Source of the DNA: a virus
Length of the DNA: 62,895 nt
IMG/VR virus record: IMGVR_UViG_3300020430_002311
Coordinates: 1-62,895 of that record
Direction: 5' to 3' (one strand)
The notes beneath the pieces were generated by a model. It was not told the DNA's origin, searched no databases, and saw only the letters and a program-made list of their open reading frames with translations. The position numbers and the translations under genes are program-made. Of this stretch, positions 1-62,895 are shown in pieces (the stretch's first letter is position 1; each line of letters begins with the position of its first letter).

Positions 1-963
1 TCGGGGCTTCGGGATCAGCCACCGGACCCGCTCGGAACTCTCCAGAATAAGCTCTCTCCCGACCCTGTATTCCCGCAAACGCTCCCGTCCATGCTGATCG
101 GTTTCCTTCGAAAAGCAATTCAAAATCTTGGATACGGGCGCATAGGATAGCCGGTCCGATGGCCCTTCACGAAAGGGGACATACTGGCCGTTCCGGACGG
201 TCGTCGTTAGAAGGGTGAGGATGTCTCCTTCTCCCATCAGGATCCGGCCTGGCACTGTGAACTCCACTTCTCCAGTCTCCAGGGGCATCATTGTTCGCTC
301 GGTTCCCTCGCTCTTCATATCCATTGTCCTGTAGGCGACCTTGATGGGATTGAACACCCTGATGGCTGCGTTGACCAAACCGGTTTTCCGCTCCGCCAGG
401 GTTATATGCTGAAATCCAAAGCCGGTCCAGTTCAGGGGTGCGCCATCGATGTAGAGTTCATCTACGCCAATCAGAACCCCGTCAATCGGTAGATCCAGGC
501 GTTCCGAGTTTTCGATGGGCAATTCTTGGAGAGTCATTCTTTCGACCAGGTCCACGTCATAGGCGGCGACAACTGCATGCCAGTCCTCCAGATACTCCTC
601 CACCTGGATCCGCTCGGACTCTATACGCTTGATTGAGAGCGGTCTGCCTTCTCCTTCGCCCAGCCATTCCGTAGACTGCACTCCGGACACCGGTGCAAAA
701 CGGGGATAGATATAGTTCCCATCACAGTAGACCTTTTCATTCTCGATGGTTATGGAGTCCTGGAAAGACTTCACGTAGCCGTCTATGCAGGCACGGCAAT
801 CCGGTGTACGTTCCTCGGGAGGGCAGGGGCACGGCTGCAACCGGAACCAGAGCGCGGATTCTCCCTTGCGCTCGATTAAATCCTCGACTCCGACCGGGCT
901 GAAGATGTTGGGCCGGATGGTCGGGTTAAAGGCTGTAAATCCGCCCCTGCGTACCCTTCTCAT
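1..963 (-). CDS. Cysteine-motif virion protein, probably neck or connector (partial, runs off the left edge)
   Basis: The reading frame is open from an ATG at 963 to the window edge, giving at least 321 residues without a stop. The C-terminus lies outside the window. Near residues 45-62 there is a paired cysteine cluster, CPCP then CxxCxxGYV, of the kind seen in phage neck or head-completion proteins that hold a small zinc knuckle. The rest is mixed and beta-rich with no other motif I recognise. It is the last visible gene of the leftward head operon, 3 bp after the stop of the preceding 97-residue gene. The gene call is firm; the neck role rests on the cysteine pattern and position and is an inference. 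Joining the window ends would continue this frame into the reverse of the holin gene, which is implausible, so the true C-terminus is unknown. Confidence 0.75.
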   Translation of the reverse strand, partial: MRRVRRGGFTAFNPTIRPNIFSPVGVEDLIERKGESALWFRLQPCPCPPEERTPDCRACIDGYVKSFQDSITIENEKVYCDGNYIYPRFAPVSGVQSTEWLGEGEGRPLSIKRIESERIQVEEYLEDWHAVVAAYDVDLVERMTLQELPIENSERLDLPIDGVLIGVDELYIDGAPLNWTGFGFQHITLAERKTGLVNAAIRVFNPIKVAYRTMDMKSEGTERTMMPLETGEVEFTVPGRILMGEGDILTLLTTTVRNGQYVPFREGPSDRLSYAPVSKILNCFSKETDQHGRERLREYRVGRELILESSERVRWLIPKPR

Positions 964-966
964 GAA

Positions 967-1260
967 TCAGTCCTCTACCGGCCGGGCGATTCCTTTTCTT
1001 GCGAGCCGGTCGATGAAGGACCGGCGGTGCCGGATGGTCCGAGTTCCAATCCTGCGGACTATGCGCTTGTTCTTTCGGGGGATCAGCGGATGGCGCATGT
1101 ATACGTCCTGCTCTGCATTGCTCCAGGGATCGACCAGGTCCAGATACTCCCTGTGAACTCGTTGTTTCAGTGTTGTGACCTTGATAAGGCCCGCCGTGCG
1201 CCAGCGTGACCCGAAGGCGCCGCGCCAGAGGGCCAGGGCAAAGCAGCGGATTCGTTTCAT
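967..1260 (-). CDS. Small basic phage protein, unknown function
   Basis: A 97-residue, strongly basic protein (many Arg and Lys, estimated high pI) starting MKRIRCFALALW. It has no signal peptide I would trust: the N-terminal hydrophobic stretch is short and followed by more Arg. The start ATG overlaps the stop of the lytic transglycosylase gene (ATGA-type overlap), and its stop lies 3 bp before the next start, so it is translated as part of the leftward head/lysis operon. The tight packing is the main support for a real gene. I do not recognise the family. Basic charge and position would suit a minor virion or DNA-contacting protein, but that is a guess. Confidence 0.65.
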   Translation of the reverse strand: MKRIRCFALALWRGAFGSRWRTAGLIKVTTLKQRVHREYLDLVDPWSNAEQDVYMRHPLIPRKNKRIVRRIGTRTIRHRRSFIDRLARKGIARPVED

Positions 1261-1826
1261 ATCAGAAACCCTCCGCCGGAAAGCCTCAGAAGGGGAGTAT
1301 ATCGCCGGGCCTCCTCAAGTAGGCTCATTGTCTCTTCCAGTTTCTGCTCAGGAGTCCTCTGCTTCAGGCGGTAGTACGCTGCACGGAATTTCCGGATGTA
1401 GGAATAGGCCCGCTTCGGGATCCGGTATCCATTCCGTTTCACGGTTCCCGGGCCTGTGTAATAGCCTGCCAGGGCCAACGGTAATGAGCCGTTGAACTTG
1501 TCCAGGAGGTATCGCAGATAGGCAGTGCCGCAATGAACGTTATTTCTGGGCACGAAAAGCGCCCGGCCCCGGAGGCCGCAGAACCATGCTCCCGTCGCTG
1601 GCATGATCTGCATGAGTCCAAGGGCTCCAGCATGGGAGATTGCATAGGGCCGATGAGAAGACTCGATTTCTGCGACAGCACGGACAATGTCCGGATCCAG
1701 TCCATTCAAGAAGGCCGCTTCCAGGTATAAATCTCTTTGTGGTTCGGTGTCCGCTGCGGGGAGGGGATGCAGGCAAATGCCGATAAGCAGGGTTGCCAGC
1801 AAAGTCGTGAGAATAGTGCGATTCAT
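1257..1826 (-). CDS. Secreted lytic transglycosylase (SLT family)
   Basis: A 189-residue peptidoglycan lytic transglycosylase. Residues 1-25 form a signal peptide (positively charged start, hydrophobic core, PLPAA end), so the enzyme is exported to the periplasm. The SLT core follows: the catalytic Glu is E55 in the AEIESS motif, followed by the family signature GALGLMQIMP and then AYLRYLLDKF and ALAGYYTGPG. Two cysteines (WFCG and VHCG) could form a disulfide. It would cut the glycan strand and release 1,6-anhydro-muramyl ends. It sits between the MuF head genes and a small basic gene on the minus strand, whereas the holin and spanin-like genes are at the far right. It may be the endolysin or a virion-associated wall enzyme; the signal peptide favours a secreted endolysin. 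The start has a GGAGG-type ribosome site 9 bases upstream. Confidence 0.9.
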   Translation of the reverse strand: MNRTILTTLLATLLIGICLHPLPAADTEPQRDLYLEAAFLNGLDPDIVRAVAEIESSHRPYAISHAGALGLMQIMPATGAWFCGLRGRALFVPRNNVHCGTAYLRYLLDKFNGSLPLALAGYYTGPGTVKRNGYRIPKRAYSYIRKFRAAYYRLKQRTPEQKLEETMSLLEEARRYTPLLRLSGGGFLI

Positions 1827-1844
1827 AGGGCACCTCCGGTTGCC

Positions 1845-1861
1845 GTTCGGAATTTCCGAAC
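1845..1861. other. Intercistronic palindrome
   Basis: GTTCGGAATTTCCGAAC is a perfect inverted repeat with 8-bp arms around one central base. It lies between the stop of the MuF C-terminal gene and the ribosome site of the lytic transglycosylase gene. There is no T-run, so it is not a normal terminator. It could form a small RNA hairpin that adjusts translation or decay of the downstream message, or bind a dimeric protein. Confidence 0.35.
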
Positions 1862-1870
1862 GTGGATGGC

Positions 1871-3526
1871 TTACCCTACAACAACCGGAAATCTTCGGGC
1901 AATATACTCCCGCACCCAGGACGGTCGGTCATCATGGGCCGGATCCTCGCAAGCGCAGGTCCGCTCATGCCAGACACCGCGCACTTCCATAGGAGCGATC
2001 CGAGATTTCCCGTAGTATTCTTCTTCGGCCTTCTGTTGGCGTTCGGCCATGCGCCTGTCCAGGTCCGCAAAGTGCTCGCTGAAGTCGTAGTCTTCTTCAT
2101 CCGGGGGCTCCCAGGATTGGTAGCTGTGATTGCAGTTAGGGTGGACCGGTGTGCAGATCCACCAGTCTGAATAATGCCGGTTGGCGTTCGTCTTGCCGGG
2201 CCAGACCGCATACTCTGCGTAGGGATCATTCTGCATCAGATCGCCGCCAGCATAGAATTCCGACCGTGCAAACTCCGCGTAGCTGGCAAAGACTCGCAGG
2301 ATGGGTTGGGAGGCTTCCCACTCTCGGCAATACTCGCACATCTTTGGAACGAGGCCTGCTTTCTGGACCTGGTAGGGCGGCGGGGTTTTCTGTTTGATTT
2401 TGTTGAATCCTGCCGTATTATTTTCGATACCGGCCAAGTGGGAGCCTGGTGAACTACTGGTTATAGTGCCCGGGGTCGGTGGTAGATGCCGGTTCGGCGA
2501 TCCAGGCTCATCCCGCTCCTTGGTGGTGGGACTGGCTTCATAGATCACTCGGGGTAGTGATGATTTCTGTTGACTGTTTCCGGGTTTTTTGCGATCATTA
2601 TTTTGATCGGCCAAACTGGAATCGCCTGGGCTCCCGGGGGAATTAGAGGCGTGGGTCGACGCCTGATTCGCGGGCTGTAGTCCAGGCTTTTCCTCTACTT
2701 TGTGAGTATAAAACATGAGTACTTCTTGCCGGTTACGATCCACCGTTCGGCAGACAATGTCCACCTTTCGCTTTTTTCCATCGATTATAGCTTCTGCAGA
2801 AAAGTAATCTATTCCGTAGACGTTAGTGCGTCCCCTTGAATCTGGGGCCGCTCCTGTTTTTTTGGCCGTTGCAACTAATGCAGGCAACGACGGGACGACG
2901 GCAAAGTCAGATGTAGTCCTTTGCTCGCTGAGTGCCTTCTTGAATCCTCTGTTTGAAGGAAAAGTGATTTCAGACCCCGTGGAAAGATTCAGGACCTTAC
3001 TCTCGGTGAATCTTTGCGCTGCCTTGCTGGCCCTTTCCCGTGCTGCTTTATGACTTAAATGCCTCCATTCGTCCGTGGAAATGCTAATGTTGCCAGAGGT
3101 GGCATCGTAACCTTGCAGCTCCGAAAGATACTTAGGTTTCCCCGACGGCCAGTAACCGACCACAATTCCGCCGCGCGATCCGGGGCCGCTTTCCTCGGAT
3201 TTCGTAATATCGAAGATAACACGGGGCAGGCCTGATTTCTGTTGACTTTCGCTGAAATTCTTGCCACTCTCGATACTGAGGCTGGAATCAGAGAATCCCG
3301 CTGATTCACCGTCATCGGCATCGGGGCCCATCTTGCCGTCAGCCTCACCTCCTTTATCAATTTCCCATTGACCCTTGACGGAAAATGGTACATCCATAGA
3401 ATCAGGAAGGTCAGAGGCAGCATACAGTGCTTCCGGGTAACTCTGAAGAATGCCAATCCTGCTCTTCAGGGCCTCCTTTTCTCTTTCACGGTCTCTGTGG
3501 TGTCCGGATTCACGTGAATATAACAT
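1871..3526 (-). CDS. MuF C-terminal part with an inserted LPD3-like polyvalent domain
   Basis: A 551-residue protein. The ATG at 3526 is preferred over upstream starts because it has a GGGCGGGA-type site and only a 17-bp overlap with the preceding MuF gene. The N-terminal 90 residues are charged. About residues 175-276 resemble the LPD3/PBECR-type domains found in phage polyvalent and MuF proteins (SNRGFKKALSEQ, then DxxGRTNVYGIDYF, then MFYTHKVEE). This domain is flanked by a repeated motif, SQQKSxLPRVI[FY][DE], near residues 92-105 and 317-330. The C-terminal 160 residues carry CEYC and HPNCNHSYQ cysteine/histidine pairs typical of the zinc-binding end of MuF minor head proteins. It appears that a MuF protein was split and a probable effector domain inserted. 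The head role and injection into the cell are inferences from family knowledge. Confidence 0.75.
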   Translation of the reverse strand: MLYSRESGHHRDREREKEALKSRIGILQSYPEALYAASDLPDSMDVPFSVKGQWEIDKGGEADGKMGPDADDGESAGFSDSSLSIESGKNFSESQQKSGLPRVIFDITKSEESGPGSRGGIVVGYWPSGKPKYLSELQGYDATSGNISISTDEWRHLSHKAARERASKAAQRFTESKVLNLSTGSEITFPSNRGFKKALSEQRTTSDFAVVPSLPALVATAKKTGAAPDSRGRTNVYGIDYFSAEAIIDGKKRKVDIVCRTVDRNRQEVLMFYTHKVEEKPGLQPANQASTHASNSPGSPGDSSLADQNNDRKKPGNSQQKSSLPRVIYEASPTTKERDEPGSPNRHLPPTPGTITSSSPGSHLAGIENNTAGFNKIKQKTPPPYQVQKAGLVPKMCEYCREWEASQPILRVFASYAEFARSEFYAGGDLMQNDPYAEYAVWPGKTNANRHYSDWWICTPVHPNCNHSYQSWEPPDEEDYDFSEHFADLDRRMAERQQKAEEEYYGKSRIAPMEVRGVWHERTCACEDPAHDDRPSWVREYIARRFPVVVG

Positions 3527-4391
3527 ACTTCCCGCCCTCATGGACTTGCTGCAGTAGTAGGCCGTTGTTGAATGATATTGCTGCCTCGGTAACAGCCACG
3601 CGGACCATGTCACGGTTCAGGTGCTTAAGCATGAGCTCCTGGAATCCCTTCTCATCGATGGATCCGTCAGGATTGATATACCTTCCGGACTGTGCTTCCG
3701 TACTGGCGTAGATCAGTTCCTGGCGGATCTCATCCAGGGACAGATCATTGTCTATAGCGATCTGCACGATGTCGCGCACCATGTCCCTGGTAACCTCGTA
3801 GCTGCGGCCTGCCCTCTGGCCGTTTTCGTCGTAGATGGCAAGCCAGCGGGCTCCCTCGGACTCATTGAAGATGGAGGCGTAGATTGAGGATTTCCGGACG
3901 CCGGTCTTTTCCAGGAAGTCGTCCAGGTTTCCCAGACCTGCGTATCCTTCGGATTGCATCTCCGAGTCCAGGTCCTGGAGGCTCAATTCCTTCAGTCGGT
4001 TCAGGTCGAATCCCTTGCGCTGGAAGTGCTGGGCGATCATTCCGAGCACGGTACCCTTGTAGTTCTCGCCCCGGTAGACTTCGTTGTAGTTCACCCGGAG
4101 CCAGTCGAAGGCCTCCGATTCGTATTCATTCAGGGAATCTTCATCCAGCTCGGTGCCAACCTGGATTGATGGGGCAGGGAAGGGATTGCGCTCCATGAGG
4201 CGCCCCAGGAAGCCGTTGGCCCGCTTCCAGACATCGCCGAGCATGGATTTGTTGATCTGTATTCGGGAGACGGTCCCGCCTACAAGGGTCGCCTGCATCC
4301 AGGCATAGTACTCCAGCCAGGCGTACTGCCATTCCCGGAGAAACCTGAAAGGCAGGAACGGACCCTCGAACTGTTCGCGCTTCTCTGCCAA
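3510..4391 (-). CDS. MuF-type minor head protein, N-terminal part
   Basis: A 293-residue protein whose last third has the MuF/SPP1 gp7 pattern: long helices, DMVRDIVQIAIDNDLSLDEIRQEL, then RVAVTEAAISFNNGLLLQ, which matches the conserved RTE-A-x-x-NG helix before the zinc part of MuF. It stops at EGGKYVIFT, just where the family normally continues into the cysteine-rich end. That missing end is encoded by the next overlapping gene in a different frame. MuF proteins attach to the portal and capsid interior and are needed for head assembly. The visible start is TTG with GAGG only about 3 bases upstream, so the true start is uncertain. It lies 4 bp after the 103-residue acidic gene, in the same operon. 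Confidence 0.75.
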   Translation of the reverse strand: MAEKREQFEGPFLPFRFLREWQYAWLEYYAWMQATLVGGTVSRIQINKSMLGDVWKRANGFLGRLMERNPFPAPSIQVGTELDEDSLNEYESEAFDWLRVNYNEVYRGENYKGTVLGMIAQHFQRKGFDLNRLKELSLQDLDSEMQSEGYAGLGNLDDFLEKTGVRKSSIYASIFNESEGARWLAIYDENGQRAGRSYEVTRDMVRDIVQIAIDNDLSLDEIRQELIYASTEAQSGRYINPDGSIDEKGFQELMLKHLNRDMVRVAVTEAAISFNNGLLLQQVHEGGKYVIFT

Positions 4392-4395
4392 CGCC

Positions 4396-4707
4396 TCAGT
4401 TGCGCAGTTCGGCCTCGATTGCTCTCACAGCCAGATTCAATGCCGTGGCGGGCGGCAATTTCTGGGTGGCATAGGACTGGATCTTACTCCAGAGCCGCTG
4501 CTGAATGAAATCGTCCAGGCTGGAAATGTGGTCTGCCAGGACGCTCGCATAGCTGGCCGCTTGCTCGGATTCCTTCTCAGGCTCGGGCTCTGGATCCGGC
4601 GGCACTCCTTCAGTGCTTTCGGTTTCCTGTTCGGTATCCTCAGCAGGGAGTTCCGGATTCCCTGGCTCCGATTGCTGAATGTCTTCGGCTTGTGTTTCGT
4701 TTTCCAT
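4396..4707 (-). CDS. Acidic head-operon protein, unknown
   Basis: A 103-residue protein with two halves. Residues 1-50 are very rich in Glu, Pro and Ser with no hydrophobic core and look disordered. Residues 55-103 look helical (SLDDFIQQRLWSKIQSYATQ, then ATALNLAVRAIEAELRN). It is the first gene of the MuF operon. Its ATG lies 26 bases after a GCCCGATA late motif and has no Shine-Dalgarno sequence; the leader ends in TCCGGCC before ATG. I do not recognise the family. Position before MuF suggests a minor head or scaffolding accessory role. Confidence 0.7.
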   Translation of the reverse strand: MENETQAEDIQQSEPGNPELPAEDTEQETESTEGVPPDPEPEPEKESEQAASYASVLADHISSLDDFIQQRLWSKIQSYATQKLPPATALNLAVRAIEAELRN

Positions 4708-4732
4708 GGCCGGAGCATACAGAGTTTCGCTT

Positions 4733-4740
4733 TATCGGGC
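4733..4740 (-). promoter_or_regulatory. Late CCGATA motif upstream of the MuF operon
   Basis: Reads GCCCGATA on the minus strand. Its last base is 26 bases from the ATG at 4707. It is one of about 18 copies of the same motif at a nearly fixed distance before start codons in this window. Confidence 0.6.
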
Positions 4741-4930
4741 AGTGCGGATTCAGTTGGTCGATCTGCCAACTTGACATTGTGCCTACTGCCGAAGTGATTT
4801 CGACGACGCTCTGACTCTCGCCGTGCACTGGGTTAGCCAGGTTCTCAATTGACGAGGTACGAAGCCTTGGTGGGTGCTTTGTCTAACCATAGTGGTTGCA
4901 GGAAAAAACGTGAAAAAACGCTTGCGACTG

Positions 4931-4938
4931 GACCGATA
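4931..4938 (+). promoter_or_regulatory. CCGATA motif upstream of the membrane-effector cassette
   Basis: Reads GACCGATA, ending 41 bases before the ATG at 4979. This is farther than the usual 25-29 bases, and here a purine-rich ribosome site (GAGGAAGGGGGT) follows. The cassette may therefore share the phage late control but with an ordinary leader. The rest of 4741-4978 holds no gene I can support. Confidence 0.4.
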
Positions 4939-4978
4939 GTAGCGACATAAAGGGTCAATTAGAGGAAGGGGGTAGGCT

Positions 4979-5194
4979 ATGGAGATAGTTGGATCACTGA
5001 TACTTGGTGCATTGTTTGGCTTTTTACTCTCTACTGGGCTTATGGCAGGCAGAGTCGCCAAAAAGGAAGCTGACCAGTCTATCGAAGATGCAAAAAAGGA
5101 GGAGTCTAGGGTGGTATATGAAAACAAGGAACTCCTCCGCACGGCAATTCGAAAACACCAAGCCTCCGAAGCAAAGCTCTTGGTACGGAGTTGA
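4979..5194 (+). CDS. Small single-pass membrane protein (cassette gene 1)
   Basis: A 71-residue protein with one N-terminal membrane helix (about residues 4-24, IVGSLILGALFGFLLSTGLM) followed by a charged helix rich in Lys and Glu. The strong purine-rich ribosome site before the ATG supports the start. It is on the plus strand inside the otherwise minus-strand head arm, so it is an inserted cargo gene. The next gene begins in another frame before this one ends. Only the part of the second gene after about 5190 looks protein-like, so the two may be one three-helix membrane protein broken by a frameshift near 5170-5190. Confidence 0.6.
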   Translation: MEIVGSLILGALFGFLLSTGLMAGRVAKKEADQSIEDAKKEESRVVYENKELLRTAIRKHQASEAKLLVRS

Positions 5195-6146
5195 GTCTAT
5201 AATTACCAAGGCGTACCGGTTCGTAAACAGTCATGGGGTTCTGAGTAGCTTCCTATCTTCGGCGTTGTGGGCCTTGGGTGCTTTTTTCTTTGCGCCTTCC
5301 GGAAAGGTTTTCGAAGAGAAGATCCGGAATAGCTTTGAGTGGCAGTTCGGATTAGCCGCTTGTGCTATTTCTTCCTTTATAGTCATTGGGTTCAGCGTCT
5401 ACTACATTGCTGCCGCAATGGACAAGAAGTCCATGCGCTTGGATCTGCAAGCAGCTCAGCGCCAGCTCGGCAAACACAATGAGCTTGGGCTGGTATACAT
5501 TTGGGCCAGCCACAACGCCGAGCACATCGATATAAATTATCAAGAAATGAAGGACGCGATTGAAGAGTCTGCCGACCGAAAGCTGGAGCTGCTATTTACA
5601 ACGGGCTACGAAGCCATGAGTATGGATGCAGAGCATGAGACTATCCAGTTTAAGAACCGGTTTTCAGAGAAACCGGATGGCCAACCAAGAAAGGCGGTCC
5701 TGCACGAGCTTATTCAGAATCTAAAAGGTCCGGTTCGAGTTCTCCTGCTCAACCCGTTGTCGCAAACGGCTTTCGATCGAGGAAGGGAAATTATCAACGA
5801 TGGTGATCTGTATCGGCAACTCATCTATCGAACGATAGCGTTCCTGGAGCTGGCAAAGGAGAGGAATGAAAACCTCCATCTTGATTTCGGTTTCTACAGT
5901 CAAAAACCAGTCTGGAATGTAGTCAGGAATAACATAATCACTTTCGTGCAGCCGGTTTCCCCAAATTATGCCGCTCGTTTGAACGCTTGGCTATGTTTTG
6001 CAAACAACAATTTCGGCATTACAGAAGGCTTTGCCACCCTCTTCGAGAAGAAATGGGATGAGAGGCAGTTGGAGGATGTCAGCCACCCTGATTTTCGAAC
6101 CAATGTCGACAAGATCAAACATGAAATCGAAGCGAAGATGAAGTAG
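5118..6146 (+). CDS. Two-helix membrane protein with a cytoplasmic domain, candidate defence or exclusion effector
   Basis: About 342 residues from the ATG at 5118, the only plausible start in this frame (AGGAGGAG lies 13 bases upstream). Two membrane helices follow (FLSSALWALGAFFF and FGLAACAISSFIVIGFSVYYIAA), then a linker helix and a domain of about 230 residues. The domain has an ELLFTTGYEAMSM segment, VRVLLLNPLSQTAFDRGREI and WLCFANNNFGITEGFATLFEKKW. The VRVLLLNP pattern recalls phospholipase-D-like or nucleotide-sensor-type domains in bacterial membrane effectors, but no HKD motif is visible. Being a plus-strand insertion between terminase and head genes, it looks like a moron for superinfection exclusion or defence. 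Function is inference. The first 25 residues look like shadow coding. Confidence 0.6.
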   Translation: MKTRNSSARQFENTKPPKQSSWYGVESIITKAYRFVNSHGVLSSFLSSALWALGAFFFAPSGKVFEEKIRNSFEWQFGLAACAISSFIVIGFSVYYIAAAMDKKSMRLDLQAAQRQLGKHNELGLVYIWASHNAEHIDINYQEMKDAIEESADRKLELLFTTGYEAMSMDAEHETIQFKNRFSEKPDGQPRKAVLHELIQNLKGPVRVLLLNPLSQTAFDRGREIINDGDLYRQLIYRTIAFLELAKERNENLHLDFGFYSQKPVWNVVRNNIITFVQPVSPNYAARLNAWLCFANNNFGITEGFATLFEKKWDERQLEDVSHPDFRTNVDKIKHEIEAKMK

Positions 6147-6155
6147 TCTGAAATG

Positions 6156-7868
6156 CTAATCCCGCCTTAGTCTCGGATCATTCGGCCCATCGTAGCCCAG
6201 TTTCCGTAACAGGCTATCATACTGCCTGCTCTGAATCGTATTCTTTCGTCTTTCCTGCACCTGCCTTGCCGTGTTCTGGTTCGGCTGCTCTTTGGGCTTT
6301 GATGCCCGTATTCCCGGCATCTCCCGAATGAGCCGGACTCCCATTTCCAGGGCATCCGGCCCGTCCTTGTGCCGGTAGGGGAATTCGTTTAGCTGCTGAA
6401 AGAGCGTTTCAGAATCGTCCCGAAGCAATAGAAGGCCGGAGGCTACCAACGGCTGCAGTGCGCCCATGATCCTGGCTTCTTTGTCGGAGGTGTTGGACAG
6501 CTCTACAATCGGAATGGTTATCTTGTTGGCACTGGTCTTATTGAACTCCGAAACCAATCGCCGGAAGTTCAGGAGGAAGTATTCCTGGTTGGCATTGCTT
6601 TCGATACCGCAGATATTCCAGGGAAGCGTCTGGAGTGCCAGCATTAGATCCCGTTCGATAGCATCCGGTCGCCGCCTCTGGATGTCGGAGTAAGCCTCGT
6701 AGAATTTCCCATCCGGACCGAGACCCACGCCTATTATGGCGCTGTAGTCTGATTTCTCGGACTTGCCGAGGGATAGGTCAACGGCCAGCGCAAGGGTCCA
6801 GTCGCTCCAGCTCGGTGCCGGTGGGAAACGGTACCTCTGGATCAGGCCTTTGAATCGCTGATCTACTTCGGCCAGGGGTTCATTCTGTCGTTCCTGGGCG
6901 AATCCGATCGGATCCTGCGCCCGTTCTTCCTGGAGTGCCTTCAATGGCCAGGTTTGCGGCCAGGTAGAGAACTCGTTTCCCTCTTCGTCCACCTCGATGG
7001 CCTTGAACTTCTTCCGGTCCCAGTGCCCGTACTTCTGGTTATCCGTGAATATCTGCTCACCGACGCAATTCGGGGCGATGGTGGTATAGGCCACGATTAC
7101 ATCCAGGCCCCAGGCTCCACCCAGACGTAGGGCTGCGCGGTCGAGCCACCGCATCTTGCGGACCATGGTCGATTCGCTGGCCACGTCCTTCTCTTCATCC
7201 GGATCATCGATAAGCAATGCATCCGGCCTGGACTCTTTGCGCCGCTTACCACGGATACTGTTCAGGAATCCTTTCGCCAGGATCCGGGCTCCGCCCTGGA
7301 ATACGATGTCCCCGTCTTTCCAGGAAACGGTCTGGCCCTTCTGATCCTTCTTCGGTCGCAGCTCCGGGTAATGCTCCAGGAGCACTGCATTGTCCTCGCA
7401 TTCGTCGATGATCGCCTGGAGAAATCCTTTTGCAGATTCGAGGCTGCTGGAGATTATGATGGGGAAATTCCACGTCCGCGTGAGAATGAGCCAGAGCGTG
7501 CCGCAAAGCGTCAGTACCGTGGATTTACCGAATCCACGGGAGAGGGCTCGGGTCATCTTCACCGGATCCCTTTGCCGTCCGCGTAGGGCCTGGATGTCTT
7601 CGATCAGTGCTTTCTGCTGGGGGCCGAATGGGCTTCCAAAGTAGTGCCCGAAGTAGTGCCGGAGAAAGAAATGGAACTGCCCGCGCTTGCCTGTTGCCCG
7701 GCGCCTGCAGACGGACTTCTCCCGGTTCGTAGACTCGGTAATCTGGCCAGCATACTCCCGTTCCACTCTCCGGAAAGCCAGCTCAAGAACCTGCGGAGGA
7801 AAGCGATTCAGTCCGGAGGAGCCCAGCTCCGAAAGGATCCTCTGTCTAATTGACTGATTCGATGCCAT
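6156..7868 (-). CDS. terL: Terminase large subunit
   Basis: A 570-residue packaging motor. The ATPase part carries a Walker A-like SRGFGKST at residues 110-117 and a Walker B region DALLIDDPDEEKD. An FIISSSLESAKGFLQ-type stretch precedes the Walker B segment. The nuclease part begins near ALAVDLSLGKSEKSDYSAI, where the first acidic residue of the RNase H-like site would sit, and continues with FYEAYSDIQRRRPD and CGIESNANQEYFL. It translocates DNA into the prohead through the portal and cuts the concatemer. The ATG at 7868 overlaps the end of the small subunit gene by 23 bp. Length and domain order are normal for the family. Confidence 0.93.
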   Translation of the reverse strand: MASNQSIRQRILSELGSSGLNRFPPQVLELAFRRVEREYAGQITESTNREKSVCRRRATGKRGQFHFFLRHYFGHYFGSPFGPQQKALIEDIQALRGRQRDPVKMTRALSRGFGKSTVLTLCGTLWLILTRTWNFPIIISSSLESAKGFLQAIIDECEDNAVLLEHYPELRPKKDQKGQTVSWKDGDIVFQGGARILAKGFLNSIRGKRRKESRPDALLIDDPDEEKDVASESTMVRKMRWLDRAALRLGGAWGLDVIVAYTTIAPNCVGEQIFTDNQKYGHWDRKKFKAIEVDEEGNEFSTWPQTWPLKALQEERAQDPIGFAQERQNEPLAEVDQRFKGLIQRYRFPPAPSWSDWTLALAVDLSLGKSEKSDYSAIIGVGLGPDGKFYEAYSDIQRRRPDAIERDLMLALQTLPWNICGIESNANQEYFLLNFRRLVSEFNKTSANKITIPIVELSNTSDKEARIMGALQPLVASGLLLLRDDSETLFQQLNEFPYRHKDGPDALEMGVRLIREMPGIRASKPKEQPNQNTARQVQERRKNTIQSRQYDSLLRKLGYDGPNDPRLRRD

Positions 7869-8439
7869 GCTTGGATAGGATGTTGGCCATGATTCCAGCG
7901 GCCTCCTGGATGGCTTTTTCTCTGTCCGCCTGTTCGTCCGTCACATAGAGCAGGCCGGTGCGCTCCAGGTAGCGGAGGGCAATGGCATTATCCTGGGGGC
8001 TCTGTCGTTCAAAGGACTTCCGGAGTGCGGCCCTGGCCATCCGTGCGGTGATTCTCGCCTCGGCAAGAAGGTCCCCGTCTTCTTCATCCAGAAGAAACTT
8101 CACAGCCTCGATGAAAGCGGTTTTCTTTCTCCAGCGGTACAGGGTCTTCCGATCTATCTGCAGGGACTTGGCGATTTTCTTGAAATTGATCCCAGAGGCA
8201 ACGAGTTCCGCAGCCTTTGCTTCAGTCTCCTTTAGCCCGGGAAAACTAAGGGGCTCTTCTTTCTTTGCGGTCTGCTGCTCCTTCTTGGTGGCTCGCTTTG
8301 GCTTCTTCTGGCTTTGCCCGTTAGTCGCCTTAGTGCCTTTCTTTTTTGCAGCCTTAGAACGGGCACTTTCTGGGGCACCTGGGGCATTCTTGGGTAGGGG
8401 TGGGTGCTGTTTGGAAGTGGCTTTCTTTCTTGGTGCCAT
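7846..8439 (-). CDS. terS: Terminase small subunit
   Basis: A 197-residue DNA-recognition subunit of the packaging machine. The first 75 residues are extremely Lys/Ala-rich and look disordered. A helix-turn-helix follows (KAAELVASGINFKKIAKSL, then DRKTLYRWRKK), then helices for oligomerisation (ARMARAALRKSFE, then IALRYLERTGLLY). This is the usual order for small terminases, though the basic tail is longer than most. The gene lies directly upstream of, and overlaps, the large subunit. The ATG lies 29 bases after an ACCCGATA motif and has no good Shine-Dalgarno sequence. Confidence 0.85.
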   Translation of the reverse strand: MAPRKKATSKQHPPLPKNAPGAPESARSKAAKKKGTKATNGQSQKKPKRATKKEQQTAKKEEPLSFPGLKETEAKAAELVASGINFKKIAKSLQIDRKTLYRWRKKTAFIEAVKFLLDEEDGDLLAEARITARMARAALRKSFERQSPQDNAIALRYLERTGLLYVTDEQADREKAIQEAAGIMANILSKHGIESVN

Positions 8440-8467
8440 AATGCAATATGATAAAGCCCTTGGTGGT

Positions 8468-8475
8468 TATCGGGT
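8468..8475 (-). promoter_or_regulatory. Late CCGATA motif upstream of terminase
   Basis: Reads ACCCGATA on the minus strand, ending 29 bases from the terS ATG. It shares the intergenic space 8440-8669 with the start of the divergent toxin-antitoxin pair. I see no other feature in that space. Confidence 0.55.
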
Positions 8476-8669
8476 GGTATGCATCAATCGATCCCGTTCT
8501 GGTTTTAGGATGGTGGCTTTGGAGTAGTGGGTAGTGGTAGGTTTGGCCGATCAGTTCGGTCCACTACTGGGATGTTTATTGAGCTTTCTGGCCACATTAA
8601 TGCTTTACGAGTATTGTCCTTCTGTCAGCTTCTCCCGAAATTGTTAGTATGTCAGCAGAAGGTGGAAAT

Positions 8670-9146
8670 ATGACCGCCAGACCAATTCAGATTGCAGAGT
8701 ACATATTGTCCGAATGCAAGAAAAGGTGGCCGGAGCAAGCGGTGAGTACAATGAAGCTGCAAAAGCTCTTGTACTACGCCCAAGCGTGGAGCTTGGTATG
8801 GGATTCAACTGAGCTTTTTGAAGAAGATTTTCAGGCATGGGCAAATGGCCCAGTCTTGCCGGAGCTCTATCAAATGCATCGAGGCCGCTACAAAGTTGAT
8901 GACCAGTGGGCGGCCGCTCATAGAGAGGCCAGTGGTTTTCCACCGTTTATACCCTCAACCGAGCAGGGTGAAACTCTGGATTCCGTTATTGAATTCTACG
9001 GGCCGAGATCTGCTCAGTGGCTTTCTGACCTTACGCATAAGGAGCAGCCTTGGATTGAGGCTCGTCGAGATTGTGGACCTCTGGAGAGATCCAATGAGGT
9101 AATTACTAAAGATTCGATGTATGAGTATTACGATTCTCTCGCTTAA
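8670..9146 (+). CDS. Panacea-domain (DUF4065, SocA/GepA-like) antitoxin
   Basis: A 158-residue protein. The ATG at 8670 is preferred over 8649 because it has AAGGTGG five bases upstream. The Panacea signature is clear: IAEYILSECKKRW, then MKLQKLLYYAQAWSL, then FEEDFQAWANGPVLPELY. In this family the domain acts as a chaperone-like antitoxin that neutralises a wide range of toxins encoded next to it. Its stop overlaps the start of the next gene (TAATG), so the two are co-translated. It is on the plus strand against the surrounding minus-strand phage genes. Likely role: prophage maintenance or defence against other phages. Confidence 0.85.
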   Translation: MTARPIQIAEYILSECKKRWPEQAVSTMKLQKLLYYAQAWSLVWDSTELFEEDFQAWANGPVLPELYQMHRGRYKVDDQWAAAHREASGFPPFIPSTEQGETLDSVIEFYGPRSAQWLSDLTHKEQPWIEARRDCGPLERSNEVITKDSMYEYYDSLA

Positions 9147-9622
9147 TGGCAAAACGAAAAGGAAAGTCGAAAAACCCTGCTATTGGGCCGGGAGTCCATC
9201 CGAAAGAGACCAAGACAGCGAACCACCATTTTGAATCGGATCCGGATCGAGACAATAAAAACCCGATCTCTTGGGTTCTTGGGAACATAGATTGGGACGG
9301 TCCATTTGGGTGGCAGGCCTTTAAACCCGGAAACCATTTAGAAGAGCTATTAAAGCAATTGAAACATTTTGAAAAGACTTCTTGGGATGATCTCTTAAGG
9401 CAAACCGGGGTCAACCACTCTAAGAATCATCCTATCCCCATTGAGAAAATCCACAAGAAAGCTCGGAAACGATTGAAGCATCTCGGTTTTGAGGACCAGC
9501 AGACCTTCTACTCATTCACTGTTGGCGGTATCCCCCGAATGTGGGGGGTTAAGCAAGGGGCTAAACTTGTTGTTCTTTGGTGGGATCCAGAGCACAAGAT
9601 TTATCTCCGCTCCCACAAGTAG
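9146..9622 (+). CDS. Panacea-partner toxin candidate
   Basis: A 158-residue protein starting on an ATG that overlaps the antitoxin stop. The N-terminal 40 residues are basic and polar. The C-terminal part has ARKRLKHLGFEDQQTFYSFTV, then GGIPRMWGVKQGAKLVVLWWDPEHKIY. The RhWGh-x6-hhLWWDPEH ending resembles a recurrent small-toxin family of bacteria whose members sit beside antitoxins. No known nuclease triad is visible. Together with the Panacea gene it forms a classic PanAT-type arrangement of antitoxin first, one-base overlap, toxin second. Toxicity itself is inferred from context. Confidence 0.7.
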   Translation: MAKRKGKSKNPAIGPGVHPKETKTANHHFESDPDRDNKNPISWVLGNIDWDGPFGWQAFKPGNHLEELLKQLKHFEKTSWDDLLRQTGVNHSKNHPIPIEKIHKKARKRLKHLGFEDQQTFYSFTVGGIPRMWGVKQGAKLVVLWWDPEHKIYLRSHK

Positions 9623-9722
9623 CCCATTTCATTGGCCAGCGTATCTCCGGATGATAAGAATTGACCCGACAAGGAGAGCTTGGCAAGCTTGGAGTGCCTG
9701 CGGCCCGGTTCTCGTTTACGGT

Positions 9723-9830
9723 TTATTCCCATCCTTCCAGAACGCACCGGATGCCAATAATTACCAGAGTCGTTATGCCGCCGCCAATGGCCCCTCCCAG
9801 GGCCGCGTATGCTATTGTCTCCCAGATCAT
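9723..9830 (-). CDS. 35-residue single-pass membrane peptide
   Basis: A short gene with a strong GGGAGG ribosome site 9 bases before the ATG at 9830. The product is a single membrane helix: MIWETIAYAALGGAIGGG followed by ITTLVIIGIR and a short charged tail ending EGWE. Glycine-zipper spacing (GGAIGGG) suggests packing with itself or another membrane protein. It follows the ParB-like gene by 24 bp and ends the minus-strand unit. Possible roles are a small holin-like or exclusion peptide; nothing in the sequence decides. Confidence 0.6.
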   Translation of the reverse strand: MIWETIAYAALGGAIGGGITTLVIIGIRCVLEGWE

Positions 9831-9854
9831 CTCAAGTTTCCTCCCTTCGTTGTG

Positions 9855-10718
9855 TTATCGTAATTCCCGAACTTCTTCGCGGTAATCCTGCACCTGTTGT
9901 AGGATCGAGTTCGCAGCTTCATACATTCCGGCTTCCACCTCCGCAAGGTAGGATTGCGAGATCCCGAGAGCGTGGGCAAGGCCGGACTGGGTAAGCCCGA
10001 GCTGCTTGCGGATGGTTCGGATCTCCAGGCCGGTTGCGCTGTAGCGTGAGTCTCGTTCCCAGTACCGTGAGCGCGCTTTCTTCAGGCTGTCAGAGAGGAC
10101 TGCCTGCATCTTATCCGGACCTGAATTGATCTGCTGGCTGTGCAGGGATACCTGGCAGATGTAGAGTCCGTCTCCGGCATCGATCAGGTTCACCTTCGCC
10201 TTGCGATACTTTGAACGCCACTCCTGGGCGACCATTTCCTGAGTGACCTTTTCGCTCGTTTCGCCACGGATGTATGAGAGGTCTTTAAGGACAGTGTTTT
10301 CGGAGATCCCGATTTCCGGTGCAATCTCTCTCACTCTCTTTCGCGTGATTCGGGCCTCCAGGTCCCAGAACTCCGGCGCGATTCTCTCATAAATGCGGTT
10401 GCGGATCCGGCGAGTAACGGACTGCCGCCCGGTATTGGATCGAATGAGCTTTCCTATGCTGCCTTTCAGGGGGATATCCCGGATCTTCCCCGGGATCGCG
10501 GTCCATCCGAGCAGTTTGCAGGCCTTGACCCTTTTGTGTCCGGAGATTATATATCCTTCACGGTTTACGAGAATCGGCTCTTCTAAGCCATCCCGGGCAA
10601 TGGAAGCGGCCAGGTTCTTGATGAATTGTGAACTGGCCTTGAATATGTAATTGTCTGGATGTTCTTTGAGGTCGGATATATCCAGATCTATGACCTTTTC
10701 GGCATGGTGGCTTTTCAA
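9855..10718 (-). CDS. ParB/Srx-domain protein with HTH and XRE domains
   Basis: A 287-residue protein with three parts. Residues 5-85 form a ParB/sulfiredoxin-like domain (ISDLKEHPDNYI, then EEPILVNREGYIISGHKRVKA with the GHxR core). Residues 110-160 hold a helix-turn-helix (VREIAPEIGISENTVLKDLSYI). The C-terminus has an XRE-type helix-turn-helix (IRKQLGLTQSGLAHALGISQSYLAEVEAG). I place the start at TTG 10718, with GGAGG 8 bases upstream. The longer frame from 10787 would put the late promoter motif inside the gene. There is no ParA nearby, so it is more likely a regulator or a DNA-modification or nuclease-type ParB protein than a plasmid partition pair, although the absence of an integrase keeps partition possible. 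Confidence 0.8.
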   Translation of the reverse strand: MKSHHAEKVIDLDISDLKEHPDNYIFKASSQFIKNLAASIARDGLEEPILVNREGYIISGHKRVKACKLLGWTAIPGKIRDIPLKGSIGKLIRSNTGRQSVTRRIRNRIYERIAPEFWDLEARITRKRVREIAPEIGISENTVLKDLSYIRGETSEKVTQEMVAQEWRSKYRKAKVNLIDAGDGLYICQVSLHSQQINSGPDKMQAVLSDSLKKARSRYWERDSRYSATGLEIRTIRKQLGLTQSGLAHALGISQSYLAEVEAGMYEAANSILQQVQDYREEVRELR

Positions 10719-10762
10719 TGTGTTCTGCCTCCCATACCCGGTATTCTTCTGATTTTTTCGTT

Positions 10763-10770
10763 TATCGGGC
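10763..10770 (-). promoter_or_regulatory. Late CCGATA motif upstream of the ParB-like gene
   Basis: Reads GCCCGATA (context TTGCCCGATAA) on the minus strand. It lies 28 bases from an ATG at 10735 that opens a six-codon leader frame (MGGRTH). The stop of that frame overlaps the TTG start of the ParB-like gene at 10718. The ParB-like gene therefore has its own late-type control, separate from the early operon upstream. Confidence 0.5.
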
Positions 10771-10803
10771 AATGTCTCGACTGGCAATGTTCTTCACTCC
10801 TTC

Positions 10804-11196
10804 CTAAATCTCAAATTCCTTGCCGCAGTTCCAGCACCGGTAGGTATAGAAGTGCGCAGGCCATCCGGTGCCACCTTTATGGACCGAGTAATCATGGAAG
10901 TCTCTCTTGCCGGTTGACGCTTCGCAAATCTCGGGAACCCGGGCGATCCCGAGGTATAGGCGGACCCACTTAAATGCTTTATTCATCACTGCTTTGCCCG
11001 CATCCAGGATCCGCTTTCTTATGCAGATGCTCTCATCCAGAAAATAAGGAGGGACCCCGTATAGCCGGGCGTATGCATTGAGACGTTGTCGTTCTTGTCT
11101 GCACCGAACAACCCTCCCGGCCAGGGCTGCTATGGTATAGAGCGCAGAGGCGGATAGCAGGCCGAGGGCGAAGGGTAAAAGCTGGTCAACTGGCAT
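10804..11196 (-). CDS. Membrane-anchored protein with a C-terminal zinc knuckle, unknown
   Basis: A 130-residue protein. Residues 5-28 form a membrane helix (LLPFALGLLSASALYTIAALAG), followed by a basic stretch. The C-terminus ends in YRCWNCGKEFEI, one half of a zinc ribbon; another Cys at CEAS may complete it. The start overlaps the previous gene by 11 bp, so it is the last gene of the early operon. I do not recognise the family. Confidence 0.65.
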   Translation of the reverse strand: MPVDQLLPFALGLLSASALYTIAALAGRVVRCRQERQRLNAYARLYGVPPYFLDESICIRKRILDAGKAVMNKAFKWVRLYLGIARVPEICEASTGKRDFHDYSVHKGGTGWPAHFYTYRCWNCGKEFEI

Positions 11197-11488
11197 TGAC
11201 TGCCTCCGCGTCTTCCCTGGGTGAGAGTCCGAGGTCTATCTTTGCCCGGCGCAACATATCGCCCAGGTCCTTCGCCCGGGGATCGCGCTTATTTTCTATG
11301 TCCGCGCAGGCATCCGCGTGAGCCCAGCCAACTCCGTAAATGACTGCTTTGGCTACCTGCTGTTCCAGCCTATCCAGGCACTCCGTCGTCGGGTAGATTC
11401 CTTCCGGCGAAGGCGTATCGAGCATTTCACTGACGATCCTTGAAAGGTCTCTTCTCCAATCCGTCACACTTAAAGATTCTTCATTCAT
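11186..11488 (-). CDS. Early phage protein, unknown
   Basis: A 100-residue, mainly helical, acidic protein. The segments VTDWRRDLSRIVSEML, CLDRLEQQVAKAVIYGVGWAH and LGDMLRRAKIDLG look like three helices with no catalytic motif. It lies 7 bp after the HNH-like gene and overlaps the next gene. The gene is supported by operon packing and a purine-rich leader. Function unknown. Confidence 0.6.
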   Translation of the reverse strand: MNEESLSVTDWRRDLSRIVSEMLDTPSPEGIYPTTECLDRLEQQVAKAVIYGVGWAHADACADIENKRDPRAKDLGDMLRRAKIDLGLSPREDAEAVNAS

Positions 11489-11494
11489 GTCTTT

Positions 11495-11863
11495 TCACCA
11501 TCCTTTCATTACTAAAGGCTCCAGCATGGCGGCCTCTCTATCGAGGCCATTATCCAGAAGCCAGAGCCACTTATCTCGAACCGTAATCTGTTTATCATAG
11601 CATTCCGGGTTGCCTGGCCATGAGTGCCAGAACCGATGGAGCGTTGTTATCCACGCGGGATCATAGGCGCAATAATCCCGATGCGGAAACCTCCGGGGGA
11701 GGAGATGCGCTGAATCGCAGGGCTTTCCGCCGGTCTTTCTGCAGCGGCCCCCGTTCAGCTTCTTCCGTTTCCGCATTGCCCATTCGATCTTCACGGAGAG
11801 CTTTGCGAACTCCGGGAAGTCCGGGTAAATCTCGGCAAGGCGCTGGGAGTGCGTCAGGAGCAT
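11495..11863 (-). CDS. HNH-like or zinc-binding early protein
   Basis: A 122-residue protein with a central CRKTGGKPCDSAHLLPR, then YDPAWITTLHRFWHSWPGNPECYD. The C-x7-C-x3-H-LL-x-R followed by a D-P and a later H resembles the zinc-bound HNH nuclease fold seen in phage recombination endonucleases, where the first His is the general base. The final HNH residue is not certain. It overlaps the end of the Dcm-type gene by 10 bp. A role in early DNA processing is likely but not proven. Confidence 0.6.
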   Translation of the reverse strand: MLLTHSQRLAEIYPDFPEFAKLSVKIEWAMRKRKKLNGGRCRKTGGKPCDSAHLLPRRFPHRDYCAYDPAWITTLHRFWHSWPGNPECYDKQITVRDKWLWLLDNGLDREAAMLEPLVMKGW

Positions 11864-12681
11864 ACCGGCACCTCCATGCGCTCCATTAGAGTCTTGATTA
11901 CTTCGGCAGCGAGGGGAGGGACTATCGCATTCCCGTAGGCGCGCAATCGTCCCATTCTTGCGGGTATCCCATGAGCCATCGGGCTAAGCCCGGATTGTAT
12001 TGGCCTCGGCCTGCCAATGGGGAAGGGGATGCGGTCAAATCCGTCCCAGGGGCCAGACCCGCTATCGCAGCCTGTCGTGGGAGCTGGTCCAGGCGGACCC
12101 GGGGGGATCCGTCCGGGTTGACTCCGGCAATGCTCTGCCCCGGGGAGTCTTTCCAGTCCCGTGCTGCCGGTGTTCCCCAGCCACCCAACGAACCAGAGTC
12201 GCTGTCGGATGTGCGGTGCGCCGACGCTACAAGCTGGTAGTACTGCCGCCCCCGTGGAGTAACCTTCGTCTTCCAGTGCATCGAGTAGATCATCGAGCCA
12301 GGAGTCCTGGGCGACTGCAGCGGCAACCTGTTCACCAAAGATGAAAGGAGGCCGGAGGGCTCTGACCAGACGGATCCATTCGGGAGCAAGGTGCCTTTCG
12401 TCTCTGATTCCCGCCTGCCTTCCTGCGAGAGAGAACGGCTGACATGGTGGTGATCCTGTAAAGACGGGCCGATCATCCGGCCATCCTGCCTGTCGGAGGG
12501 CGATGCTCCAGCCTCCGATTCCCGCGAAGAAGTGGTGCTGCCGATACCCGGCAAGGTCGTCTGCTCTGACATCTGCGATGCTCCTGGTGTCCACGTCGCC
12601 ATCGGCTATGAGTCCTTCATCTATGAGATTCCGGAGCCATTGTGCGGCGAAAGGGTCTATTTCATTGTAGTATGCCGTCAT
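11854..12681 (-). CDS. DNA cytosine-C5 methyltransferase (Dcm type)
   Basis: A 275-residue enzyme. The ATG at 12681 was chosen because it sits just after the upstream gene's stop. Motif I is [14 protein letters not shown] at about residues 49-62. Motif IV is [10 protein letters not shown] with the catalytic Cys at residue 80. Motif VI normally reads ENV but here reads GEQV, motif VIII is IRQRLWFVG, and motif X is [14 protein letters not shown]. The target-recognition region between VIII and X is short. It would transfer methyl groups from S-adenosylmethionine to cytosine in phage DNA. No restriction enzyme is next to it, so it most likely protects phage DNA against host restriction. It lies directly downstream of a Dam-type gene. 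Confidence 0.9.
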
Positions 12682-12683
12682 TG

Positions 12684-13517
12684 TTATCTCGTATGCGCGA
12701 AATCCGGGAAAAGATCCTGCTGGCCGAGGGCCTTCTGGCAGGCCGGGTTCAGCCACAGGCATTCGATTCTCTCATTCCGCTTGTTGTCCCTGGTTCGCTT
12801 CTCGACTCGCTTCCATCCCGCTCGCTCAAAAGTGATCTCGTAGAGCTTCGATGGATAGCCGCAGAGGACGATCATGGAGAGGCTTTTTCGGAGCCTGAGA
12901 AATAGAATGAAGTGCTCCCAGATGCTCATCATTTCATGCTGGTAGGCTCGCCCGGCTTTGCGGCAGATTCCGAGATAGGGTGGGTCGACGAAAAAGAGAG
13001 TCTCAGGGCTGGAGCACTCCTTGAGGAGCTTGCCATAGTCCTTGCTCTCGATTACCACTCCCCGAAATCGCATTGCAGCCCGGTACAAGGGCCGAAGGTC
13101 TGCAAACATGGAGGCCGGTCGGTAACCACCGCTGGAGAAGACATTTCCATAGGACCGGAAGGAGCCTCCGGCCCGGTTATTGCTCATGTTCATCCAGCAA
13201 CGGGCATAGAATCGACGGGCGGTTTCCAGTTCGGATTCCGTCGAAGTCCGGGTTATCTCGAATTCGTCCCGGGAGTAAGCGGTGAATCGGATAGAGCGGA
13301 TCAGCTCCCGGGGTCGATCCCGGAGCACTCGAAAGAAAGTGCAGAGCTCTCCGTCCACGTCGTTGTAGTATTCAAATCGGGCGCGGTCCTTTCGCAGCAG
13401 CACGGATCCGCCTCCGCCAAAAAGGTCAACATACACCTTGTGCGCCGGGAAGTGCTCGAGGATCCAATCCGTTAGTAGCCATTTTGAGCCGTTGTATTTC
13501 AGAACGGGTCTTTCCAT
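12684..13517 (-). CDS. DNA adenine-N6 methyltransferase (D12/Dam type)
   Basis: A 277-residue enzyme with the D12-class order: substrate loop LKYNGSKWLL near the N-terminus, motif I VDLFGGGGSVLL, and catalytic motif IV FFVDPPYLG. It would methylate adenine N6. It starts 9 bp after the nuclease-like gene, behind a GAGAGGA ribosome site, and is followed within 3 bp by the cytosine methyltransferase gene. The two enzymes plus the ParB/methyltransferase/helicase protein at 38 kb give this phage three putative restriction-evasion activities. The C-terminal 20 residues are unremarkable. Confidence 0.9.
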   Translation of the reverse strand: MERPVLKYNGSKWLLTDWILEHFPAHKVYVDLFGGGGSVLLRKDRARFEYYNDVDGELCTFFRVLRDRPRELIRSIRFTAYSRDEFEITRTSTESELETARRFYARCWMNMSNNRAGGSFRSYGNVFSSGGYRPASMFADLRPLYRAAMRFRGVVIESKDYGKLLKECSSPETLFFVDPPYLGICRKAGRAYQHEMMSIWEHFILFLRLRKSLSMIVLCGYPSKLYEITFERAGWKRVEKRTRDNKRNERIECLWLNPACQKALGQQDLFPDFAHTR

Positions 13518-13525
13518 GGATCCTC

Positions 13526-14278
13526 TCAGCGTTTAGAAACAATTACCTCGTTTATGGCTTTCCTGGCGGACTCCAGTTTTTGAATGTCCTCCTGCTTCAG
13601 GCCGCCGGTTGCCAGCTTGATGAATTCCCGGGCCGCATAAATGCGGTCTGGTTGTCCCGGATCGAATCCGGCTTCTCTTAGAAGATTCCAGAGCATCTCA
13701 AGCTCCTGGTTTCGGCGCTCAAGGCGGGCTTTGTCTCTTCCAAGGTTTAGAATCTTCTCTGCCGTTTTATAGGCGATGAAGTGGCCGAGTTCTCGGTCGC
13801 TCCGCTTTCCATCTTTGAGATCCTGGAAGTAGTCCCTTCGTGCGTCACGGCCAGATATGTCTCTGGTTATCTCACAGCGACACATCAAGAGATAGCGATA
13901 CAGGCTGTTCGGGATCGGTCCCTTTCGGTAGACCGCCTTCTTTTTCGTGAAGACTTTGGTTTTCGTGCTGGCTACGGTAAGCAGCCCGGCTTCCGGAGGC
14001 AGTTCGTCCGGACGGATGATTCCAGGAGGGGCTACAAAATAGAATTCATTGCAATAGTCCAGATACCCATGCCACTTTGAGTCCCTGGTGAAATCAGAGC
14101 GGGATACCTTGATTTCGTAGCCGATAGTACTCGGCCTGCTCCAGGACTTTTTCATGGCCCAAGCATCCAGGATAAGCAAGCCGTTACCGGTGGGTCCGGT
14201 CTTTACCTCATCGACAAAGACATCATCCTTGTGGCGGGAGCGGAGGAGCCGGAGGATTTCGCTCGCATTGCACTTCAA
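13526..14278 (-). CDS. MmcB-like PD-(D/E)XK family protein
   Basis: A 250-residue protein. Residues 1-110 resemble MmcB-type DNA-repair proteins: an N-terminal helix, LLILDAWAMKKSWSR, and then GYEIKVSRSDFTRD with the ExK of a PD-(D/E)XK nuclease fold, followed by YLDYCNEFYFVAPPG. The second half is a helical, charged region. It starts at TTG 14278, which overlaps the preceding stop (TTGA) and has GGGAGG 7 bases upstream. As part of the early DNA operon it probably acts in repair or recombination of phage DNA. Confidence 0.7.
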   Translation of the reverse strand: MKCNASEILRLLRSRHKDDVFVDEVKTGPTGNGLLILDAWAMKKSWSRPSTIGYEIKVSRSDFTRDSKWHGYLDYCNEFYFVAPPGIIRPDELPPEAGLLTVASTKTKVFTKKKAVYRKGPIPNSLYRYLLMCRCEITRDISGRDARRDYFQDLKDGKRSDRELGHFIAYKTAEKILNLGRDKARLERRNQELEMLWNLLREAGFDPGQPDRIYAAREFIKLATGGLKQEDIQKLESARKAINEVIVSKR

Positions 14279-14586
14279 TTGCGCACCTCCCGGCCTCTCT
14301 GTTTTTGTGTATGGATAGAAAGCGGCCCGATTTCCTGGCCGGCCGACGCCCTGGCCAACGCCTGGACCAGTTCATCTCGGCGAAAGGAAAGAACGTGGTC
14401 TCCTTCTACCACAAGGATTACATAGTCGCGGTCGACCACTGTATAACCGTCGCCCTTTAGATGAAGGGAGCCTGCTGACGTGATCGCTGGTGGCTGATCG
14501 ACAAATTTGAATAGTGCCGACAAGCGAATTGCATCGGTGATTCTTCTTAGCTCCTTCCGGAACTGGGATTTGTTGGGGAGCTTCAT
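14275..14586 (-). CDS. Early phage protein, unknown
   Basis: A 103-residue protein from the ATG at 14586, which overlaps the stop of the ASCH-like gene by 4 bp. An N-terminal helix (QFRKELRRITDAIRL) is followed by beta-rich segments (GSLHLKGDGYTVVDRDYVILVVEGDHVLSF). It has no known motif. The overlap with both neighbours supports it as a translated gene of the early operon. Function unknown. Confidence 0.6.
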   Translation of the reverse strand: MKLPNKSQFRKELRRITDAIRLSALFKFVDQPPAITSAGSLHLKGDGYTVVDRDYVILVVEGDHVLSFRRDELVQALARASAGQEIGPLSIHTQKQRGREVRN

Positions 14587-15311
14587 TTTCGTACCTCCAG
14601 AACTTTGAACGATAGCACCCATACCGGAGGATTCTGTGCCCAACCGTATCGTCGCCGCTCCTTCGGGCCACGCCCGTTGTTAAGAAAATCCCAGAGGATT
14701 CGGAACCTTTCGACTGCTGAAAAAGTCTTGTACTCACCGGTGATGGGAACCGGTCCACAAGTGGAAACGCCTTCGGCAATCGCATCGGCTTCGGTAATCG
14801 AGCAGAGTCGTTCGGCTCTTAAGGCTGTGACCTCCAGCAAGATCCTGGAAGCCCATCGCGGCATGTGAATGGAGGGAACCTGGCCGCCAAAAATGGCACC
14901 GTTGTGACTGGCCAGCCTGCCCCAGGCTTCGCTGGCTTCCTCGGAATTCTCAATAGGGATGAAGGAACCATCAGCCTCATATTGGACACCGTCCAATCCA
15001 GACTCCAACTCCCTCGCGCGGCAATTCTCACGAACCCACAAGCGCGTTCCAACTTGTCCATACGGACATCGCTCGAGAAGTTCTGCGTTGGTCAGGTTGT
15101 GATACCGGCCCTGTTTATCCTGAATCAGCCAGTCGAATTGCTTGAAATCGCTTTCTCGAATGCTCTTGATCTGTCCCCAGCCGGAAAGCCGGTTGATGAT
15201 CCGGCGGGTAATGGTCTTTCCGTTGCCGGGCGAGTAGTGCCCATCCAGAATCCTCCGGACCATGTCTCCGCTGAAGATCATTGGCTTTTCCTGGACCTTT
15301 ATGGCATTCAT
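14583..15311 (-). CDS. ASCH-like phage protein
   Basis: A 242-residue protein with the pattern found in phage ASCH-type proteins: KPMIFSGDMVRRILDGHYS and TITRRII at the N-terminus, then CPYGQVGTRLWVREN, SIHMPRWASRILLEVTALRAERL and ITEADAIAEGV. ASCH domains are predicted RNA- or modified-nucleotide-binding beta barrels. The start overlaps the stop of the next upstream gene. This gene family is common in early regions of Gram-negative phages, but its biochemical role is not established. Confidence 0.7.
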   Translation of the reverse strand: MNAIKVQEKPMIFSGDMVRRILDGHYSPGNGKTITRRIINRLSGWGQIKSIRESDFKQFDWLIQDKQGRYHNLTNAELLERCPYGQVGTRLWVRENCRARELESGLDGVQYEADGSFIPIENSEEASEAWGRLASHNGAIFGGQVPSIHMPRWASRILLEVTALRAERLCSITEADAIAEGVSTCGPVPITGEYKTFSAVERFRILWDFLNNGRGPKERRRYGWAQNPPVWVLSFKVLEVRK

Positions 15312-15805
15312 TTTGCGGCCTCCACGGCGAAGAGCTCCGGTTGAGATCGTTTTGATCGATTCAGGTAGGCCTCTGCCTCATCCATAAGGACCTCAAGAGC
15401 CCGGATGCACTTCTGGGGAAGAACCGGACCATCCATGTCGTTTAGGTCCTCTTCGGGGAGGTACGGAGTATTCAGGACCAGTGGGCTGTTGGAGTCGTTC
15501 AGCCCTCGCATCGATGTGATGCTGGCTCCCAGGATCTCGTCCTCACCTGCGTAGCCGAAGGTGACTCCACGGATGGAGTGGCGATAGAATTCGGCTTCCA
15601 TGTCCTCCGGATGCAGTTCGCAGATTTCGATAACGGAAGGGATCAATCCCTGGAGGGCCTCCACAAAGTCTGGATGTGGTTCATCCAGGCTGCTCATGGA
15701 GTATTCGTCCCAGGCATCCCCGTTTGACTTCTCCCATACCAGGGAAACCCGAAGTGGATCCCCGGTGTATTTGATCTTTCTGAATCGAATTCTATCTCTG
15801 TTCAT
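15308..15805 (-). CDS. Early phage protein, unknown
   Basis: A 165-residue acidic protein. The ATG at 15805 is chosen over upstream starts because of the cleaner N-terminus MNRDRIRF. It contains beta-rich segments (YTGDPLRVSLVWEKSNGDAW) and a helical C-terminus (CIRALEVLMDEAEAYLNRS). There is no motif I can name. It overlaps the downstream ASCH-like gene by 4 bp and the upstream 70-residue gene by 14 bp, so it is translated in the early operon. Confidence 0.6.
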   Translation of the reverse strand: MNRDRIRFRKIKYTGDPLRVSLVWEKSNGDAWDEYSMSSLDEPHPDFVEALQGLIPSVIEICELHPEDMEAEFYRHSIRGVTFGYAGEDEILGASITSMRGLNDSNSPLVLNTPYLPEEDLNDMDGPVLPQKCIRALEVLMDEAEAYLNRSKRSQPELFAVEAAK

Positions 15806-16004
15806 TTCGCACTCCTTGATAGGTTGCAAGATGGATCAGTTGTCCATCTTCGGGAACGTTCTGCGGACGCTGTCGCGTAGCCGCCTCGATTTGCTTCCCC
15901 ACTACAATGGCCCACTCGAAGCCCAGGATGTAGCAATGAGCAAGGCGACCGTCGAGGTCGATCCTGCCAGGGCCGTTCAGTATGTTGCTGGCCGATGTGT
16001 CCAT
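15792..16004 (-). CDS. Small early protein, unknown
   Basis: A 70-residue frame that exactly fills the space between the replication-like gene (ending at 16009) and the next gene (starting at 15805). It contains a moderately hydrophobic patch, AHCYILGFEWAIVVG, then a polar C-terminus. The tight fit is the only support for calling it real. It has no recognisable family. Confidence 0.45.
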   Translation of the reverse strand: MDTSASNILNGPGRIDLDGRLAHCYILGFEWAIVVGKQIEAATRQRPQNVPEDGQLIHLATYQGVRNEQR

Positions 16005-16008
16005 GGAC

Positions 16009-16824
16009 TCACCCCGCGACGGCTGCTCTCGCCTCCAGATAATCCCAGACTTCTCCGGCCTCTTCGTCGCTCATTTCCCTCGCCGATTTGTGAAGGTTTC
16101 GAAGGATTCGAAGTGTTCGCTGATCTTCCGGGGGGTATCCTGGTACAGGCGGATAATCTGTTCCGGATCCTTCCCACCGAACCATGCCATCCATCGGAGG
16201 ATCCCCGTTCTGTCTTTCTCTGGAATGGCTGATACGATTCTCTGGATCTGATTTAATTCCAGGTCGCTGTTTCTGGAAATCTCCATGGCATACGCTTTTC
16301 GGATGCGTTGAGTTTCCGACGGCCCGTTGTGGGTCTGGGTAGGTCTGGTTTTCGTTGCCTGCATGGCGGGCTCCTAATGCCTCCAGCCTGGGGCTGGGTG
16401 TTGTTTTCCCTGTGCCGTTTTGGAGTGATCTTTTATGTTCCGCACCTCTGGACCGCGAATCATGTCTCGCTGCTCTGAGCCGCGATTCTGGATTCTCACG
16501 GGCGGTGAGATTCTCACTTCTCTGCGAATCAGTGTGAACTTGGTACAAGTTGCTCCTCCCATATCCGCGTCTCTGTACTGTAATCCAACCAGCTTGCTTG
16601 AGCTGCTGGATCACCTGGCTTATTCTGCGGGTTTTGATTTGCGACTGACCATGATCTTCAATTCGTTCGGCTATCGCCTCCAGAGTAGGGAAGCAGACTT
16701 TGTCTTTTCCCTGAAAAGAGGCCAATGCCGCATATACCTGCAGTTCCTGCCGGGTCATTTGGGCAATCGCAGCAAGAGGAACCTTTGCCCATATTATGCT
16801 AATGTTTGGATTGTGACTCATCAT
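16009..16824 (-). CDS. Winged-helix replication-initiator-like protein
   Basis: A 271-residue frame. Residues 1-100 form a winged helix typical of phage replication proteins: LAAIAQMTRQELQVYAALAS, CFPTLEAIAERI, and ISQVIQQLKQAGWITVQ followed by GYGRSNLYQVH. Residues 100-245 in this frame are low-complexity, polar and unlike a folded domain, while a different frame there encodes a well-formed 97-residue protein with its own ribosome site. The last 25 residues (REMSDEEAGEVWDYLEARA) look protein-like again. The gene may have a disordered linker overprinted by a second gene, or there may be sequence changes in the middle. It would bind an origin, but no iterons are obvious inside it. Confidence 0.65.
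   Translation of the reverse strand: MMSHNPNISIIWAKVPLAAIAQMTRQELQVYAALASFQGKDKVCFPTLEAIAERIEDHGQSQIKTRRISQVIQQLKQAGWITVQRRGYGRSNLYQVHTDSQRSENLTARENPESRLRAARHDSRSRGAEHKRSLQNGTGKTTPSPRLEALGARHAGNENQTYPDPQRAVGNSTHPKSVCHGDFQKQRPGIKSDPENRISHSRERQNGDPPMDGMVRWEGSGTDYPPVPGYPPEDQRTLRILRNLHKSAREMSDEEAGEVWDYLEARAAVAG
16071..16364 (-). CDS. 97-residue helical protein overlapping the initiator-like gene
   Basis: It starts at ATG 16364 with AGGAG 7 bases upstream, in a different frame from the initiator-like gene. The middle and end look like a genuine folded helical protein (LELNQIQRIVSAIPEKDRTG, ILRWMAWFGGKDPEQIIRLY). The alternative frame over the same bases is poor in hydrophobic residues. So either it is a nested gene or the real continuation of the initiator in a shifted frame. 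No family recognised. Confidence 0.5.
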   Translation of the reverse strand: MQATKTRPTQTHNGPSETQRIRKAYAMEISRNSDLELNQIQRIVSAIPEKDRTGILRWMAWFGGKDPEQIIRLYQDTPRKISEHFESFETFTNRRGK

Positions 16825-16828
16825 TACC

Positions 16829-16990
16829 TCACCAGAGATGTATTGCGTAATAAACGGAGAAGATCAGCAAGATGCTGATTCCATAGGATATGACCAGGAA
16901 CCGACGGTTTCGGTGTCGGTCCGCTCTCCGCCTTCTGCTGAGATACCGCATATCCGATGCGAAGAAGCTGGATCTTATCGTTGCTTCCAT
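16829..16990 (-). CDS. 53-residue basic single-pass membrane protein
   Basis: An ATG at 16990 opens a 53-codon frame that fills the gap between the 98-residue gene and the initiator-like gene. The first half is strongly basic (SRRRRADRHRNRR). The second half is one membrane helix (FLVISYGISILLIFSVYYAIHLW). The positive-inside rule puts the N-terminus in the cytoplasm. The stop lies 5 bp before the next start. The role is unknown; it could anchor a replication or exclusion factor. Confidence 0.55.
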   Translation of the reverse strand: MEATIRSSFFASDMRYLSRRRRADRHRNRRFLVISYGISILLIFSVYYAIHLW

Positions 16991-16991
16991 T

Positions 16992-17288
16992 TTAGTCTCC
17001 CGTGTAATCGTGGCGGCGACCTGAAGGCCGCTCTCTGTTTTCTATCCGGATTGTATAGTCCGGAATCTCTATGACCTTCCCCGAATAGCGCTGCAGGCGC
17101 GTTATGGCAAAGGCCAGGTCTTTCTGTAGCTGAAGGGCCGTTTCTCTGTCCTCGATTGGATGACCGTCCAGAAGTAGCTGGAAGTCCGCGTACTGGATCC
17201 GTCCTTCGAAGACCTTTCGACCATAATCGGGCGGCTTTGGTGCTACAGAGGGCCCATTGTCTGTTCGATTGATATTCAATGACTCCAT
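16992..17288 (-). CDS. Early phage protein, unknown
   Basis: A 98-residue protein. Its centre reads FEGRIQYADFQLLLDGHPIE followed by a helix (ETALQLQKDLAFAITRLQRY) and then a strand (KVIEIPDYTIRIENRE). It sits between the exonuclease gene, 41 bp away, and the small membrane gene. It has no named motif. Position in the recombination cluster suggests an accessory role. Confidence 0.6.
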   Translation of the reverse strand: MESLNINRTDNGPSVAPKPPDYGRKVFEGRIQYADFQLLLDGHPIEDRETALQLQKDLAFAITRLQRYSGKVIEIPDYTIRIENRERPSGRRHDYTGD

Positions 17289-17329
17289 TGCTGCGTTCTC
17301 CCTCCAAACGGATGATTGCCGAAAGCGGC

Positions 17330-18160
17330 CTATGCGGCCGCGTCGGCGGAATCGCTGGGGTCGTAATTCTTCTGGATTGTCCAGATTCGGAAGGCAGAGG
17401 AGAATGCGGCCAGAGCCCTGGAGCGATCCTGGTCGGACCAGATCTTGCTGAAGTAGCGTCCAGGTTGGTTCTTGTCCATGACCAGGCTGGCGACGGCGTC
17501 AATGGTCATCATTTCCTGATGCTCCATGGCCTCTGCGTATGCAGACATCTGATAGCACCATTCTTCGTAGAAGTTGGGCTTGGGCTGGCCTTTCTTGTCG
17601 TCTTTCACATACTGGCTCTTTATATCTGCCAGGACGGTTCCTATGCCCGGAATCTCAAGAAGAAGGTCCGCAGTGCCCGCGTATCCTTCGGCGACCACGA
17701 CCTTTTCAGATGCCAGTATCCGGGCGTCCGTCTCCCGGAGCCATCGCCTGAAAGCGACTACGTGGCGAGCCACGGTTCGGAATTCCGGTGAGAGCTCTCC
17801 GGTTTTTGCGAAGTGTTCAATGGCCGCATGAATCTGCTTTCCGGTGTCCGCTGCGCTGCTGGCCTCGGATTCCATATCCTCAACCACTCGCTTTGCGAAG
17901 TCTTCCGTCGGTTCATCCTTCTTACGGGGGAGGGTAAGGGAAGCCATGATAGCCTGCTCCAGCTTCCAGGACTCCAGCCCCGGCTTGGCCACAACCTTCA
18001 GTACCGTGGTAACCGATGGCAGAAGGCCAAGTTTTCGAGCGTCAGCCAAAGTGGTTGGCTTTCGGTCCTTCCGCTTTTTGTCGGCATAGGGAACGGTATG
18101 CATCGGCTCGCCGTCCCGCGTATACCAGTGGGCATCGCTTTTCCTCTGGATCAGACTCAT
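17330..18160 (-). CDS. PD-(D/E)XK exonuclease, RecE/YqaJ-like
   Basis: A 276-residue nuclease that would resect double-stranded ends for the RecT-like annealing protein encoded next to it. Core pieces are visible in order: LLPSVTTVLKVVAKPGLESW, AADTGKQIHAAIEHF (the G-x-x-H-A helix), GYAGTADLLLEI and TVLADIKS (the acid and DxK of the active site), and EEWCYQMSAYAEAM (the QxxxY motif). Length and order fit the Cas4/RecB-type phage exonucleases. Its start overlaps the RecT stop by 4 bp, as in many phage recombination pairs. Confidence 0.82.
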   Translation of the reverse strand: MSLIQRKSDAHWYTRDGEPMHTVPYADKKRKDRKPTTLADARKLGLLPSVTTVLKVVAKPGLESWKLEQAIMASLTLPRKKDEPTEDFAKRVVEDMESEASSAADTGKQIHAAIEHFAKTGELSPEFRTVARHVVAFRRWLRETDARILASEKVVVAEGYAGTADLLLEIPGIGTVLADIKSQYVKDDKKGQPKPNFYEEWCYQMSAYAEAMEHQEMMTIDAVASLVMDKNQPGRYFSKIWSDQDRSRALAAFSSAFRIWTIQKNYDPSDSADAAA

Positions 18161-19038
18161 TTGGCACCTCCAGCAGGCGCGAATAGCCCCAGACCAGGTT
18201 CTTCAGAGGGTTCTACTGCATGGGACTGCTCTTCCTGTTCCTCGGAGTCACCCGGGCGTTGCACGTTCTCCAGGGCCTGGGTCACCTGTTGGATGGCCGA
18301 GTCTGCGGCATTTAGCAGGCTCTCCTTTTCGTTTTCCGTAACGATGCCTTCCAGTTTCTGCTCGATGTAGCTTCGGATTCGTTGTAGGCGTTCCAGATCA
18401 AGTTCGCCCATGGCCTCTTCGATACCATTGTTTGCCCTGATGAACGTTTCGGAAGGCTCGGATTGAGGTGCTTCCGGCGCCTCATTAATGGTCTTTTCCG
18501 TACGGCCAGAGCCAAATCCTTCGCCGAAATCCATTACTTCTTCGGGAACATAGAGGCCTTCGGCGACCTCCGGTGCGAGTGCCTTTACACCTTCGGAAAT
18601 TACCCGGGCGGAAAGCATTTGCCTCGGATACATCTTCCAGTTCTGCTTGTCCGTAAGACCCGCCTTTTGTGCCATCTCCATCGTCCATTTGATTGTGATG
18701 ACATTCCCCTGGCGGTCTGCGAACTCGGCCTCGCATACGCGATCGTCTCTCCGGATCCATCGCACCTGGTTTCCGGCCTTCTTGAAGTCTGCCAGCATTG
18801 TCTGGCTCTTTAATGCCGGTCGCCCCTGGATGATGTCATAACGCTGCACTGCCTTCATCGGGTGCATGCCCGATGCCTGGCAAAGAAGCATCAACGCCAT
18901 GGCCTGAGACTGGTCTTTCATCCCAAACAGGCCGGATTTCACTATTGTGTGGGCCATCTTTTCGAGCTCCGGCAGCGAATACTGCGCCGGAAGCTCGGGC
19001 GACTGGTCCTGTCGCATTGCTATGTCTTTCTCGGACAT
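18157..19038 (-). CDS. recT: RecT-family single-strand annealing protein
   Basis: A 293-residue protein from the ATG at 19038, which has GGAGGGAG upstream. The family core is clear: MALMLLCQASGMHPMKAVQR, DIIQGRPALKSQTMLADFKK, then WKMYPRQMLSARVISEGVKA and LYVPEEVMDF. RecT proteins bind single-stranded DNA and pair complementary strands during phage recombination and circularisation. The C-terminal 100 residues are acidic, likely disordered, and rich in Glu and Pro. It overlaps the exonuclease gene, forming a RecE/RecT-type pair. Confidence 0.85.
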   Translation of the reverse strand: MSEKDIAMRQDQSPELPAQYSLPELEKMAHTIVKSGLFGMKDQSQAMALMLLCQASGMHPMKAVQRYDIIQGRPALKSQTMLADFKKAGNQVRWIRRDDRVCEAEFADRQGNVITIKWTMEMAQKAGLTDKQNWKMYPRQMLSARVISEGVKALAPEVAEGLYVPEEVMDFGEGFGSGRTEKTINEAPEAPQSEPSETFIRANNGIEEAMGELDLERLQRIRSYIEQKLEGIVTENEKESLLNAADSAIQQVTQALENVQRPGDSEEQEEQSHAVEPSEEPGLGLFAPAGGAK

Positions 19039-19076
19039 ACACTCCCTCCAAATTCTAAAGTCACGCAGCGGAAACG

Positions 19077-19307
19077 CTACGGTCTGTATGTATCGATCAA
19101 CTGCTGTGATTCTCGAAGATCCGGCTCCAGGCACTTCCGGCACTTGTCGTACTGGTAGAGCTTTACTCCCTTCGCCCCGCACCCGGCGCAATGCGGTTCT
19201 GCAATGGCGGACTCCAGCATATCCTGGAAGCCCGTTCCTCCGCCCGCCGAAGGGGCCGGTGCGATTGCAGGTGGTGCGGTCATTCTTTCAGTGCTCGTTA
19301 CGATCAT
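19077..19307 (-). CDS. Small zinc-knuckle protein, unknown
   Basis: A 76-residue protein from the ATG at 19307, with AAGGAGG six bases upstream. The N-terminal half is Ala/Pro-rich and flexible. The C-terminal half has CAGCGAKGVKLYQYDKCRKC, a four-cysteine zinc site. Proteins of this kind occur beside phage RecT genes but have no assigned role. Confidence 0.6.
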   Translation of the reverse strand: MIVTSTERMTAPPAIAPAPSAGGGTGFQDMLESAIAEPHCAGCGAKGVKLYQYDKCRKCLEPDLRESQQLIDTYRP

Positions 19308-19632
19308 GGTTTCCCTCCTTTGACTCGATGGCATTGAGCGTTTTGCTTCTGTAGCTCTCCTGATCTTGTAGCGGTAGAATAGGGCATTCGCTTGCCGGGT
19401 CATGCTCCAGCACCGAATCGATCACTCCGAATCGGACCTGTGCGAGGACCGTTGGGTGGTGACACTGGATCGAGATATAGGCATCGTGGATGTGATGCTC
19501 CAGCCGGACATGCGGGCAGTGGTAGCAATGGCTGCAGTCCTCTCGGGCAAGATAGGCGCGAGTCCATTTGTCCAGGGCACCAAGGGCCTTCTCATGTGCC
19601 CGATCGTGCTGGGTGGCCAGTGCTTTATGCAT
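19288..19632 (-). CDS. Cys/His-rich early protein, unknown
   Basis: A 114-residue protein from the ATG at 19632, chosen because GGAGG lies 6 bases upstream. It carries CSHCYHCPHVRLEHHIHD and later QCHHP, a dense set of Cys and His residues that could bind zinc. It overlaps both neighbouring genes by 8-20 bp. The family is not recognised. Confidence 0.6.
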   Translation of the reverse strand: MHKALATQHDRAHEKALGALDKWTRAYLAREDCSHCYHCPHVRLEHHIHDAYISIQCHHPTVLAQVRFGVIDSVLEHDPASECPILPLQDQESYRSKTLNAIESKEGNHDRNEH

Positions 19633-19990
19633 TGCAGGCCTCCGGTTCATCGTCGCCGTAACGACGGTGGTGGATCGAAACCAGTGATGCGGTCACGATG
19701 TAGAATAGGCCCGGGTGCTTGGACTCCAGCCGTTCCCTGCTGTTATCAAGAACCTGCAGGATGTAGTCCGGGGCGAAAATGCCGATCATGGCCAGGTATT
19801 CCAGCCAGAGTGTTGTGTGCTCCGGTCTTACGACCTGCCCATATCGCTTGATCTCCGGGCGCATGCGTTCTGCCAGAGCAGGGGATAGCTGGAGGCCTTC
19901 CTGGTATTCCAGATACAGGGCCGACGAAGCCATGTTCTCTTCTTCCGCTTCCAGGTTTCCTTCAAGTCCAAGCAGGGTCCGTGCACTCAT
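19625..19990 (-). CDS. Early phage protein, unknown
   Basis: A 121-residue, mostly helical protein. After an acidic N-terminus it has YLEYQEGLQLSPALAERM and TTLWLEYLAMIGIFAPDYIL, hydrophobic helices that are not long enough to be clear membrane spans. The start overlaps the antirepressor stop by 4 bp. Function unknown. Confidence 0.6.
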   Translation of the reverse strand: MSARTLLGLEGNLEAEEENMASSALYLEYQEGLQLSPALAERMRPEIKRYGQVVRPEHTTLWLEYLAMIGIFAPDYILQVLDNSRERLESKHPGLFYIVTASLVSIHHRRYGDDEPEACNA

Positions 19991-20718
19991 AACAGGCCCT
20001 CCCGTTTTAGGAGTTTCCGTATTCCGTCGACGCCCCGCTGGTAGACTCGGGTTCTATACGTGACCCCGGTTTCACCGTCCTTCTTCGGGTATTGCTGCTC
20101 CACGACTCGGAACCATCCGAGTTCGATATACTGCTGGCAGGGGAGGTTGTCGGATTTCAGGACCTTTTGTCTTCGCAGGAACTGGAAGAGCTTGTTTGGC
20201 CCCAGGCCCGGCACCTGAAGGTTTTTGGCCACGTCGCCGATGAGAAGGGTGTCTTTGGAATCTATGATGGCATCGTAAAACTCAACCTTCGGTTGCTGCT
20301 GCTCGATCTTGCGCTGGAAATCGGCGGCCAACTGCAGGGCATCGGCGAACGATTGAGGAACCTGATACCCACCCGTTTTACGGATCTGAGGAAGAACTTC
20401 GTGAGTCACCCAGCGTTTGAAAGCGCGCGCCTCTGCCAGATTGCTCCTCAAGATCAATGAATACAGTCCTGGCTCGTTTATGACCTGGATGTTTTGAAGT
20501 CCGCCGCGGGTGTAAACTTTAGTGACACCCTTTTCGTCAGCGTCCAGACGCTGCAAAGCCATGCGGCTGTTTGTATGTTTTAATGCCTGGCAAACATCGG
20601 TGGCGATCCACCATGGCTCACCGTTTCGAATCACCACTCGAACCGGGTTTTTGCCGAACTCGAAAACATGCGGTTTTTGCTCTGGCTGAACCGGGGTCAG
20701 GGTTGTCTGACTGCTCAT
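19987..20718 (-). CDS. BRO-N/KilAC-type antirepressor
   Basis: A 243-residue protein in two domains. Residues 18-115 match the BRO-N domain (GEPWWIATDVCQALKHTNSR, INEPGLYSLILRSNLAEARA, FKRWVTHEVLPQIRKTGGY). Residues 145-235 match KilAC (FYDAIIDSKDTLLIGDVAKN, LQVPGLGPNKLFQFLRR, CQQYIELGWFRVVEQQY). Proteins with this layout act as phage antirepressors or DNA-binding regulators in the early operon and usually counter the lysogeny repressor. It overlaps both neighbours by 4 bp. Which repressor it would act on is not shown by the sequence. Confidence 0.85.
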   Translation of the reverse strand: MSSQTTLTPVQPEQKPHVFEFGKNPVRVVIRNGEPWWIATDVCQALKHTNSRMALQRLDADEKGVTKVYTRGGLQNIQVINEPGLYSLILRSNLAEARAFKRWVTHEVLPQIRKTGGYQVPQSFADALQLAADFQRKIEQQQPKVEFYDAIIDSKDTLLIGDVAKNLQVPGLGPNKLFQFLRRQKVLKSDNLPCQQYIELGWFRVVEQQYPKKDGETGVTYRTRVYQRGVDGIRKLLKREGLL

Positions 20719-20987
20719 CGCGCTACCTCCTGTGGTTGAATAAGGCAGACTGCGATATCGACTCCTTTCGCCCGCCCATGCCCCTGAACACAGTCTACCA
20801 GCTCCTGGAATTGCTCATCTTCCCAGACTGAAGGTGAATCTATGCCGACGATAGAGGTGCTCGGCTTTTCTGGTATATATTCAATCCATGACCGGGTCGG
20901 GTAGTGATGCTCGATGTGATCTCGGATCGCTTCTGGATCCCGGCTCAGGACCGCATTGGCCAGGTAGAACTCTTCTGCCAGTGTCAC
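20715..20987 (-). CDS. Early phage protein, unknown
   Basis: A 90-residue acidic protein with a helical N-terminus (LAEEFYLANAVLSRDPEAIR) and a central WEDEQFQELVDCVQGHG. It has no known motif. It overlaps the antirepressor by 4 bp and the Cro-like gene by 4 bp, so it belongs to the early operon. Confidence 0.6.
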   Translation of the reverse strand: MTLAEEFYLANAVLSRDPEAIRDHIEHHYPTRSWIEYIPEKPSTSIVGIDSPSVWEDEQFQELVDCVQGHGRAKGVDIAVCLIQPQEVAR

Positions 20988-21241
20988 CGCTCCACCTCCA
21001 GAACCTGGATTCCGAGGTCGGACGGAGTGACGCCGAAGTCAGCTTCGAGGGCTCGGATCGCGCGGTAGGTTTCGGTACCTTTGAATGCGTATTTTGGGCG
21101 CCGATAGAAAAGCCTTGTCAGGATTGGATTGCGCAGGTTGTGCTTGCGGCACCATGGCCGAATGGTCCCATGTTCCCGGATTATTCGGGCCTTGACTTCA
21201 TTTCCCGAAATGATTTCTGCTTGTGTTTTATTTTTGCTCAT
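20984..21241 (-). CDS. Cro-like first gene of the early operon
   Basis: An 85-residue protein from the ATG at 21241. It has a short basic helix-turn-helix-like layout (KARIIREHGTIRPWCRKHNL followed by RNPILTRLFYRRPKYAFKGT, then RAIRALEADFGVTPSDLG) resembling small phage regulators that act opposite the lysogeny repressor. Its start faces the two operators at 21265-21330, so it is the first early gene and is probably repressed by the product of the divergent gene. Function as a regulator is inferred from size, position and the helix pattern. Confidence 0.65.
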   Translation of the reverse strand: MSKNKTQAEIISGNEVKARIIREHGTIRPWCRKHNLRNPILTRLFYRRPKYAFKGTETYRAIRALEADFGVTPSDLGIQVLEVER

Positions 21242-21264
21242 GGTATTGCCCTGATTCGGTCGAT

Positions 21265-21280
21265 GTTGTCTGTAGACAAC
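21265..21280. promoter_or_regulatory. Operator 1 of the immunity switch
   Basis: GTTGTC-TGTA-GACAAC: perfect 6-bp inverted half-sites around four bases. It lies 24 bp upstream of the leftward early gene start. A second copy lies exactly 50 bp (centre to centre) to the right, consistent with two repressor dimers on similar helical faces. Confidence 0.7.
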
Positions 21281-21314
21281 AGATGGTGTCAGAGGGCACA
21301 ATTTCAAGCTAAAA

Positions 21315-21330
21315 ATTGTCGGAGGACAAC
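21315..21330. promoter_or_regulatory. Operator 2, overlapping the repressor ribosome site
   Basis: ATTGTC-GGAG-GACAAC, with near-identical half-sites to operator 1. Its centre contains the GGAGG ribosome site of the TTG-started repressor gene, so a bound protein or the encoded RNA structure could affect repressor expression directly. This is a likely autoregulatory site. Confidence 0.7.
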
Positions 21331-21333
21331 TTT

Positions 21334-21726
21334 TTGACAGATTCTGAGTTACAAGAACGGATTTTGACAGAAACAGGGATGAAATACGCCGAGCTGGCTG
21401 ATGCACTGAGTTTCAATCGAGCGCATATATCTCATGTGAAGTCTGGGAAAAAGGCGATTCTGGCCGAATACAAGATGCGCTGCGTAGAGCGACTCCGCCG
21501 ACCAGGATACCGTTTCAATATTTTCTGGTTTGAGGATCCTGAGAAGCACCCGTTCTGGGTGCCGGAGGACTACTGGCTGAACCAATTCGATCCGGAATTC
21601 CAGGTTCTTGCCCAGATGAAGCCTGATTTCATGGAGGCTCTAAAGCGTGTGGCGCGGCTGCCTCCGGAAAAACAGGAGCGATGGCTCAATATGGCCCGGG
21701 ACTTGTTCAATCTGGGAGAGGGGTAA
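21334..21726 (+). CDS. Lysogeny repressor-like HTH protein
   Basis: A 130-residue protein starting at TTG 21334, with GGAGG 8 bases upstream; the alternative TTG at 21316 lies inside the operator and has no ribosome site. Residues 8-45 form an XRE helix-turn-helix (ILTETGMKYAELADALSFNR, then AHISHVKSGKKAI). The rest is a non-catalytic C-terminal region with no visible Ser-Lys self-cleavage pair, so it is not a LexA-type repressor and would need an antirepressor for induction, as offered by the BRO/KilAC gene. It is divergent from the Cro-like gene across two operators. Confidence 0.75.
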   Translation: MTDSELQERILTETGMKYAELADALSFNRAHISHVKSGKKAILAEYKMRCVERLRRPGYRFNIFWFEDPEKHPFWVPEDYWLNQFDPEFQVLAQMKPDFMEALKRVARLPPEKQERWLNMARDLFNLGEG

Positions 21727-21869
21727 GCGGAAGAAGAAACCCGTGGCAGGATTGTCCTACGGGTCGGTTATAGAAGAATTTGAAAAGTTGTGGAAAACGT
21801 GTGTAAACGTTTGTGTAGTGTCTCTCTCGGATCCTACGATGTGCCGATCAGATAAAGAGAGGGCGCTCC

Positions 21870-22034
21870 ATGGACTTGGAAGACTACGCAGAGAAAATGG
21901 AACAACTTATAGCATTACTGGAAGAATTGGAGGCGGAAACCGCCAGGGAAGCGGAAAACGGACGGCAAGCGGAGAGGAGCAAGGGGGTCTTGGATATGGC
22001 CAGGGGCCTCCTCGGGCTGGCCGGTGAGGATTAA
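21870..22034 (+). CDS. 54-residue coiled-coil protein, unknown
   Basis: A short frame from ATG 21870 in a purine-rich leader (AGAGAGGG). The product is a continuous, acidic, heptad-like helix (MDLEDYAEKMEQLIALLEEL) with a short C-terminal LDMARGLLGLAG. A CCGATC sequence lies 21 bases upstream, a weak match to the late motif. It follows the repressor by about 140 bp. It may modulate the repressor or another coiled-coil partner, but this is a guess. The bases 21727-21869 hold no other gene I can support. Confidence 0.45.
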   Translation: MDLEDYAEKMEQLIALLEELEAETAREAENGRQAERSKGVLDMARGLLGLAGED

Positions 22035-22114
22035 GCCTTCTTTCTGGGCGGTCTCCAGGCCAGAATATGAGCTTGAAATCCTGGGGAATTCTTGGTTTCG
22101 TACCGAAATAGAGG

Positions 22115-22957
22115 GTGAAGCGCATCTATAGGAAGGTTATCGTGGGAGATCTCAAGCCAGACACATTTCTTCTCCTCAAAGGGGACGGCCTCTCTCCTGA
22201 GAGCGTACCTCTGGATGTATTAACAAAGCTCCTCGAGGCCTTTCGGAGCCTTTATCGTGGACTCCCTGCTGATCCACAGACGGGCGACCCTTTCTACGTT
22301 AGCTTGGTTGAAATCAAGAGCGGCAGTTCTGGCTACGGATTTGCGTTCCACGATCCAGACCTTGGGAAAAGGCGGACCGCCCTCCTGACGACTGCGATTC
22401 GCGAGAAGGATGCGACCGCGCTTCCTCCGGAATTAATCAAACCAGCAAAGACCTTTTTTCGTACGGTGCAGAAGGATTTGGGCTACAGAGTAGAATGGTA
22501 CATGGCTGGCCAAAAAAGCCCGGAAGTTAGCCTAGACCCAACAGACATGGTCGCCTTTCCGGAATCTGGTCGAGTCCGGGGGCATACCACCATCCGATGC
22601 AAGGTAATAAAGGCTGGCGGAGTGAGATCCACAGTTTCTATTTCGATCCCGGGACATTCCAGACCACTAACTTGCCAAATTACTCGTGAGCTTGCCGAGG
22701 AGTTTGGCCAGAACCTCTACAGGACAGTAGATGTTCAGGGTATAGGAGAATGGACAACTGACACTATCGAATTGGTGAGCTTTGTTCCCGATGCCTTTTC
22801 GCAAGTTCCCGATAGCGATTTTCACAAGGCGCTCAAGACCTTGCGTTCGATACATACTAAAGAAATGAAAAGAATGGCAAACACTAACGGGCTTACCCTG
22901 CTCGAAACTACAAGTCGGATTCGTTCTGGGCTGCCGATTGATGAAAAGGAAGCCTAA
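22115..22957 (+). CDS. Partner of the PIN-domain protein, unknown family
   Basis: A 280-residue protein from GTG 22115; an in-frame stop just upstream makes this the earliest start. Visible features are LDVLTKLLEAFRSLYRGL, FYVSLVEIKSGSSGYGFAF, and a beta-rich second half. There is no helix-turn-helix or known antitoxin domain. It lies 2 bp before a PIN-domain nuclease gene, an arrangement like a toxin-antitoxin or guard pair but with an unusually large first protein. Nothing in the sequence shows its fold. It sits in the cargo region between the repressor and the baseplate genes. Confidence 0.6.
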   Translation: MKRIYRKVIVGDLKPDTFLLLKGDGLSPESVPLDVLTKLLEAFRSLYRGLPADPQTGDPFYVSLVEIKSGSSGYGFAFHDPDLGKRRTALLTTAIREKDATALPPELIKPAKTFFRTVQKDLGYRVEWYMAGQKSPEVSLDPTDMVAFPESGRVRGHTTIRCKVIKAGGVRSTVSISIPGHSRPLTCQITRELAEEFGQNLYRTVDVQGIGEWTTDTIELVSFVPDAFSQVPDSDFHKALKTLRSIHTKEMKRMANTNGLTLLETTSRIRSGLPIDEKEA

Positions 22958-22959
22958 TT

Positions 22960-23493
22960 GTGGACCCGGTTGTTCTGGATACGAATATTCTCGTTTTTGC
23001 CATTGAAGGTCCATCGGAGCCAAACCAGGACACAGATCTGAAGCAGCGCGCAGAACTCCTGGTTGAGAAAGAATTAGAGAAAGAATCTCGAGTGTTGCTG
23101 CCTACTATTTGTCTGGCAGAGCTCTTGGCGCATAATCAGCGCAATCGAAGCAAAGCGCTGGAAGCATATACGCGTCTAGGATTGGAAATACGGTCATTTG
23201 ATACTCCGGCTGCCATGCATTATGGCAGACTATACAAAGCAGCGCTAGCAGAGCGGAAGTCGGCTTCTCCTTCCACTCGAGCGATTCTAGGCAACGATGC
23301 GCTTATTGCCGCCACGGCACTCGCCAGCGGTGCAAGCAGAATTTATTCCCACAACACCAAGGACTTTAGGAAATGGGTAAAAAACTTGGGAGACACGTTG
23401 GCAGTGCTAGACATCCCACCACTGGCTGCACTCGTAAGCCCCGGGGATCCTGATCAGCTCATCCTTTCACAAGCGGAAGGTTTGGAGCCTTAG
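22960..23493 (+). CDS. PIN-domain ribonuclease (VapC-like)
   Basis: A 177-residue protein from GTG 22960. The PIN acid residues appear in order: VVLDTNILVFAIEG at the start (first Asp), CLAELLAHN (Glu of the second motif), and NDALIAATALASGASRIYSHNTKDF (the conserved Asp and the TxD of the fourth motif). PIN enzymes cut RNA with bound metal ions; in VapBC pairs they cleave tRNA or rRNA. The gene is joined to the 280-residue partner upstream by a 2-bp gap. It may support lysogeny or defence. Confidence 0.85.
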   Translation: MDPVVLDTNILVFAIEGPSEPNQDTDLKQRAELLVEKELEKESRVLLPTICLAELLAHNQRNRSKALEAYTRLGLEIRSFDTPAAMHYGRLYKAALAERKSASPSTRAILGNDALIAATALASGASRIYSHNTKDFRKWVKNLGDTLAVLDIPPLAALVSPGDPDQLILSQAEGLEP

Positions 23494-23627
23494 TTTACCC
23501 GTACACCTAGCATTGTCGCTGACTGGAACGAGACATAACCTACATTATCGGAAGTTGTTGTATTTGAACCTTCCTCGCAGTTTTGATGCGAAGCCCACCC
23601 GCAACAATACCTCCAAACATTTACCGC

Positions 23628-23657
23628 TTGACTCATGCCTGTTTTGGCGGGTAATAA
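23628..23657 (+). promoter_or_regulatory. Sigma-70-like promoter for the lipoprotein gene
   Basis: TTGACT at 23628-23633 and TAATAA at 23652-23657 with an 18-bp spacer, ending 26 bp before the lipoprotein ATG, which has a GGAG ribosome site. This looks like a host-type promoter, different from the CCGATA motif. It implies expression in the lysogen. The rest of 23494-23627 holds nothing I recognise. Confidence 0.6.
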
Positions 23658-23683
23658 CTCCACCTCATTAATGGAGATCAGCT

Positions 23684-24832
23684 ATGAAATTAACATATTT
23701 AGGTATATTGGTAATACTTTTGTTTTCAGGGTGCACCGTTTTTCGGACCGCTAAAGCAGAGCTTGGCTCTCGCACAAATGCCCCTATTAGCGAAATGCGC
23801 ACTTTGAACGTTTGTCCGTCCGAATCGGCTCTACTCGAGAGGAAATGCCAGCCAAACAAAGAGACATGGCATTGGGCCGCAGGGGGGACGAATGAAAGAT
23901 CTCTGAAGGACGACAAATGGCGACCGATACTAACGGAATGGTCGAAGTTGAACAAGACAGAAAACCTGGGCCTGGACAATAATGAGCTCAGGGAAAAAGC
24001 TTACACTTCCTACATCGCCAGCCTCTACCTATACTACCCGGTGAATTACCCCTGGTATTCTTGGGTGGTCAGGGGCCGCCCAGAAATGATGACCGTTTCG
24101 CCAGCATTGCTGAGGGAATTATCCACCGATGAGGACGGGCCGGGCGAGCCCACTAAAGCGGGGACAAATCTGTCGGAACTAATGGAGGCCGTCGATTTGG
24201 GAGGAACCCCGGATTACGTCGAAATTGATGTCTTTGTGAAAATACAAATCATTAATAAGATTGTTTCAGAGATCATGAGTAGCATAGATGAAGGGCAGTT
24301 GGCGGGCGGCGTAACGCTGGAGAACTTAGAGGTCAGCCTCAAAGCAAATTTGGACGATGAACTAAACGCAAGCAGCTTCGGCACGCTTCAGATCGAGTAC
24401 GTTAGGATCGCAACCAAAGGTAATAGCGAATATAGTATAAAGGAAAGTTGGGCAGCTTGCAGACTGTATTCCTCCTACCTTGAAGGGGCACCATACATCA
24501 AGTCTGTGAATGGATGGTTTGTTCAGGGATCAAGCTCTATCGACTCCGAGACGAGCAAACAAGAGATTGAGGCAGCCATTGGCTCTGCTATAGAAGCTAG
24601 TATCAAGGAACTTGAATTAGGTCCCGAAGTGGGCAACGCCTTAAAAGGACTGAAGGGGCAATTTGACATCAAGTATGTCAGAAAAACCGTAAAGGATGTT
24701 GTGGGATCTGCCTACACAACTCAGAATCCCGTATTCATCCCACTCCATATAGAGATCGTGGATTTTAACGAGAAGCTTCTCGGGGTGATCAAAGAGCGTT
24801 GCAATCCAACCTCAGGAACACCGGAGAAATAG
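23684..24832 (+). CDS. Outer lipoprotein, lysogenic-conversion candidate
   Basis: A 382-residue lipoprotein with a lipobox LLFSGC near residues 13-18, so Cys18 would be lipidated after signal peptidase II cleavage. The mature part is mainly polar and mixed alpha/beta, with repeats of helix-forming segments near the C-terminus (KQEIEAAIGSAIEASIKELE). I do not recognise the family. It has its own strong sigma-70-like promoter and stands between early-region and baseplate genes, the classic position of a moron expressed from the prophage. Codon use looks slightly more AT-rich than the baseplate genes next to it, suggesting separate origin. Confidence 0.65.
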   Translation: MKLTYLGILVILLFSGCTVFRTAKAELGSRTNAPISEMRTLNVCPSESALLERKCQPNKETWHWAAGGTNERSLKDDKWRPILTEWSKLNKTENLGLDNNELREKAYTSYIASLYLYYPVNYPWYSWVVRGRPEMMTVSPALLRELSTDEDGPGEPTKAGTNLSELMEAVDLGGTPDYVEIDVFVKIQIINKIVSEIMSSIDEGQLAGGVTLENLEVSLKANLDDELNASSFGTLQIEYVRIATKGNSEYSIKESWAACRLYSSYLEGAPYIKSVNGWFVQGSSSIDSETSKQEIEAAIGSAIEASIKELELGPEVGNALKGLKGQFDIKYVRKTVKDVVGSAYTTQNPVFIPLHIEIVDFNEKLLGVIKERCNPTSGTPEK

Positions 24833-25081
24833 ATACGCTCGCGGGGGTGTCGTGGAGGATTTCGGAGTCACCATGGCATCCCCCCTCCCCTGTCACGCGG
24901 CTAACAGCCGAGATGTGCCGGGGTGCAATTGAATCCGACCGCCTAGCCCAAGATTACCACTCAGTATCCAGATTCCGCATTCCGATTGGTGCGGGCAAAA
25001 GGATTGAATATCGGTGGACCCTCATGAACTGTAGGAGCCCGCTTTACTCTTGGATCGCGAATTTAGGACCGGCAATACCGA
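24833..25081. other. Gene-free interval between lipoprotein and baseplate genes
   Basis: A 249-bp space between two convergent genes. Frames across it exist only as extensions without ribosome sites. I see no clear terminator hairpin with a T-run and no tRNA-like fold. It could hold a site for integration, but I cannot show one. Confidence 0.4.
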
Positions 25082-25300
25082 CTAGCTCCAGCTCCCTTCC
25101 CCTGGTTGATCGGTGATGGTCGCCGGAGCCCCGGCAGCATGTGCATCCGTCTGGCCGTTCACCGTTACATTGACGGTTCCCGACTTGATGAACCGCTCTA
25201 CTATTGCTGCATATTCAGCATTGAATTGCTCCACCGTCTCGATATCATCCCGTTTCATTAGAGCATTCAGTTCAGATTCGAAGGTTGCTTTGTCCGCCAT
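25082..25300 (-). CDS. Small baseplate-operon protein, unknown
   Basis: A 72-residue protein from the ATG at 25300. It has a helical N-terminal half (FESELNALMKRDDIETVEQF) and a beta-strand-rich end (SGTVNVTVNGQTDAHAAGA). It is the last gene of the leftward baseplate unit, 15 bp after the spike gene. The AGGAGGATCC ribosome site before the ATG supports it. Possibly a spike-associated or chaperone protein. Confidence 0.6.
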   Translation of the reverse strand: MADKATFESELNALMKRDDIETVEQFNAEYAAIVERFIKSGTVNVTVNGQTDAHAAGAPATITDQPGEGSWS

Positions 25301-25315
25301 GGGATCCTCCTTTTG

Positions 25316-25975
25316 CTACGGTCCTACCTGCATGGGCTTCGAAGCTGGACCAGGGAACGATGCCTTCAGGTGTCCATGCTTGGAAGCTGGCATTTCTTCC
25401 GGAGTGCCTTTCTTCCAGGTCACTTCGCCGGTCACATCCAGATCCCCCTCTATGCGCACCTTGTCCGTCTTGATCGTAATTTCATCGCTGGAGAAATCGA
25501 TCTTGAAGACCGTTTCCGTGCCCTTCTTGATTACGTACTCATCATCCTGGTAGCGGATGCTCCAGCCGGAAGGATGAAAGTCGGCAAAGTCTTCACTATC
25601 TCCGGCTCCGACGAAGCTCCCAGAGTCGGGGGATTTCTCGAATTGCTCCAGATCCTTAGAATGCTTCTCCTGTCCAGGAGTAGGATACCAGTTCACGACC
25701 ACCGGGTTCTCCGGTGAGCCCCCGATGAAATCTATAAGGACTCTCTGGCCCTCCCGGAACTCTGCAAGTCGGCCCTTTGCCTCTGCGTCTATGACCGATC
25801 CCCCCGGGAGCAGCACGTTCTCCAGATAATCTCCTGTCAGCGTCTGGACATTGCACCGGAATCGACTCTTCACTTCATCGATGTACCCCCAGAGCGCCGG
25901 TGCTCCCCGGCGGGTAAGTGGACCAGCCAGCGCCTTGAGGCCGATACCAATGGGTCGTTCGTCAATCATGCCCAT
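25316..25975 (-). CDS. Baseplate spike protein, gpV-like
   Basis: A 219-residue protein that would form the membrane-piercing tip of the contractile tail. An OB-fold-like N-terminal part (APALWGYIDEVKSRFRCNVQ, then EGQRVLIDFIGGSPENPVVV, WYPTPGQ) is followed by the repeated strands of a trimeric beta-helix (DEYVIKKGTETVFKIDFSSDEITIK, in segments). A C-terminal HGHLKA may hold the iron ion found at spike tips in P2-like gpV. The start overlaps the LysM-gp25 gene by one base. The family assignment is from the OB plus beta-helix order and the HxH ending. Confidence 0.8.
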   Translation of the reverse strand: MGMIDERPIGIGLKALAGPLTRRGAPALWGYIDEVKSRFRCNVQTLTGDYLENVLLPGGSVIDAEAKGRLAEFREGQRVLIDFIGGSPENPVVVNWYPTPGQEKHSKDLEQFEKSPDSGSFVGAGDSEDFADFHPSGWSIRYQDDEYVIKKGTETVFKIDFSSDEITIKTDKVRIEGDLDVTGEVTWKKGTPEEMPASKHGHLKASFPGPASKPMQVGP

Positions 25976-27855
25976 CAGAAGACCTCCAGGAAGAAAGTTC
26001 GATTGCCGTTTATGGAGGTCACCCCGACAAGATAGACCAGAGAATTCCCATCCTGGCGGATTCCCGTTATTCGCGTAGACCGGATCCGGGGGTCCGCCTC
26101 TATCTTTGCCAGGAGTCGGTCTATGTAACGGTCTTTGAAGAAGTTCTCCTGGACTTCCCCTATCTTTGCGGGGTTGCCAAAATCAGGATACATGGGGAGC
26201 CCGCCCTCCGGCGTATCGATCTGGTCGATCACATTGTTCATCAGTGCTGGCTCGCCCTCGACCACATCCAGATCTCCGTTCGCAGCCACGGCAAAATCCC
26301 TCTGGTCCGTAAGTGCCAGGTCTTCCCCGAGCACTCCCCGTTCAATATCGGCATTCGTCGGGCTGGCCGGTTGGGAGGCCCACACCTGGAGGTTATGCTC
26401 GTAGGGGATCTTGATAGATTCGCTTACGATGCCCTGCCCTCTTCTCTTCCGATTGTATGCGGCCAGAGCGGAACCCAGATCAGGGTCTTGCATGTACTTC
26501 TCTGCGAGCGATTCCCAGGTATCTCCGCCTATGGCTTTGTGGATGATGTACTGATTGTCTGTCGCCGCCTTCTTTATGTAGGCTTCCAGATCAATGACCG
26601 CTGTTTGCGCCTCCAGCAGTTGCTCATAGTACGGTATTTCTATCAACGATTCGAAGTTCGATTCCGGGGTTGCCGCATAGGATTCCAGTGGCTGGTTGGG
26701 AGAGACGGTAATCAGTCCGAGTTCATCCATGGCGGCCTGAATTTCCTGGGCCATTTCCCGGAGACGGCGCTGGAACTCGGCTCTCGCAGAATTGGCCTTC
26801 TGAATTGCATTTTGTTCTTCTGGCTCTTCCCGAAAGCCCCGACCCACGTTGGCAAACGCTTCGGTGAAGTTGTTGGAAGCCAGACGGCCATCGCTTGAAA
26901 AGACTCCCCGCATCGTATCCCAGGAATTCTGGAGCTCGGTTCCTATCCGGGAAAGGTTCTTGAAGGCACCCGACATTCTGAGGAACCGGCCTGATAGCTC
27001 TGTAGGGAAGTTGACGATGTCCTTCAAGTCCTGCATGACCCCGCCGATTCCAGCTTCAAAATTTGCATTGAAGTACCTTTCGAGCTTGTTGGGCAGCTCG
27101 AAAGCAGTGTCCTTTTCGTCCTGTATGACGACCAATCCGATTTCCCACTTGTATGTGTTCGTATCCTGAGTGCTTCGGGAAATCTTGAAGCCATCGGGCT
27201 GCACTACCACTTCTACATGGCGCCGCCTTGCGTAATCGTGGAACATTAACGCAAAGTTGGAATAGCTGAACGGGTCTTTCTTCTCCTTGAATTTTGTGAG
27301 AATTGCGGCTGCCTGCTTATCTTCCGGTTCATAGAGAATCTTCTCATCCCATACCCCGGACATGATTGCCAGGAAATCAAAGAACTCCATTTCACCGGAC
27401 CGGAGTCCCCCCATCCCGGGGACCGGAATGACTCTTTCCATGTAACCAACCGAGCGATCGTATAGCTTTTTTGCTGTCCCCGAGTAATCAGTAACGAGCC
27501 CCTTTGCATCGTCATAGATTGACTTGGCACCTTCAGTAACATCGCCGAATCCCAGGCCTTCCTCTCCATCATCGAAACGATCCAGGAAGGATCCGCCTTC
27601 GGAGCCCTGGGGCGGTCGAGCCAGAAAGTGAATGTGAAACTCGCCTTCCAGGGAAAGTATGTTATTGTCCGGGCCGTAATCCACCGTGGAGGACCCGCGA
27701 TGACCGAAGGTGGGCATTGTGCGGACTCGAAACTTGTATTGCTCGGAGTAGCGGACTGGCCCGTTCAATAGGAAATATTCTCCCAGGGTTTCACTGGAAG
27801 GCTGTCCGTTGTCCTTTCGGGATCTGAGTTCGAATGAGAACAGATTCTCGGCCAC
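25975..27855 (-). CDS. LysM-containing baseplate protein fused to a gp25-like wedge domain
   Basis: A 626-residue protein from GTG 27855. The first 430 residues are a tail-tube-linked hub-like region (GEYFLLNGPVRYSEQYKFRV and later helices). A LysM module follows at about residues 445-490 (HKAIGGDTWESLAEKYMQDP, then GSALAAYNRKRRG, IKIPY). The last 130 residues match gp25/gpW wedge proteins (NGDLDVVEGEPALMNNVIDQ, MYPDFGN, FFKDRYIDRLLAKIEADPRI). In most phages the LysM hub and gp25-type wedge are separate genes; here they are one chain. GACCGATG lies 26 bases before the GTG, which lacks a Shine-Dalgarno sequence. Confidence 0.82.
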   Translation of the reverse strand: MAENLFSFELRSRKDNGQPSSETLGEYFLLNGPVRYSEQYKFRVRTMPTFGHRGSSTVDYGPDNNILSLEGEFHIHFLARPPQGSEGGSFLDRFDDGEEGLGFGDVTEGAKSIYDDAKGLVTDYSGTAKKLYDRSVGYMERVIPVPGMGGLRSGEMEFFDFLAIMSGVWDEKILYEPEDKQAAAILTKFKEKKDPFSYSNFALMFHDYARRRHVEVVVQPDGFKISRSTQDTNTYKWEIGLVVIQDEKDTAFELPNKLERYFNANFEAGIGGVMQDLKDIVNFPTELSGRFLRMSGAFKNLSRIGTELQNSWDTMRGVFSSDGRLASNNFTEAFANVGRGFREEPEEQNAIQKANSARAEFQRRLREMAQEIQAAMDELGLITVSPNQPLESYAATPESNFESLIEIPYYEQLLEAQTAVIDLEAYIKKAATDNQYIIHKAIGGDTWESLAEKYMQDPDLGSALAAYNRKRRGQGIVSESIKIPYEHNLQVWASQPASPTNADIERGVLGEDLALTDQRDFAVAANGDLDVVEGEPALMNNVIDQIDTPEGGLPMYPDFGNPAKIGEVQENFFKDRYIDRLLAKIEADPRIRSTRITGIRQDGNSLVYLVGVTSINGNRTFFLEVF

Positions 27856-27880
27856 GGATTGAGTCTATAGTTGCAGGCTC

Positions 27881-27888
27881 CATCGGTC
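27881..27888 (-). promoter_or_regulatory. Late CCGATA-type motif for the leftward baseplate unit
   Basis: Reads GACCGATG on the minus strand, ending 26 bases from the GTG at 27855. A second minus-strand copy, GCCCGATA at 27931-27938, lies 76 bases away and forms an inverted pair with the rightward motif at 27906-27913. Confidence 0.55.
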
Positions 27889-27905
27889 CACGCAGCGAGC
27901 CGTTT

Positions 27906-27913
27906 GCCCGATG
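27906..27913 (+). promoter_or_regulatory. Late CCGATA-type motif for the gpJ unit
   Basis: Reads GCCCGATG, ending 29 bases before the gpJ ATG. With 27931-27938 it forms an inverted repeat (TTGCCCGAT...ATCGGGC) in the divergent gap between the two baseplate units. Confidence 0.55.
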
Positions 27914-27941
27914 AGAATATAGCGTATTATTATCGGGCGCA

Positions 27942-29090
27942 ATGGCGCTGAGCAGATATATCCCGCGTGCGGACGTAGAATACCGCCAGGCACTCGTCAA
28001 CTACCTGATCTCCAGAGCTTCGCGCCTGAGCAATTTCGGTCCCGGATCCCGCATTGGCTCATTGCTGGAAGGTATAGCCATCGTCCTGGCCCGAGGTGAC
28101 CGGGAAACACTCCAGGGCTTTGAGGCTGAAGCGGTAAATGCCGTCTATGAAGTGTTTGGCTTTCCCCTTCTCCCGGGGCTAAAGGCAACCGGACTGCTCC
28201 GCCTGGAGAAATCCGGACATACCCAGGCGATCAATTATCCGATCTTTACGATCGACCTTTTTGGTCTGCGCTTTGAAACCGTGGAACCTATTACCCTTCC
28301 CGTGGGCCAGAATGTGGTTCTGGTAGAAGCCCGGGCCATAGAACCGGGCGTTTCCGGAAATATTCGCGCCGGGGAGATCGATACCCTGGATGGTCGTGGA
28401 ACGATATCCCCTCAGATCGAACCCGGAACTCGGGTCTGGAATCCGGCCCCTTTTGAGGGAGGCACCCAGCTTGAGACGGAGGAATCGCGAGCTGGTCGAT
28501 TCAGGGATTTCATCAACAACCTGGGCCGTAGCACCCTGCGGGGTATATACAATGCGGTCATTTCTATCCCCGGTGTGGCCGGCGCCGTAGTAAACGACAA
28601 CATCAACCCTATTTCTCTTCTGCCTCAGACCGGATGGGTCAATGTCTATGTGTCGGATGGAACCTCGAGCCCTCCACAATCGTTGCTTGATGAAGTGAAG
28701 AAGGTAGTCGTTGGCGAACTGCACCATCCAGACTACCTGGGGTATGCGGCGGGTGGGGCCAGAGTCTACGTTGGCTCGGTTGAGGTGACGGCCGTTAATG
28801 TATCCTATGAATACGTCCTTGTAGAAGGAAGCTCCCTGACAGACCAGGAAGCGGAAGAGAAAATTGAGCAGGCGGCCATCGGATACATCAACTCCCTTCC
28901 CATCGGCCAGGACGTGCTCTTCGAAACTCTTCAGGCCCGGATGCTCACGGCTCATCCAGATATCCTGAGATTGAATCTACTGTCTCCAGGATCAGATGTC
29001 GTGATTCAAGATCAAGACCTCCCCCGAATAGGAGGTGCATCCGGGGGAACCATATCGGGAACGGCGCTGCCCCGGGAGGTCCCCGAGTGA
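27942..29090 (+). CDS. Baseplate wedge protein, gpJ-like
   Basis: A 382-residue protein of the baseplate J family. N-terminal helices with a SRIGSLLEGIAIVLARG segment lead to FGFPLLPGLKATGLLRLEKS, PITLPVGQNVVLVEARAIEP (the beta domain), GGTQLETEESRAGRFRDFI (the typical ETDE-x-RxRF region) and NAVISIPGVAGAVV. It joins adjacent wedges around the hub. It begins a rightward unit divergent from the LysM-gp25 gene, and its stop overlaps the gpI start by 4 bp, as in P2-like baseplate operons. Confidence 0.88.
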   Translation: MALSRYIPRADVEYRQALVNYLISRASRLSNFGPGSRIGSLLEGIAIVLARGDRETLQGFEAEAVNAVYEVFGFPLLPGLKATGLLRLEKSGHTQAINYPIFTIDLFGLRFETVEPITLPVGQNVVLVEARAIEPGVSGNIRAGEIDTLDGRGTISPQIEPGTRVWNPAPFEGGTQLETEESRAGRFRDFINNLGRSTLRGIYNAVISIPGVAGAVVNDNINPISLLPQTGWVNVYVSDGTSSPPQSLLDEVKKVVVGELHHPDYLGYAAGGARVYVGSVEVTAVNVSYEYVLVEGSSLTDQEAEEKIEQAAIGYINSLPIGQDVLFETLQARMLTAHPDILRLNLLSPGSDVVIQDQDLPRIGGASGGTISGTALPREVPE

Positions 29091-29674
29091 GCGAAATCTT
29101 CCAGCTACTGCCCTTCTTTAATCAAACCGGTCCCGTGTTTCGGGATCTGGTCGGCGATCCGAACAGGAATGAACTGGATCCGGTCCAGGCAATCAATGAT
29201 ATCAACAAGGGAGCCATTGAAAACAGTATCGAATGGCACCTCCGCTTCCAACGGCGGGCCGTGCATGAAGTGGATCTTCGGAATGCGCGGGGAATATTTC
29301 TACGAAAGTGGGCAGATATCTATGGGATCCCCCGCCCCCCATCGATGTCGGATGAAGACTTCATCGGCTACATGATTGGTCGCATCCTCTCCGTAAGCTC
29401 AGCCCGACCGGCACTGGTGAGCATCTTTCCTGAGCCAAAGTATCAGGTCTTCGGCTGCGCACAGGTCGGGGCATTCCTGGATGTTTGTTACTACAATGTG
29501 GGTGTTCAAGACCCCAAGAAGACGAAAGTTCGCATGGCGAGCTCAGTTCTTACGTTCGGCACCAATTCGATCTATGTCTACGTAAAGGATCCGGACCATA
29601 TCGGCTCCGAGATTAAGAAGAAGTTATATGATACCCTGGCCGCCGGTTTCGCGGTCTACGCAGGAGTCTATTGA
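29087..29674 (+). CDS. Baseplate protein, gpI-like
   Basis: A 195-residue protein directly after gpJ with a 4-bp overlap. It has the gpI-like layout: an N-terminal helical part (QLLPFFNQTGPVFRDLVGDP, NDINKGAIENSIEWHL), ARGIFLRKWADIYGIPRPPS, then a beta-rich end that folds over the wedge tip and connects fibres. Cysteines in VFGCAQVGAFLDVCYY may pair. The order gpJ-gpI-fibre matches contractile phages of the P2/PBSX type. The stop overlaps the next start (TGATG). Confidence 0.78.
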   Translation: MSEIFQLLPFFNQTGPVFRDLVGDPNRNELDPVQAINDINKGAIENSIEWHLRFQRRAVHEVDLRNARGIFLRKWADIYGIPRPPSMSDEDFIGYMIGRILSVSSARPALVSIFPEPKYQVFGCAQVGAFLDVCYYNVGVQDPKKTKVRMASSVLTFGTNSIYVYVKDPDHIGSEIKKKLYDTLAAGFAVYAGVY

Positions 29675-30444
29675 TGACAACGGTGGAAATCCCCTCTCAA
29701 GATAATGAAGTTAAGATCCTCTATGTGGAACCGCTCAGAAGGATTGAGTCTGAGGACATTAACACGGCGACCGGAGTGAACTTCGAGGGTTCTCAGCTTA
29801 AAATCGCAACCCTGGTTGCAAGAGCGATCCTTGGCAAGGATCTAACGGATACCTGCTATCTGGGATTCAAGCCACCTTCATTTACATCTACGGAAATAAC
29901 CGTTCAGCGTGGTGTCATTATCACGGAAGAGGCAGTCTTTCAAATAGCCCCGACCACTTTGACGCCTACTCCGGAAGCCCACTATGGCATCTATGAATGC
30001 GAATTTGTGGAAGAGATTGTGGACGAGGAGGCCCGGGACTTCTGGAACGCTGCCACAGAGGAAGCGGATCCTGCCATGAGCCCGACCCGAAAAAGATTCG
30101 GGATCAAAGTCTACGAGAAATACAATACGTCGGCCAGCTACCCGGCTGTCACCCCGGGCCGGTTTGAGCTTTTAAGATATCAAAAGCTGGCCGCATTTCA
30201 GGCGATTGACGATGTCCAGCTCCAGATCCAGACGGACTTTGATCTGATTACCGTGACCGACAATATTTCCCAGCTTTTCAGCGAACTATCAACGGAAATA
30301 GCAGAACGGCAGTCAGCGGATGATCTGAAAAACTTTATCAGAACAAGCATTCCCGGTCCTCCAGGAAACCAGGTATTTTTCCGGCAGGATGGAAATTATC
30401 TCTACTGGTCTAACGATGGGAGTACCTGGCGCCCTTTCGCATAA
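29674..30444 (+). CDS. Baseplate-attached fibre or tail-tip protein
   Basis: A 256-residue protein from the ATG at 29674, overlapping the gpI stop. N-terminal IPSQDNEVKILYVEPLRRIE is followed by a region with VQRGVIITEEAVFQIAPTTL and many acidic residues, a helix (FSELSTEIAERQSADDLKNF), and a C-terminal IPGPPGNQVFFRQDGNYLYW-type cap. The GPPG and NYLYWSNDGSTW pieces are common at fibre ends. The position after gpI agrees with a host-contact fibre attached to the baseplate. Confidence 0.65.
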   Translation: MTTVEIPSQDNEVKILYVEPLRRIESEDINTATGVNFEGSQLKIATLVARAILGKDLTDTCYLGFKPPSFTSTEITVQRGVIITEEAVFQIAPTTLTPTPEAHYGIYECEFVEEIVDEEARDFWNAATEEADPAMSPTRKRFGIKVYEKYNTSASYPAVTPGRFELLRYQKLAAFQAIDDVQLQIQTDFDLITVTDNISQLFSELSTEIAERQSADDLKNFIRTSIPGPPGNQVFFRQDGNYLYWSNDGSTWRPFA

Positions 30445-30461
30445 CGCCCTCGTCTGGCCCG

Positions 30462-30968
30462 GTGGCGGGCGGGGGCTTCAACGGGCATTGGGAGGGCAAT
30501 GTCAGTACAGCCAGATACGATGTGTTTCCGCAGGGAGCCTATAGCGTCGGCGATCAATGGTTCGCGGTGGACAGTCAGTTCGATGCCGGAGGCTCCTCTG
30601 TTCGTTGCCAGGAAACCGGGTTTGGATACGGAGGGTGTCTTCTCGGCTGCTGCCCCGGTGGGGGCGATCCTTTTTTGGGGTGCTTCCGTTGTAGTGTAAC
30701 CCTTCCGGATGGCGTAGAATACTGCAATGTTCAAGGTCTTCAGCCTTTTAAGGGATGGTACTTTGAGTCGAGAGCATGTGGCCTCGGATGCGAAAGCAAT
30801 TTCTATAAGCTCTGCTACAACCCGGATTGGAAAACGCGCTATAATGTATACGAATATCGTCCTGCCGAATGGCAGGAATTGAACGGGATCGAGTTCGACC
30901 CCACGAACCCAATGCACGGATGGGTCTTTCGGTACCAGTCCGTGGTGGATGGCCTTGTTTATTCATAG
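30462..30968 (+). CDS. Cysteine-rich fibre-region protein, uncertain frame
   Basis: A 168-residue frame from GTG 30462 without a ribosome site. It has ten or more cysteines, in CLLGCCPGGGDPFLGCFRC and ESRACGLGCESNFYKLCY. Residues after about 80 look protein-like (PFKGWYFESRACG, YRPAEWQELNGIEFDP). Open frame upstream of the GTG overlaps the end of the preceding fibre gene (ITPSSGPVAGG), so it might be read by frameshift from that gene. A competing 66-codon frame at 30499-30699 has a better ribosome site. Real coding here is likely, but the start and frame are not settled. Confidence 0.45.
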   Translation: MAGGGFNGHWEGNVSTARYDVFPQGAYSVGDQWFAVDSQFDAGGSSVRCQETGFGYGGCLLGCCPGGGDPFLGCFRCSVTLPDGVEYCNVQGLQPFKGWYFESRACGLGCESNFYKLCYNPDWKTRYNVYEYRPAEWQELNGIEFDPTNPMHGWVFRYQSVVDGLVYS

Positions 30969-31024
30969 GCGTATTTCAAATACTTGATTTTGGAATCCGG
31001 TGATGCCGGGAAAAGGAGAGAAAA

Positions 31025-31345
31025 ATGAACGAATCACAGATATTTCAATATATGAGCCAGATGGTTTTCAATGCCACGGCCAAGGGCCAGACCCGCGAAA
31101 AGGCTCTGGAGCAGGCCGAGGAAACCGTTTCCGGCATAGTCGACACATCGAAGAAGCTGGCCTCAGAGCTTGATTCAGAGGAGCTTGGCGAAAGCCAGAT
31201 CTTCCAGTACATGAGCCAACTGGTCTTTAATGATGTGATGAAGGGTAAGGACAGAGAAACGGCCCTGAAGGATGCAGCCAAAACAGTGAAGGCGATTGCA
31301 ACGAAGACGAAAGCCCTGGCGGCCAAAGCACAGCCGAAAGAATAA
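31025..31345 (+). CDS. Tandem-repeat helical protein, unknown
   Basis: A 106-residue protein behind a strong AAAAGGAGAG ribosome site. It consists of two copies of one module: ESQIFQYMSQMVFNATAKGQ (residue 3 onward) and ESQIFQYMSQLVFNDVMKGK (about residue 56 onward), each followed by a Thr/Arg-x-Glu-x-Ala-Leu helix ending in KTV or ETV. This is an internal duplication of about 50 residues. The protein looks entirely helical with an Ala/Lys-rich end. No known family; its position between fibre and hub genes suggests a virion or chaperone role. Confidence 0.7.
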   Translation: MNESQIFQYMSQMVFNATAKGQTREKALEQAEETVSGIVDTSKKLASELDSEELGESQIFQYMSQLVFNDVMKGKDRETALKDAAKTVKAIATKTKALAAKAQPKE

Positions 31346-31347
31346 TC

Positions 31348-31605
31348 ATGGCCTGCGGCAAGTGCGGCAGTTCTCCACCTGTGATTGCAGCCGAATCCGG
31401 AGATTGTCGAAAGAACACAACGGCACCCATCCCAGAAGGGTTCAGAGATAGGCGGAATGAACGTCTTGCAATCTGCCTGGAGTGCCCGGCATTGAAGCGA
31501 TACGTCAAAATCTCGAAGATGGAACAATGCGGACTCTGCGCTTGTTTCGTTCGGGCCAAGACTGCGGTTCCATGGGAGAGGTGCCCGGCGGGCTTCTGGA
31601 AGTAG
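31348..31605 (+). CDS. Small zinc-binding cysteine protein (DUF6171-like)
   Basis: An 85-residue protein with ten cysteines: CGKCG at the start, CRKN, ICLECPALK, and CGLCACFVRAKTAVPWERCP at the end. The ending CxLCxCF-x8-W-x-x-CPxGxW is typical of small phage zinc proteins of the DUF6171 kind encoded near tail genes. It begins 2 bp after the tandem-repeat gene. Likely a structural zinc protein of the tail-tip or an assembly factor. Confidence 0.65.
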   Translation: MACGKCGSSPPVIAAESGDCRKNTTAPIPEGFRDRRNERLAICLECPALKRYVKISKMEQCGLCACFVRAKTAVPWERCPAGFWK

Positions 31606-31608
31606 CTG

Positions 31609-33003
31609 ATGGCGTTTATATCACCCAGAGTTCGACTTATCGCTTACCGCCCCTTTGATAGAGAGCCAGTGGAGGTGCCTCTGGATCCGATTACAAAGAT
31701 CAGCTCCAGTCGAGGCTTCGGTCCGGGATCAATCAGTCTGACCTTTACTCGTGGCGTGGCCCCGGGAGAAATCCGGAAGGTCATGGATCTCCTGACGGAT
31801 CAGACCGTGGTCCAACTCCAGGTGAAGCGCAAGCCGGGGGATGAATGGAGACAATTAAATCTCTGCCATGTCAGCTCCGCGTCGACAACCATTCATGCGA
31901 AGGGTGAAGAATCCTGGAGTCCGGAACTGGTTACACTGGACGGAAAGCTCCAGAACCAGGTCTATTTCATTTCGTTACCCAACGGAGCAAAGAAGCTCAC
32001 TCCGGAGGAGGCTGCGGGCTTGCCGGAGGGGTCATTCCCCAGGGCTTTAATGCAGTTCGGAGAGTCCTTCAAGGGTGGAGTAAAGTCGCTGAAGCGCCTG
32101 ATTGAAAACTTCTGGGATGAGATTATAGTAACGCTCATGAACCCGGAGCAGTATGGCACACGGACCGTGGTTTTCGGAGGGAAACGGCTTGCAGGTCCGG
32201 TCGGTTCCGACGATGCGCTGTCGACTTTGAAAGTGTTTTCTACTCCCTCCTACACCGAGCAGTTCATCTCATTCTTTAGCTTCCTGAATCAGATATCCAT
32301 TGGGAATAGCCCCAATTTCTACCAGATCATTTCAAGTCTGGCCACCGCCCCGCTGTATGAGTGGTTTTTCGATCCACTCCAGGGAAGCGGGGTGCTCGAC
32401 GAAGAATCAAAATACACGGTCAAGAATTCGCAGGGACTATTTATCTTCCGCAAGACCCCCTTTTTCGATATGTTCGACCAGTCCGGCAAATGGATCGAGC
32501 CGGCGGAAACAATTACGGACATCCACCAGTTGAATTACGGCCACAAAGACTCGGACATATACACCGGTGTGCATGTTGGGCTGACGGCCTTTGATCTCGG
32601 GGCCAATGCAATCGTTTTCAAACCGAAATGGTCCGGGCTCCTGGGGGCTACCCATGGCCATCGTCCACTCCAGATAAAGATGGATGGCATCAAACCGGGC
32701 GATATGGAACCGGATCAAATTACAGACGCACTCTCGAAGATCCAGGACAGGCTATTTGCGATATTCTGCGACAGTGAAGTGCCACGCCGCAATGCCAGCG
32801 TCTCGGCGAACTGTACTTTCGATTTCTTCCGGGTGGGACAATCCTACAAAATAGAAACTCCGAAATCCGCAAAAAAGGATTACGGCTCCTATGGTTATGT
32901 AACCCAGGTCAAGGACACATTCAGCATTCAGGAAGCCGAAGCCTCCAGCAGCGTATCCCTGAAATGGATTGATCGCCTATCCGGAATTCCTTCCGAGCCT
33001 TGA
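31609..33003 (+). CDS. Baseplate hub protein, gpD/XkdQ-like
   Basis: A 464-residue protein with the hub domain order: two beta-barrel parts at the N-terminus (ITKISSSRGFGPGSISLTFT, VVQLQVKRKPGDEWRQLNLC), a long middle with a hydrophobic segment (FISFFSFLNQISIG), and a C-terminal part with FFRVGQSYKIETPKSAKKDY and SYGYVTQVKDTFSIQ, as in gp44/gpD-type hubs. These form the trimeric centre of the baseplate on which the spike and tube sit. It begins 3 bp after the zinc-protein gene. Confidence 0.72.
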   Translation: MAFISPRVRLIAYRPFDREPVEVPLDPITKISSSRGFGPGSISLTFTRGVAPGEIRKVMDLLTDQTVVQLQVKRKPGDEWRQLNLCHVSSASTTIHAKGEESWSPELVTLDGKLQNQVYFISLPNGAKKLTPEEAAGLPEGSFPRALMQFGESFKGGVKSLKRLIENFWDEIIVTLMNPEQYGTRTVVFGGKRLAGPVGSDDALSTLKVFSTPSYTEQFISFFSFLNQISIGNSPNFYQIISSLATAPLYEWFFDPLQGSGVLDEESKYTVKNSQGLFIFRKTPFFDMFDQSGKWIEPAETITDIHQLNYGHKDSDIYTGVHVGLTAFDLGANAIVFKPKWSGLLGATHGHRPLQIKMDGIKPGDMEPDQITDALSKIQDRLFAIFCDSEVPRRNASVSANCTFDFFRVGQSYKIETPKSAKKDYGSYGYVTQVKDTFSIQEAEASSSVSLKWIDRLSGIPSEP

Positions 33004-33009
33004 CCGATT
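33002..33009 (+). promoter_or_regulatory. Late CCGATA-type motif (GACCGATT)
   Basis: It overlaps the stop region of the hub gene and ends 26 bases before the ATG at 33035. A GGAGGG lies 13 bases from that ATG, so this unit may also use a ribosome site. Confidence 0.5.
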
Positions 33010-33034
33010 CCAGAGTTGGAGGGCACTCTAACGG

Positions 33035-33415
33035 ATGCCATACATCGGGCCATATATCCCGGAGGACTACGAGATAGAAGAAATGTTTGCTCAGCTTACC
33101 CTTGCCAGAGGGGAAGTCTCATACAATGCAACAAACGTTGCCGTTGGAGACGCCCTGCCTAATGATTCGGTTATTGTTGCCTTATGTGTCCGCGTAGAAA
33201 CGCCCTGGGACGTGCCCGCCAGCATGACAATCGGCAATAACAGCGATTCAGACCTCTATGCGGACGCGGATTCAATCGACCTGAATCAAGAGGGGCTCTA
33301 CATGATCGATGTTTACGGGATTACCCTTGGCACATCAACAATCAACGCTTACATAAACGCTCCTGGTGCAGTAATCGGTAAGGCTACCGTCTTTGCCGTG
33401 GTACGCGTCGGATAA
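33035..33415 (+). CDS. Beta-rich decoration-like virion protein
   Basis: A 126-residue, Cys-poor, beta-rich protein with no signal peptide. The middle and end (VSYNATNVAVGDALPNDSVI, TPWDVPASMTIGNNSDSDLY, STINAYINAPGAVIGKATV) resemble small capsid-decoration or fibre-head beta sandwiches. It stands alone behind its own late motif between the hub and the prohead protease genes. An external capsid or fibre role is likely but not fixed. Confidence 0.6.
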   Translation: MPYIGPYIPEDYEIEEMFAQLTLARGEVSYNATNVAVGDALPNDSVIVALCVRVETPWDVPASMTIGNNSDSDLYADADSIDLNQEGLYMIDVYGITLGTSTINAYINAPGAVIGKATVFAVVRVG

Positions 33416-33426
33416 TCCGGGATCTT

Positions 33427-33434
33427 GCCCGATA
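33427..33434 (+). promoter_or_regulatory. Late CCGATA motif for the capsid operon
   Basis: Reads GCCCGATA in the context TTGCCCGATAG, ending 26 bases before the protease ATG. The leader AAAAAACCAGCCC...GGC before ATG has no Shine-Dalgarno sequence. Confidence 0.6.
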
Positions 33435-33459
33435 GTAAAAAACCAGCCCAAATGCAGGC

Positions 33460-34326
33460 ATGGAATTTACCCATCCCTGTCATATTATCAAAGCCGAAGA
33501 GAATTCCGGACGGCTAAAAGTTCTGATTCGAGCCTCCACTGAAGGAGAAGACCGGCACGGCGAGCGTGTCCTAAAGAGCGCGTTTGCAGACCCGGATATG
33601 CAACGGTCTTTTTCCAGGGAAGGCTACTACGACTACAACCACATAACAGATATTCTGGACAAACAGATGAAAGGTGTCTCCGGCACCGAACTTGTGGAAC
33701 TGCAGAAGGCCAAAGCAAGGGCGATCATTGGATATCCGGATCCCGACAAGTCGTTGTTTGTCGGGGATGATGGCGTTTATTCCCAGGGGTATCTATTCGC
33801 AGATAATGAATACGTCCAGGAAATCCGCAAGGGTCTTGAATCCGGCTGGTCTGGCTGGGGGGCTTCGATCTCCGGTTTTGCGAGCCCCGCGGACCTGGAA
33901 GGCAACACTTTCAAGAAGATTGGTCTGAAGAAGATCGCAATCGCCCCGCTCCAGGAAGTCATCAATCCGGATACAAGTGTTCAACTGGCCAAGTCGAAGC
34001 TCGTTCAGGTGATAAAGGCCGGTGAGGACTACTACACCGAAGAGCAGACGGGCGCAACCGACACCTTGCCCGATACAGAAATCCGTGACCAGATAATTCA
34101 GGATCTACAGATGCAGGTCGGTCGGCTCACGCGATTGGTCCTTTCGCAACCTTCCATGCAGGAAGCTATCGCTCGTGAAGTGGTGGATGCGATCAAATGC
34201 GGCACCCTGCCCCTGCAACACGATCCCATAGTCAGCTTTTTGACCGATAGCTTTGGCTTTGATACGGATTTAGCCAAGCAAGTCGCCAACGGCGTACTGC
34301 TAACAGGTAACTTCGGAGCGGCATAG
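33460..34326 (+). CDS. Prohead protease, XkdF-like
   Basis: A 288-residue protease for head maturation. Residues 1-170 form the XkdF-type serine protease domain: LIRASTEGEDRHGERVLKSA, YDYNHITDIL with H61 as the probable catalytic His, and GWSGWGASISGF with the probable Ser near 136-138. The stretch KSKLVQVIKAGED at about residues 177-190 and CHIIKAEE at the start resemble repeats found in the scaffold and in the putative injected proteins, so they may be self-cleavage sites. The C-terminal 100 residues are helical, like a scaffold-binding tail. It heads the operon with scaffold and capsid genes. Confidence 0.8.
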   Translation: MEFTHPCHIIKAEENSGRLKVLIRASTEGEDRHGERVLKSAFADPDMQRSFSREGYYDYNHITDILDKQMKGVSGTELVELQKAKARAIIGYPDPDKSLFVGDDGVYSQGYLFADNEYVQEIRKGLESGWSGWGASISGFASPADLEGNTFKKIGLKKIAIAPLQEVINPDTSVQLAKSKLVQVIKAGEDYYTEEQTGATDTLPDTEIRDQIIQDLQMQVGRLTRLVLSQPSMQEAIAREVVDAIKCGTLPLQHDPIVSFLTDSFGFDTDLAKQVANGVLLTGNFGAA

Positions 34327-34362
34327 CTCCTGAGAGTCCAGAGAAGAGGAGACACTGAACTT

Positions 34363-35049
34363 ATGAAATGGGCAGAAGAATTAATTGGAAAGATTCAATC
34401 TTTAAGCGTTCGCAAAGCGGACGATCCGACCTCCGGCGATAAAGGCGGCGGATCCATCGAGGATCTGGCAATGGAGGCCGCGAACAAAATGGAGAACGGC
34501 GAAATTGAACCGGATGCAGATTCCGCTAAGGACTTCCTGGTATCTAACGGTGTCGACGAATCTGAGGCCGGAGATTTTGCCAGAGATATCATAGATGCCT
34601 ATTTCTCCGAGGATGATCCAAAATCCGGAGAAGGCGACGGGTCCGGGGACAAAGGAGACGTCAACAAGTCAAAGGATCCGACCCAGGATGAAGCCAATTC
34701 GGACCAGATCCCCATTCAGAAGTCCATGGAGCGAATCGAAGAGGCCCTGAGTGTTCTCGGTTATGGCCTTACTCATATCCTGGACGAGCTGCAGGCAACC
34801 CGCAAGGAGAATGCTGTCCTGAAAAGCCAGGTGGATGAATACCTCGGCAAGCCAGTTCGCAAGAGTACGGTTGAGCAAGTGGCCCCCGGTGCTGGCCAGG
34901 AGAGCGGCAGATCCACCTCCGAAACAAAGACCCTGATTCTGAAAGGAGTCCAGGCCGGTGAGCTTACCACTGAAGACATGACTGCCTTCGAAGTGGGTCG
35001 AGTGCTCACCGACAAAGCAAAGCATTACATCAATAAGGCAGGAGCCTGA
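34363..35049 (+). CDS. Capsid scaffolding protein
   Basis: A 228-residue acidic protein between the protease and major capsid genes, where scaffolds lie. Low-complexity DDP/GDG-rich stretches in the first half are followed by a helical coiled-coil (SMERIEEALSVLGYGLTHIL, QATRKENAVLKSQVDEYL). The sequence LSVRKADD near residue 19 and YINKAGA at the C-terminus share the hxhxKA pattern of the candidate protease sites. It would guide capsid assembly and be removed during maturation. AGAGGAGA ribosome site upstream. Confidence 0.75.
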   Translation: MKWAEELIGKIQSLSVRKADDPTSGDKGGGSIEDLAMEAANKMENGEIEPDADSAKDFLVSNGVDESEAGDFARDIIDAYFSEDDPKSGEGDGSGDKGDVNKSKDPTQDEANSDQIPIQKSMERIEEALSVLGYGLTHILDELQATRKENAVLKSQVDEYLGKPVRKSTVEQVAPGAGQESGRSTSETKTLILKGVQAGELTTEDMTAFEVGRVLTDKAKHYINKAGA

Positions 35050-35081
35050 TCCCTGAAAGCGCGACAACAGAGAGGATAGAA

Positions 35082-36503
35082 ATGAGAGAACTTAACGAAC
35101 TACTGGAGATTAAGAAGGCCTTTGAGGCCAATCCGGGGATTACTGATGTGGCCGAGCTCTTTGACGGCCCGGCGCTCAGTATGCAATACATCGATGGAAC
35201 CATGTCTTCCATCGTTGCAAGCGATGTTGACTTCGCTTTCCTGAATAAGCTGCCGAAACGATCGGTGGACCAGACCATTGCCGAATACAACAAAATGAAG
35301 AGCCACGGAGACTCTCCGTATCGCACTTCTTTCGTTGGGCAATCAGAGGATCCCCACTTCGCTGACGCATACCTGAAAAGAAAGTTCGATGAAATGGCGT
35401 ACCTTTCTGAAGGGTTCACATATAACCGCGTAATTGCCCGAACCAGGAACACAAACGACCCGGAAATGGTATCGTCCACGTCCGCCATGCGCCGGATGCT
35501 CACTTCCCTGTCCCGGGGCCTCTGGAATGGTGACCGTGACGCTCTATCCGTTGAAATGGACGGAATCGTTAAGAAGGTCTCTTCACTGGGCTCGGACTTC
35601 GTTTACGATTGTCGTGGCCAGCTACCCGGTGCCGACGTAATCCAGCATTTTGCAGCTCAGATCCGAAGTAGATATTTCGGACTGGCCAACGAATTCCACA
35701 TGGCCGTCGGTTCCAAGAACCTGTTTGATCAGGCAGACCTCGGTGATAAGCAGTATATTTTCCTGGATGGCCAGAATGCCGGTGCAGGTCTGTATGCCAG
35801 CCGAGTTGTGGAGGGCCAGAAGGCTTCCTTCGCACTGAACAACAAGATTCAGTATGTACCGGATCTGTGGATCGATGAAAGCAATTTCGGCGTTCCAATG
35901 GACTATGACCGGTCCACCGACTCCGTGGTCGAAAAGGCCGTAGGTGAAGCTCCTCCGGATACCCCTGCTCTGGCGGTCGCTGCTCAGGCTCCGTCCGTAC
36001 CCGGCTCCAAATGGGAGGCTGGAGACGTTGGCACCGTAGCATACCGTGTGGCCGCTGTAGGCCCTAAAGGTGCTTCTCAGGCCACAACCTCACAATCCGC
36101 CACAGTAGCCGCAAATGGAGCCGTGGAACTGACCATCACTCCGGCTGCAGGAGGCAACTTCGCAGAGGCATTCCTGATCTTCCGTGAGACAGCTCCTGGC
36201 AACGGAGATTTCCGCAAGATTGCCCGTGTAAAGCGTGCAACCAGCGGTGACACTACCTTTGTGGACGTAAATGAGACAATCCCCGGAACCAGCGTCGGTG
36301 TCCTGGGCGACTTCAATAGCCGGTCCACTTCCGACGAAACCAGAACCATGGTTCTGAGTGAGCTTATGAGCCCGCTCAAAACCACATTCCCTCCGGGAGT
36401 TGGCGGCCTGCGACTGAACGTTGGCATGGTGGAGTATTTCACAACCATCCAACTCTTCGCCGAAGAGAAGTTCGTCGTATTCAAGAACATGCCAGTTATC
36501 TAA
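35082..36503 (+). CDS. Major capsid protein with an inserted Ig/FN3-like domain
   Basis: A 473-residue capsid subunit. The first 290 residues contain LSMQYIDGTMSSIVASDVDF, FVGQSEDPHFADAYLKRKFD, RMLTSLSRGLWNGDRDALSV and FGLANEFHMAVGSKNLF, and the last 50 residues contain MVLSELMSPLKTTFPPGVGG, as in HK97-fold myophage capsids. Between about residues 300 and 410 lies an Ig/FN3-like insertion (GDVGTVAYRVAAVGPKGASQ, GAVELTITPAAGGNFAEAFL, TSGDTTFVDVNE), a domain that in other capsids protrudes from the surface. A strong terminator follows. The start has a GAGAGGATAG ribosome site. Position and scaffold/protease neighbours make the call firm. Confidence 0.85.
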   Translation: MRELNELLEIKKAFEANPGITDVAELFDGPALSMQYIDGTMSSIVASDVDFAFLNKLPKRSVDQTIAEYNKMKSHGDSPYRTSFVGQSEDPHFADAYLKRKFDEMAYLSEGFTYNRVIARTRNTNDPEMVSSTSAMRRMLTSLSRGLWNGDRDALSVEMDGIVKKVSSLGSDFVYDCRGQLPGADVIQHFAAQIRSRYFGLANEFHMAVGSKNLFDQADLGDKQYIFLDGQNAGAGLYASRVVEGQKASFALNNKIQYVPDLWIDESNFGVPMDYDRSTDSVVEKAVGEAPPDTPALAVAAQAPSVPGSKWEAGDVGTVAYRVAAVGPKGASQATTSQSATVAANGAVELTITPAAGGNFAEAFLIFRETAPGNGDFRKIARVKRATSGDTTFVDVNETIPGTSVGVLGDFNSRSTSDETRTMVLSELMSPLKTTFPPGVGGLRLNVGMVEYFTTIQLFAEEKFVVFKNMPVI

Positions 36504-36540
36504 TCTTCCCGGCATATCACTCCCAACAAGATACCCCCGG

Positions 36541-36567
36541 CCCCGGCAGTTTGCCGGGGCTTTTTTT
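36541..36567 (+). terminator. Rho-independent terminator after the capsid gene
   Basis: Stem CCCCGGC with loop AGTTT and matching GCCGGGG, followed by C and seven Ts. It lies 38 bp after the capsid stop and 5 bp before the next ATG. It would end or attenuate the highly expressed capsid transcript. Confidence 0.9.
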
Positions 36568-36572
36568 GAGCC

Positions 36573-37298
36573 ATGCAACCAATCAACCTACAAAGGCTAC
36601 TGGATCGCGGCGAATTCCCACAGACCGCAAAATACCTGCACAGCCTTACCAGGGCTGCTAAGGCCAAGTATGAAAGCTACATCAGGAACTTCACACCTTC
36701 CTGGTGGGGCCGAATGGCACTGTCGACCGGGCCGGGTGGCGGTGGAGGCCTATTGATTCGCAAGGTACCCGGTGGCCTGGAGATTTACTATGCGAATGCC
36801 GGAAAATACAACTACCTCGAAGTGGTAGAAAAGGGTCGAGGAACCTATGATATGAAACCAGCCCTCCTTAGATCGCCCCGGGCAAGGACGGGGAAGAATG
36901 GTCGCTATATTATTATCCCCATGACCCGAAACAAAGACGGCTCCGAAGTCAATGAGGAGAATAATACGATCCATAGTGTCGTCCGAAGGACCGGCCACTA
37001 TATGGATCGAGAAGGAAAGAAGCGGATCAAATACGGGAAGGTTGAAGACCGCTCTGGCCGGGGCAATGTATATGCATTCGAGCAAGGGCCGGTGAAATCC
37101 GGAGAGATGCAGTACAGCTATGCCAAGTTCCTGACCGTCTCGGAGAATTCCTCCGGGTGGATTCAAAAACCTATCCAGGGGGCGCGCATAGAACCAGAAA
37201 TCCAGAAAGAGGTGGATAAGACAGTCCGGAGGGATCCGCGACTCCAGGAGGCGATCTCCAGGGACGTCGAAAAATTCCTGACCAGGTATTTCCAGTAA
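36573..37298 (+). CDS. Head-tail completion protein, HK97 gp10-like
   Basis: A 241-residue basic protein immediately after the capsid terminator. It has an N-terminal helix (RLLDRGEFPQTAKYLHSLTR), a GGGGG-containing loop, RARTGKNGRYIIIPMTRNKD, and SSGWIQKPIQGARIEPEIQK, the aromatic GW-hxP ending of gp10-like or tail-completion proteins. The C-terminal helix is long. Such proteins close the neck or join the tail. It has no CCGATA copy at 26 bases; expression probably comes from read-through of the terminator or from an unseen promoter. Confidence 0.6.
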   Translation: MQPINLQRLLDRGEFPQTAKYLHSLTRAAKAKYESYIRNFTPSWWGRMALSTGPGGGGGLLIRKVPGGLEIYYANAGKYNYLEVVEKGRGTYDMKPALLRSPRARTGKNGRYIIIPMTRNKDGSEVNEENNTIHSVVRRTGHYMDREGKKRIKYGKVEDRSGRGNVYAFEQGPVKSGEMQYSYAKFLTVSENSSGWIQKPIQGARIEPEIQKEVDKTVRRDPRLQEAISRDVEKFLTRYFQ

Positions 37299-37319
37299 CC
37301 CTCTGTGCGGCACTCAGTT

Positions 37320-37327
37320 CCCCGATA
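37320..37327 (+). promoter_or_regulatory. Late CCGATA motif upstream of the SGNH hydrolase
   Basis: Reads CCCCGATA, ending 27 bases before the ATG at 37354. The leader ends CTCGGGTGC before ATG, without a Shine-Dalgarno sequence. Confidence 0.55.
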
Positions 37328-37353
37328 GCCTTTTCTATGGCCTACTCGGGTGC

Positions 37354-38055
37354 ATGAAAACCCTCCAAAAGACTCTGAATTTCATTTTCCAGTGTCTCTG
37401 GTTTGCCATCAAGGGATTGATTCCCAGAAAGATCGGCGCCGGAGATAAGATCATTCATTATGCCCCCAGACTCGTCGTTCAGTTATTACTGTCCTATCTC
37501 GTAGGCGGTCCACGTCTCTTCCTGTTCGGAGATTCGAACAGTGAGGTAATGTCCCGCTTGAAAGTGATGATCGGTTTTGACGTGGTTGCCATTTCTGGCG
37601 GTATCGGTGGATCGAGGTTGGACCAATGGGTCGATTTCTTTGAAACATGGATCGGGAAACTCGTCCTATGGCTTGTTGGCGATGCTGAAACGGTCTGCAA
37701 TCTTGGCGGCAACAATGCTCTCCATCGAAAGATGAAAACGGTTCCGGAATCTGCCCGTGAACTTCATGCGATTCGCCCGGATGCCTGGATCATCTTGATA
37801 CCGCCTATTCACTTCGATTTCTTTTCCTTTCTGGTTCAACCGAAACAACTCAGAAAGGATATCGAAAAAATCAACAAGGAACTACGCAAAGAGTACAAAC
37901 CTCGAGTTATCGATCCAGAGCCCCTGGTGGACAAAGACGAGAACGGCGAACCGGATCCAGGTTCACTGAAGGATGCGGTACATTATGCAGACCGGCTTGT
38001 CTTTGAGATTCAGACTGTAATCGAGCTTACTGCCCTGGCCGAAGTGGACCGATAA
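37354..38055 (+). CDS. SGNH (GDSL-like) hydrolase
   Basis: A 233-residue enzyme with the SGNH blocks in order: block I FLFGDSNSE with nucleophile Ser61, block II VVAISGGIGGSRLDQW (oxyanion Gly), block III VCNLGGNNAL (GxN), and block V LKDAVHYAD with Asp207 and His210. The fold hydrolyses esters or removes acetyl groups. An amphipathic N-terminal segment (LNFIFQCLWFAIKGLI) could bind membrane or capsid. Encoded between head completion and the giant DarB-like gene, it may be carried in the virion and modify surface sugars or cell-wall acetyl groups; the substrate is unknown. Confidence 0.8.
   Translation: MKTLQKTLNFIFQCLWFAIKGLIPRKIGAGDKIIHYAPRLVVQLLLSYLVGGPRLFLFGDSNSEVMSRLKVMIGFDVVAISGGIGGSRLDQWVDFFETWIGKLVLWLVGDAETVCNLGGNNALHRKMKTVPESARELHAIRPDAWIILIPPIHFDFFSFLVQPKQLRKDIEKINKELRKEYKPRVIDPEPLVDKDENGEPDPGSLKDAVHYADRLVFEIQTVIELTALAEVDR
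38047..38054 (+). promoter_or_regulatory. Late CCGATA motif for the giant DarB-like gene
   Basis: Reads GACCGATA and overlaps the stop codon (CGA TAA) of the hydrolase gene. It ends 26 bases before the ATG at 38080. The leader ends TATCCGGCC before ATG, with no Shine-Dalgarno sequence. Confidence 0.6.
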
Positions 38056-38079
38056 GTCGATTGAACGTAGTATCCGGCC

Positions 38080-41000
38080 ATGCGTCGGAAATTCCTGCAA
38101 GTGTTGAAAGAACGGATGGGGGCTGCCATGGCAGGCCCCCGCTCCAGAGCGCACCTCATTCGCAAGGTCATCACAAACCGGCGGGGCCACAAGCAAACAG
38201 TATACGTCAGGCCAGACAAGGCCGGAAGCCCACCTTCTGCCCCTCAAAAACCATCACAGTCTTCATCCTCTGTCGCGGAGGCTCGAAAGGAGTTTCAAAG
38301 AGCCGATGCCGAATTCAGTGCAGCGCTGGAAGAGGCCTATGGCAAGCAAGCGGGAGACAAGCGGTATTCTCCTGGTCCCCATCCACCTGCAGTAGAGGCT
38401 GCAAAGAAGAAACGGATGGAGGCCCAGAAGAAGTGGCATGCGGCACAAGACCAGACTCGGGCTTCAGGAAAGGATCCTCTATCCGGGGCACCTGTTGAAT
38501 CCGAGCAGTCAGAAGCCTCAAACAAAGAGAAGCCGGAGCCGAGTGATGGGGAGGACAAGACAGCATCCGATTCCCCGGCAACCGCCCTCTCCTTCGTTGG
38601 TCATGATCAGATCCGGGAGCTGTCTCAGTACACAGACAAGCGCAACTACGATAGAAAGACTATCGATGGCATCAAGGCCAGCATCTTGCGGAATGGTTAC
38701 AATCCGGCCTTCCCTCTCCAGGTCGATACAGACAACGGAACCTACAATATCGTTTCGGGGCACCACCGATTCACAGCGGTAAAGGAACTGGTCAGCGAAG
38801 GGAAACTACCGGACAACTTTCAGATTCCCGTCATCGTAAAGCAGTATGGAAGCAAAGGCGACCGACTTATGGCGCAAATGTCGGAGAATGTTCGCCGCAC
38901 TGTCAACCCATTGGACGAGGCCCGGGCCATCGGAGAGTTAACCGAGATGGGCCACAGTGTTTCAGAAATCGCAGAAAAGACCGGAATGAATCCGGGAACT
39001 GTCCGGCGACGCAAAGCATTGACCGGGCTGCACAGTGACCTTCAAAAGCTGTTCGAGAAAAAGGACCGAAGTCTGCCCGTAGGTATCGCGGAAGCGATCG
39101 GAACTCATGGCCTGAATCCAGACGGGTCTAAAAACGCAACCATCCAGAACAAGGCCCACCGATTCTACAATGCCAACCGACATCGTGGATTCGGAGCTGC
39201 TGAAGTGATTAGCTACATGCAGGAGCTCAAGTCGCAGAACTCCGATCAAATGTGGTCCGTAGATGAAACCCGTACGGAAGCCGAGAAGCAAGCCGTCCAG
39301 AGCCTCGGTTCAGAAGAAAAGGCAAAGCGGAACACAGCGCAAATAGACAAATTCCTGGGTAGCGTACAGAATTCGTTTCAGCGCCTTCTCGGGGACTCTA
39401 TTAGCTCTCTAAACGAATCTACTCTCAAAGAACTCTCTAACAGCCTCCTGGCCACGGAAGGCGAGTCCGGGTTTCGCTCAAAAATGGATCAGCTATCGAC
39501 ACTGATGAACGACCTGGAGACAGTCAAGCGTACTCTCGAGCAGAATTTCAATAAGATCAAAGAGGAATCATCGAACCATAGTCTCGCATTCGCCCGATCA
39601 ATGGCAGTGATTGAAGCCAGCCAGGACGCCATTCATGTTCTAAAGTCGGCCCATAGAGAGACACGGGTAATCGAAAAAAGCAGATTTCTGGAAGTCCTCA
39701 AGGCCAAAGGCAAATCGGCGAGGAATCGGGCTCACCTCGTGCGCAAGGTAATAACCAACAAGAAGGGGCACAAACAGACAGTTTACGTGAACCCCAATGA
39801 AACCAACCAGGCTCAGGCGGAACAAATCGGGGAGTTCACTCTGAAACGCAGAGGGAAATTCATCGATGTCCTCGGGAATCTGTTCAAAGAATCCGGCCTG
39901 TACATGGCCTTGAATTCTCTAACCGGCAAGAAGGGGAAGCCTATCGAAGGAGAAAACGATCAGGGTAGCATTGGTGCTACTTACCCTTACTCAGTCGCCA
40001 ACTATAAAAAGATCCGGGAGCAGTTGCTGGGAGTTTCCCGGGGGCCTGCCGACAACCGAGAGCAGGATTTGAGCCCTGCGGATGTCAGGAATATACCGGA
40101 TGAGATAGAGTCGGAAGTCAAGGGAGATAAGGCACGATCCCTCTGGAAGCGAGCGTCCGAGCGATTCCCGAACCTGGATGCCGGAACTTTTGTGGATCAT
40201 CTGGTTGAGTATTTGCTCCACCGTGACAAATACGAAGACCTTTTTTCGCAACAGAGCCTCTTCCAGGAGCCATCGGAAACTCCGGCGAACTCTGCAAAGG
40301 ACTCGGGCTCGAAAGGAACGGTTAGCACTCCGAACCCAGCACCGTTCCGGAAAGACTTGCTTCGCTTCATCCATGAGCAATGGTCCGAATCGATCCAGAG
40401 CGATCCTCGTTCAATAGAGAAGGCTGAAGAAAGGTATAATGCAGCAGAACGAGACCTTGAAGAGTCCGCCCGGGAAGCCTACGGGAATCGTTCCAGCGAC
40501 ATGCTGGAATACGCAAACTCCAGGGTGCATCCTCCAGAAGTTCAGGAAGACCTGGATCAACGCAACGAAGCTCGGGTTTCTCTCCTGGAAACAAGGAAGG
40601 AGTCTCAGATTCGAGAATCCCGCATAAGGGCAAGCGTCGAAACAGGTAAAGCACGGGTCGGCGTTAAGACTCAGCATGCAATCAATGAAGAGGTCCGACA
40701 GATCCTGAAATCTGTGCCATCGGAAAAGATGACCGAGGAGCAGAAGGAACTCCTTCGTCAGTACGAAGGCTGGGGCGGGCAGACCCGAAATGATAAAACG
40801 GATTACTCCGGCAAGGGACTTCTTTATGAGTTCTATACTCCTGAGAAGGTCGTAAACAAGTCCTGGGAGCTATTGGAGAGATATATCCCCAAAGGGAGCA
40901 AGATTCTCGAACCCGCTGCCGGGACCGGACGATTCGCGGAGGGACGATCAGACTACAGTTTCGACATGCTGGAGGTAGACGGCACATCAAGCCAGATTGC

Positions 41001-44000
41001 CGGTATTCTGCACCCGGATGCAAATGTCCGGAAGGGTCAATTCGAAGAGCTGTTCCTGGATAATCGGAACCGATCCAAGAAGCAATACGATGGTCCTCTG
41101 TACGATGCCGTGGTAACGAACCCGCCCTACGGCGAAATGGGAGGAAAATACAAGGCATCCGAAGGTCGAGGCTGGCAGCGCTATGAGGAATACTTCCTCC
41201 ATCGCTCCCTCGACACCGTGAAGGAAGGCGGCATAGTTGCAATGGTCGTTCCTTCCAATTTTCTCCGAAAGGGGAAAACCAAAGCAAAGGAGAAGATATT
41301 CAACAAAGCAGAACTCCTGGAAGCCCACCGATTGCCGAATGGCGCTTTTGCTCATACGGACATCGGCACGGATCTGATCATCCTTAGAAAGAATACTACG
41401 GAGCACAAAGACAATGCGATTGCCTTCGAGGATGAATACTTCAAGCGGAACCCGAATCATCTTCACGGAGAGGAGCACGAGACGACAGATCGCTGGGGCA
41501 AGCCAGACCTGCGGACAAAGGGCAATATTGATACCTTTCTCAATCATAGACCGGCGGCCCCCAAGGAAATGTCAAAAGCCCACAAGGATGCAATCTCCAG
41601 GGGATTGATCGGGAACCAGAACGCAAAGGGGAAGCACAAGGTAGCCAGTTCAAATCGGAAGACGGTTAAGAAGAAAGCCGTCCGAAATGCGACGAGGAAA
41701 ACGAAGAATACGGCGAGAGAAAAGCAGAGTCCTCCCCCGAAGCTCCTGAATCAGGCGGAGTTCAATAGGAAATACGGGCTGAACTTCAGCGAATCGGATG
41801 TAGAATTGCTGAAAAGTACCAATGCTCTCGGATACATTGATCCCCAGACGCCATTCGATCCGAAGTCGATGTCATTCCACAATGGCGGTGCAATGCCCGA
41901 CTACCTGTATGCCACGGGCGATATTTATGAAAAGCTGAAGCAACTGGAATCGGACAGGGAAGAGATCATCGAGAAAGGTGGCCTGCAGCTATACCAGAAG
42001 CAGCGCCAGATGCTGGAAGATGCCATTCCGGAGCAAACCCCGCTGAAGGACGTCGTTCTGGATCCAATCGACCCTTTCTTCAAGACAGTCACCCTGGAAG
42101 ACGGAAGTTCCCTTCTCGACCGGTTCAAGGAATGGGTCGGTGATCTGGACTACGAGACCTTTATGGACTACGCGGCCTCAGCCAGCGACGTTCGGGCTTA
42201 CTGTGATGCCATACCTGTCCGGGGCAACAACAAGAGCCTGAATGAGAGAATCCGGCGAGAACGCCGGGAATTGGCAATGAAGCTGGCAGACAGGTTCGTC
42301 AAGGAATCCCTGGGTGAGGCCGAGCAGAGTCAGATCCAGCAGTCCTGGAATGAACGCTTCAACGCCTACGTTCAGGTGGATCCGGCGAAGGTGCCGATTC
42401 CGATTGAGGGATTGAACGAAAAGTTCAAGGGTAAAGACTATGAATTGAGGGATGTCCAGCATCGATTCATTGCAAATTTCCTTTCAAAAGGCATCGGTTG
42501 CGCAGCCCACGAGGTGGGGCTGGGAAAAACCATGACCGGCATTATTGCCACAGTCTCCAATATGCAAATGGGACGGTCGAAGAGGCCTCTGTTCGTGGTC
42601 CCAACCTCGGTATTACCGAATTGGGAGGCCTCCGTTAAATCGCTTTATCCAAATCTCACGGTGAATACAATCGGCACCCCCGAACTGAATCAAATGACCG
42701 AAGGCGGCAAGAAACTCGAGATCGAAGAAGGGTCGGTGACTGTAATGTCTTACGATGCGTTCCAGAGGATGGGCTTCAGCGAAGAGCGATTCAATGAACT
42801 CACAAAAGACCTCCAGGATGCTCACAAGCCCTATGCAGAAGAACCGGCCACCAAGCGAGGGAAGGCAAAGAAAGAGGAGGAATATGAAGCCCTGGTATCG
42901 AGAGCGAGAACGGGTACGTATAATGAAATACTATTCGACGAAGCGGGCTTTGACTCTCTGACCGTGGACGAAGCGCACAACTTCAACAATATCTTTGCTG
43001 ACGTAAAACAGGAGAAGGATCAAGACACCGGGAAGGTCAAGACCCAGGCAAATGAATTCTCCGGTATCATTGGAGGGGCGACGAGCGACCGTGGGCTAAA
43101 AATGTGGCTGGCAGCCCAGCACGTGCTCAAGTCCAACGACAACCGCAATGTGATGATGCTCACAGCCACTCCCTTTACGAACAATCCGCTTCAGGTCTAC
43201 TCCCTACTCTCCACGATGGCCAGGGAACGCCTCCAGAAGATGGGGATCTACAACGTAAAGGATTTCGTGGCGGCCTTTGTAGAGACTCAGACCGAAAAGG
43301 TTCTGGAGCCCAACGGAAAAATCAAAGAGAAACAGACGGTCCGCCGTTTCAAGAATGCCCATGCCTTTGCCTCGCTAATCAATGAATTCTTCGACCGAAA
43401 AACCGGAGAGGATGCGCATATCAAACGGCCGGACCTGGTAGAGAAGGAGATCGTTCTTCCTTCTAACAAGGAAATGGATCAGATCCGCCAGAGCCTGGAG
43501 AACTATTACGATATGGCTTTCCACCCCGATCCTGATGAGCGAGATCCCTCCGCTGCACTAAGGTCCATGACCATGCAGCAAAACCTGAATATCAGTCCGG
43601 CCCTCGTAAACGACTATCAATTCAACGATAACCGACAGGATTTCGTCGAACGCAGTCCCAAAATGAAATTTGTGGCCAAATCCGCTGCAGAATACTACAA
43701 ACGGATGAAGGAAGCCCAGGGGAATGCTCCGGGCCAGATCATCTTTCTACCCCGAGGGGTTGAGTATTTCAATGAAGTGAAGGCTTACATGGTTTCCCAG
43801 GGAATCCCGGAGGATGCCATCGAGATCATGACTCCCAAGGAGAAAGGGAAAAAGGCCAGGAGCAAGGAAGCAAAGGCGAAGGGGCAAAGTCGATTCGAAG
43901 AAATCAAGTTCGACTTCAATGATCCGAATGGCAAAACGAAAATCATAATTGGCTCCGATACGATCCAGGAAGGAGTATCCCTCCAGAAAAATACGGGGGT

Positions 44001-44856
44001 CATGTATAACTGCAGCCTGGCATGGAATCCGACATCGAACGAACAAAAAAAGGGCCGTGGATGGCGCCAGGGGAACACCCAGGAGCGTTGCCACATGTTT
44101 TACCCGGTCATGGAGAACTCCGTCGACACAAAACTGTACCAGAAGCATGCCGAAAAGGTTTCCCGAATCAACGATATCTTTAAGGCAACTGGATCCCCTT
44201 TCATCGAAACCACGGACATCAATCCTGATGAGCTGAAATACGAGATCGTGACCGACCCGGAGAAAAAGGCCAGGCTGGTTGCATCGGAAGATGAGACGCA
44301 GCGTCTGGCCGCCATCAAGGATAAGACCACCGACCGGAACATTCTCCTATCAACCCTGAATCGAGCAGAAAATCTGGACCGACGCATTAGGGATGCGGAA
44401 GAGTCACTGAAGCGGTCACAGCGCTGGGCCGAAATGTACGGCAAGAACTCAACACTTGGTCGATTCCATGCGGAGGATGTAAACCGCATCAAATCAAGAC
44501 TCAGTCGATTGAAGCGCGACAAAGAAGAGCATGAGACAATGATGCAGCAGAAGGGCATGACCGTGGAGAAGCTCCGTTCTCAGGCGGAGGCTCTGGAAAA
44601 CGAGATCGCTCAAATGAAAGCAGATTCAACCAAAAAGAAGGAAGAGCTTGAATCAGAACTGGTAGAGCGCTACCGACGAGAAAAGGAAGAATATGAGAAG
44701 AGCCGTCCCAACAAGTCGATCGACCAGATGGTGGATGAGCATGTCTCAAAGCTGGTTGACTCTTCCCTCGGCAAGTCGGTATATAAGAGTCGAATCTACG
44801 AAATAATACGGGGAGGGAGAATGCATGAACGCAGACGTAAAGCAGCAGCTCTTTGA
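38080..44856 (+). CDS. Giant polyvalent antirestriction protein (ParB + N6 methyltransferase + SNF2-like helicase, DarB-like)
   Basis: A 2258-residue protein, close to the length of phage P1 DarB. Order: hairpin module RAHLIRKVITN...GHKQTVYV (residues 23-45); ParB/Srx domain (about 170-330, IVSGHHRF near 225, HTH HSVSEIAEKTGMNPGTVRRR near 300); a second module copy (550-572) after KSRFLEVLKAKG; N6-adenine methyltransferase with LEPAAGTGRF near 945 and NPPY at 1014-1017; SNF2-type helicase with Walker A HEVGLGKT near 1477-1484, DEAH at 1630-1633, LTATPF, and QEGVSLQ and GRGWRQG near 1990; C-terminal coiled coil. By analogy with DarB it would be packaged in the head and injected to protect incoming DNA from host restriction. 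The ParB part is an added domain. The window shows packaging only by inference. Confidence 0.85.
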   Translation: MRRKFLQVLKERMGAAMAGPRSRAHLIRKVITNRRGHKQTVYVRPDKAGSPPSAPQKPSQSSSSVAEARKEFQRADAEFSAALEEAYGKQAGDKRYSPGPHPPAVEAAKKKRMEAQKKWHAAQDQTRASGKDPLSGAPVESEQSEASNKEKPEPSDGEDKTASDSPATALSFVGHDQIRELSQYTDKRNYDRKTIDGIKASILRNGYNPAFPLQVDTDNGTYNIVSGHHRFTAVKELVSEGKLPDNFQIPVIVKQYGSKGDRLMAQMSENVRRTVNPLDEARAIGELTEMGHSVSEIAEKTGMNPGTVRRRKALTGLHSDLQKLFEKKDRSLPVGIAEAIGTHGLNPDGSKNATIQNKAHRFYNANRHRGFGAAEVISYMQELKSQNSDQMWSVDETRTEAEKQAVQSLGSEEKAKRNTAQIDKFLGSVQNSFQRLLGDSISSLNESTLKELSNSLLATEGESGFRSKMDQLSTLMNDLETVKRTLEQNFNKIKEESSNHSLAFARSMAVIEASQDAIHVLKSAHRETRVIEKSRFLEVLKAKGKSARNRAHLVRKVITNKKGHKQTVYVNPNETNQAQAEQIGEFTLKRRGKFIDVLGNLFKESGLYMALNSLTGKKGKPIEGENDQGSIGATYPYSVANYKKIREQLLGVSRGPADNREQDLSPADVRNIPDEIESEVKGDKARSLWKRASERFPNLDAGTFVDHLVEYLLHRDKYEDLFSQQSLFQEPSETPANSAKDSGSKGTVSTPNPAPFRKDLLRFIHEQWSESIQSDPRSIEKAEERYNAAERDLEESAREAYGNRSSDMLEYANSRVHPPEVQEDLDQRNEARVSLLETRKESQIRESRIRASVETGKARVGVKTQHAINEEVRQILKSVPSEKMTEEQKELLRQYEGWGGQTRNDKTDYSGKGLLYEFYTPEKVVNKSWELLERYIPKGSKILEPAAGTGRFAEGRSDYSFDMLEVDGTSSQIAGILHPDANVRKGQFEELFLDNRNRSKKQYDGPLYDAVVTNPPYGEMGGKYKASEGRGWQRYEEYFLHRSLDTVKEGGIVAMVVPSNFLRKGKTKAKEKIFNKAELLEAHRLPNGAFAHTDIGTDLIILRKNTTEHKDNAIAFEDEYFKRNPNHLHGEEHETTDRWGKPDLRTKGNIDTFLNHRPAAPKEMSKAHKDAISRGLIGNQNAKGKHKVASSNRKTVKKKAVRNATRKTKNTAREKQSPPPKLLNQAEFNRKYGLNFSESDVELLKSTNALGYIDPQTPFDPKSMSFHNGGAMPDYLYATGDIYEKLKQLESDREEIIEKGGLQLYQKQRQMLEDAIPEQTPLKDVVLDPIDPFFKTVTLEDGSSLLDRFKEWVGDLDYETFMDYAASASDVRAYCDAIPVRGNNKSLNERIRRERRELAMKLADRFVKESLGEAEQSQIQQSWNERFNAYVQVDPAKVPIPIEGLNEKFKGKDYELRDVQHRFIANFLSKGIGCAAHEVGLGKTMTGIIATVSNMQMGRSKRPLFVVPTSVLPNWEASVKSLYPNLTVNTIGTPELNQMTEGGKKLEIEEGSVTVMSYDAFQRMGFSEERFNELTKDLQDAHKPYAEEPATKRGKAKKEEEYEALVSRARTGTYNEILFDEAGFDSLTVDEAHNFNNIFADVKQEKDQDTGKVKTQANEFSGIIGGATSDRGLKMWLAAQHVLKSNDNRNVMMLTATPFTNNPLQVYSLLSTMARERLQKMGIYNVKDFVAAFVETQTEKVLEPNGKIKEKQTVRRFKNAHAFASLINEFFDRKTGEDAHIKRPDLVEKEIVLPSNKEMDQIRQSLENYYDMAFHPDPDERDPSAALRSMTMQQNLNISPALVNDYQFNDNRQDFVERSPKMKFVAKSAAEYYKRMKEAQGNAPGQIIFLPRGVEYFNEVKAYMVSQGIPEDAIEIMTPKEKGKKARSKEAKAKGQSRFEEIKFDFNDPNGKTKIIIGSDTIQEGVSLQKNTGVMYNCSLAWNPTSNEQKKGRGWRQGNTQERCHMFYPVMENSVDTKLYQKHAEKVSRINDIFKATGSPFIETTDINPDELKYEIVTDPEKKARLVASEDETQRLAAIKDKTTDRNILLSTLNRAENLDRRIRDAEESLKRSQRWAEMYGKNSTLGRFHAEDVNRIKSRLSRLKRDKEEHETMMQQKGMTVEKLRSQAEALENEIAQMKADSTKKKEELESELVERYRREKEEYEKSRPNKSIDQMVDEHVSKLVDSSLGKSVYKSRIYEIIRGGRMHERRRKAAAL

Positions 44857-45031
44857 AGCCGTGGAGGCAGACTTCCCGCACCTGGCAAGTCTGGGGCCGG
44901 ACAGGGTCTACGATTCCCTATCCTCAATTTGTATGCAGGAGGGGAAGCCAGTAACGGTTGAACAAATGCTCCAATACGCGGTGATTCTGGACAACGACCT
45001 GGAGATGGACGATCTACAGACCGGCGACTGA
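44825..45031 (+). CDS. 68-residue acidic protein, unknown
   Basis: A small acidic helical protein (KQQLFEAVEADFPHLASLGP, VEQMLQYAVILDNDLEMDDL) starting inside the last 32 bases of the DarB-like gene, with GGGAGGGAG about 6 bases before the ATG. It fills the space before the next late motif. It might be a chaperone or antitoxin-like partner of the large protein or of the kinase-like protein downstream. No family recognised. Confidence 0.6.
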   Translation: MNADVKQQLFEAVEADFPHLASLGPDRVYDSLSSICMQEGKPVTVEQMLQYAVILDNDLEMDDLQTGD

Positions 45032-45041
45032 ATCGACAGAT

Positions 45042-45049
45042 GCCCGATA
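45042..45049 (+). promoter_or_regulatory. Late CCGATA motif for the kinase-like packaged protein
   Basis: Reads GCCCGATA, ending 26 bases before the ATG at 45075. CCGTTTTCCGG just after it could form a small hairpin. No Shine-Dalgarno sequence before the start. Confidence 0.6.
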
Positions 45050-45074
45050 GCCGTTTTCCGGCTATAACGGGTCC

Positions 45075-46493
45075 ATGAATGGCATTCATATTCTCAAGGC
45101 GGCCAACAGAGCGCATCTGGTCCGCAAAGTCATTACGAATAAGAAAGGCCGCCGCCAGACCGTTTACGTAAACCCGGAACAGGAAAAGTCGAAAGAAAAA
45201 GGTCGAGGCCAGTCTGGTAAGGCATCCGAAAAAAAGGCCGAGGACAAGGAAGCCGGATCCTCCCGCCCCGACCAGTCCGCCCATAACAAAGAATCTCAAC
45301 CGAGGAACAACGCGCCCGAGAAGAGCGGACAGAAAAAAGAGGGCACCGGGAAGAAACCGAAAGAACGTAAGTACAAAGACCCAGGGGTTAATCAGATTTG
45401 GGCTCCTGCCGATGTTGAGGCAGCCAAGGCCCAAGCATTCTACAACATTGTAACCGACCCAGACATCGGTGATCCGATACCTCGCCCGGGTCGCTGGAAT
45501 GAGGGGATTCCCGAGGGGATGCCCTCCGAAACCTGGGAAGAGCACTTCACCGGCCATCCAGATGAAGGCGGAAAGCCAAAGGAGGGCCGGGAGTTTCTCC
45601 ACAACTTGATCAAACAGAGATTCCTCGAAGGGAAACCATCGGTGCCGTCCGGCGAAAAACCCGTTGCCATATTGATGATGGGCGGCCCGGCATCCGGGAA
45701 GTCGACCATGGTTAAGTCCGCTGGCCTGGAGAGTATGGAGGATTTCGTCGTCGCTGATGCTGATATAGTGAAGAACATGATTCCGGAATATCGAGTCGGG
45801 GTCAACAATCGCCTGAAACAGGCCGCATATATGGCACATGAGGAGTCCAGCTATCTGGTGAAGCAGATCAGAGAAGAAGCCATCAATACCCGGAAGAACC
45901 TGGTTATCGATGGGACAGGTTCAAAGACAGCATCCTACGAAAAGAACATCCAGAAGCTCCGGGACCAGGGATACGAAATCAAGCTTATGATGGCTGACAC
46001 CCCGATGGATGTTGCTCTGAATCGCGCCAAACAGCGAGCGAGAAAAACCGGCCGCTACGTCCCAGACGGTGTTCTGAAAGGTGCTTATGCCGGTATCCCG
46101 AGCGGGTTCCAGAAGATCGCAGAGATGGTTGATTCTGCAGCCATCTATGATACAAACGTGAAGCTGGGAGAGCCTTCACGGCTTGTCTATACAAAGACGA
46201 ATGCCGCTGAAACCATCCATGACTCCGAGCATTATTCGAAGTTCCAGAGTAGGATCGGAAAGTCCTGGCTGTTTCAGATCATCAAGTCCAGACTCTCCCG
46301 TGAACAACGAATTGCTGTAACGAAAGGAGGAGAAGATATGCAGGAGAAGAAGCAAAAGCGAACCGATGACGAGCTACTACAGGCAATGGCCCGCGACGAA
46401 TGGGACTTCACCGAAGAAGAAATGAAACGAATTGAGGCCATGGAAGACGTGGCGGACGAAGGGGAAGGAGTGGAAATGGTAGTGGATGACTGA
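45075..46493 (+). CDS. Zeta-toxin-like P-loop kinase with the packaging module
   Basis: A 472-residue protein. It begins IHILKA followed at once by the module RAHLVRKVITN...RRQTVYV (residues 12-34). A charged linker leads to a kinase domain with Walker A MGGPASGKST at residues 203-211, VVADADIVKNMIPEYR (substrate-contacting), YMAHEESSYLVKQIREEA, NLVIDGTGSK and RARKTGRYVPDGVL. This is the zeta-toxin/polynucleotide-kinase-like pattern; zeta toxins phosphorylate UDP-N-acetylglucosamine. The acidic C-terminus (EGEGVEMVVDD) is unusual. With the shared module it is probably carried in the head and injected. Substrate and toxicity are inferred. It could also be a simple ATP-binding protein. Confidence 0.75.
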   Translation: MNGIHILKAANRAHLVRKVITNKKGRRQTVYVNPEQEKSKEKGRGQSGKASEKKAEDKEAGSSRPDQSAHNKESQPRNNAPEKSGQKKEGTGKKPKERKYKDPGVNQIWAPADVEAAKAQAFYNIVTDPDIGDPIPRPGRWNEGIPEGMPSETWEEHFTGHPDEGGKPKEGREFLHNLIKQRFLEGKPSVPSGEKPVAILMMGGPASGKSTMVKSAGLESMEDFVVADADIVKNMIPEYRVGVNNRLKQAAYMAHEESSYLVKQIREEAINTRKNLVIDGTGSKTASYEKNIQKLRDQGYEIKLMMADTPMDVALNRAKQRARKTGRYVPDGVLKGAYAGIPSGFQKIAEMVDSAAIYDTNVKLGEPSRLVYTKTNAAETIHDSEHYSKFQSRIGKSWLFQIIKSRLSREQRIAVTKGGEDMQEKKQKRTDDELLQAMARDEWDFTEEEMKRIEAMEDVADEGEGVEMVVDD

Positions 46494-46543
46494 ACCCACT
46501 GCAATGGATTTATCCGCTTGAATGATGGAATAGGTTATCCGGC

Positions 46544-47986
46544 ATGTTTGGTCTTGAAAGCCTTATTGACATACTGAAAGCTCGCGGCGCAGCTCTTGGT
46601 GAGATCCACCATTGGGCCAATGGCGATTATATGAAAACTCCGCAGGGCTGGAAGGAAGTCAAGAAAGACGTCCGGAAGCATCTGGACAAGCTCACAAAAC
46701 GTATGGCTCCCGCAGACGAGAAGGCCCGCGAACACCGCTTCGCCATGGAGGACCTTAAGTCCAGGATTGACGGGATCAAGAGCAAACTCAGCGAGCACCC
46801 CGATTCAGATTACTACAAAAATGAGCTCAAAGAGGCGGAGAAGCGCCTGATATTCCATAGCGTAAAGGCCGAACAAGTTGGAGGACGTGCCCGACGCCGT
46901 GCCGAGGATTATTTGGATCAGGTCCGCCAGTATCTAAAGGACCATCACGAAACCCAAATAAACGCCAAATATGCTGACGCACTGAAGAAGCTCGATGAGC
47001 GGATGGCTGCACTTGAAGAAGGTGGGGACCGTTACAATCAAATAATGGAGAACCATCGAAAGCTGGTAGGCTCTGAATACGAGGATGAGGACGATGCTGA
47101 GTCAGCAGCAGAAGATGAGATAGAGATCGAAAAAGAGATTATCGAGGATAAGCAAACGGACCTGCACGACCTGATCTGGGAGAAAGTTGGGAACCGTCAT
47201 GATCAGATCGATGAACGTTTAGACAAATTGCTGGAAGACAGTGAAGAGGATACCCGCGAAGCATTTGAAACTCGTCTCGATGACTTCGAGGACATCAAGA
47301 CCCGCTACCCAACCAGCATAGACCGGGACCCAGTTACTCCGATAAGCAAGGTAAGGGAGAGAATCAGGAAGAACCTCGGTTTTCGCAAGCGGTTGGCCGA
47401 CCGATTGAATCTGAAATCCAACCTGGGCCGGATGCTCGCAGTATTCAAAGCCGGAAACCGGCAGGGTCTTGTTAAGAAGGTCATCACAAATCAGGCTGGG
47501 CACCGGCAGACGGTCTGGATTCGGCCGGACGAAAGCCCCGGCCCTCGCCCCGTAAAAAAGGATAGTGGCCCATCCTCCAAAAAACCCGGTGCAGGCTCAG
47601 TAAAGCGCACAATGGCGCCCCAGCGCGGCGGAATGCCGTCCAAGAAGCCCATGGCCGCAAAACCCGCCGAAGATCATGCTGTTGTCCAGCAGCGGCATGA
47701 GGATTTTGAAAAGCGCGCCCAGGAGCAGCGAAAACGAAAAGGACCTAATGCAAGCATTGATGCCGCCGAAGCTGGCGATATAGTGCAAATCACCAACCCG
47801 AAATCGAGAGTCCGCAACCAAATAGGAAAAGTGGTTCAGAAACTGGAGGACGGATTGAAGGTCATGATGGCCAACGGGATTTTCCAGGATTTCACTTTCG
47901 ATGAACTGTCCTTCGCGAAGTCCCGGCCGCTCGGGTTTCGACCGGATGGAGTTCAAATCCTGAAAGCCCGTATCGAGTTGAACTGA
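46544..47986 (+). CDS. Coiled-coil packaged protein with the shared module
   Basis: A 480-residue protein. It starts FGLESLIDILKARG, the hxhhKA motif. Residues 25-60 read GEIHHWANGDYMKTPQGWKE, another phage-typical N-terminal piece. Residues 65-280 are a long charged coiled coil. At about 293-328 KSNLGRMLAVFKAGN is followed by the module QGLVKKVITN...GHRQTVWI. After a Pro/Lys linker, residues 410-460 form a KOW/SH3-like strand set (GDIVQITNPKSRVRNQIGKV), and the end repeats QILKARIELN. No enzyme motif. It is likely an internal head protein. A weak motif (ATCCGCTTG) stands at the late-motif position. Confidence 0.7.
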   Translation: MFGLESLIDILKARGAALGEIHHWANGDYMKTPQGWKEVKKDVRKHLDKLTKRMAPADEKAREHRFAMEDLKSRIDGIKSKLSEHPDSDYYKNELKEAEKRLIFHSVKAEQVGGRARRRAEDYLDQVRQYLKDHHETQINAKYADALKKLDERMAALEEGGDRYNQIMENHRKLVGSEYEDEDDAESAAEDEIEIEKEIIEDKQTDLHDLIWEKVGNRHDQIDERLDKLLEDSEEDTREAFETRLDDFEDIKTRYPTSIDRDPVTPISKVRERIRKNLGFRKRLADRLNLKSNLGRMLAVFKAGNRQGLVKKVITNQAGHRQTVWIRPDESPGPRPVKKDSGPSSKKPGAGSVKRTMAPQRGGMPSKKPMAAKPAEDHAVVQQRHEDFEKRAQEQRKRKGPNASIDAAEAGDIVQITNPKSRVRNQIGKVVQKLEDGLKVMMANGIFQDFTFDELSFAKSRPLGFRPDGVQILKARIELN

Positions 47987-48051
47987 AAACTGGCAAAGAA
48001 CGAACCTATTCAATGAAATGATCCGCGCTTCTGCGGGGAAAAGTCTTGGCC

Positions 48052-48186
48052 ATGCTCGCGTTTCCGGAAACCCTCCGGTTCACCCCCGCTCGGGCGGGGA
48101 AATGGCTTTCGGTCATGAAACGCTGCCGGATCCAGAGACAAAGGAAGGCTGAAATCAAGCAACTGAAACTCGTTCGTGACCGATAA
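48052..48186 (+). CDS. 44-residue basic peptide
   Basis: A short frame from ATG 48052 with GGGGAAAA about 10 bases upstream. The product is very basic and helical at the end (KWLSVMKRCRIQRQRKAEIK). Its stop codon CGA-TAA is built from the late motif of the next gene, the same arrangement as at the end of the hydrolase gene, which supports it as real. Possibly DNA-condensing or capsid-internal. The rest of 47987-48051 holds nothing I can name. Confidence 0.45.
   Translation: MLAFPETLRFTPARAGKWLSVMKRCRIQRQRKAEIKQLKLVRDR
48178..48185 (+). promoter_or_regulatory. Late CCGATA motif for the tail operon
   Basis: Reads GACCGATA in the context TGACCGATAATC, ending 26 bases before the GTG at 48211. 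No Shine-Dalgarno sequence before the GTG. Confidence 0.6.
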
Positions 48187-48210
48187 TCAGGAACGGCCCA
48201 CAATCAGAGC

Positions 48211-48987
48211 GTGGCTGATCCCCGCCCGACAATTCTGACCGTTCATATTGCTCCGCCGGAGAATACGGTGAAGCTCTGGCTCCAGGGCAATCTCCCTCTG
48301 ACCGGACTCAAAACACGCAACGTAGATGCGCCTGTAATCAATGGCCACCCACTGTTTGTCGAAGGGATCTCTGAGTCTGGATTCGACCGCAATTTTCCCC
48401 GAGTTGGGGTGGAGTGGACCAGAGATATTCGAGAAGACTATATAGGGCACAATTTCCGCCGTTTTAAGCCTACCGATCGTTTTCGGGCCGCCCTTCATAA
48501 CTACACTTCCTCCCTTCCACGTGAATCCCGTGCAGCTCCGGAGGCTGCGGCAGAGGAACTCGGTGAAGCCGACATCGTCGAAACCTGGCTGCACATGGTT
48601 CAATCTGAAGTCATCATTGCTGGCTTCACATCCGGAGGTGCAGGGCGTCCTACTCTCCGCATACTCTATGAAACGGTGGAATCGCTGATGGCTCCGATGG
48701 CCCAGGATATCATGGAGACATTCCCCGGAGTCAAGGTTGATATCGATGAAACCCATGAGGTGAACATTGCCTCGAACCAATTCGCAAGCCCCGTCTGGGG
48801 ATTCGAGATTCCGGTCAAACTACGCCAACCGCGCAGAGTCTTCCGCAAAAAGCCAGCCCACCTCTTCCCCGATATTACGGGCTTTGATATACACATGGAA
48901 GATAGCCGCACGGTTTTCAAGACCCGAGGGCTATTCGACTTCGATGCTGGGTACAGCGTCGTTCAAGGAGAATCCAATGGCCAGTGA
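48211..48987 (+). CDS. Tail terminator or neck protein
   Basis: A 258-residue protein from GTG 48211, first gene of the tail-shaft operon (terminator-x-sheath-tube-chaperones). Features include VHIAPPENTVKLWLQGNLPL, GVEWTRDIREDYIGHNFRRF, and AASPEAAAEELG-like helical segments, with beta strands at the C-terminus (VWGFEIPVKLRQPRRVF). Position before the sheath gene is typical of tail terminators, which cap the tube. The family is not recognised with certainty. Confidence 0.55.
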   Translation: MADPRPTILTVHIAPPENTVKLWLQGNLPLTGLKTRNVDAPVINGHPLFVEGISESGFDRNFPRVGVEWTRDIREDYIGHNFRRFKPTDRFRAALHNYTSSLPRESRAAPEAAAEELGEADIVETWLHMVQSEVIIAGFTSGGAGRPTLRILYETVESLMAPMAQDIMETFPGVKVDIDETHEVNIASNQFASPVWGFEIPVKLRQPRRVFRKKPAHLFPDITGFDIHMEDSRTVFKTRGLFDFDAGYSVVQGESNGQ

Positions 48988-49198
48988 GCAGAAGGCGGAG
49001 CAGGCGCAGGACAAACCCAGGGAACCTGCGAAGCAAACAGCGAAGCGGCGCAAATACCCGCCCATGGAGCAATTCCTGACGGACCTTGAAAAGAAAAAAG
49101 GTCCGATCCCGGCCAAAGTAAAGGAAGTATTCCGCGCCCGTTGCGGATCCCGCAAGGACTTCGAAGCCGTATGGGCCGAACTCTGGAGAGGTAAGTAA
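48977..49198 (+). CDS. Small basic tail-operon protein
   Basis: A 73-residue protein from the ATG at 48977, with AAGGAG 6-7 bases upstream, overlapping the preceding stop. The first 30 residues are Lys/Ala/Pro-rich. The rest is helical (MEQFLTDLEKKKGPIPAKVK, EVFRARCGSRKDFEAVWAEL). Its stop overlaps the sheath start (TAATG). Small proteins of this kind precede sheath genes in PBSX-like operons. Function unknown. Confidence 0.65.
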   Translation: MASEQKAEQAQDKPREPAKQTAKRRKYPPMEQFLTDLEKKKGPIPAKVKEVFRARCGSRKDFEAVWAELWRGK

Positions 49199-50973
49199 TG
49201 CCAACAAGAACAGTAGAATTTTTGGGACGCGGATTCATTGTTCCAGGATCTTACTCCGCATTCCGCGCCAAACCACAGTCCGGCGGGATCTCTCCGGACT
49301 TCAATACGCAAATACTAATCGGCGAAGCGAACAACGGCTGGAATGCTCTGGATACCAGCCTTCCCATGCTCAAGCGAGTGATGGAATTCACTTCCTTTGA
49401 GGAAGCCAAGCAAGTTCTGGTTTCCGGTCCGCTACTCGATGCCATCAAAGCTGCCTTCTCCCCTTCCAGGGATAGCAGGTTCGCCGGTGGTCCATTGCTT
49501 ATTCGAGCACTGAATCTGGCGGTCAATACAAGGGCCTCCGCAAGTCTGGACAACACCGCTGCGTCCCAATACTCCGCTAAGTATGTTACTCCCGGTCCCC
49601 GGGGCAATGAATCGCGAATCAGGATCTCGGCTGCGGGCGATTCAGTAGAGGTCGGCGACTCCAACGGCATCCAATCCGCAACCGGCCTCGATGCCCAGGA
49701 TATTACAATCACATACAGCGGAGATGCTACCACAGCAGAGCTTTCCTTTGATGGATCCAACCTTACAACAACTCTCACCGGCCAGACCGATGGGACCGAA
49801 AACCTTGATATTCCGGTCGATAGCGTTCCAACCCTGGCCGACCTGGCCGTCCGCATCAATTCGATGGCCGGTTACAATGCCGTTGTCGACAGCTCACCGG
49901 ATATTCTTACCAGAAACCTGGACCATGTAAGTGGAGTCGATGCCAAGGCAGGGGCCGTGGTCAAGGCTCTCCTTTATCGCCAGGAACAGGCATTATTCAA
50001 TCTCGGAAACGTCGAATTGGAGATTACCGGAGCAAGGAAGCCCCTGGCTGACACCGTGGGATTCGTATACCTCTCGGGTGGCGCATCGACTGCAGCCCAG
50101 CCCACGGACTACACAGATGCAATCGATATGCTGGAGAAGGTGCGAGGCTTCTTCATCAATCTCTGTTCCACCAATCAAGGTGCCGGGGCGTATCTCACGG
50201 ATTTCATCATCAAGTCCAACGGACCGGAAGGAGCCGATGAACGATTCGGAGGATTCGGTGCTGACCGTACCGACGATTTCACTACCCGGTGCGACAACGC
50301 AAAGCAGATCAACAGTGAGTATATGGTCTACGGCCTTTCCCCGGTAACTGTTCGAGGGGCAGACGGTATTGCCACAAAGACCTATGATGGATGGCTTCTG
50401 GCGGTAATCCACAATGCAATCAAAGCGTCCTCAAACATGCGGGAATCCGCCCTCTACAAGGATCTGAACATTGAAGATGCGCCGGAGATCCCTGGAACCG
50501 GCGACATCCGCAGAGCCATCCGGTCCGGGGGCCTTGTTGTGGATCGCAAACCGAACAATGGCCCATTCAAGATCACCTCGGATGTCACCACCTATCAGGC
50601 AACAAATCAGATTCTCAACAAGGCTTCAACTACCTGCACGGCCCTCGCACTGAACAAAGACCTGAGAGAATCTCTTCAGGATGCATTTCTCGGTGAAGTA
50701 CCAACCGATCCAGATGCCTTCGGAACAACTCTCACGGATTCAGACATTCGCACTTTCATCGAGCTGAAATTCGACCAGGACTACGTCCGGAACTTCGGCT
50801 GGCTAACCCGTAACGTTTATACCGGCCAGCCAGCCTGGAGACGCGACTTCCTTATCAGGCGCGACGGCAACGCAATCTACTTCGAGTTCCCGGACGGGAA
50901 GCTCGTCACGTCGCTCGATTACATTTTCAGTCTGCTCAATCTGGACGTTGTCCGGGGGAGCGCGCAATCATAA
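49198..50973 (+). CDS. Contractile tail sheath protein
   Basis: A 591-residue sheath subunit. The N-terminus RGFIVPGSYSAFRAKPQSGG, then ISPDFNTQILIGEANNGWNA, is a typical sheath opening. AFSPSRDSRFAGGPLLIRAL and YTDAIDMLEKVRGFFINLCS follow, and the C-terminal domain carries FIELKFDQDYVRNFGWLTRN and IYFEFPDGKLVTSLDYI, the region that links to the tube and neighbours. The inserted middle domain (SNGIQSATGLDAQDITITYS) is normal in large sheaths. It contracts to drive the tube through the envelope. Tube gene follows after 28 bp. Confidence 0.85.
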   Translation: MPTRTVEFLGRGFIVPGSYSAFRAKPQSGGISPDFNTQILIGEANNGWNALDTSLPMLKRVMEFTSFEEAKQVLVSGPLLDAIKAAFSPSRDSRFAGGPLLIRALNLAVNTRASASLDNTAASQYSAKYVTPGPRGNESRIRISAAGDSVEVGDSNGIQSATGLDAQDITITYSGDATTAELSFDGSNLTTTLTGQTDGTENLDIPVDSVPTLADLAVRINSMAGYNAVVDSSPDILTRNLDHVSGVDAKAGAVVKALLYRQEQALFNLGNVELEITGARKPLADTVGFVYLSGGASTAAQPTDYTDAIDMLEKVRGFFINLCSTNQGAGAYLTDFIIKSNGPEGADERFGGFGADRTDDFTTRCDNAKQINSEYMVYGLSPVTVRGADGIATKTYDGWLLAVIHNAIKASSNMRESALYKDLNIEDAPEIPGTGDIRRAIRSGGLVVDRKPNNGPFKITSDVTTYQATNQILNKASTTCTALALNKDLRESLQDAFLGEVPTDPDAFGTTLTDSDIRTFIELKFDQDYVRNFGWLTRNVYTGQPAWRRDFLIRRDGNAIYFEFPDGKLVTSLDYIFSLLNLDVVRGSAQS

Positions 50974-51001
50974 GGCCCTGTAGCCACTGGAGGAATAATA
51001 A

Positions 51002-51436
51002 ATGCCAGCACCCAAACTTGAAAATCCAGAGGTCCTCACTGGCTGTGATGTAACCATCAAGATGAACGGATCCCCGGTCGGCTTCGGGAAGAACGTCGAC
51101 ATCGAAGAGAATGTAAACCAACAACCAGTGGAGGCCATCGGCTACTGGAAGCCACGGGGGTTCAAATCGACCCGCTGGGATGGGACCCTCTCCATGGAGT
51201 TTCACATCCTTACTAAAAGGGGAACCGAGGGCGTAATACCGATCGACACCAGTTCCCCGACGGCCGCTTCTGCTGGCTTCTTCATGGAGTTCAACGAAAA
51301 GTCCACTGGAAAGCGCGTGGCAACTGCAATCGGGCACATTAACACCAGGGGATTCAATATCTCCAACAATGAGCTGTCTGGCCAACGCTGCCAGTTCGTC
51401 CTCCGAGATATCGACTACAAGGAAGGTTATAACTAA
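51002..51436 (+). CDS. Tail tube protein, XkdM-like
   Basis: A 144-residue tube subunit behind an AGGAGGAATAA ribosome site. Sequence features include EVLTGCDVTIKMNGSPVGFG and VDIEENVNQQPVEAIGYWKP, then RWDGTLSMEFHILTK and NTRGFNISNNELSGQRCQFV, the beta-barrel plus loop layout of XkdM/gpFII-type tube proteins. The stop overlaps the next ATG by one base. Length and position after the sheath gene are exactly as expected. Confidence 0.88.
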   Translation: MPAPKLENPEVLTGCDVTIKMNGSPVGFGKNVDIEENVNQQPVEAIGYWKPRGFKSTRWDGTLSMEFHILTKRGTEGVIPIDTSSPTAASAGFFMEFNEKSTGKRVATAIGHINTRGFNISNNELSGQRCQFVLRDIDYKEGYN

Positions 51437-52050
51437 TGCATCAGAACATTCTGAACCCAAAGCGTGACTTTACTATCACTGTCCAGGGCTGCACTCTGTT
51501 CGGACTTATCCCGCTGCCCAAAGAAGAGTTGGCGATCGATCTCAATGTATCCCGGAGACTTGAGGGTCAGCCTCTCCAGAGTATTCCGAAACAGACCTAT
51601 CAATACGTTTTGATGGCAGAAACCCTGAACATTGCGATCCGCGAAAAGCCAGAAGCCCTGGCCAATCTGGCCGACTGGATGGACTTTCCAGACCCGGAAT
51701 TCGTGACAGAGGCCTATGAGCAATACATCAAGAAGCAGTCCGAGTTCTATGCGGGGTTAAAAAAAAATAGTGGGGGAGGATCTACAGAAACACCTGTACA
51801 ACCCGAACGTAATGATGGACCTGTTCATCCTCAACCGGTACAAAACTCTCCCGTCCAGCCAGGGACTGGACAACCTGTATCCGGAACAGAAGTGGTTCCT
51901 GATCGCGGCGGAGTCCCTGCTGGGGGACATGTCCAGCATAACCAACCGAGCCCAGGCTTCCCTGCGTCTCCAAATGTTAGAGTCCCTCAAGGATCCCCTG
52001 GAAATCCTGCCGAAGGGAATGGCCAGCAGTATCTCCCGGGCGGGAATTGA
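51436..52050 (+). CDS. Tail assembly chaperone, upstream frame (G-type)
   Basis: Residues 1-107 form the folded chaperone, XkdN-like (KRDFTITVQGCTLFGLIPLP, YVLMAETLNIAIREKPEALA, FVTEAYEQYIKKQSEFYAGL). A run of nine A at 51759-51767 then allows slippage. Without slippage the frame continues for about 95 Pro/Gly/Gln-rich residues to 52050, unlike a folded domain. A -1 shift stops at once (TAG). A -2 or +1 shift enters the frame of the downstream helical protein and gives the usual long GT-type product. The ratio of short to long product is important for tail assembly in other phages. The Pro-rich extension may be translated or may be a by-product. Confidence 0.8.
   Translation: MHQNILNPKRDFTITVQGCTLFGLIPLPKEELAIDLNVSRRLEGQPLQSIPKQTYQYVLMAETLNIAIREKPEALANLADWMDFPDPEFVTEAYEQYIKKQSEFYAGLKKNSGGGSTETPVQPERNDGPVHPQPVQNSPVQPGTGQPVSGTEVVPDRGGVPAGGHVQHNQPSPGFPASPNVRVPQGSPGNPAEGNGQQYLPGGN
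51757..51767 (+). promoter_or_regulatory. Candidate programmed frameshift site (TT then nine A)
   Basis: TTA AAA AAA AAT in the chaperone frame. The downstream chaperone frame is open from 51761. A -2 or +1 slip joins the two; a -1 slip meets TAG at 51768-51770. Mu-type phages use a -2 shift in the same gene pair. A homopolymer sequencing error of one base is the alternative explanation. Confidence 0.6.
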
Positions 52051-52126
52051 TCCCGTCCAGGAAGGCCTGAATAAGATAGAATTGCAGAAGAAAGCCCTGG
52101 AGAAACAACTCAGGGGCGATGATTAG
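51770..52126 (+). CDS. Tail assembly chaperone, downstream frame (T-type)
   Basis: A 118-codon frame (open from 51761, first possible start GTG 51770) that overlaps the G-type frame for 280 bases. The product is helical and looks like the second half of GT chaperones: QKHLYNPNVMMDLFILNRYK, NLYPEQKWFLIAAESLLGDM, ASLRLQMLESLKDPLEI and NKIELQKKALEKQLRGDD. It binds the tape measure in related phages. The GTG has a GGGGG-like run after it but no ribosome site before it, which favours expression by frameshift rather than separate initiation. Confidence 0.75.
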   Translation: MGEDLQKHLYNPNVMMDLFILNRYKTLPSSQGLDNLYPEQKWFLIAAESLLGDMSSITNRAQASLRLQMLESLKDPLEILPKGMASSISRAGIDPVQEGLNKIELQKKALEKQLRGDD

Positions 52127-52208
52127 TTTCAGCGACTTGATTTCAAGAGCCGGTAATGCTGTTTCATCAATCCAGACAAGCGCATGGATGAATGCCGAGA
52201 TTGATTAG
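52119..52208 (+). CDS. 29-residue peptide at the tail-operon break point
   Basis: An ATG overlapping the chaperone stop (ATGATTAG) opens a 29-codon frame reading MISFSDLISRAGNAVSSIQT and ending WMNAEID. This is where a tape-measure gene normally starts. The frame ends 3 bases inside the end of a minus-strand gene. It may be a remnant left when the tape measure was relocated by inversion, or a real small protein. Support is only the overlap and the context. Confidence 0.35.
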   Translation: MISFSDLISRAGNAVSSIQTSAWMNAEID

Positions 52209-52885
52209 GGATTAGAAATCCTCTCCAGATCCTTCGCGATTTCCTGCTGAGTGGAGTATTTGTCTGCGCGGATTCGATCGATTACATCCGTAACAGTCGC
52301 AGGCTCGTTTCTTTCCTTCTCATTCTCGGGATCACTCGCCTTGCCAGACGGCACACTTTCAAGGGACAAAATTTTGGCTTTCAGTATATGGGCATCTTCC
52401 TTGTTGATTACCTCTATCTTGTCCAGGTCTACTTCAAAGACTTCTATCGTAGCTTGCAGGACCGAGTCGTCATCCCTTGCGGCCCATTCCTCTAATCTCA
52501 TCTGAACAGACCGAGGTGTGCGTTCAGATGCAGAAAAACGATCTGGGAAGAAAGTACTATAGCTTGTTTCTGCTTCCACATACCAGCCGAAGGCATCATC
52601 GCACCTCAAAACCAACCCGCCGCTACCGGAATAATGGAAAGGATTTGCCTTAGTTGATTTGATTTGAATCCCCGGCCGGAGCAATTCAGAAAAGGCTTTA
52701 TTGGCTTGCTTCGCGACCTCTGCTGCCCGTAATTTGAGCCCTTCGCCGGATAGATCGCGCTTCTCTTCCATGATCGGGGCAAGGACCGAACAAATTCGGT
52801 CTGTAGTCAGCACTTCTGGTGGCTGGGCCAGAATCGAGGATCCCGATACACAGAGTGCCAGAAAGACATTTGCTACAACTCGCAT
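52205..52885 (-). CDS. Secreted protein in the inverted tail block, unknown
   Basis: A 226-residue protein with a signal peptide (MRVVANVFLALCVSGSSILA, cleavage near AQ). The mature part has VLTTDRICSVLAPIMEEKRD and FHYSGSGGLVLRCDDAFGWY and a helical C-terminus. No lipobox. It is on the minus strand downstream of the tape measure, opposite to the tail genes on both sides. An exported protein here suggests lysogenic conversion or envelope modification. I do not recognise the family. Confidence 0.65.
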   Translation of the reverse strand: MRVVANVFLALCVSGSSILAQPPEVLTTDRICSVLAPIMEEKRDLSGEGLKLRAAEVAKQANKAFSELLRPGIQIKSTKANPFHYSGSGGLVLRCDDAFGWYVEAETSYSTFFPDRFSASERTPRSVQMRLEEWAARDDDSVLQATIEVFEVDLDKIEVINKEDAHILKAKILSLESVPSGKASDPENEKERNEPATVTDVIDRIRADKYSTQQEIAKDLERISNP

Positions 52886-52942
52886 GCGTTGATACTCTCC
52901 GGAATCCTTTGTATTTCAACCATTTTGTTATGCGCCAGACAA

Positions 52943-54667
52943 CTATCCCAGAAAATCTGCCAGACCATCACCCACGTCCTTGATAGTTTCCGTCAGCTTA
53001 TCCATTCCTTTAATGGCACCATCTATGCTCTTAAACAGTGTTCCTTGAATTTCCTGAATCCCCTTAGCAATGGGCTCCAAATTGCCGTCCATCGACTCCA
53101 TGATTTTCAGAAGTTGCTTTTGAGAGTCATGGGCGATCTGCATTGCTCTTTTGGCCGTATCACTCCTCTCATAGGCCATATCAGTTTCATTTTTCAGCTT
53201 CAAAGGACTTAAACTATGGGTTTTAATGGAAGCGCTCCCTGCGGGCCGCCTCTTTGAAAAATCGACGTTCGCACCCTCCCCTACAGAGGTCGTGATCTGG
53301 GAGTTCCGCATCAACATGCCCCAGGAAAAATCATTTGCTGCGAAGTTACGCCGCTTGAAATTCTGAAGAATCTTCCGGTTTTGGTCATTACCGATCCCCT
53401 GCTCAGCCTGCCGGTATGCTTCAAGGGGGTCCATTCCGGATGCCAGAAGCCTCGAGAGAACGAGGGAGCCCAAGGGTCCACCCTTATCTGCAGCTCGAAC
53501 GGACTTGTCGACCGCCTTAGCAATTTCCAATCCTCTACTTGCTGTGCTTCCATTCCTCGACTGGGTGGAGGACATCTGGGCAGCCAGACCGAGGAAATTC
53601 TTCATCTCGGTCTTATCCATGGTGCCGTATCCCTGATCGCGCATCCCTTTGGTATGACCGGCAATCTCCTGGAGGTATTCTCCCTGGCGAAGGTTTTGTA
53701 CATTCGCGGCCTTCATGTACCTCACAAACTCCATGGTCTTCATGTCCATGCCACCATAGCGAATCTTTCCCAAAGCGCTGGCTGCCTCCGAGGCTCCCAT
53801 CCCCTGGGACGCTGCGAATTTCAGTATGTCATCATCACCGGTACCCTTATTGGAAACCTTGTATCCTCTTCGCATTCCCGATTGTTTCAGAAATTCAAGG
53901 TTGGCCATACCTACTTCCGGATGGTTAAAAAGGCCTCCGCTATAATGGGTAAATCCTATCGCACGATAAGACTGCTGCTGGGACATCAATACATTGGAGT
54001 ATTTCTCGCCCATGGCCGAAATGGCCTTCATCAAGGCACCCGCTATCGCAAACACAATGCCTATGTAAGGAGCGGCTTTCCCCATCCCGGACATGGTTCC
54101 GCCGGGATTGCCCGGTCCCCCGGAACCCGTCCCGGAGCCACTACCAGACCCGCTTCCGCCAAGCCCTCTGGCATTTCGAAAGACGGCGTTCTGAACATAG
54201 AGCCGCTGGATGGGCTTGTTCTTCTTGGCGTTTTTCTCGCCAAAGAGACGGCCGAACATTCCGCCTCCGGCGTTCGCTGCACTCTGCAAGGCATCGGGCC
54301 CACCACCGGCGCCTTCCGATTCCCCTGCCCTGTTGTCCTTGTCTTTGTCCCGGCGGAACATGTCCCGGGTGCGTTTCAGGGCATCGATCTTGTCTTTGGC
54401 GGCATTGTAGAATCCGCCTCGAAGAAACTCTTCTTCGCCGGACTGTGCCTGCTGGGCGGCTTGCTGTGCATTCTGATAGACTTCCCGCTTTTTCTGCTCC
54501 TGACGCTTCTCCTCCATGCGGCGGCGTTGCACAGCGGCATAAGATTGGGGTCCTGCCTGGCCAGCATCGACTGCCGTCCTAATGGGCTGACCGGCCTGCT
54601 TTCGGAACTTCTTGACCTGCTGCCTGGCCTGTCTATCGTCCAGGTCGAGTTTTACATTGATAGGCAT
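52943..54667 (-). CDS. Tape measure protein (inverted relative to the tail operon)
   Basis: A 574-residue protein from the ATG at 54667; the longer frame to 54850 is not needed, since MPINVKLDLDDRQARQQVKK is a normal tape-measure start. Long charged helices (RRRMEEKRQEQKKREVYQNA), a Gly/Ser-rich linker with GSGSGSG repeats near residues 170-190, and a hydrophobic helix (APYIGIVFAIAGALMKAISA) fit tape measures of contractile phages, whose length sets the tail length. It lies on the minus strand, while the sheath, tube and chaperones upstream and the fibres downstream are on the plus strand. GACCGAAG lies 25 bases before the ATG. Confidence 0.75.
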   Translation of the reverse strand: MPINVKLDLDDRQARQQVKKFRKQAGQPIRTAVDAGQAGPQSYAAVQRRRMEEKRQEQKKREVYQNAQQAAQQAQSGEEEFLRGGFYNAAKDKIDALKRTRDMFRRDKDKDNRAGESEGAGGGPDALQSAANAGGGMFGRLFGEKNAKKNKPIQRLYVQNAVFRNARGLGGSGSGSGSGTGSGGPGNPGGTMSGMGKAAPYIGIVFAIAGALMKAISAMGEKYSNVLMSQQQSYRAIGFTHYSGGLFNHPEVGMANLEFLKQSGMRRGYKVSNKGTGDDDILKFAASQGMGASEAASALGKIRYGGMDMKTMEFVRYMKAANVQNLRQGEYLQEIAGHTKGMRDQGYGTMDKTEMKNFLGLAAQMSSTQSRNGSTASRGLEIAKAVDKSVRAADKGGPLGSLVLSRLLASGMDPLEAYRQAEQGIGNDQNRKILQNFKRRNFAANDFSWGMLMRNSQITTSVGEGANVDFSKRRPAGSASIKTHSLSPLKLKNETDMAYERSDTAKRAMQIAHDSQKQLLKIMESMDGNLEPIAKGIQEIQGTLFKSIDGAIKGMDKLTETIKDVGDGLADFLG

Positions 54668-54691
54668 ACCTGATCCTATTGATGGATCAAA

Positions 54692-54699
54692 CTTCGGTC
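54692..54699 (-). promoter_or_regulatory. Late-motif variant (GACCGAAG) for the tape measure
   Basis: A variant of the CCGATA motif on the minus strand, ending 25 bases from the ATG at 54667, the same spacing as on the plus strand. It shares a short divergent region with the fibre-unit motif at 54707-54714. Confidence 0.4.
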
Positions 54700-54706
54700 C
54701 AGCCTT

Positions 54707-54714
54707 GTCCGATA
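54707..54714 (+). promoter_or_regulatory. Late CCGATA motif for the fibre operon
   Basis: Reads GTCCGATA (context TTGTCCGATAG), ending 26 bases before the ATG at 54740. No Shine-Dalgarno sequence before the start. Confidence 0.6.
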
Positions 54715-54739
54715 GCCCTCTTCCAGGGATACTCCAGCC

Positions 54740-55126
54740 ATGGAAACACACCGCATTATTGTGGAGACTCTGGCCCGCAGCGAATCGCAGAAAGAACGTT
54801 CTATTCTCCCGAAGATCGAGCTGGAGGCCCAGACTCAGGAACCACAGCACCTTACCTACTGGATCAATGACCAGGATAACCTGGTAAACATCCCGATCAT
54901 TCCTTCCACGCTAAACTACCTGATTATCCGAGCCACCTATACCCAGGATGATACGCAAGCTGGAGTCCAGGCCGGTGACCTTGCGCCTTTCCACGTCCGG
55001 GTGGATGGCGACACCCAGGATCGGGCGCGCAAAGGCCTGTATGTTCTGACTGGAGATGTGACGAGTCTGGAAGTCGGCACCCCTGTAACCAACGGCAAAG
55101 TTGAACTCAAAGTACTGATGGGCTAA
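54740..55126 (+). CDS. Tail-fibre operon leader protein, beta-rich
   Basis: A 128-residue protein, first gene of the fibre operon. Helical start (HRIIVETLARSESQKERSIL), then beta-rich (LTYWINDQDNLVNIPIIPST, LNYLIIRATYTQDDTQAGVQ, PVTNGKVELKVLMG). It may be the fibre attachment base or a baseplate connector. I do not recognise a family. It ends 6 bp before the next gene. Confidence 0.6.
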   Translation: METHRIIVETLARSESQKERSILPKIELEAQTQEPQHLTYWINDQDNLVNIPIIPSTLNYLIIRATYTQDDTQAGVQAGDLAPFHVRVDGDTQDRARKGLYVLTGDVTSLEVGTPVTNGKVELKVLMG

Positions 55127-55132
55127 CTGTAG

Positions 55133-56308
55133 ATGCTTCGGGAGAGTCGATTCACACTTTCCGGGCTTGCTTCCCTGGTCCGCTTCGGGAAAGGCGGGAA
55201 GGCTATCCGCTCCACCTCGGAAGGGTTGGAGGCTCGGACCAATGACGATTCTGCGCTGGAACGGTTCCGTGGGGCTGACCCGGCACTACCCCAGGATCTC
55301 GTCCCCCTGGGCTATGCAGATAATCGATACGCGAACAGAGTAAACCCGGCAACCGGCGCAAAGCTCATTCGGACGAACCAGGCGGGCTCTTCCATCGAAG
55401 AGACCGGTATAGCCGTCGATGATGACGGCAATGTAACGATCCCCGGCAATCTGTTTGTGGAAGGCACTCAGACCCAGATCGATACCAGCACTCTCCAGGT
55501 AGAAGATAAGAACATCGAACTGGCTAAGAACGCCACCACGGATGCCGAGGCGGACGGCGGTGGCATTGATCTAATCGGCAACGTAAAGAAATGGATCCGG
55601 TGGATGCTGTCCAGAGATGCCTGGGTTTTCTCGGAAAACATCGACCTGGAATCTGGAAAAGAGTTTCGAATCGATGGAGTAGAACTCTTTGCTACCAGGT
55701 CCACTGACGATCTCCAGGAAGGATCGACAAACAAGTATTTCACTGACGGCATTGCCGACACCTGGCTGAACAACCGGAGCTCCGACGATATCCCCGAAGG
55801 ATCGACCAATCTATTCTTCACAGATACCAACGCAGCCAACTGGTTTGCGGCGCGTACAACGGACGAACTGGCCGAAGGATCGATCAATCTCTACTTCAAT
55901 AAATACCGGGTCAATGGCATGTTTCTGGTGGTAGACAGTGTCGGGCACGGTTTTTCCACGAATGATATCCTGGCAAAAGACCCGGTCACGGAGGCCTTTG
56001 TTCTGGCGGACTGCACGGATCCTCTGCGGACTCTACCGGCCGGAATAGTTGCGGCCGTCGTTACCCCAGACCAATTCGTTATGCTAACTTATGGCTGGCT
56101 CCAGGGAGATCCCGGCGACTACTCCTTTACCGGACGGGCCTATCTTGATGGGAGCACTCCCGGCGCCATTTCCGACACGGAACCGGCGACGGAAACCAGT
56201 GTAATCCTCGGCCAGATTGATTCCAACGGTGTCTTCCTGTTCCGGCCCCGGATAGACTACGGTACGGCCAATGGCTTCATAACTGAATTCGAGAACGGGC
56301 TGAACTGA
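55133..56308 (+). CDS. Tail fibre protein with STDDLxEGSTNxYFTD repeats
   Basis: A 391-residue fibre. Residues 1-170 lead into a shaft with three tandem repeats of about 24 residues (RSTDDLQEGSTNKYFTDGIA; RSSDDIPEGSTNLFFTDTNA; RTTDELAEGSINLYF), the fibre repeat seen in many myophages. The end is a beta-rich domain (GIVAAVVTPDQFVMLTYGWL, TSVILGQIDSNGVFLFRPRI). It would trimerise and bind the host surface. Its stop overlaps the next fibre gene's start. Confidence 0.78.
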   Translation: MLRESRFTLSGLASLVRFGKGGKAIRSTSEGLEARTNDDSALERFRGADPALPQDLVPLGYADNRYANRVNPATGAKLIRTNQAGSSIEETGIAVDDDGNVTIPGNLFVEGTQTQIDTSTLQVEDKNIELAKNATTDAEADGGGIDLIGNVKKWIRWMLSRDAWVFSENIDLESGKEFRIDGVELFATRSTDDLQEGSTNKYFTDGIADTWLNNRSSDDIPEGSTNLFFTDTNAANWFAARTTDELAEGSINLYFNKYRVNGMFLVVDSVGHGFSTNDILAKDPVTEAFVLADCTDPLRTLPAGIVAAVVTPDQFVMLTYGWLQGDPGDYSFTGRAYLDGSTPGAISDTEPATETSVILGQIDSNGVFLFRPRIDYGTANGFITEFENGLN

Positions 56309-56910
56309 TGAAGGAATTCCAGAAAATCGCAGCACGTCTCCGTGCGGAGTTCAATTCAATCCGCGCTCTGTTCGGGAGTTCCAATGGTCTGGCCACCCTG
56401 GATGGCTCGGGACATCTCCCGGATACCCAGCTTTCACTGGCTGGCAAGTCTACGGATGATCTTGCCGAAGGAAGCAATCTATACTTCACCGACGCCCGGG
56501 CAACTGACGCCGTTTCCGGAGCGCTATCGGCAAAACAGGACACTTCCGAGAAAGGCCAGCCAAACGGATATGCTTCATTGGACGGATCGGGGCAAGTCCC
56601 ATCCGCCCAGCTCCCGGCCGAGACAACTGATCATTTCCACCAGGACCCGGCCAGCGATCAGACCTGGTATTCCGTTCCCTCCCCCGGGACCTATTTGATC
56701 TTCCTGTTCGCCGAAATTGCGGCAGGGGCCACGCACGAGCTCTCTATAAACAATAACACGACCCCCGTATTCTCAAAGAGCAATGGCACTGGTTCTGGCC
56801 CCATGCCCTTCGCATTTACAACGGTCCAGGCTATATCCGACGCCACCAACGCGCTCTATATCAATTCTGCAAATCGCAACATGATGCTGACGGCCATCAA
56901 ACTGGCATAG
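56308..56910 (+). CDS. Short tail fibre, paralogue A
   Basis: A 200-residue fibre. The N-terminal 90 residues (KEFQKIAARLRAEFNSIRAL, LDGSGHLPDTQLSLAGKSTD, then EGSNLYFTDARATDAV) are closely similar to those of the following gene, showing a tandem duplication. The C-terminal 75 residues form a different beta domain (DQTWYSVPSPGTYLIFLFAE, TTVQAISDATNALYINSANR), which may bind another receptor. The ATG overlaps the previous stop. Confidence 0.75.
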   Translation: MKEFQKIAARLRAEFNSIRALFGSSNGLATLDGSGHLPDTQLSLAGKSTDDLAEGSNLYFTDARATDAVSGALSAKQDTSEKGQPNGYASLDGSGQVPSAQLPAETTDHFHQDPASDQTWYSVPSPGTYLIFLFAEIAAGATHELSINNNTTPVFSKSNGTGSGPMPFAFTTVQAISDATNALYINSANRNMMLTAIKLA

Positions 56911-56927
56911 GAAAGTGAAGCTATACG

Positions 56928-57773
56928 ATGAATGAGCTAAAACGAATAGCAGGTCGGATACGCGATGAGTTCAATGCTCTCCGGGCTAACTTTGGCCAGG
57001 CAAACGGCGTTGCCACGCTGAATGCGTCCGGAAAACTCCCGGACTCTCAGCTTTCCCTTTCCGGAAAAACGACGGATGCCCTGGCGGAAGGGTCCACCAA
57101 TCGCTATTTCACCGATGCCCGTGCCCAAAACGCCCTGGCTACTTCCCTGGCTGCCAAGCAGGACATTTCAGAAAAGGGGACTGCCAATGGGTATGCTTCC
57201 CTGGACAGCTCTGGGACCGTTCCGTTAGCGCAGCTCCCGGCGGCAGCCACCAACAGCCGTGTCGGGGAAATTGGGATATTCATGACATCGACGCCGCCAC
57301 AGGGAGTGGTCTACTTCAACCGGGCGAGCTTATCCCGGACCTCCTATTCAGACCTCTGGGCCTGGGTCCAGAACCATCCGGAACTATATGATGATACGGG
57401 ATCCGACAAACAGAAGTTCGGACCCGGTGATGACAGCACTACATTCGATTTACCGGACTGGAAAGGGATCGGAGTCCGTGGAGCGGGTACTTCGTCCGCT
57501 TTTCAAAAGGCAAACGGCAACTACTACGATGGAGGCAATCTGCTCGACGTACTCCTCGATGGCCTGAAGGACCACAGGCACTATGTGAGTGGATACGTTT
57601 ACTATGGAAACTCCACTTTCTGGATCTATTATTCAGGCACCGGCCACCCAAATGAGGCAGTAACACAGACCTACACTGCCGGGCCTGCGAGCAACAGTTC
57701 AGGCGATCCGCGGTCCACCGACGAGAACCGTGGAGTCACGGTCGCGATCCACTGGGGGATTCGTTATGAATAG
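56928..57773 (+). CDS. Short tail fibre with collar-like tip, paralogue B
   Basis: A 281-residue fibre, paralogous to the previous gene at the N-terminus (NELKRIAGRIRDEFNALRAN, LNASGKLPDSQLSLSGKTTD, EGSTNRYFTDARAQNAL). The second half is a tail-collar-like tip: VGEIGIFMTSTPPQGVVYFN, SYSDLWAWVQNHPELYDDTG, FDLPDWKGIGVRGAGTSSAF, and GVTVAIHWGIRYE. In collar domains the D-LP-x-x-G-hhhRG sequence is diagnostic. This is probably the main receptor-binding fibre. It overlaps the assembly-protein gene at the stop. Confidence 0.82.
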   Translation: MNELKRIAGRIRDEFNALRANFGQANGVATLNASGKLPDSQLSLSGKTTDALAEGSTNRYFTDARAQNALATSLAAKQDISEKGTANGYASLDSSGTVPLAQLPAAATNSRVGEIGIFMTSTPPQGVVYFNRASLSRTSYSDLWAWVQNHPELYDDTGSDKQKFGPGDDSTTFDLPDWKGIGVRGAGTSSAFQKANGNYYDGGNLLDVLLDGLKDHRHYVSGYVYYGNSTFWIYYSGTGHPNEAVTQTYTAGPASNSSGDPRSTDENRGVTVAIHWGIRYE

Positions 57774-58491
57774 AGCACTGGTTTTCGACCCCGACACAGG
57801 AGAGTTCCTTCGTTATGAAACGGCAATACCGGATCAAAAGAATCCGGGTGAGTTTCTACTTCCACCGCATAGCGTCCTGGAGTCCGGCCTATCAATACCG
57901 GAAAGCGGCCCAAACGAAACCTTAATTCTTCAGAGTGGATCCGTTCTGGCTGTCCCTGATTTCAGAGGTCTGGATTATTACAATAAATCAACGGGCGCAA
58001 AAGTAGAACTGGAACTGGGACAGAGCCCGGATTCTACAATGACCAGCGTGGTCCCCGGGGAATTCGAAACAGGCCCCTGGATCGAAGAAGAATCCAGGTG
58101 GACCGTCGACTCCAACAAGCTGGCGGAAGCAAAGTCCAACTTGATCTCGAAGCTTGAAGCTATTCGGCAATTCAAGGAATTCACTTACCGCTCCACGGTC
58201 GCTGTCCACTCGATAGACTGGGATTCCGGAGAGAAATACCTTCGAAACCTTGAAAGGGCCATCTCATTGTACTCCACCCACCCGGTTTCCGCTTGGTTGG
58301 ATAGTAGCAACAACCCGCACCCGGTGCCGGGCGTAGCCTACCTCGAGGCAATCCGGGATGCAGTCGACCTCGATACCTTTCAGGCCGGACAGACTCTATA
58401 CAGTGTGAAATGGACAAAGCGAGATGAAGTCAACTCGCTGGGACCGGAAGGCGTGAAGAACTACAACGCGGAATCCGGATGGCCCTGGTAA
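57766..58491 (+). CDS. Tail fibre assembly protein (DUF4376-like)
   Basis: A 241-residue protein from the ATG at 57766, overlapping the fibre stop by 8 bp. The first 90 residues form a beta part (ALVFDPDTGEFLRYETAIPD). The second half is the DUF4376-like helical chaperone: LAEAKSNLISKLEAIRQFKE, STVAVHSIDWDSGEKYLRNL, ERAISLYSTHPVSAWLDSSN, and VDLDTFQAGQTLYSVKWTKR. Proteins of this type fold or cap fibres and are encoded directly after them. Confidence 0.78.
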   Translation: MNRALVFDPDTGEFLRYETAIPDQKNPGEFLLPPHSVLESGLSIPESGPNETLILQSGSVLAVPDFRGLDYYNKSTGAKVELELGQSPDSTMTSVVPGEFETGPWIEEESRWTVDSNKLAEAKSNLISKLEAIRQFKEFTYRSTVAVHSIDWDSGEKYLRNLERAISLYSTHPVSAWLDSSNNPHPVPGVAYLEAIRDAVDLDTFQAGQTLYSVKWTKRDEVNSLGPEGVKNYNAESGWPW

Positions 58492-58497
58492 GCTGCG

Positions 58498-60129
58498 TCA
58501 GCCCCAGTCCCCTTCCGGGGCATTCTCTTCCTTGGAAGGGTCATAGTCCTCGAAATCGAATTCCTGTTGCTCCGAGGCTTCTGGCGGCATCCCCATGTCG
58601 CCCTCTGCGCCACCGGCAAGATTCTGCACAAGCTGAGCTCCAGATTGAATCCAGTTTGTATCCATGACGACGGCCCCGGCGTACTTGACCTGTTCGAATT
58701 TATCGTCTGGTAGCCCGTAAATCTTCCGGAGCGCCTCTCCCACTGTCGGCATATCCCGTCGGGTCCGAACTTCATCCATCAGCTCGATGGACTTGACCAG
58801 CTTTTCGTCCCTTTCCAGGCGCTTATCTTCATCTTCCTTCTCAACTCCATTGAAAACGAAAACCAGTGGTTCATACTTGTCGACGGTCTCCTTGATATCG
58901 TTGCATACGTCTGCAAAATAGGATAGCATCGATTTCTTTGCCCTGGTCATTGCGGCATCTATCCGCCCATCCATGGATCCTTCAGACAGTCCCTGGCTTC
59001 CCATCAAGCGCAGGCCAAGCTCAGCCTGATCCATTCCATGGGCGGCCAGAGTAAAGGTGGTGACCCATTGCATCAGCTTTTCGAAGGCCATGTCGCTCAG
59101 GGTATTGAGGTTGGTGAACTTGAGATCCTGGGCCTCGGACGTAATCAAGGGGATCCGGTGATTGTTATTGTTCCCCGAGAACATGTTCTCCCATTGCACC
59201 TGGAGATCATCGAGGACTTCCTGAGGCATATTCCCAGGAAGGTAGAGAAACCCTGGAGGCGGATTATTGGAGAACCGATCCCGATTAAACTTCAGGGCAT
59301 TCATTGTGGCGATGATTTCCATTACGGAAACCTCTGCAGGAGAGAGCCCCGAGTTTCGGTACCGGACATCGCTCAACTCATTTTGGTGCCGCACAATGAT
59401 CTCTTCATCTGTGAAGGTTTCGACCACTGTATTGTTCACGATCTGCACCCACCGGGTCCGTGGGTCATTCTTGTATCCGGACTCAATTGTGGGGTAGATA
59501 GTTGCGGGATCCAGATATTTGACTTCGACAACCTGACCCCTCCGATTCCGGACCAGATAGAAAGCCACACTGTCAATGGCTAAAGTGTCCCGGATCATGA
59601 ACTGGAAGACTGCATGAAAGCGATCCCGGTTCTGCCAGCCCTCCACCTTGTCGCCCATGAACTCAAAGAATTTCCTGGCATCCCGGATTAGCTCCTTGTC
59701 CCCATCCCCCGGTGATTTGTCCGGATCTTCCAGGTCGAAATCGAATCCCTCCTTCTCTCGGAAGGGCCGACCGAATTGGCCCAGGTCATCGATTCGAACC
59801 TTGTGGATGGCGCCGACCAGAGTATTGGAATAGGATAGTTTCCGGAGGTCATTGAAAGAGGGGCGGTCAGGATTGCGGAGCCGGATTCCCTGGTTGATCA
59901 GGCTTTGCTCTTCGGATGTAAAGACCGGCTTTTTCTCTTCCTGCTCCCTGGATTGGACACCGTGGAACATGGACTTGGCCAGGGCGTACATTCTGGAGTC
60001 CTTGAATTCCCGGATATCCTCCCGGGCGCGCTGAGCCTGCGACTGTCGATTCCGGGCAGCCCGGAGTCTCTTCTGGAGGTTCTTTTCGTAGTTCGGGCCT
60101 CTGGGTCGACCGGGCTTTCCGTTTGCCAT
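58498..60129 (-). CDS. Portal protein
   Basis: A 543-residue portal. The basic N-terminus (ANGKPGRPRGPNYEKNLQKR) is followed by LINQGIRLRNPDRPSFNDLR, a long beta/alpha wing region (DTLAIDSVAFYLVRNRRGQV, YLDPATIYPTIESGYKNDPR, EEIIVRHQNELSDVRYRNSG), SPAEVSVMEIIATMNALKFN, NNPPPGFLYLPGNM, the stem helix area, and an acidic C-terminus. Twelve copies form the DNA entry ring. Unusually, it is far from the terminase and MuF genes and lies on the minus strand between plus-strand units. CTCCGATG lies 27 bases before its ATG. Confidence 0.82.
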   Translation of the reverse strand: MANGKPGRPRGPNYEKNLQKRLRAARNRQSQAQRAREDIREFKDSRMYALAKSMFHGVQSREQEEKKPVFTSEEQSLINQGIRLRNPDRPSFNDLRKLSYSNTLVGAIHKVRIDDLGQFGRPFREKEGFDFDLEDPDKSPGDGDKELIRDARKFFEFMGDKVEGWQNRDRFHAVFQFMIRDTLAIDSVAFYLVRNRRGQVVEVKYLDPATIYPTIESGYKNDPRTRWVQIVNNTVVETFTDEEIIVRHQNELSDVRYRNSGLSPAEVSVMEIIATMNALKFNRDRFSNNPPPGFLYLPGNMPQEVLDDLQVQWENMFSGNNNNHRIPLITSEAQDLKFTNLNTLSDMAFEKLMQWVTTFTLAAHGMDQAELGLRLMGSQGLSEGSMDGRIDAAMTRAKKSMLSYFADVCNDIKETVDKYEPLVFVFNGVEKEDEDKRLERDEKLVKSIELMDEVRTRRDMPTVGEALRKIYGLPDDKFEQVKYAGAVVMDTNWIQSGAQLVQNLAGGAEGDMGMPPEASEQQEFDFEDYDPSKEENAPEGDWG

Positions 60130-60155
60130 GGCTCGAACAGTAGCAGAATGCAGGG

Positions 60156-60163
60156 CATCGGAG
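60156..60163 (-). promoter_or_regulatory. Late-motif variant (CTCCGATG) for the portal gene
   Basis: On the minus strand, ending 27 bases from the ATG at 60129. CCGATG also occurs before both baseplate units, so it is a plausible member of the family. Confidence 0.45.
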
Positions 60164-60228
60164 AAGCGACGGAGGGTTTTTACCGGGTTTTTCCAGGTTT
60201 TTTCCGGGGAAAAATATCTGAAAAATCT

Positions 60229-60236
60229 GACCGATT
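60229..60236 (+). promoter_or_regulatory. Late-motif variant (GACCGATT)
   Basis: Ends 26 bases before the ATG at 60262. The leader ends GGTCCGGAC before ATG, resembling the TCCGGCC ends of other leaders; no Shine-Dalgarno sequence. Confidence 0.5.
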
Positions 60237-60261
60237 GCCCGTGGACTGCTATGGTCCGGAC

Positions 60262-60543
60262 ATGCGCAAGACCCTACCCAATATCGCAGACATCGAACGG
60301 AAATCATTGGAGAACCACTTCTCCCTGCCCCCTGGGGACGCCCTGTTTCAGGATCCGAAAAAGGTATTTATTGTCACCGCAATCGAAGCAGGGGCCGGGT
60401 GGACGCTTACCTATGACTGCATCAGCGGAAAAAGTGCAACTCGATCCGGGAGCGGGAACAGGGAGTTCCACCACCCGGTCACCGCCGCGCACTTCACAGA
60501 CACAACCGGCGTGGACCGGATTGTAGGATTCTACCTGGGTTGA
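60262..60543 (+). CDS. Small virion-unit protein, unknown
   Basis: A 93-residue protein from the ATG at 60262, set by the late motif; longer frames upstream overlap the portal gene and look like shadow coding. Features: RKTLPNIADIERKSLENHFS, KKVFIVTAIEAGAGWTLTYD, then REFHHPVTAAHFTDTTGVDR. A beta-rich single domain with no family recognised. It has its own promoter-like motif between the portal and neck-like genes. May be a head or neck accessory. Confidence 0.6.
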   Translation: MRKTLPNIADIERKSLENHFSLPPGDALFQDPKKVFIVTAIEAGAGWTLTYDCISGKSATRSGSGNREFHHPVTAAHFTDTTGVDRIVGFYLG

Positions 60544-60554
60544 ATCCCCGCATT

Positions 60555-60562
60555 GCCCGAAA
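60555..60562 (+). promoter_or_regulatory. Late-motif variant (GCCCGAAA)
   Basis: Context TTGCCCGAAA, ending 25 bases before the ATG at 60587. This fixes the start at 60587 rather than TTG 60581. Confidence 0.45.
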
Positions 60563-60586
60563 TCATAGCGCTCGATAGGATTGGAT

Positions 60587-61477
60587 ATGGCTAACTGGCA
60601 GGGAGAATTCAACGATCAGTCCCAGGACTATGAGTACCGGGATCTGGGGATGCGCCTGTCACCGGGAGAGTATCCCCCTCCCCGCTGGGGCTGCCTCCTG
60701 CATCCCGACGAACTCCGAAGGGTCATTTTCGTTGGAAACAGCCTGCTCGTAACGGTAAACGGGGAACAGCTCACCAACTACCAGCTGAAGAACTGGCTGG
60801 ACCATAATGTTCGGGTTCTCCAGGAAAGACTCCAGTTCGATATCTACCCCCGCCTCTGGAGATCCAGGCCGGTTCGCAACATCAATCATCGGGAGATCGA
60901 GCCCTATGCCGAATGGGACGATTTCTATATGTTCGACGGCAATCAGCACGATAAGAACTTCTTTGTGAAGCTCCGGCGCCGTCCTCTGGCCAGGCTTCAC
61001 AACTGGGAAGTGAAGAGTCCTTTCACCGGAGAAACGCTGATCAATCTGACAGACTATGCCCTCATCAATTACCGCCGGGGAACCATGAGAGCCGCTCTCT
61101 TTAACACCGGATCCTATGCCGGATACAGCGGGATGCCCATTGCCCAATGGCGGTTCGGAACCGGACGGCATGCAGCCGCGCATTTCATCGATTACACAAC
61201 GGGCTATGATCACGCGGATCGGGTTCCCCGAGAACTCAAAGAGGTACTGATCAACCGCATGACCATCGATGTAATGAGCGCCTACGGGGATGGGATCGTC
61301 GGTGGCCTGGCCAATTCCAGTGTTTCTGTCGGCTCGCTATCTGAATCCATCGGTACCACCATGTCCGCAACCAGCGCCTACTATGGTGCCCGGATTGCCG
61401 AAAAGCAGAAGTGGGAGGAAAACTGGTTCAAGACTCGCGCCCACGCCTACTCTGGAGTCGGTTTCAAAGTCCTCTGA
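60587..61477 (+). CDS. Neck or portal-associated virion protein
   Basis: A 296-residue protein (start ANWQGEFNDQSQDYEYRDLG). The middle has EPYAEWDDFYMFDGNQHDKN and FFVKLRRRPLARLHNWEVKS, then ALINYRRGTMRAALFNTGSY; the end is rich in Ser/Ala/Gly. No enzymatic motif or membrane segment. It lies between portal and lysis genes under its own late motif. I read it as a structural protein, possibly neck, but the family is not recognised. Confidence 0.55.
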   Translation: MANWQGEFNDQSQDYEYRDLGMRLSPGEYPPPRWGCLLHPDELRRVIFVGNSLLVTVNGEQLTNYQLKNWLDHNVRVLQERLQFDIYPRLWRSRPVRNINHREIEPYAEWDDFYMFDGNQHDKNFFVKLRRRPLARLHNWEVKSPFTGETLINLTDYALINYRRGTMRAALFNTGSYAGYSGMPIAQWRFGTGRHAAAHFIDYTTGYDHADRVPRELKEVLINRMTIDVMSAYGDGIVGGLANSSVSVGSLSESIGTTMSATSAYYGARIAEKQKWEENWFKTRAHAYSGVGFKVL

Positions 61478-61481
61478 CGTT

Positions 61482-61489
61482 GCCCGATA
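61482..61489 (+). promoter_or_regulatory. Late CCGATA motif for the lysis operon
   Basis: Reads GCCCGATA in the context TTGCCCGATAC, ending 25 bases before the ATG at 61514. Confidence 0.6.
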
Positions 61490-61513
61490 CACCGTTCCCT
61501 GCAATGGTGAAGC

Positions 61514-62083
61514 ATGCCCGCAGCAGGCCTCCCATTAAACTTCGCCGGATTGCTCCCGGAAGCCTCCTGGATTTTCTGGACTACGCTGATTACAGCCTTT
61601 GCAACAGGCTTCTGGAGATTATCCATCTGGGGAGCCCTCCGAAAGACTGAAAAAGAAATCCTTCCGAAAGTAGAGAAGGTCAGGACCGACCTTGCAGACA
61701 AGATCACGGAGTCCGAAGACCGGACGGAAAAGCGCATCAACAACCTCGAAGAGCATAGCTCAGCGTCCGTAAAGGAACTGAACGATAAACGTGAACGCCT
61801 TGAGCGTGAACTGGAAACGCGCCTCGATAGCATGCGCGAACACTCCCTGAACCTCCACCATTCCCTGGAAATCGACAACGCAAAACTCCGTCAGCAGATG
61901 GAGGGCCTTCAAAGCTATTCCAATCAAATCATGGGCCGCATCGATGAAGTCGAGCGCCGTATGGAGGACCGGGTCGGTCGTTCTGAAAAGGCCATACTCC
62001 AGAAACTGGAAGATGACCAGAAGCATTTCCACGACGGCCTTTCGGAGCTAAAGAAAGAGATCAGATCCTGGAGGAACCAATGA
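61514..62083 (+). CDS. Membrane-anchored coiled-coil protein, lysis-associated
   Basis: A 189-residue protein with one N-terminal membrane helix (WIFWTTLITAFATGFWRLSI) and then a continuous coiled coil to the end (EKRINNLEEHSSASVKELND, RERLERELETRLDSMREHSL, GRIDEVERRMEDRVGRSEKA). First gene of the lysis cluster. It could be a holin accessory, an inner-membrane spanin-like protein or an infection-related anchor. The stop overlaps the next start by 4 bp. Confidence 0.65.
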   Translation: MPAAGLPLNFAGLLPEASWIFWTTLITAFATGFWRLSIWGALRKTEKEILPKVEKVRTDLADKITESEDRTEKRINNLEEHSSASVKELNDKRERLERELETRLDSMREHSLNLHHSLEIDNAKLRQQMEGLQSYSNQIMGRIDEVERRMEDRVGRSEKAILQKLEDDQKHFHDGLSELKKEIRSWRNQ

Positions 62084-62295
62084 GCATCGGAATGAAACTA
62101 CTGGCAGACCTGGTCGCAAGCCGGTTTGGCCCCTATATCATCATCTTCGCACTACTTCTTCTCATAGTGGGCGGCTGGTGCGGATACGCCTGCGCGTCTC
62201 AAGCAATCAATTCTCCGGAGGAACCAAATGAAGTTCAGGATGCTATCATCCCTGCTCCTGGCGACTATGATCGTCTTAAACTGCCAGAGCAGTGA
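62080..62295 (+). CDS. Single-pass inner-membrane protein, spanin-like
   Basis: A 71-residue protein with one membrane helix (FGPYIIIFALLLLIVGGWCG) and a short polar C-terminus (SPEEPNEVQDAIIPAPGDYD). The downstream lipoprotein gene begins inside it in another frame, as in nested Rz/Rz1 spanin pairs. The periplasmic part is much shorter than a usual i-spanin, so the long coiled-coil protein just upstream may act as the i-spanin instead. Confidence 0.6.
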   Translation: MSIGMKLLADLVASRFGPYIIIFALLLLIVGGWCGYACASQAINSPEEPNEVQDAIIPAPGDYDRLKLPEQ

Positions 62296-62593
62296 AAATC
62301 AGATTCGGGAAACCAGGGACTCCTATTGCTCGGACATTCAGATCCCCGATGCAGCCAGGGTCCGGCCAGGGCAACGGCTGCAGAACTCCCATTACAATGC
62401 CCTGGTAGATCACTGCGCCGATCTGGCCCGGTGCCTCCGGTACGAGCAATGCGTAAGAAAGATCACTGAATGGGAGCGCGACTGCCAGACCGAAAGAGTC
62501 CGCGCCCTGGAAGACCAATGGCTCCCCGGAGCCTTCACCCCCCGCTTTAAGTGCGGGATCCCAAAACCGCTCTGCGGACTGGAGGAAGACTGA
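62228..62593 (+). CDS. Lipoprotein, o-spanin-like (Rz1-type)
   Basis: A 121-residue lipoprotein with GGAGG six bases before the ATG. The signal peptide SLLLATMIVLNCQSS puts the lipid Cys at residue 19. Asn before the Cys is unusual outside spirochaetes. The mature part has seven more cysteines (DSYCSD, DHCADLARCLRYEQC, ERDC, KCGIPKPLC). The gene is nested for 68 bases in the preceding one. Rz1-type proteins sit in the outer membrane and, with the i-spanin, fuse both membranes at lysis. The high Cys count is atypical. Confidence 0.65.
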   Translation: MKFRMLSSLLLATMIVLNCQSSENQIRETRDSYCSDIQIPDAARVRPGQRLQNSHYNALVDHCADLARCLRYEQCVRKITEWERDCQTERVRALEDQWLPGAFTPRFKCGIPKPLCGLEED

Positions 62594-62895
62594 TGGTAGA
62601 ACAAACCCTGATACAACAAATCCTGAACCTGATCGACCTGAAAGCAGTGATCGGTATAGTCCTGATCTGCTACTGGCTATTTGACCACTCCCCGAAGATC
62701 ATCCGGAAGAACTTCCGTTATCCCGGTGCGAAGACCTACGGTACCATGATTGTAGCGGTCATTGTGTCCGTGGCTTCCTACTGGATCGATCCTTCCCGCC
62801 CGGAGGCCAATGTTATGGCCTACTTCCTGGCTACGAGCTTCTACGAAGCCATCATCAAGCGAATCAAAGCCAATTTCCAGGGACCAGAAGTATGA
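62593..62895 (+). CDS. Holin-like protein
   Basis: A 100-residue protein from the ATG at 62593 (GGAGGAAGACTG upstream, overlapping the previous stop). Two or three membrane helices are visible: LKAVIGIVLICYWLFD, GTMIVAVIVSVASYWI, and the more amphipathic VMAYFLATSFYEAIIKRI, ending in a basic tail. Size and layout fit a small holin that permits endolysin release. Its stop codon is the last three bases of the window. Confidence 0.65.
   Translation: MVEQTLIQQILNLIDLKAVIGIVLICYWLFDHSPKIIRKNFRYPGAKTYGTMIVAVIVSVASYWIDPSRPEANVMAYFLATSFYEAIIKRIKANFQGPEV

Follow-up and report, generated by a model that had tools for sequence, protein, structure and literature searches.

We give a probability of about 0.55 to the reading that the polyvalent proteins of the phage studied here are cut in the procapsid, each fragment keeping a basic hairpin tag. 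The DNA analyzed is a viral stretch of 62,895 nucleotides (the window), which agrees in its coordinates with contig C1 of a metagenome-assembled genome (MAG) labeled Spirochaetaceae NP120. Leptospira phage LE1 and its relatives have related head genes, the prohead protease and capsid genes among them. According to the proposed mechanism, the large polyvalent proteins would enter the procapsid as precursors, and the prohead protease (33460 to 34326) would cut them after the Lys of a hydrophobic-hydrophobic-Lys-[Ala/Ser/Gly] motif (hhK[ASG]), as predicted for its own cutting. Cutting would trim the protein ends and separate domains, such that each mature fragment would start with a hairpin; the fragments would be the ParB part and the methylase-helicase part of a DarB-like protein, a kinase, and the coiled-coil and C-terminal parts of the protein encoded at 46544 to 47986. 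The hairpin would most likely keep the fragment on the packaged DNA or drive its exit alongside the DNA into the next host. We infer the cleavage, the packaging, and what the hairpin binds; cleavage, packaging, and injection are proposed by analogy with the protein class and its precedents (PMC9024508, PMC10052503, and PMC12373910).

A preliminary description of this DNA had reported four copies of a short module in three consecutive genes, and all four are present at those positions, far above chance. A query of the window with one copy returned exactly four matches (E = 1e-13 to 5e-7), as follows:

38146 to 38214, plus strand: hairpin module copy 1, at residues 23 to 45 of the DarB-like protein, ahead of the ParB domain
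39727 to 39795, plus strand: hairpin module copy 2, at residues 550 to 572 of the DarB-like protein, between the ParB and methylase-helicase parts
45108 to 45176, plus strand: hairpin module copy 3, at residues 12 to 34 of the zeta kinase
47459 to 47527, plus strand: hairpin module copy 4, residues 306 to 328 of the protein encoded at 46544 to 47986

The module consensus is roughly [DN]xS[KHR]Lx[KR]KVIT[ND]KxGxxQTV[WY]V (hereafter, the KVITN type), and the mean charge of the hairpin is +5. AlphaFold applied to 30 copies produced two strands (residues 16 to 21 and 27 to 32) with pLDDT values for the block of up to 96, and the core of the hairpin in the kinase copy reaches about 96; as modeled, the module is a confident basic beta-hairpin. 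The module itself had no convincing Pfam, PHROG, or NCBIfam match in the carriers scanned and no PDB homologue by sequence, a text search of the literature with its letters returned only unrelated text, and the window had no Rfam match.

The three carriers appear to be otherwise unrelated, as had been proposed, with no Pfam domain common to them outside the module; they are listed here together with an LPD3 protein that has no module:

38080 to 44856, plus strand: DarB-like polyvalent protein with ParB, N6-methylase, and SNF2 helicase domains (Pfam and PHROG matches)
45075 to 46493, plus strand: zeta-toxin-like kinase with an N-terminal module (Pfam Zeta_toxin, E = 8.5e-33)
46544 to 47986, plus strand: protein that, as read from its sequence, has three site motifs and a pair of dissimilar hairpin-like segments
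1871 to 3613, minus strand: polyvalent protein in which an LPD3 part is joined to a conserved head-region protein, with VQK|AG (K418; the bar marks the predicted cut) at the fusion border

The first of these is polyvalent in that several unrelated conflict domains (ParB, methylase, and SNF2) lie in one polypeptide; the kinase and the 46544 protein have only one recognized domain or none. The kinase has a Zeta_toxin match over the cutoff and a Walker A motif (GGPASGKST), and the 46544 protein has no informative Pfam match. The module carriers had been taken for a whole set of injected effectors. That set is incomplete, as the LPD3 protein, which has a site at its fusion border and no module, is a fourth candidate; its head-region partner is a separate 183-aa protein in LE1-like relatives. 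With VQK|AG at its border, the fusion is possibly a cargo delivered by fusion. A few neighboring observations concern other genes. An open reading frame (ORF) that follows the head genes and precedes the DarB-like gene (37354 to 38055, plus strand) bears a weak likeness to GDSL/SGNH hydrolases (Pfam E = 0.005), and a similar ORF occupies the same place in locus L116. The gene at 9855 to 10787 (minus strand) encodes a ParB-like sequence followed by what, by eye, is a helix-turn-helix-like C-terminal part; it perhaps serves plasmid-type partition or regulation, which would fit an LE1-like plasmid prophage. The MAG copy of the DarB-like gene (L012, 14622 to 15747) consists of two ORFs with an in-frame TAG, which suggests an assembly error and not a true break because there are ambiguous bases elsewhere in the locus.

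The module is not private to the phage of the window. Profile searches in IMG/VR and Spirochaetota genomes recovered it from about a dozen further phage lineages; the number of carriers is a lower bound since the copies are too diverse for one protein-alignment scan. With a profile built from 30 unique module copies, true copies in the DNA retrieved had E values of at most 2.4e-10 and the next match had an E value of 5e-3, a separation of seven orders of magnitude. Large carriers with Pfam matches have mostly polyvalent-protein domains, among them InPase, ART-PolyVal, PBECR2/3, RadC, LPD1, ddrB-ParB, and a DarB-like methylase-helicase, and several module loci adjoin portal, protease, scaffold, or capsid genes. 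The module thus behaves as a tag of phage proteins, its carriers being mostly polyvalent-domain proteins and several of them lying near head genes. Carriers outside phages, the finding that would have told against the preliminary description, do not predominate, although most carriers come from the viral collection, which biases the census. A sample of Spirochaetota genomes corrects this in part, with the module in 6 of 393; as far as could be discerned, the contig was in every case prophage-like or a polyvalent-protein contig. On the contig L069/L107, six copies are spread over four genes, three of them in the gene at L069:6894. Small proteins of locus L073, encoded close to a terminase gene, have the module at or near their start and with no site. 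At least five small genes there (4978 to 6177, 6791 to 7675, and 12939 onward) have the module at or near the start and unrelated remainders, and they possibly form a cluster of small injected proteins. Searches of phage databases with module peptides gave nothing beyond a weak tblastn match in Pseudomonas jumbo phages (E = 0.5; a small protein of unknown function), which was rejected at a profile E value of 0.05; at the sensitivity of the peptide search, named isolate phages seem to be without the module.

Since the carriers in the window are neighboring genes for modular proteins, the copies could be functionless relics of recombination among polyvalent genes within one phage. We consider this very improbable. 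The same pattern is seen in about a dozen lineages, and in a sibling contig that is near-identical to the window (L005/L068) the kinase site and module (approximately residues 1 to 40) are identical to those of the window except at residue 2, whereas the kinase linker after the module is visibly far less conserved. This retention next to a diverged linker indicates that the module is under selection.

The preliminary description did not include a second element, the hhK[ASG] motif, which lies a few residues before most copies. By count, a site was found within 22 residues upstream of 22 of the 28 module copies that have at least 8 upstream residues, while windows of the same proteins averaged 6.8, with a maximum of 15 in 2000 draws. 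The sites in the three carriers are the following:

38101 to 38112, plus strand: site-like VLKE, imperfect (Glu after Lys), near the DarB-like N terminus and upstream of module copy 1
39694 to 39705, plus strand: predicted protease site VLK|A (K541|A542), upstream of module copy 2 by a few residues
45090 to 45101, plus strand: predicted protease site ILK|A (K8|A9), directly before module copy 3
46278 to 46289, plus strand: predicted protease site IIK|S (K404|S405), between the kinase and its acidic tail
46571 to 46582, plus strand: predicted protease site ILK|A (K12|A13), at the N terminus of the 46544 protein, before its second hairpin-like segment EIHHWANGDYMKTPQGWKEV
47441 to 47452, plus strand: predicted protease site VFK|A (K302|A303), directly before module copy 4
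47957 to 47968, plus strand: predicted protease site ILK|A (K474|A475), near the C terminus of the 46544 protein (six residues away)

The last of these is ILK|S in the sibling, a change inside the allowed set, and the DarB-like ortholog in L116 has ILKD in place of VLKE; imperfect sites found elsewhere include TKG, MEKA, and LTEA. Measured against shuffled sequence, the motif is enriched in the 25 residues at each end of 19 dereplicated polyvalent proteins (14 versus 1.2 expected), of proteases (12 versus 0.7 expected), and of scaffolds (8 versus 0.75 expected), counts to be read with the fact that the motif was defined while some of the proteins later counted were in view and that relatives are not independent. 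The corresponding segments of 82 tail and other structural proteins had none (4.0 expected). Control motifs (hhK followed by other residues, and hhE/D/N/Q/R followed by [ASG]) were not enriched in polyvalent proteins, and in polyvalent proteins and proteases together only Lys followed by a small residue was clearly enriched. Many polyvalent proteins have the motif at one end or at both, and some have it near both ends, as in the L038-type methylases (TFLK|A and RFLK|S) and LE1 gp15 (NFIK|G and NFVK|G). In the MuF/LPD3 class, the strict motif was not found, and the LPD3 border site has Gln before the Lys.

The frequent joint occurrence of site and hairpin, the charge of the hairpin, and the low complexity of many linkers would also fit a single small folding or DNA-binding unit (a helix plus the hairpin) that serves as a domain linker and involves no proteolysis. 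This seems improbable, although less so than recombination leftovers, as the motif also stands without any hairpin (at protein C termini, at the border of the protease domain, and close to scaffold N termini), and tail proteins almost never have it at their ends. From its distribution, hhK[ASG] looks like a prohead protease cut site.

The head genes in question are as follows:

33460 to 34326, plus strand: prohead protease (invariant His61 and Ser136; AlphaFold and Foldseek)
34363 to 35049, plus strand: scaffold-like protein beside the protease (invariant Lys18, then Ala or Ser)
35082 to 36503, plus strand: major capsid protein (phrog_752), with K12|A13 near the N terminus, a weaker site with Lys before the Lys

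The protease has an assemblin/gp21-like fold with the conserved His and Ser. Its AlphaFold model (mean pLDDT of 76) matched T4 gp21 (5jbl) in Foldseek with a probability of 1.00 and a TM-score of 0.62 by target length, along with many annotated prohead proteases in BFVD; it has no PDB sequence relatives. The site motif occurs at K11|A12, in a strand in the model, and at K186|A187, close to Lys178, which lies at the end of the catalytic domain and is invariant over 15 to 17 relatives; residues 169 to 181, which contain Lys178, have low AlphaFold confidence, as for a linker. N-terminal sites among the proteases are HIIK|A, QILK|A, and FLK|S. Because PF04586 (S78 protease) is found on few carrier records, proteases were identified through gene order and alignment. 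The divergent, module-bearing phages L107 and L108 have protease, scaffold, and putative capsid genes after the polyvalent genes, with near-N-terminal sites in the protease (LQK|A), the scaffold (LSK|A or LLK|A), and the putative capsid protein (LLK|A or LTK|A), although some capsid and scaffold genes in L107, L108, and L113 were named by order and resemblance, without a family match.

In relatives without the KVITN module, other hairpin-like segments occupy its place. In LE1, gp15 and gp26 share a different segment after the same site (ILNF[IL]K|G...YYKRE.KAKGGYRYWY), and the phage of locus L076 has the KVITN type plus the YYKRE type in the next gene (from 11243). In other LE1-type phages, it is W.DGK...KTE.GW that follows LK|A or a similar site in ParB-like proteins, and the N terminus of the 46544 protein is of this type and different from the KVITN module. 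Judging by their sequences, we infer that these segments are hairpins too. The YYKRE segment is the N-terminal module of both the DarB-like gp15 and the ParB protein gp26 of LE1 (L009, 6404 to 12319 and 21876 to 24455). A prophage-like locus (L113, 1016 to 11034) encodes a MuF-InPase protein and three neighbors, each with Lys-[Ala/Ser] near the start and a different hairpin-like segment.

The module had been proposed to be a capsid-targeting signal, and as put forward this fits poorly with a module that is usually downstream of a predicted site and repeated within single polypeptides. In T4, the leader of the internal proteins is N-terminal and removed. IpI to IpIII resemble the module carriers in that a short element is common to otherwise unrelated injected antirestriction proteins, and the T4 prohead protease gp21, whose fold is that of the protease in the window, cuts their targeting sequence. 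The module, however, follows the site, has another sequence, is internal in several proteins, and is repeated, so it does not have the properties of a T4-type targeting sequence (N-terminal, upstream of the site, and removed). A simple leader is disfavored because one copy of it should be enough, and the T4 leader is removed, whereas the module occurs about once per would-be fragment.

A modified version, in which the module targets the uncut precursor to the capsid and the Lys motif is either coincidental or serves only to trim off short leaders, is unlikely in our estimate, although it is the most plausible of the three alternatives. It gains from the module being close to the N terminus of the kinase, of the DarB-like protein, and of the small proteins of L073, from the sharing of the module by otherwise unrelated proteins, and from precedent: the N-terminal 30 residues of P1 DarB contain a packaging signal and are enough for targeting (PMC9024508), and T4 Ip1 to Ip3 have only a leader in common (PMC12373910). 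However, several copies are internal, downstream of a site, and repeated (three in L069:6894), and LE1-like relatives retain the site with other hairpin-like segments. If the polyvalent proteins are cut as we propose, the hairpin should act after cutting because it is on the retained side and occurs about once per fragment, and a role in DNA binding or ejection would fit its charge.

P1 is similar to the phage of the window in that DarB corresponds to the DarB-like methylase-helicase protein, and P1 DarA, which is cut by Pro, is cut during head maturation (PMC12810830). BLAST found no consensus among the P1 Dar N termini (PMC9024508), and the module profile had no significant match in the six P1 Dar proteins, the DarB N terminus included; the module is thus not universal. 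In P1, the cut in the capsid protein is at Glu|Ser, in contrast to the Lys|[Ala/Ser/Gly] predicted in the window. In SPN3US, the prohead protease cuts head and ejection proteins as well as its own C terminus (PMC10052503), but the SPN3US/phiKZ propeptide site is A-X-E|, and the parts of that report consulted describe no shared hairpin after the site. The InPase, ART-PolyVal, PBECR2/3, LPD1, ddrB-ParB, and methylase-helicase domains of module carriers are also among those of the polyvalent proteins described by Iyer et al. in 2017 (PMC5512222), in the consulted parts of which there is no mention of such a hairpin or of prohead-protease sites separating domains.

More generally, polyvalent proteins may be capsid-processed polyproteins in which interchangeable basic hairpins, the KVITN type being one of several, serve as a general retention or ejection code, a tentative extension that we hold with less confidence than the cutting itself. 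How proteins are chosen for loading into the head and injection has been worked out in only a few models, such as T4, P1, and N4. If the extension is true, site and hairpin would be a general code by which injected effectors are recognized and delivered across many phages, and the short, searchable signature of site plus hairpin would allow injected effectors to be found from sequence alone, with the site motif predicting their exact N termini. The hairpin tag may also offer a means of loading foreign proteins, and cutting into pieces could explain how very large multidomain proteins pass through a narrow tail.
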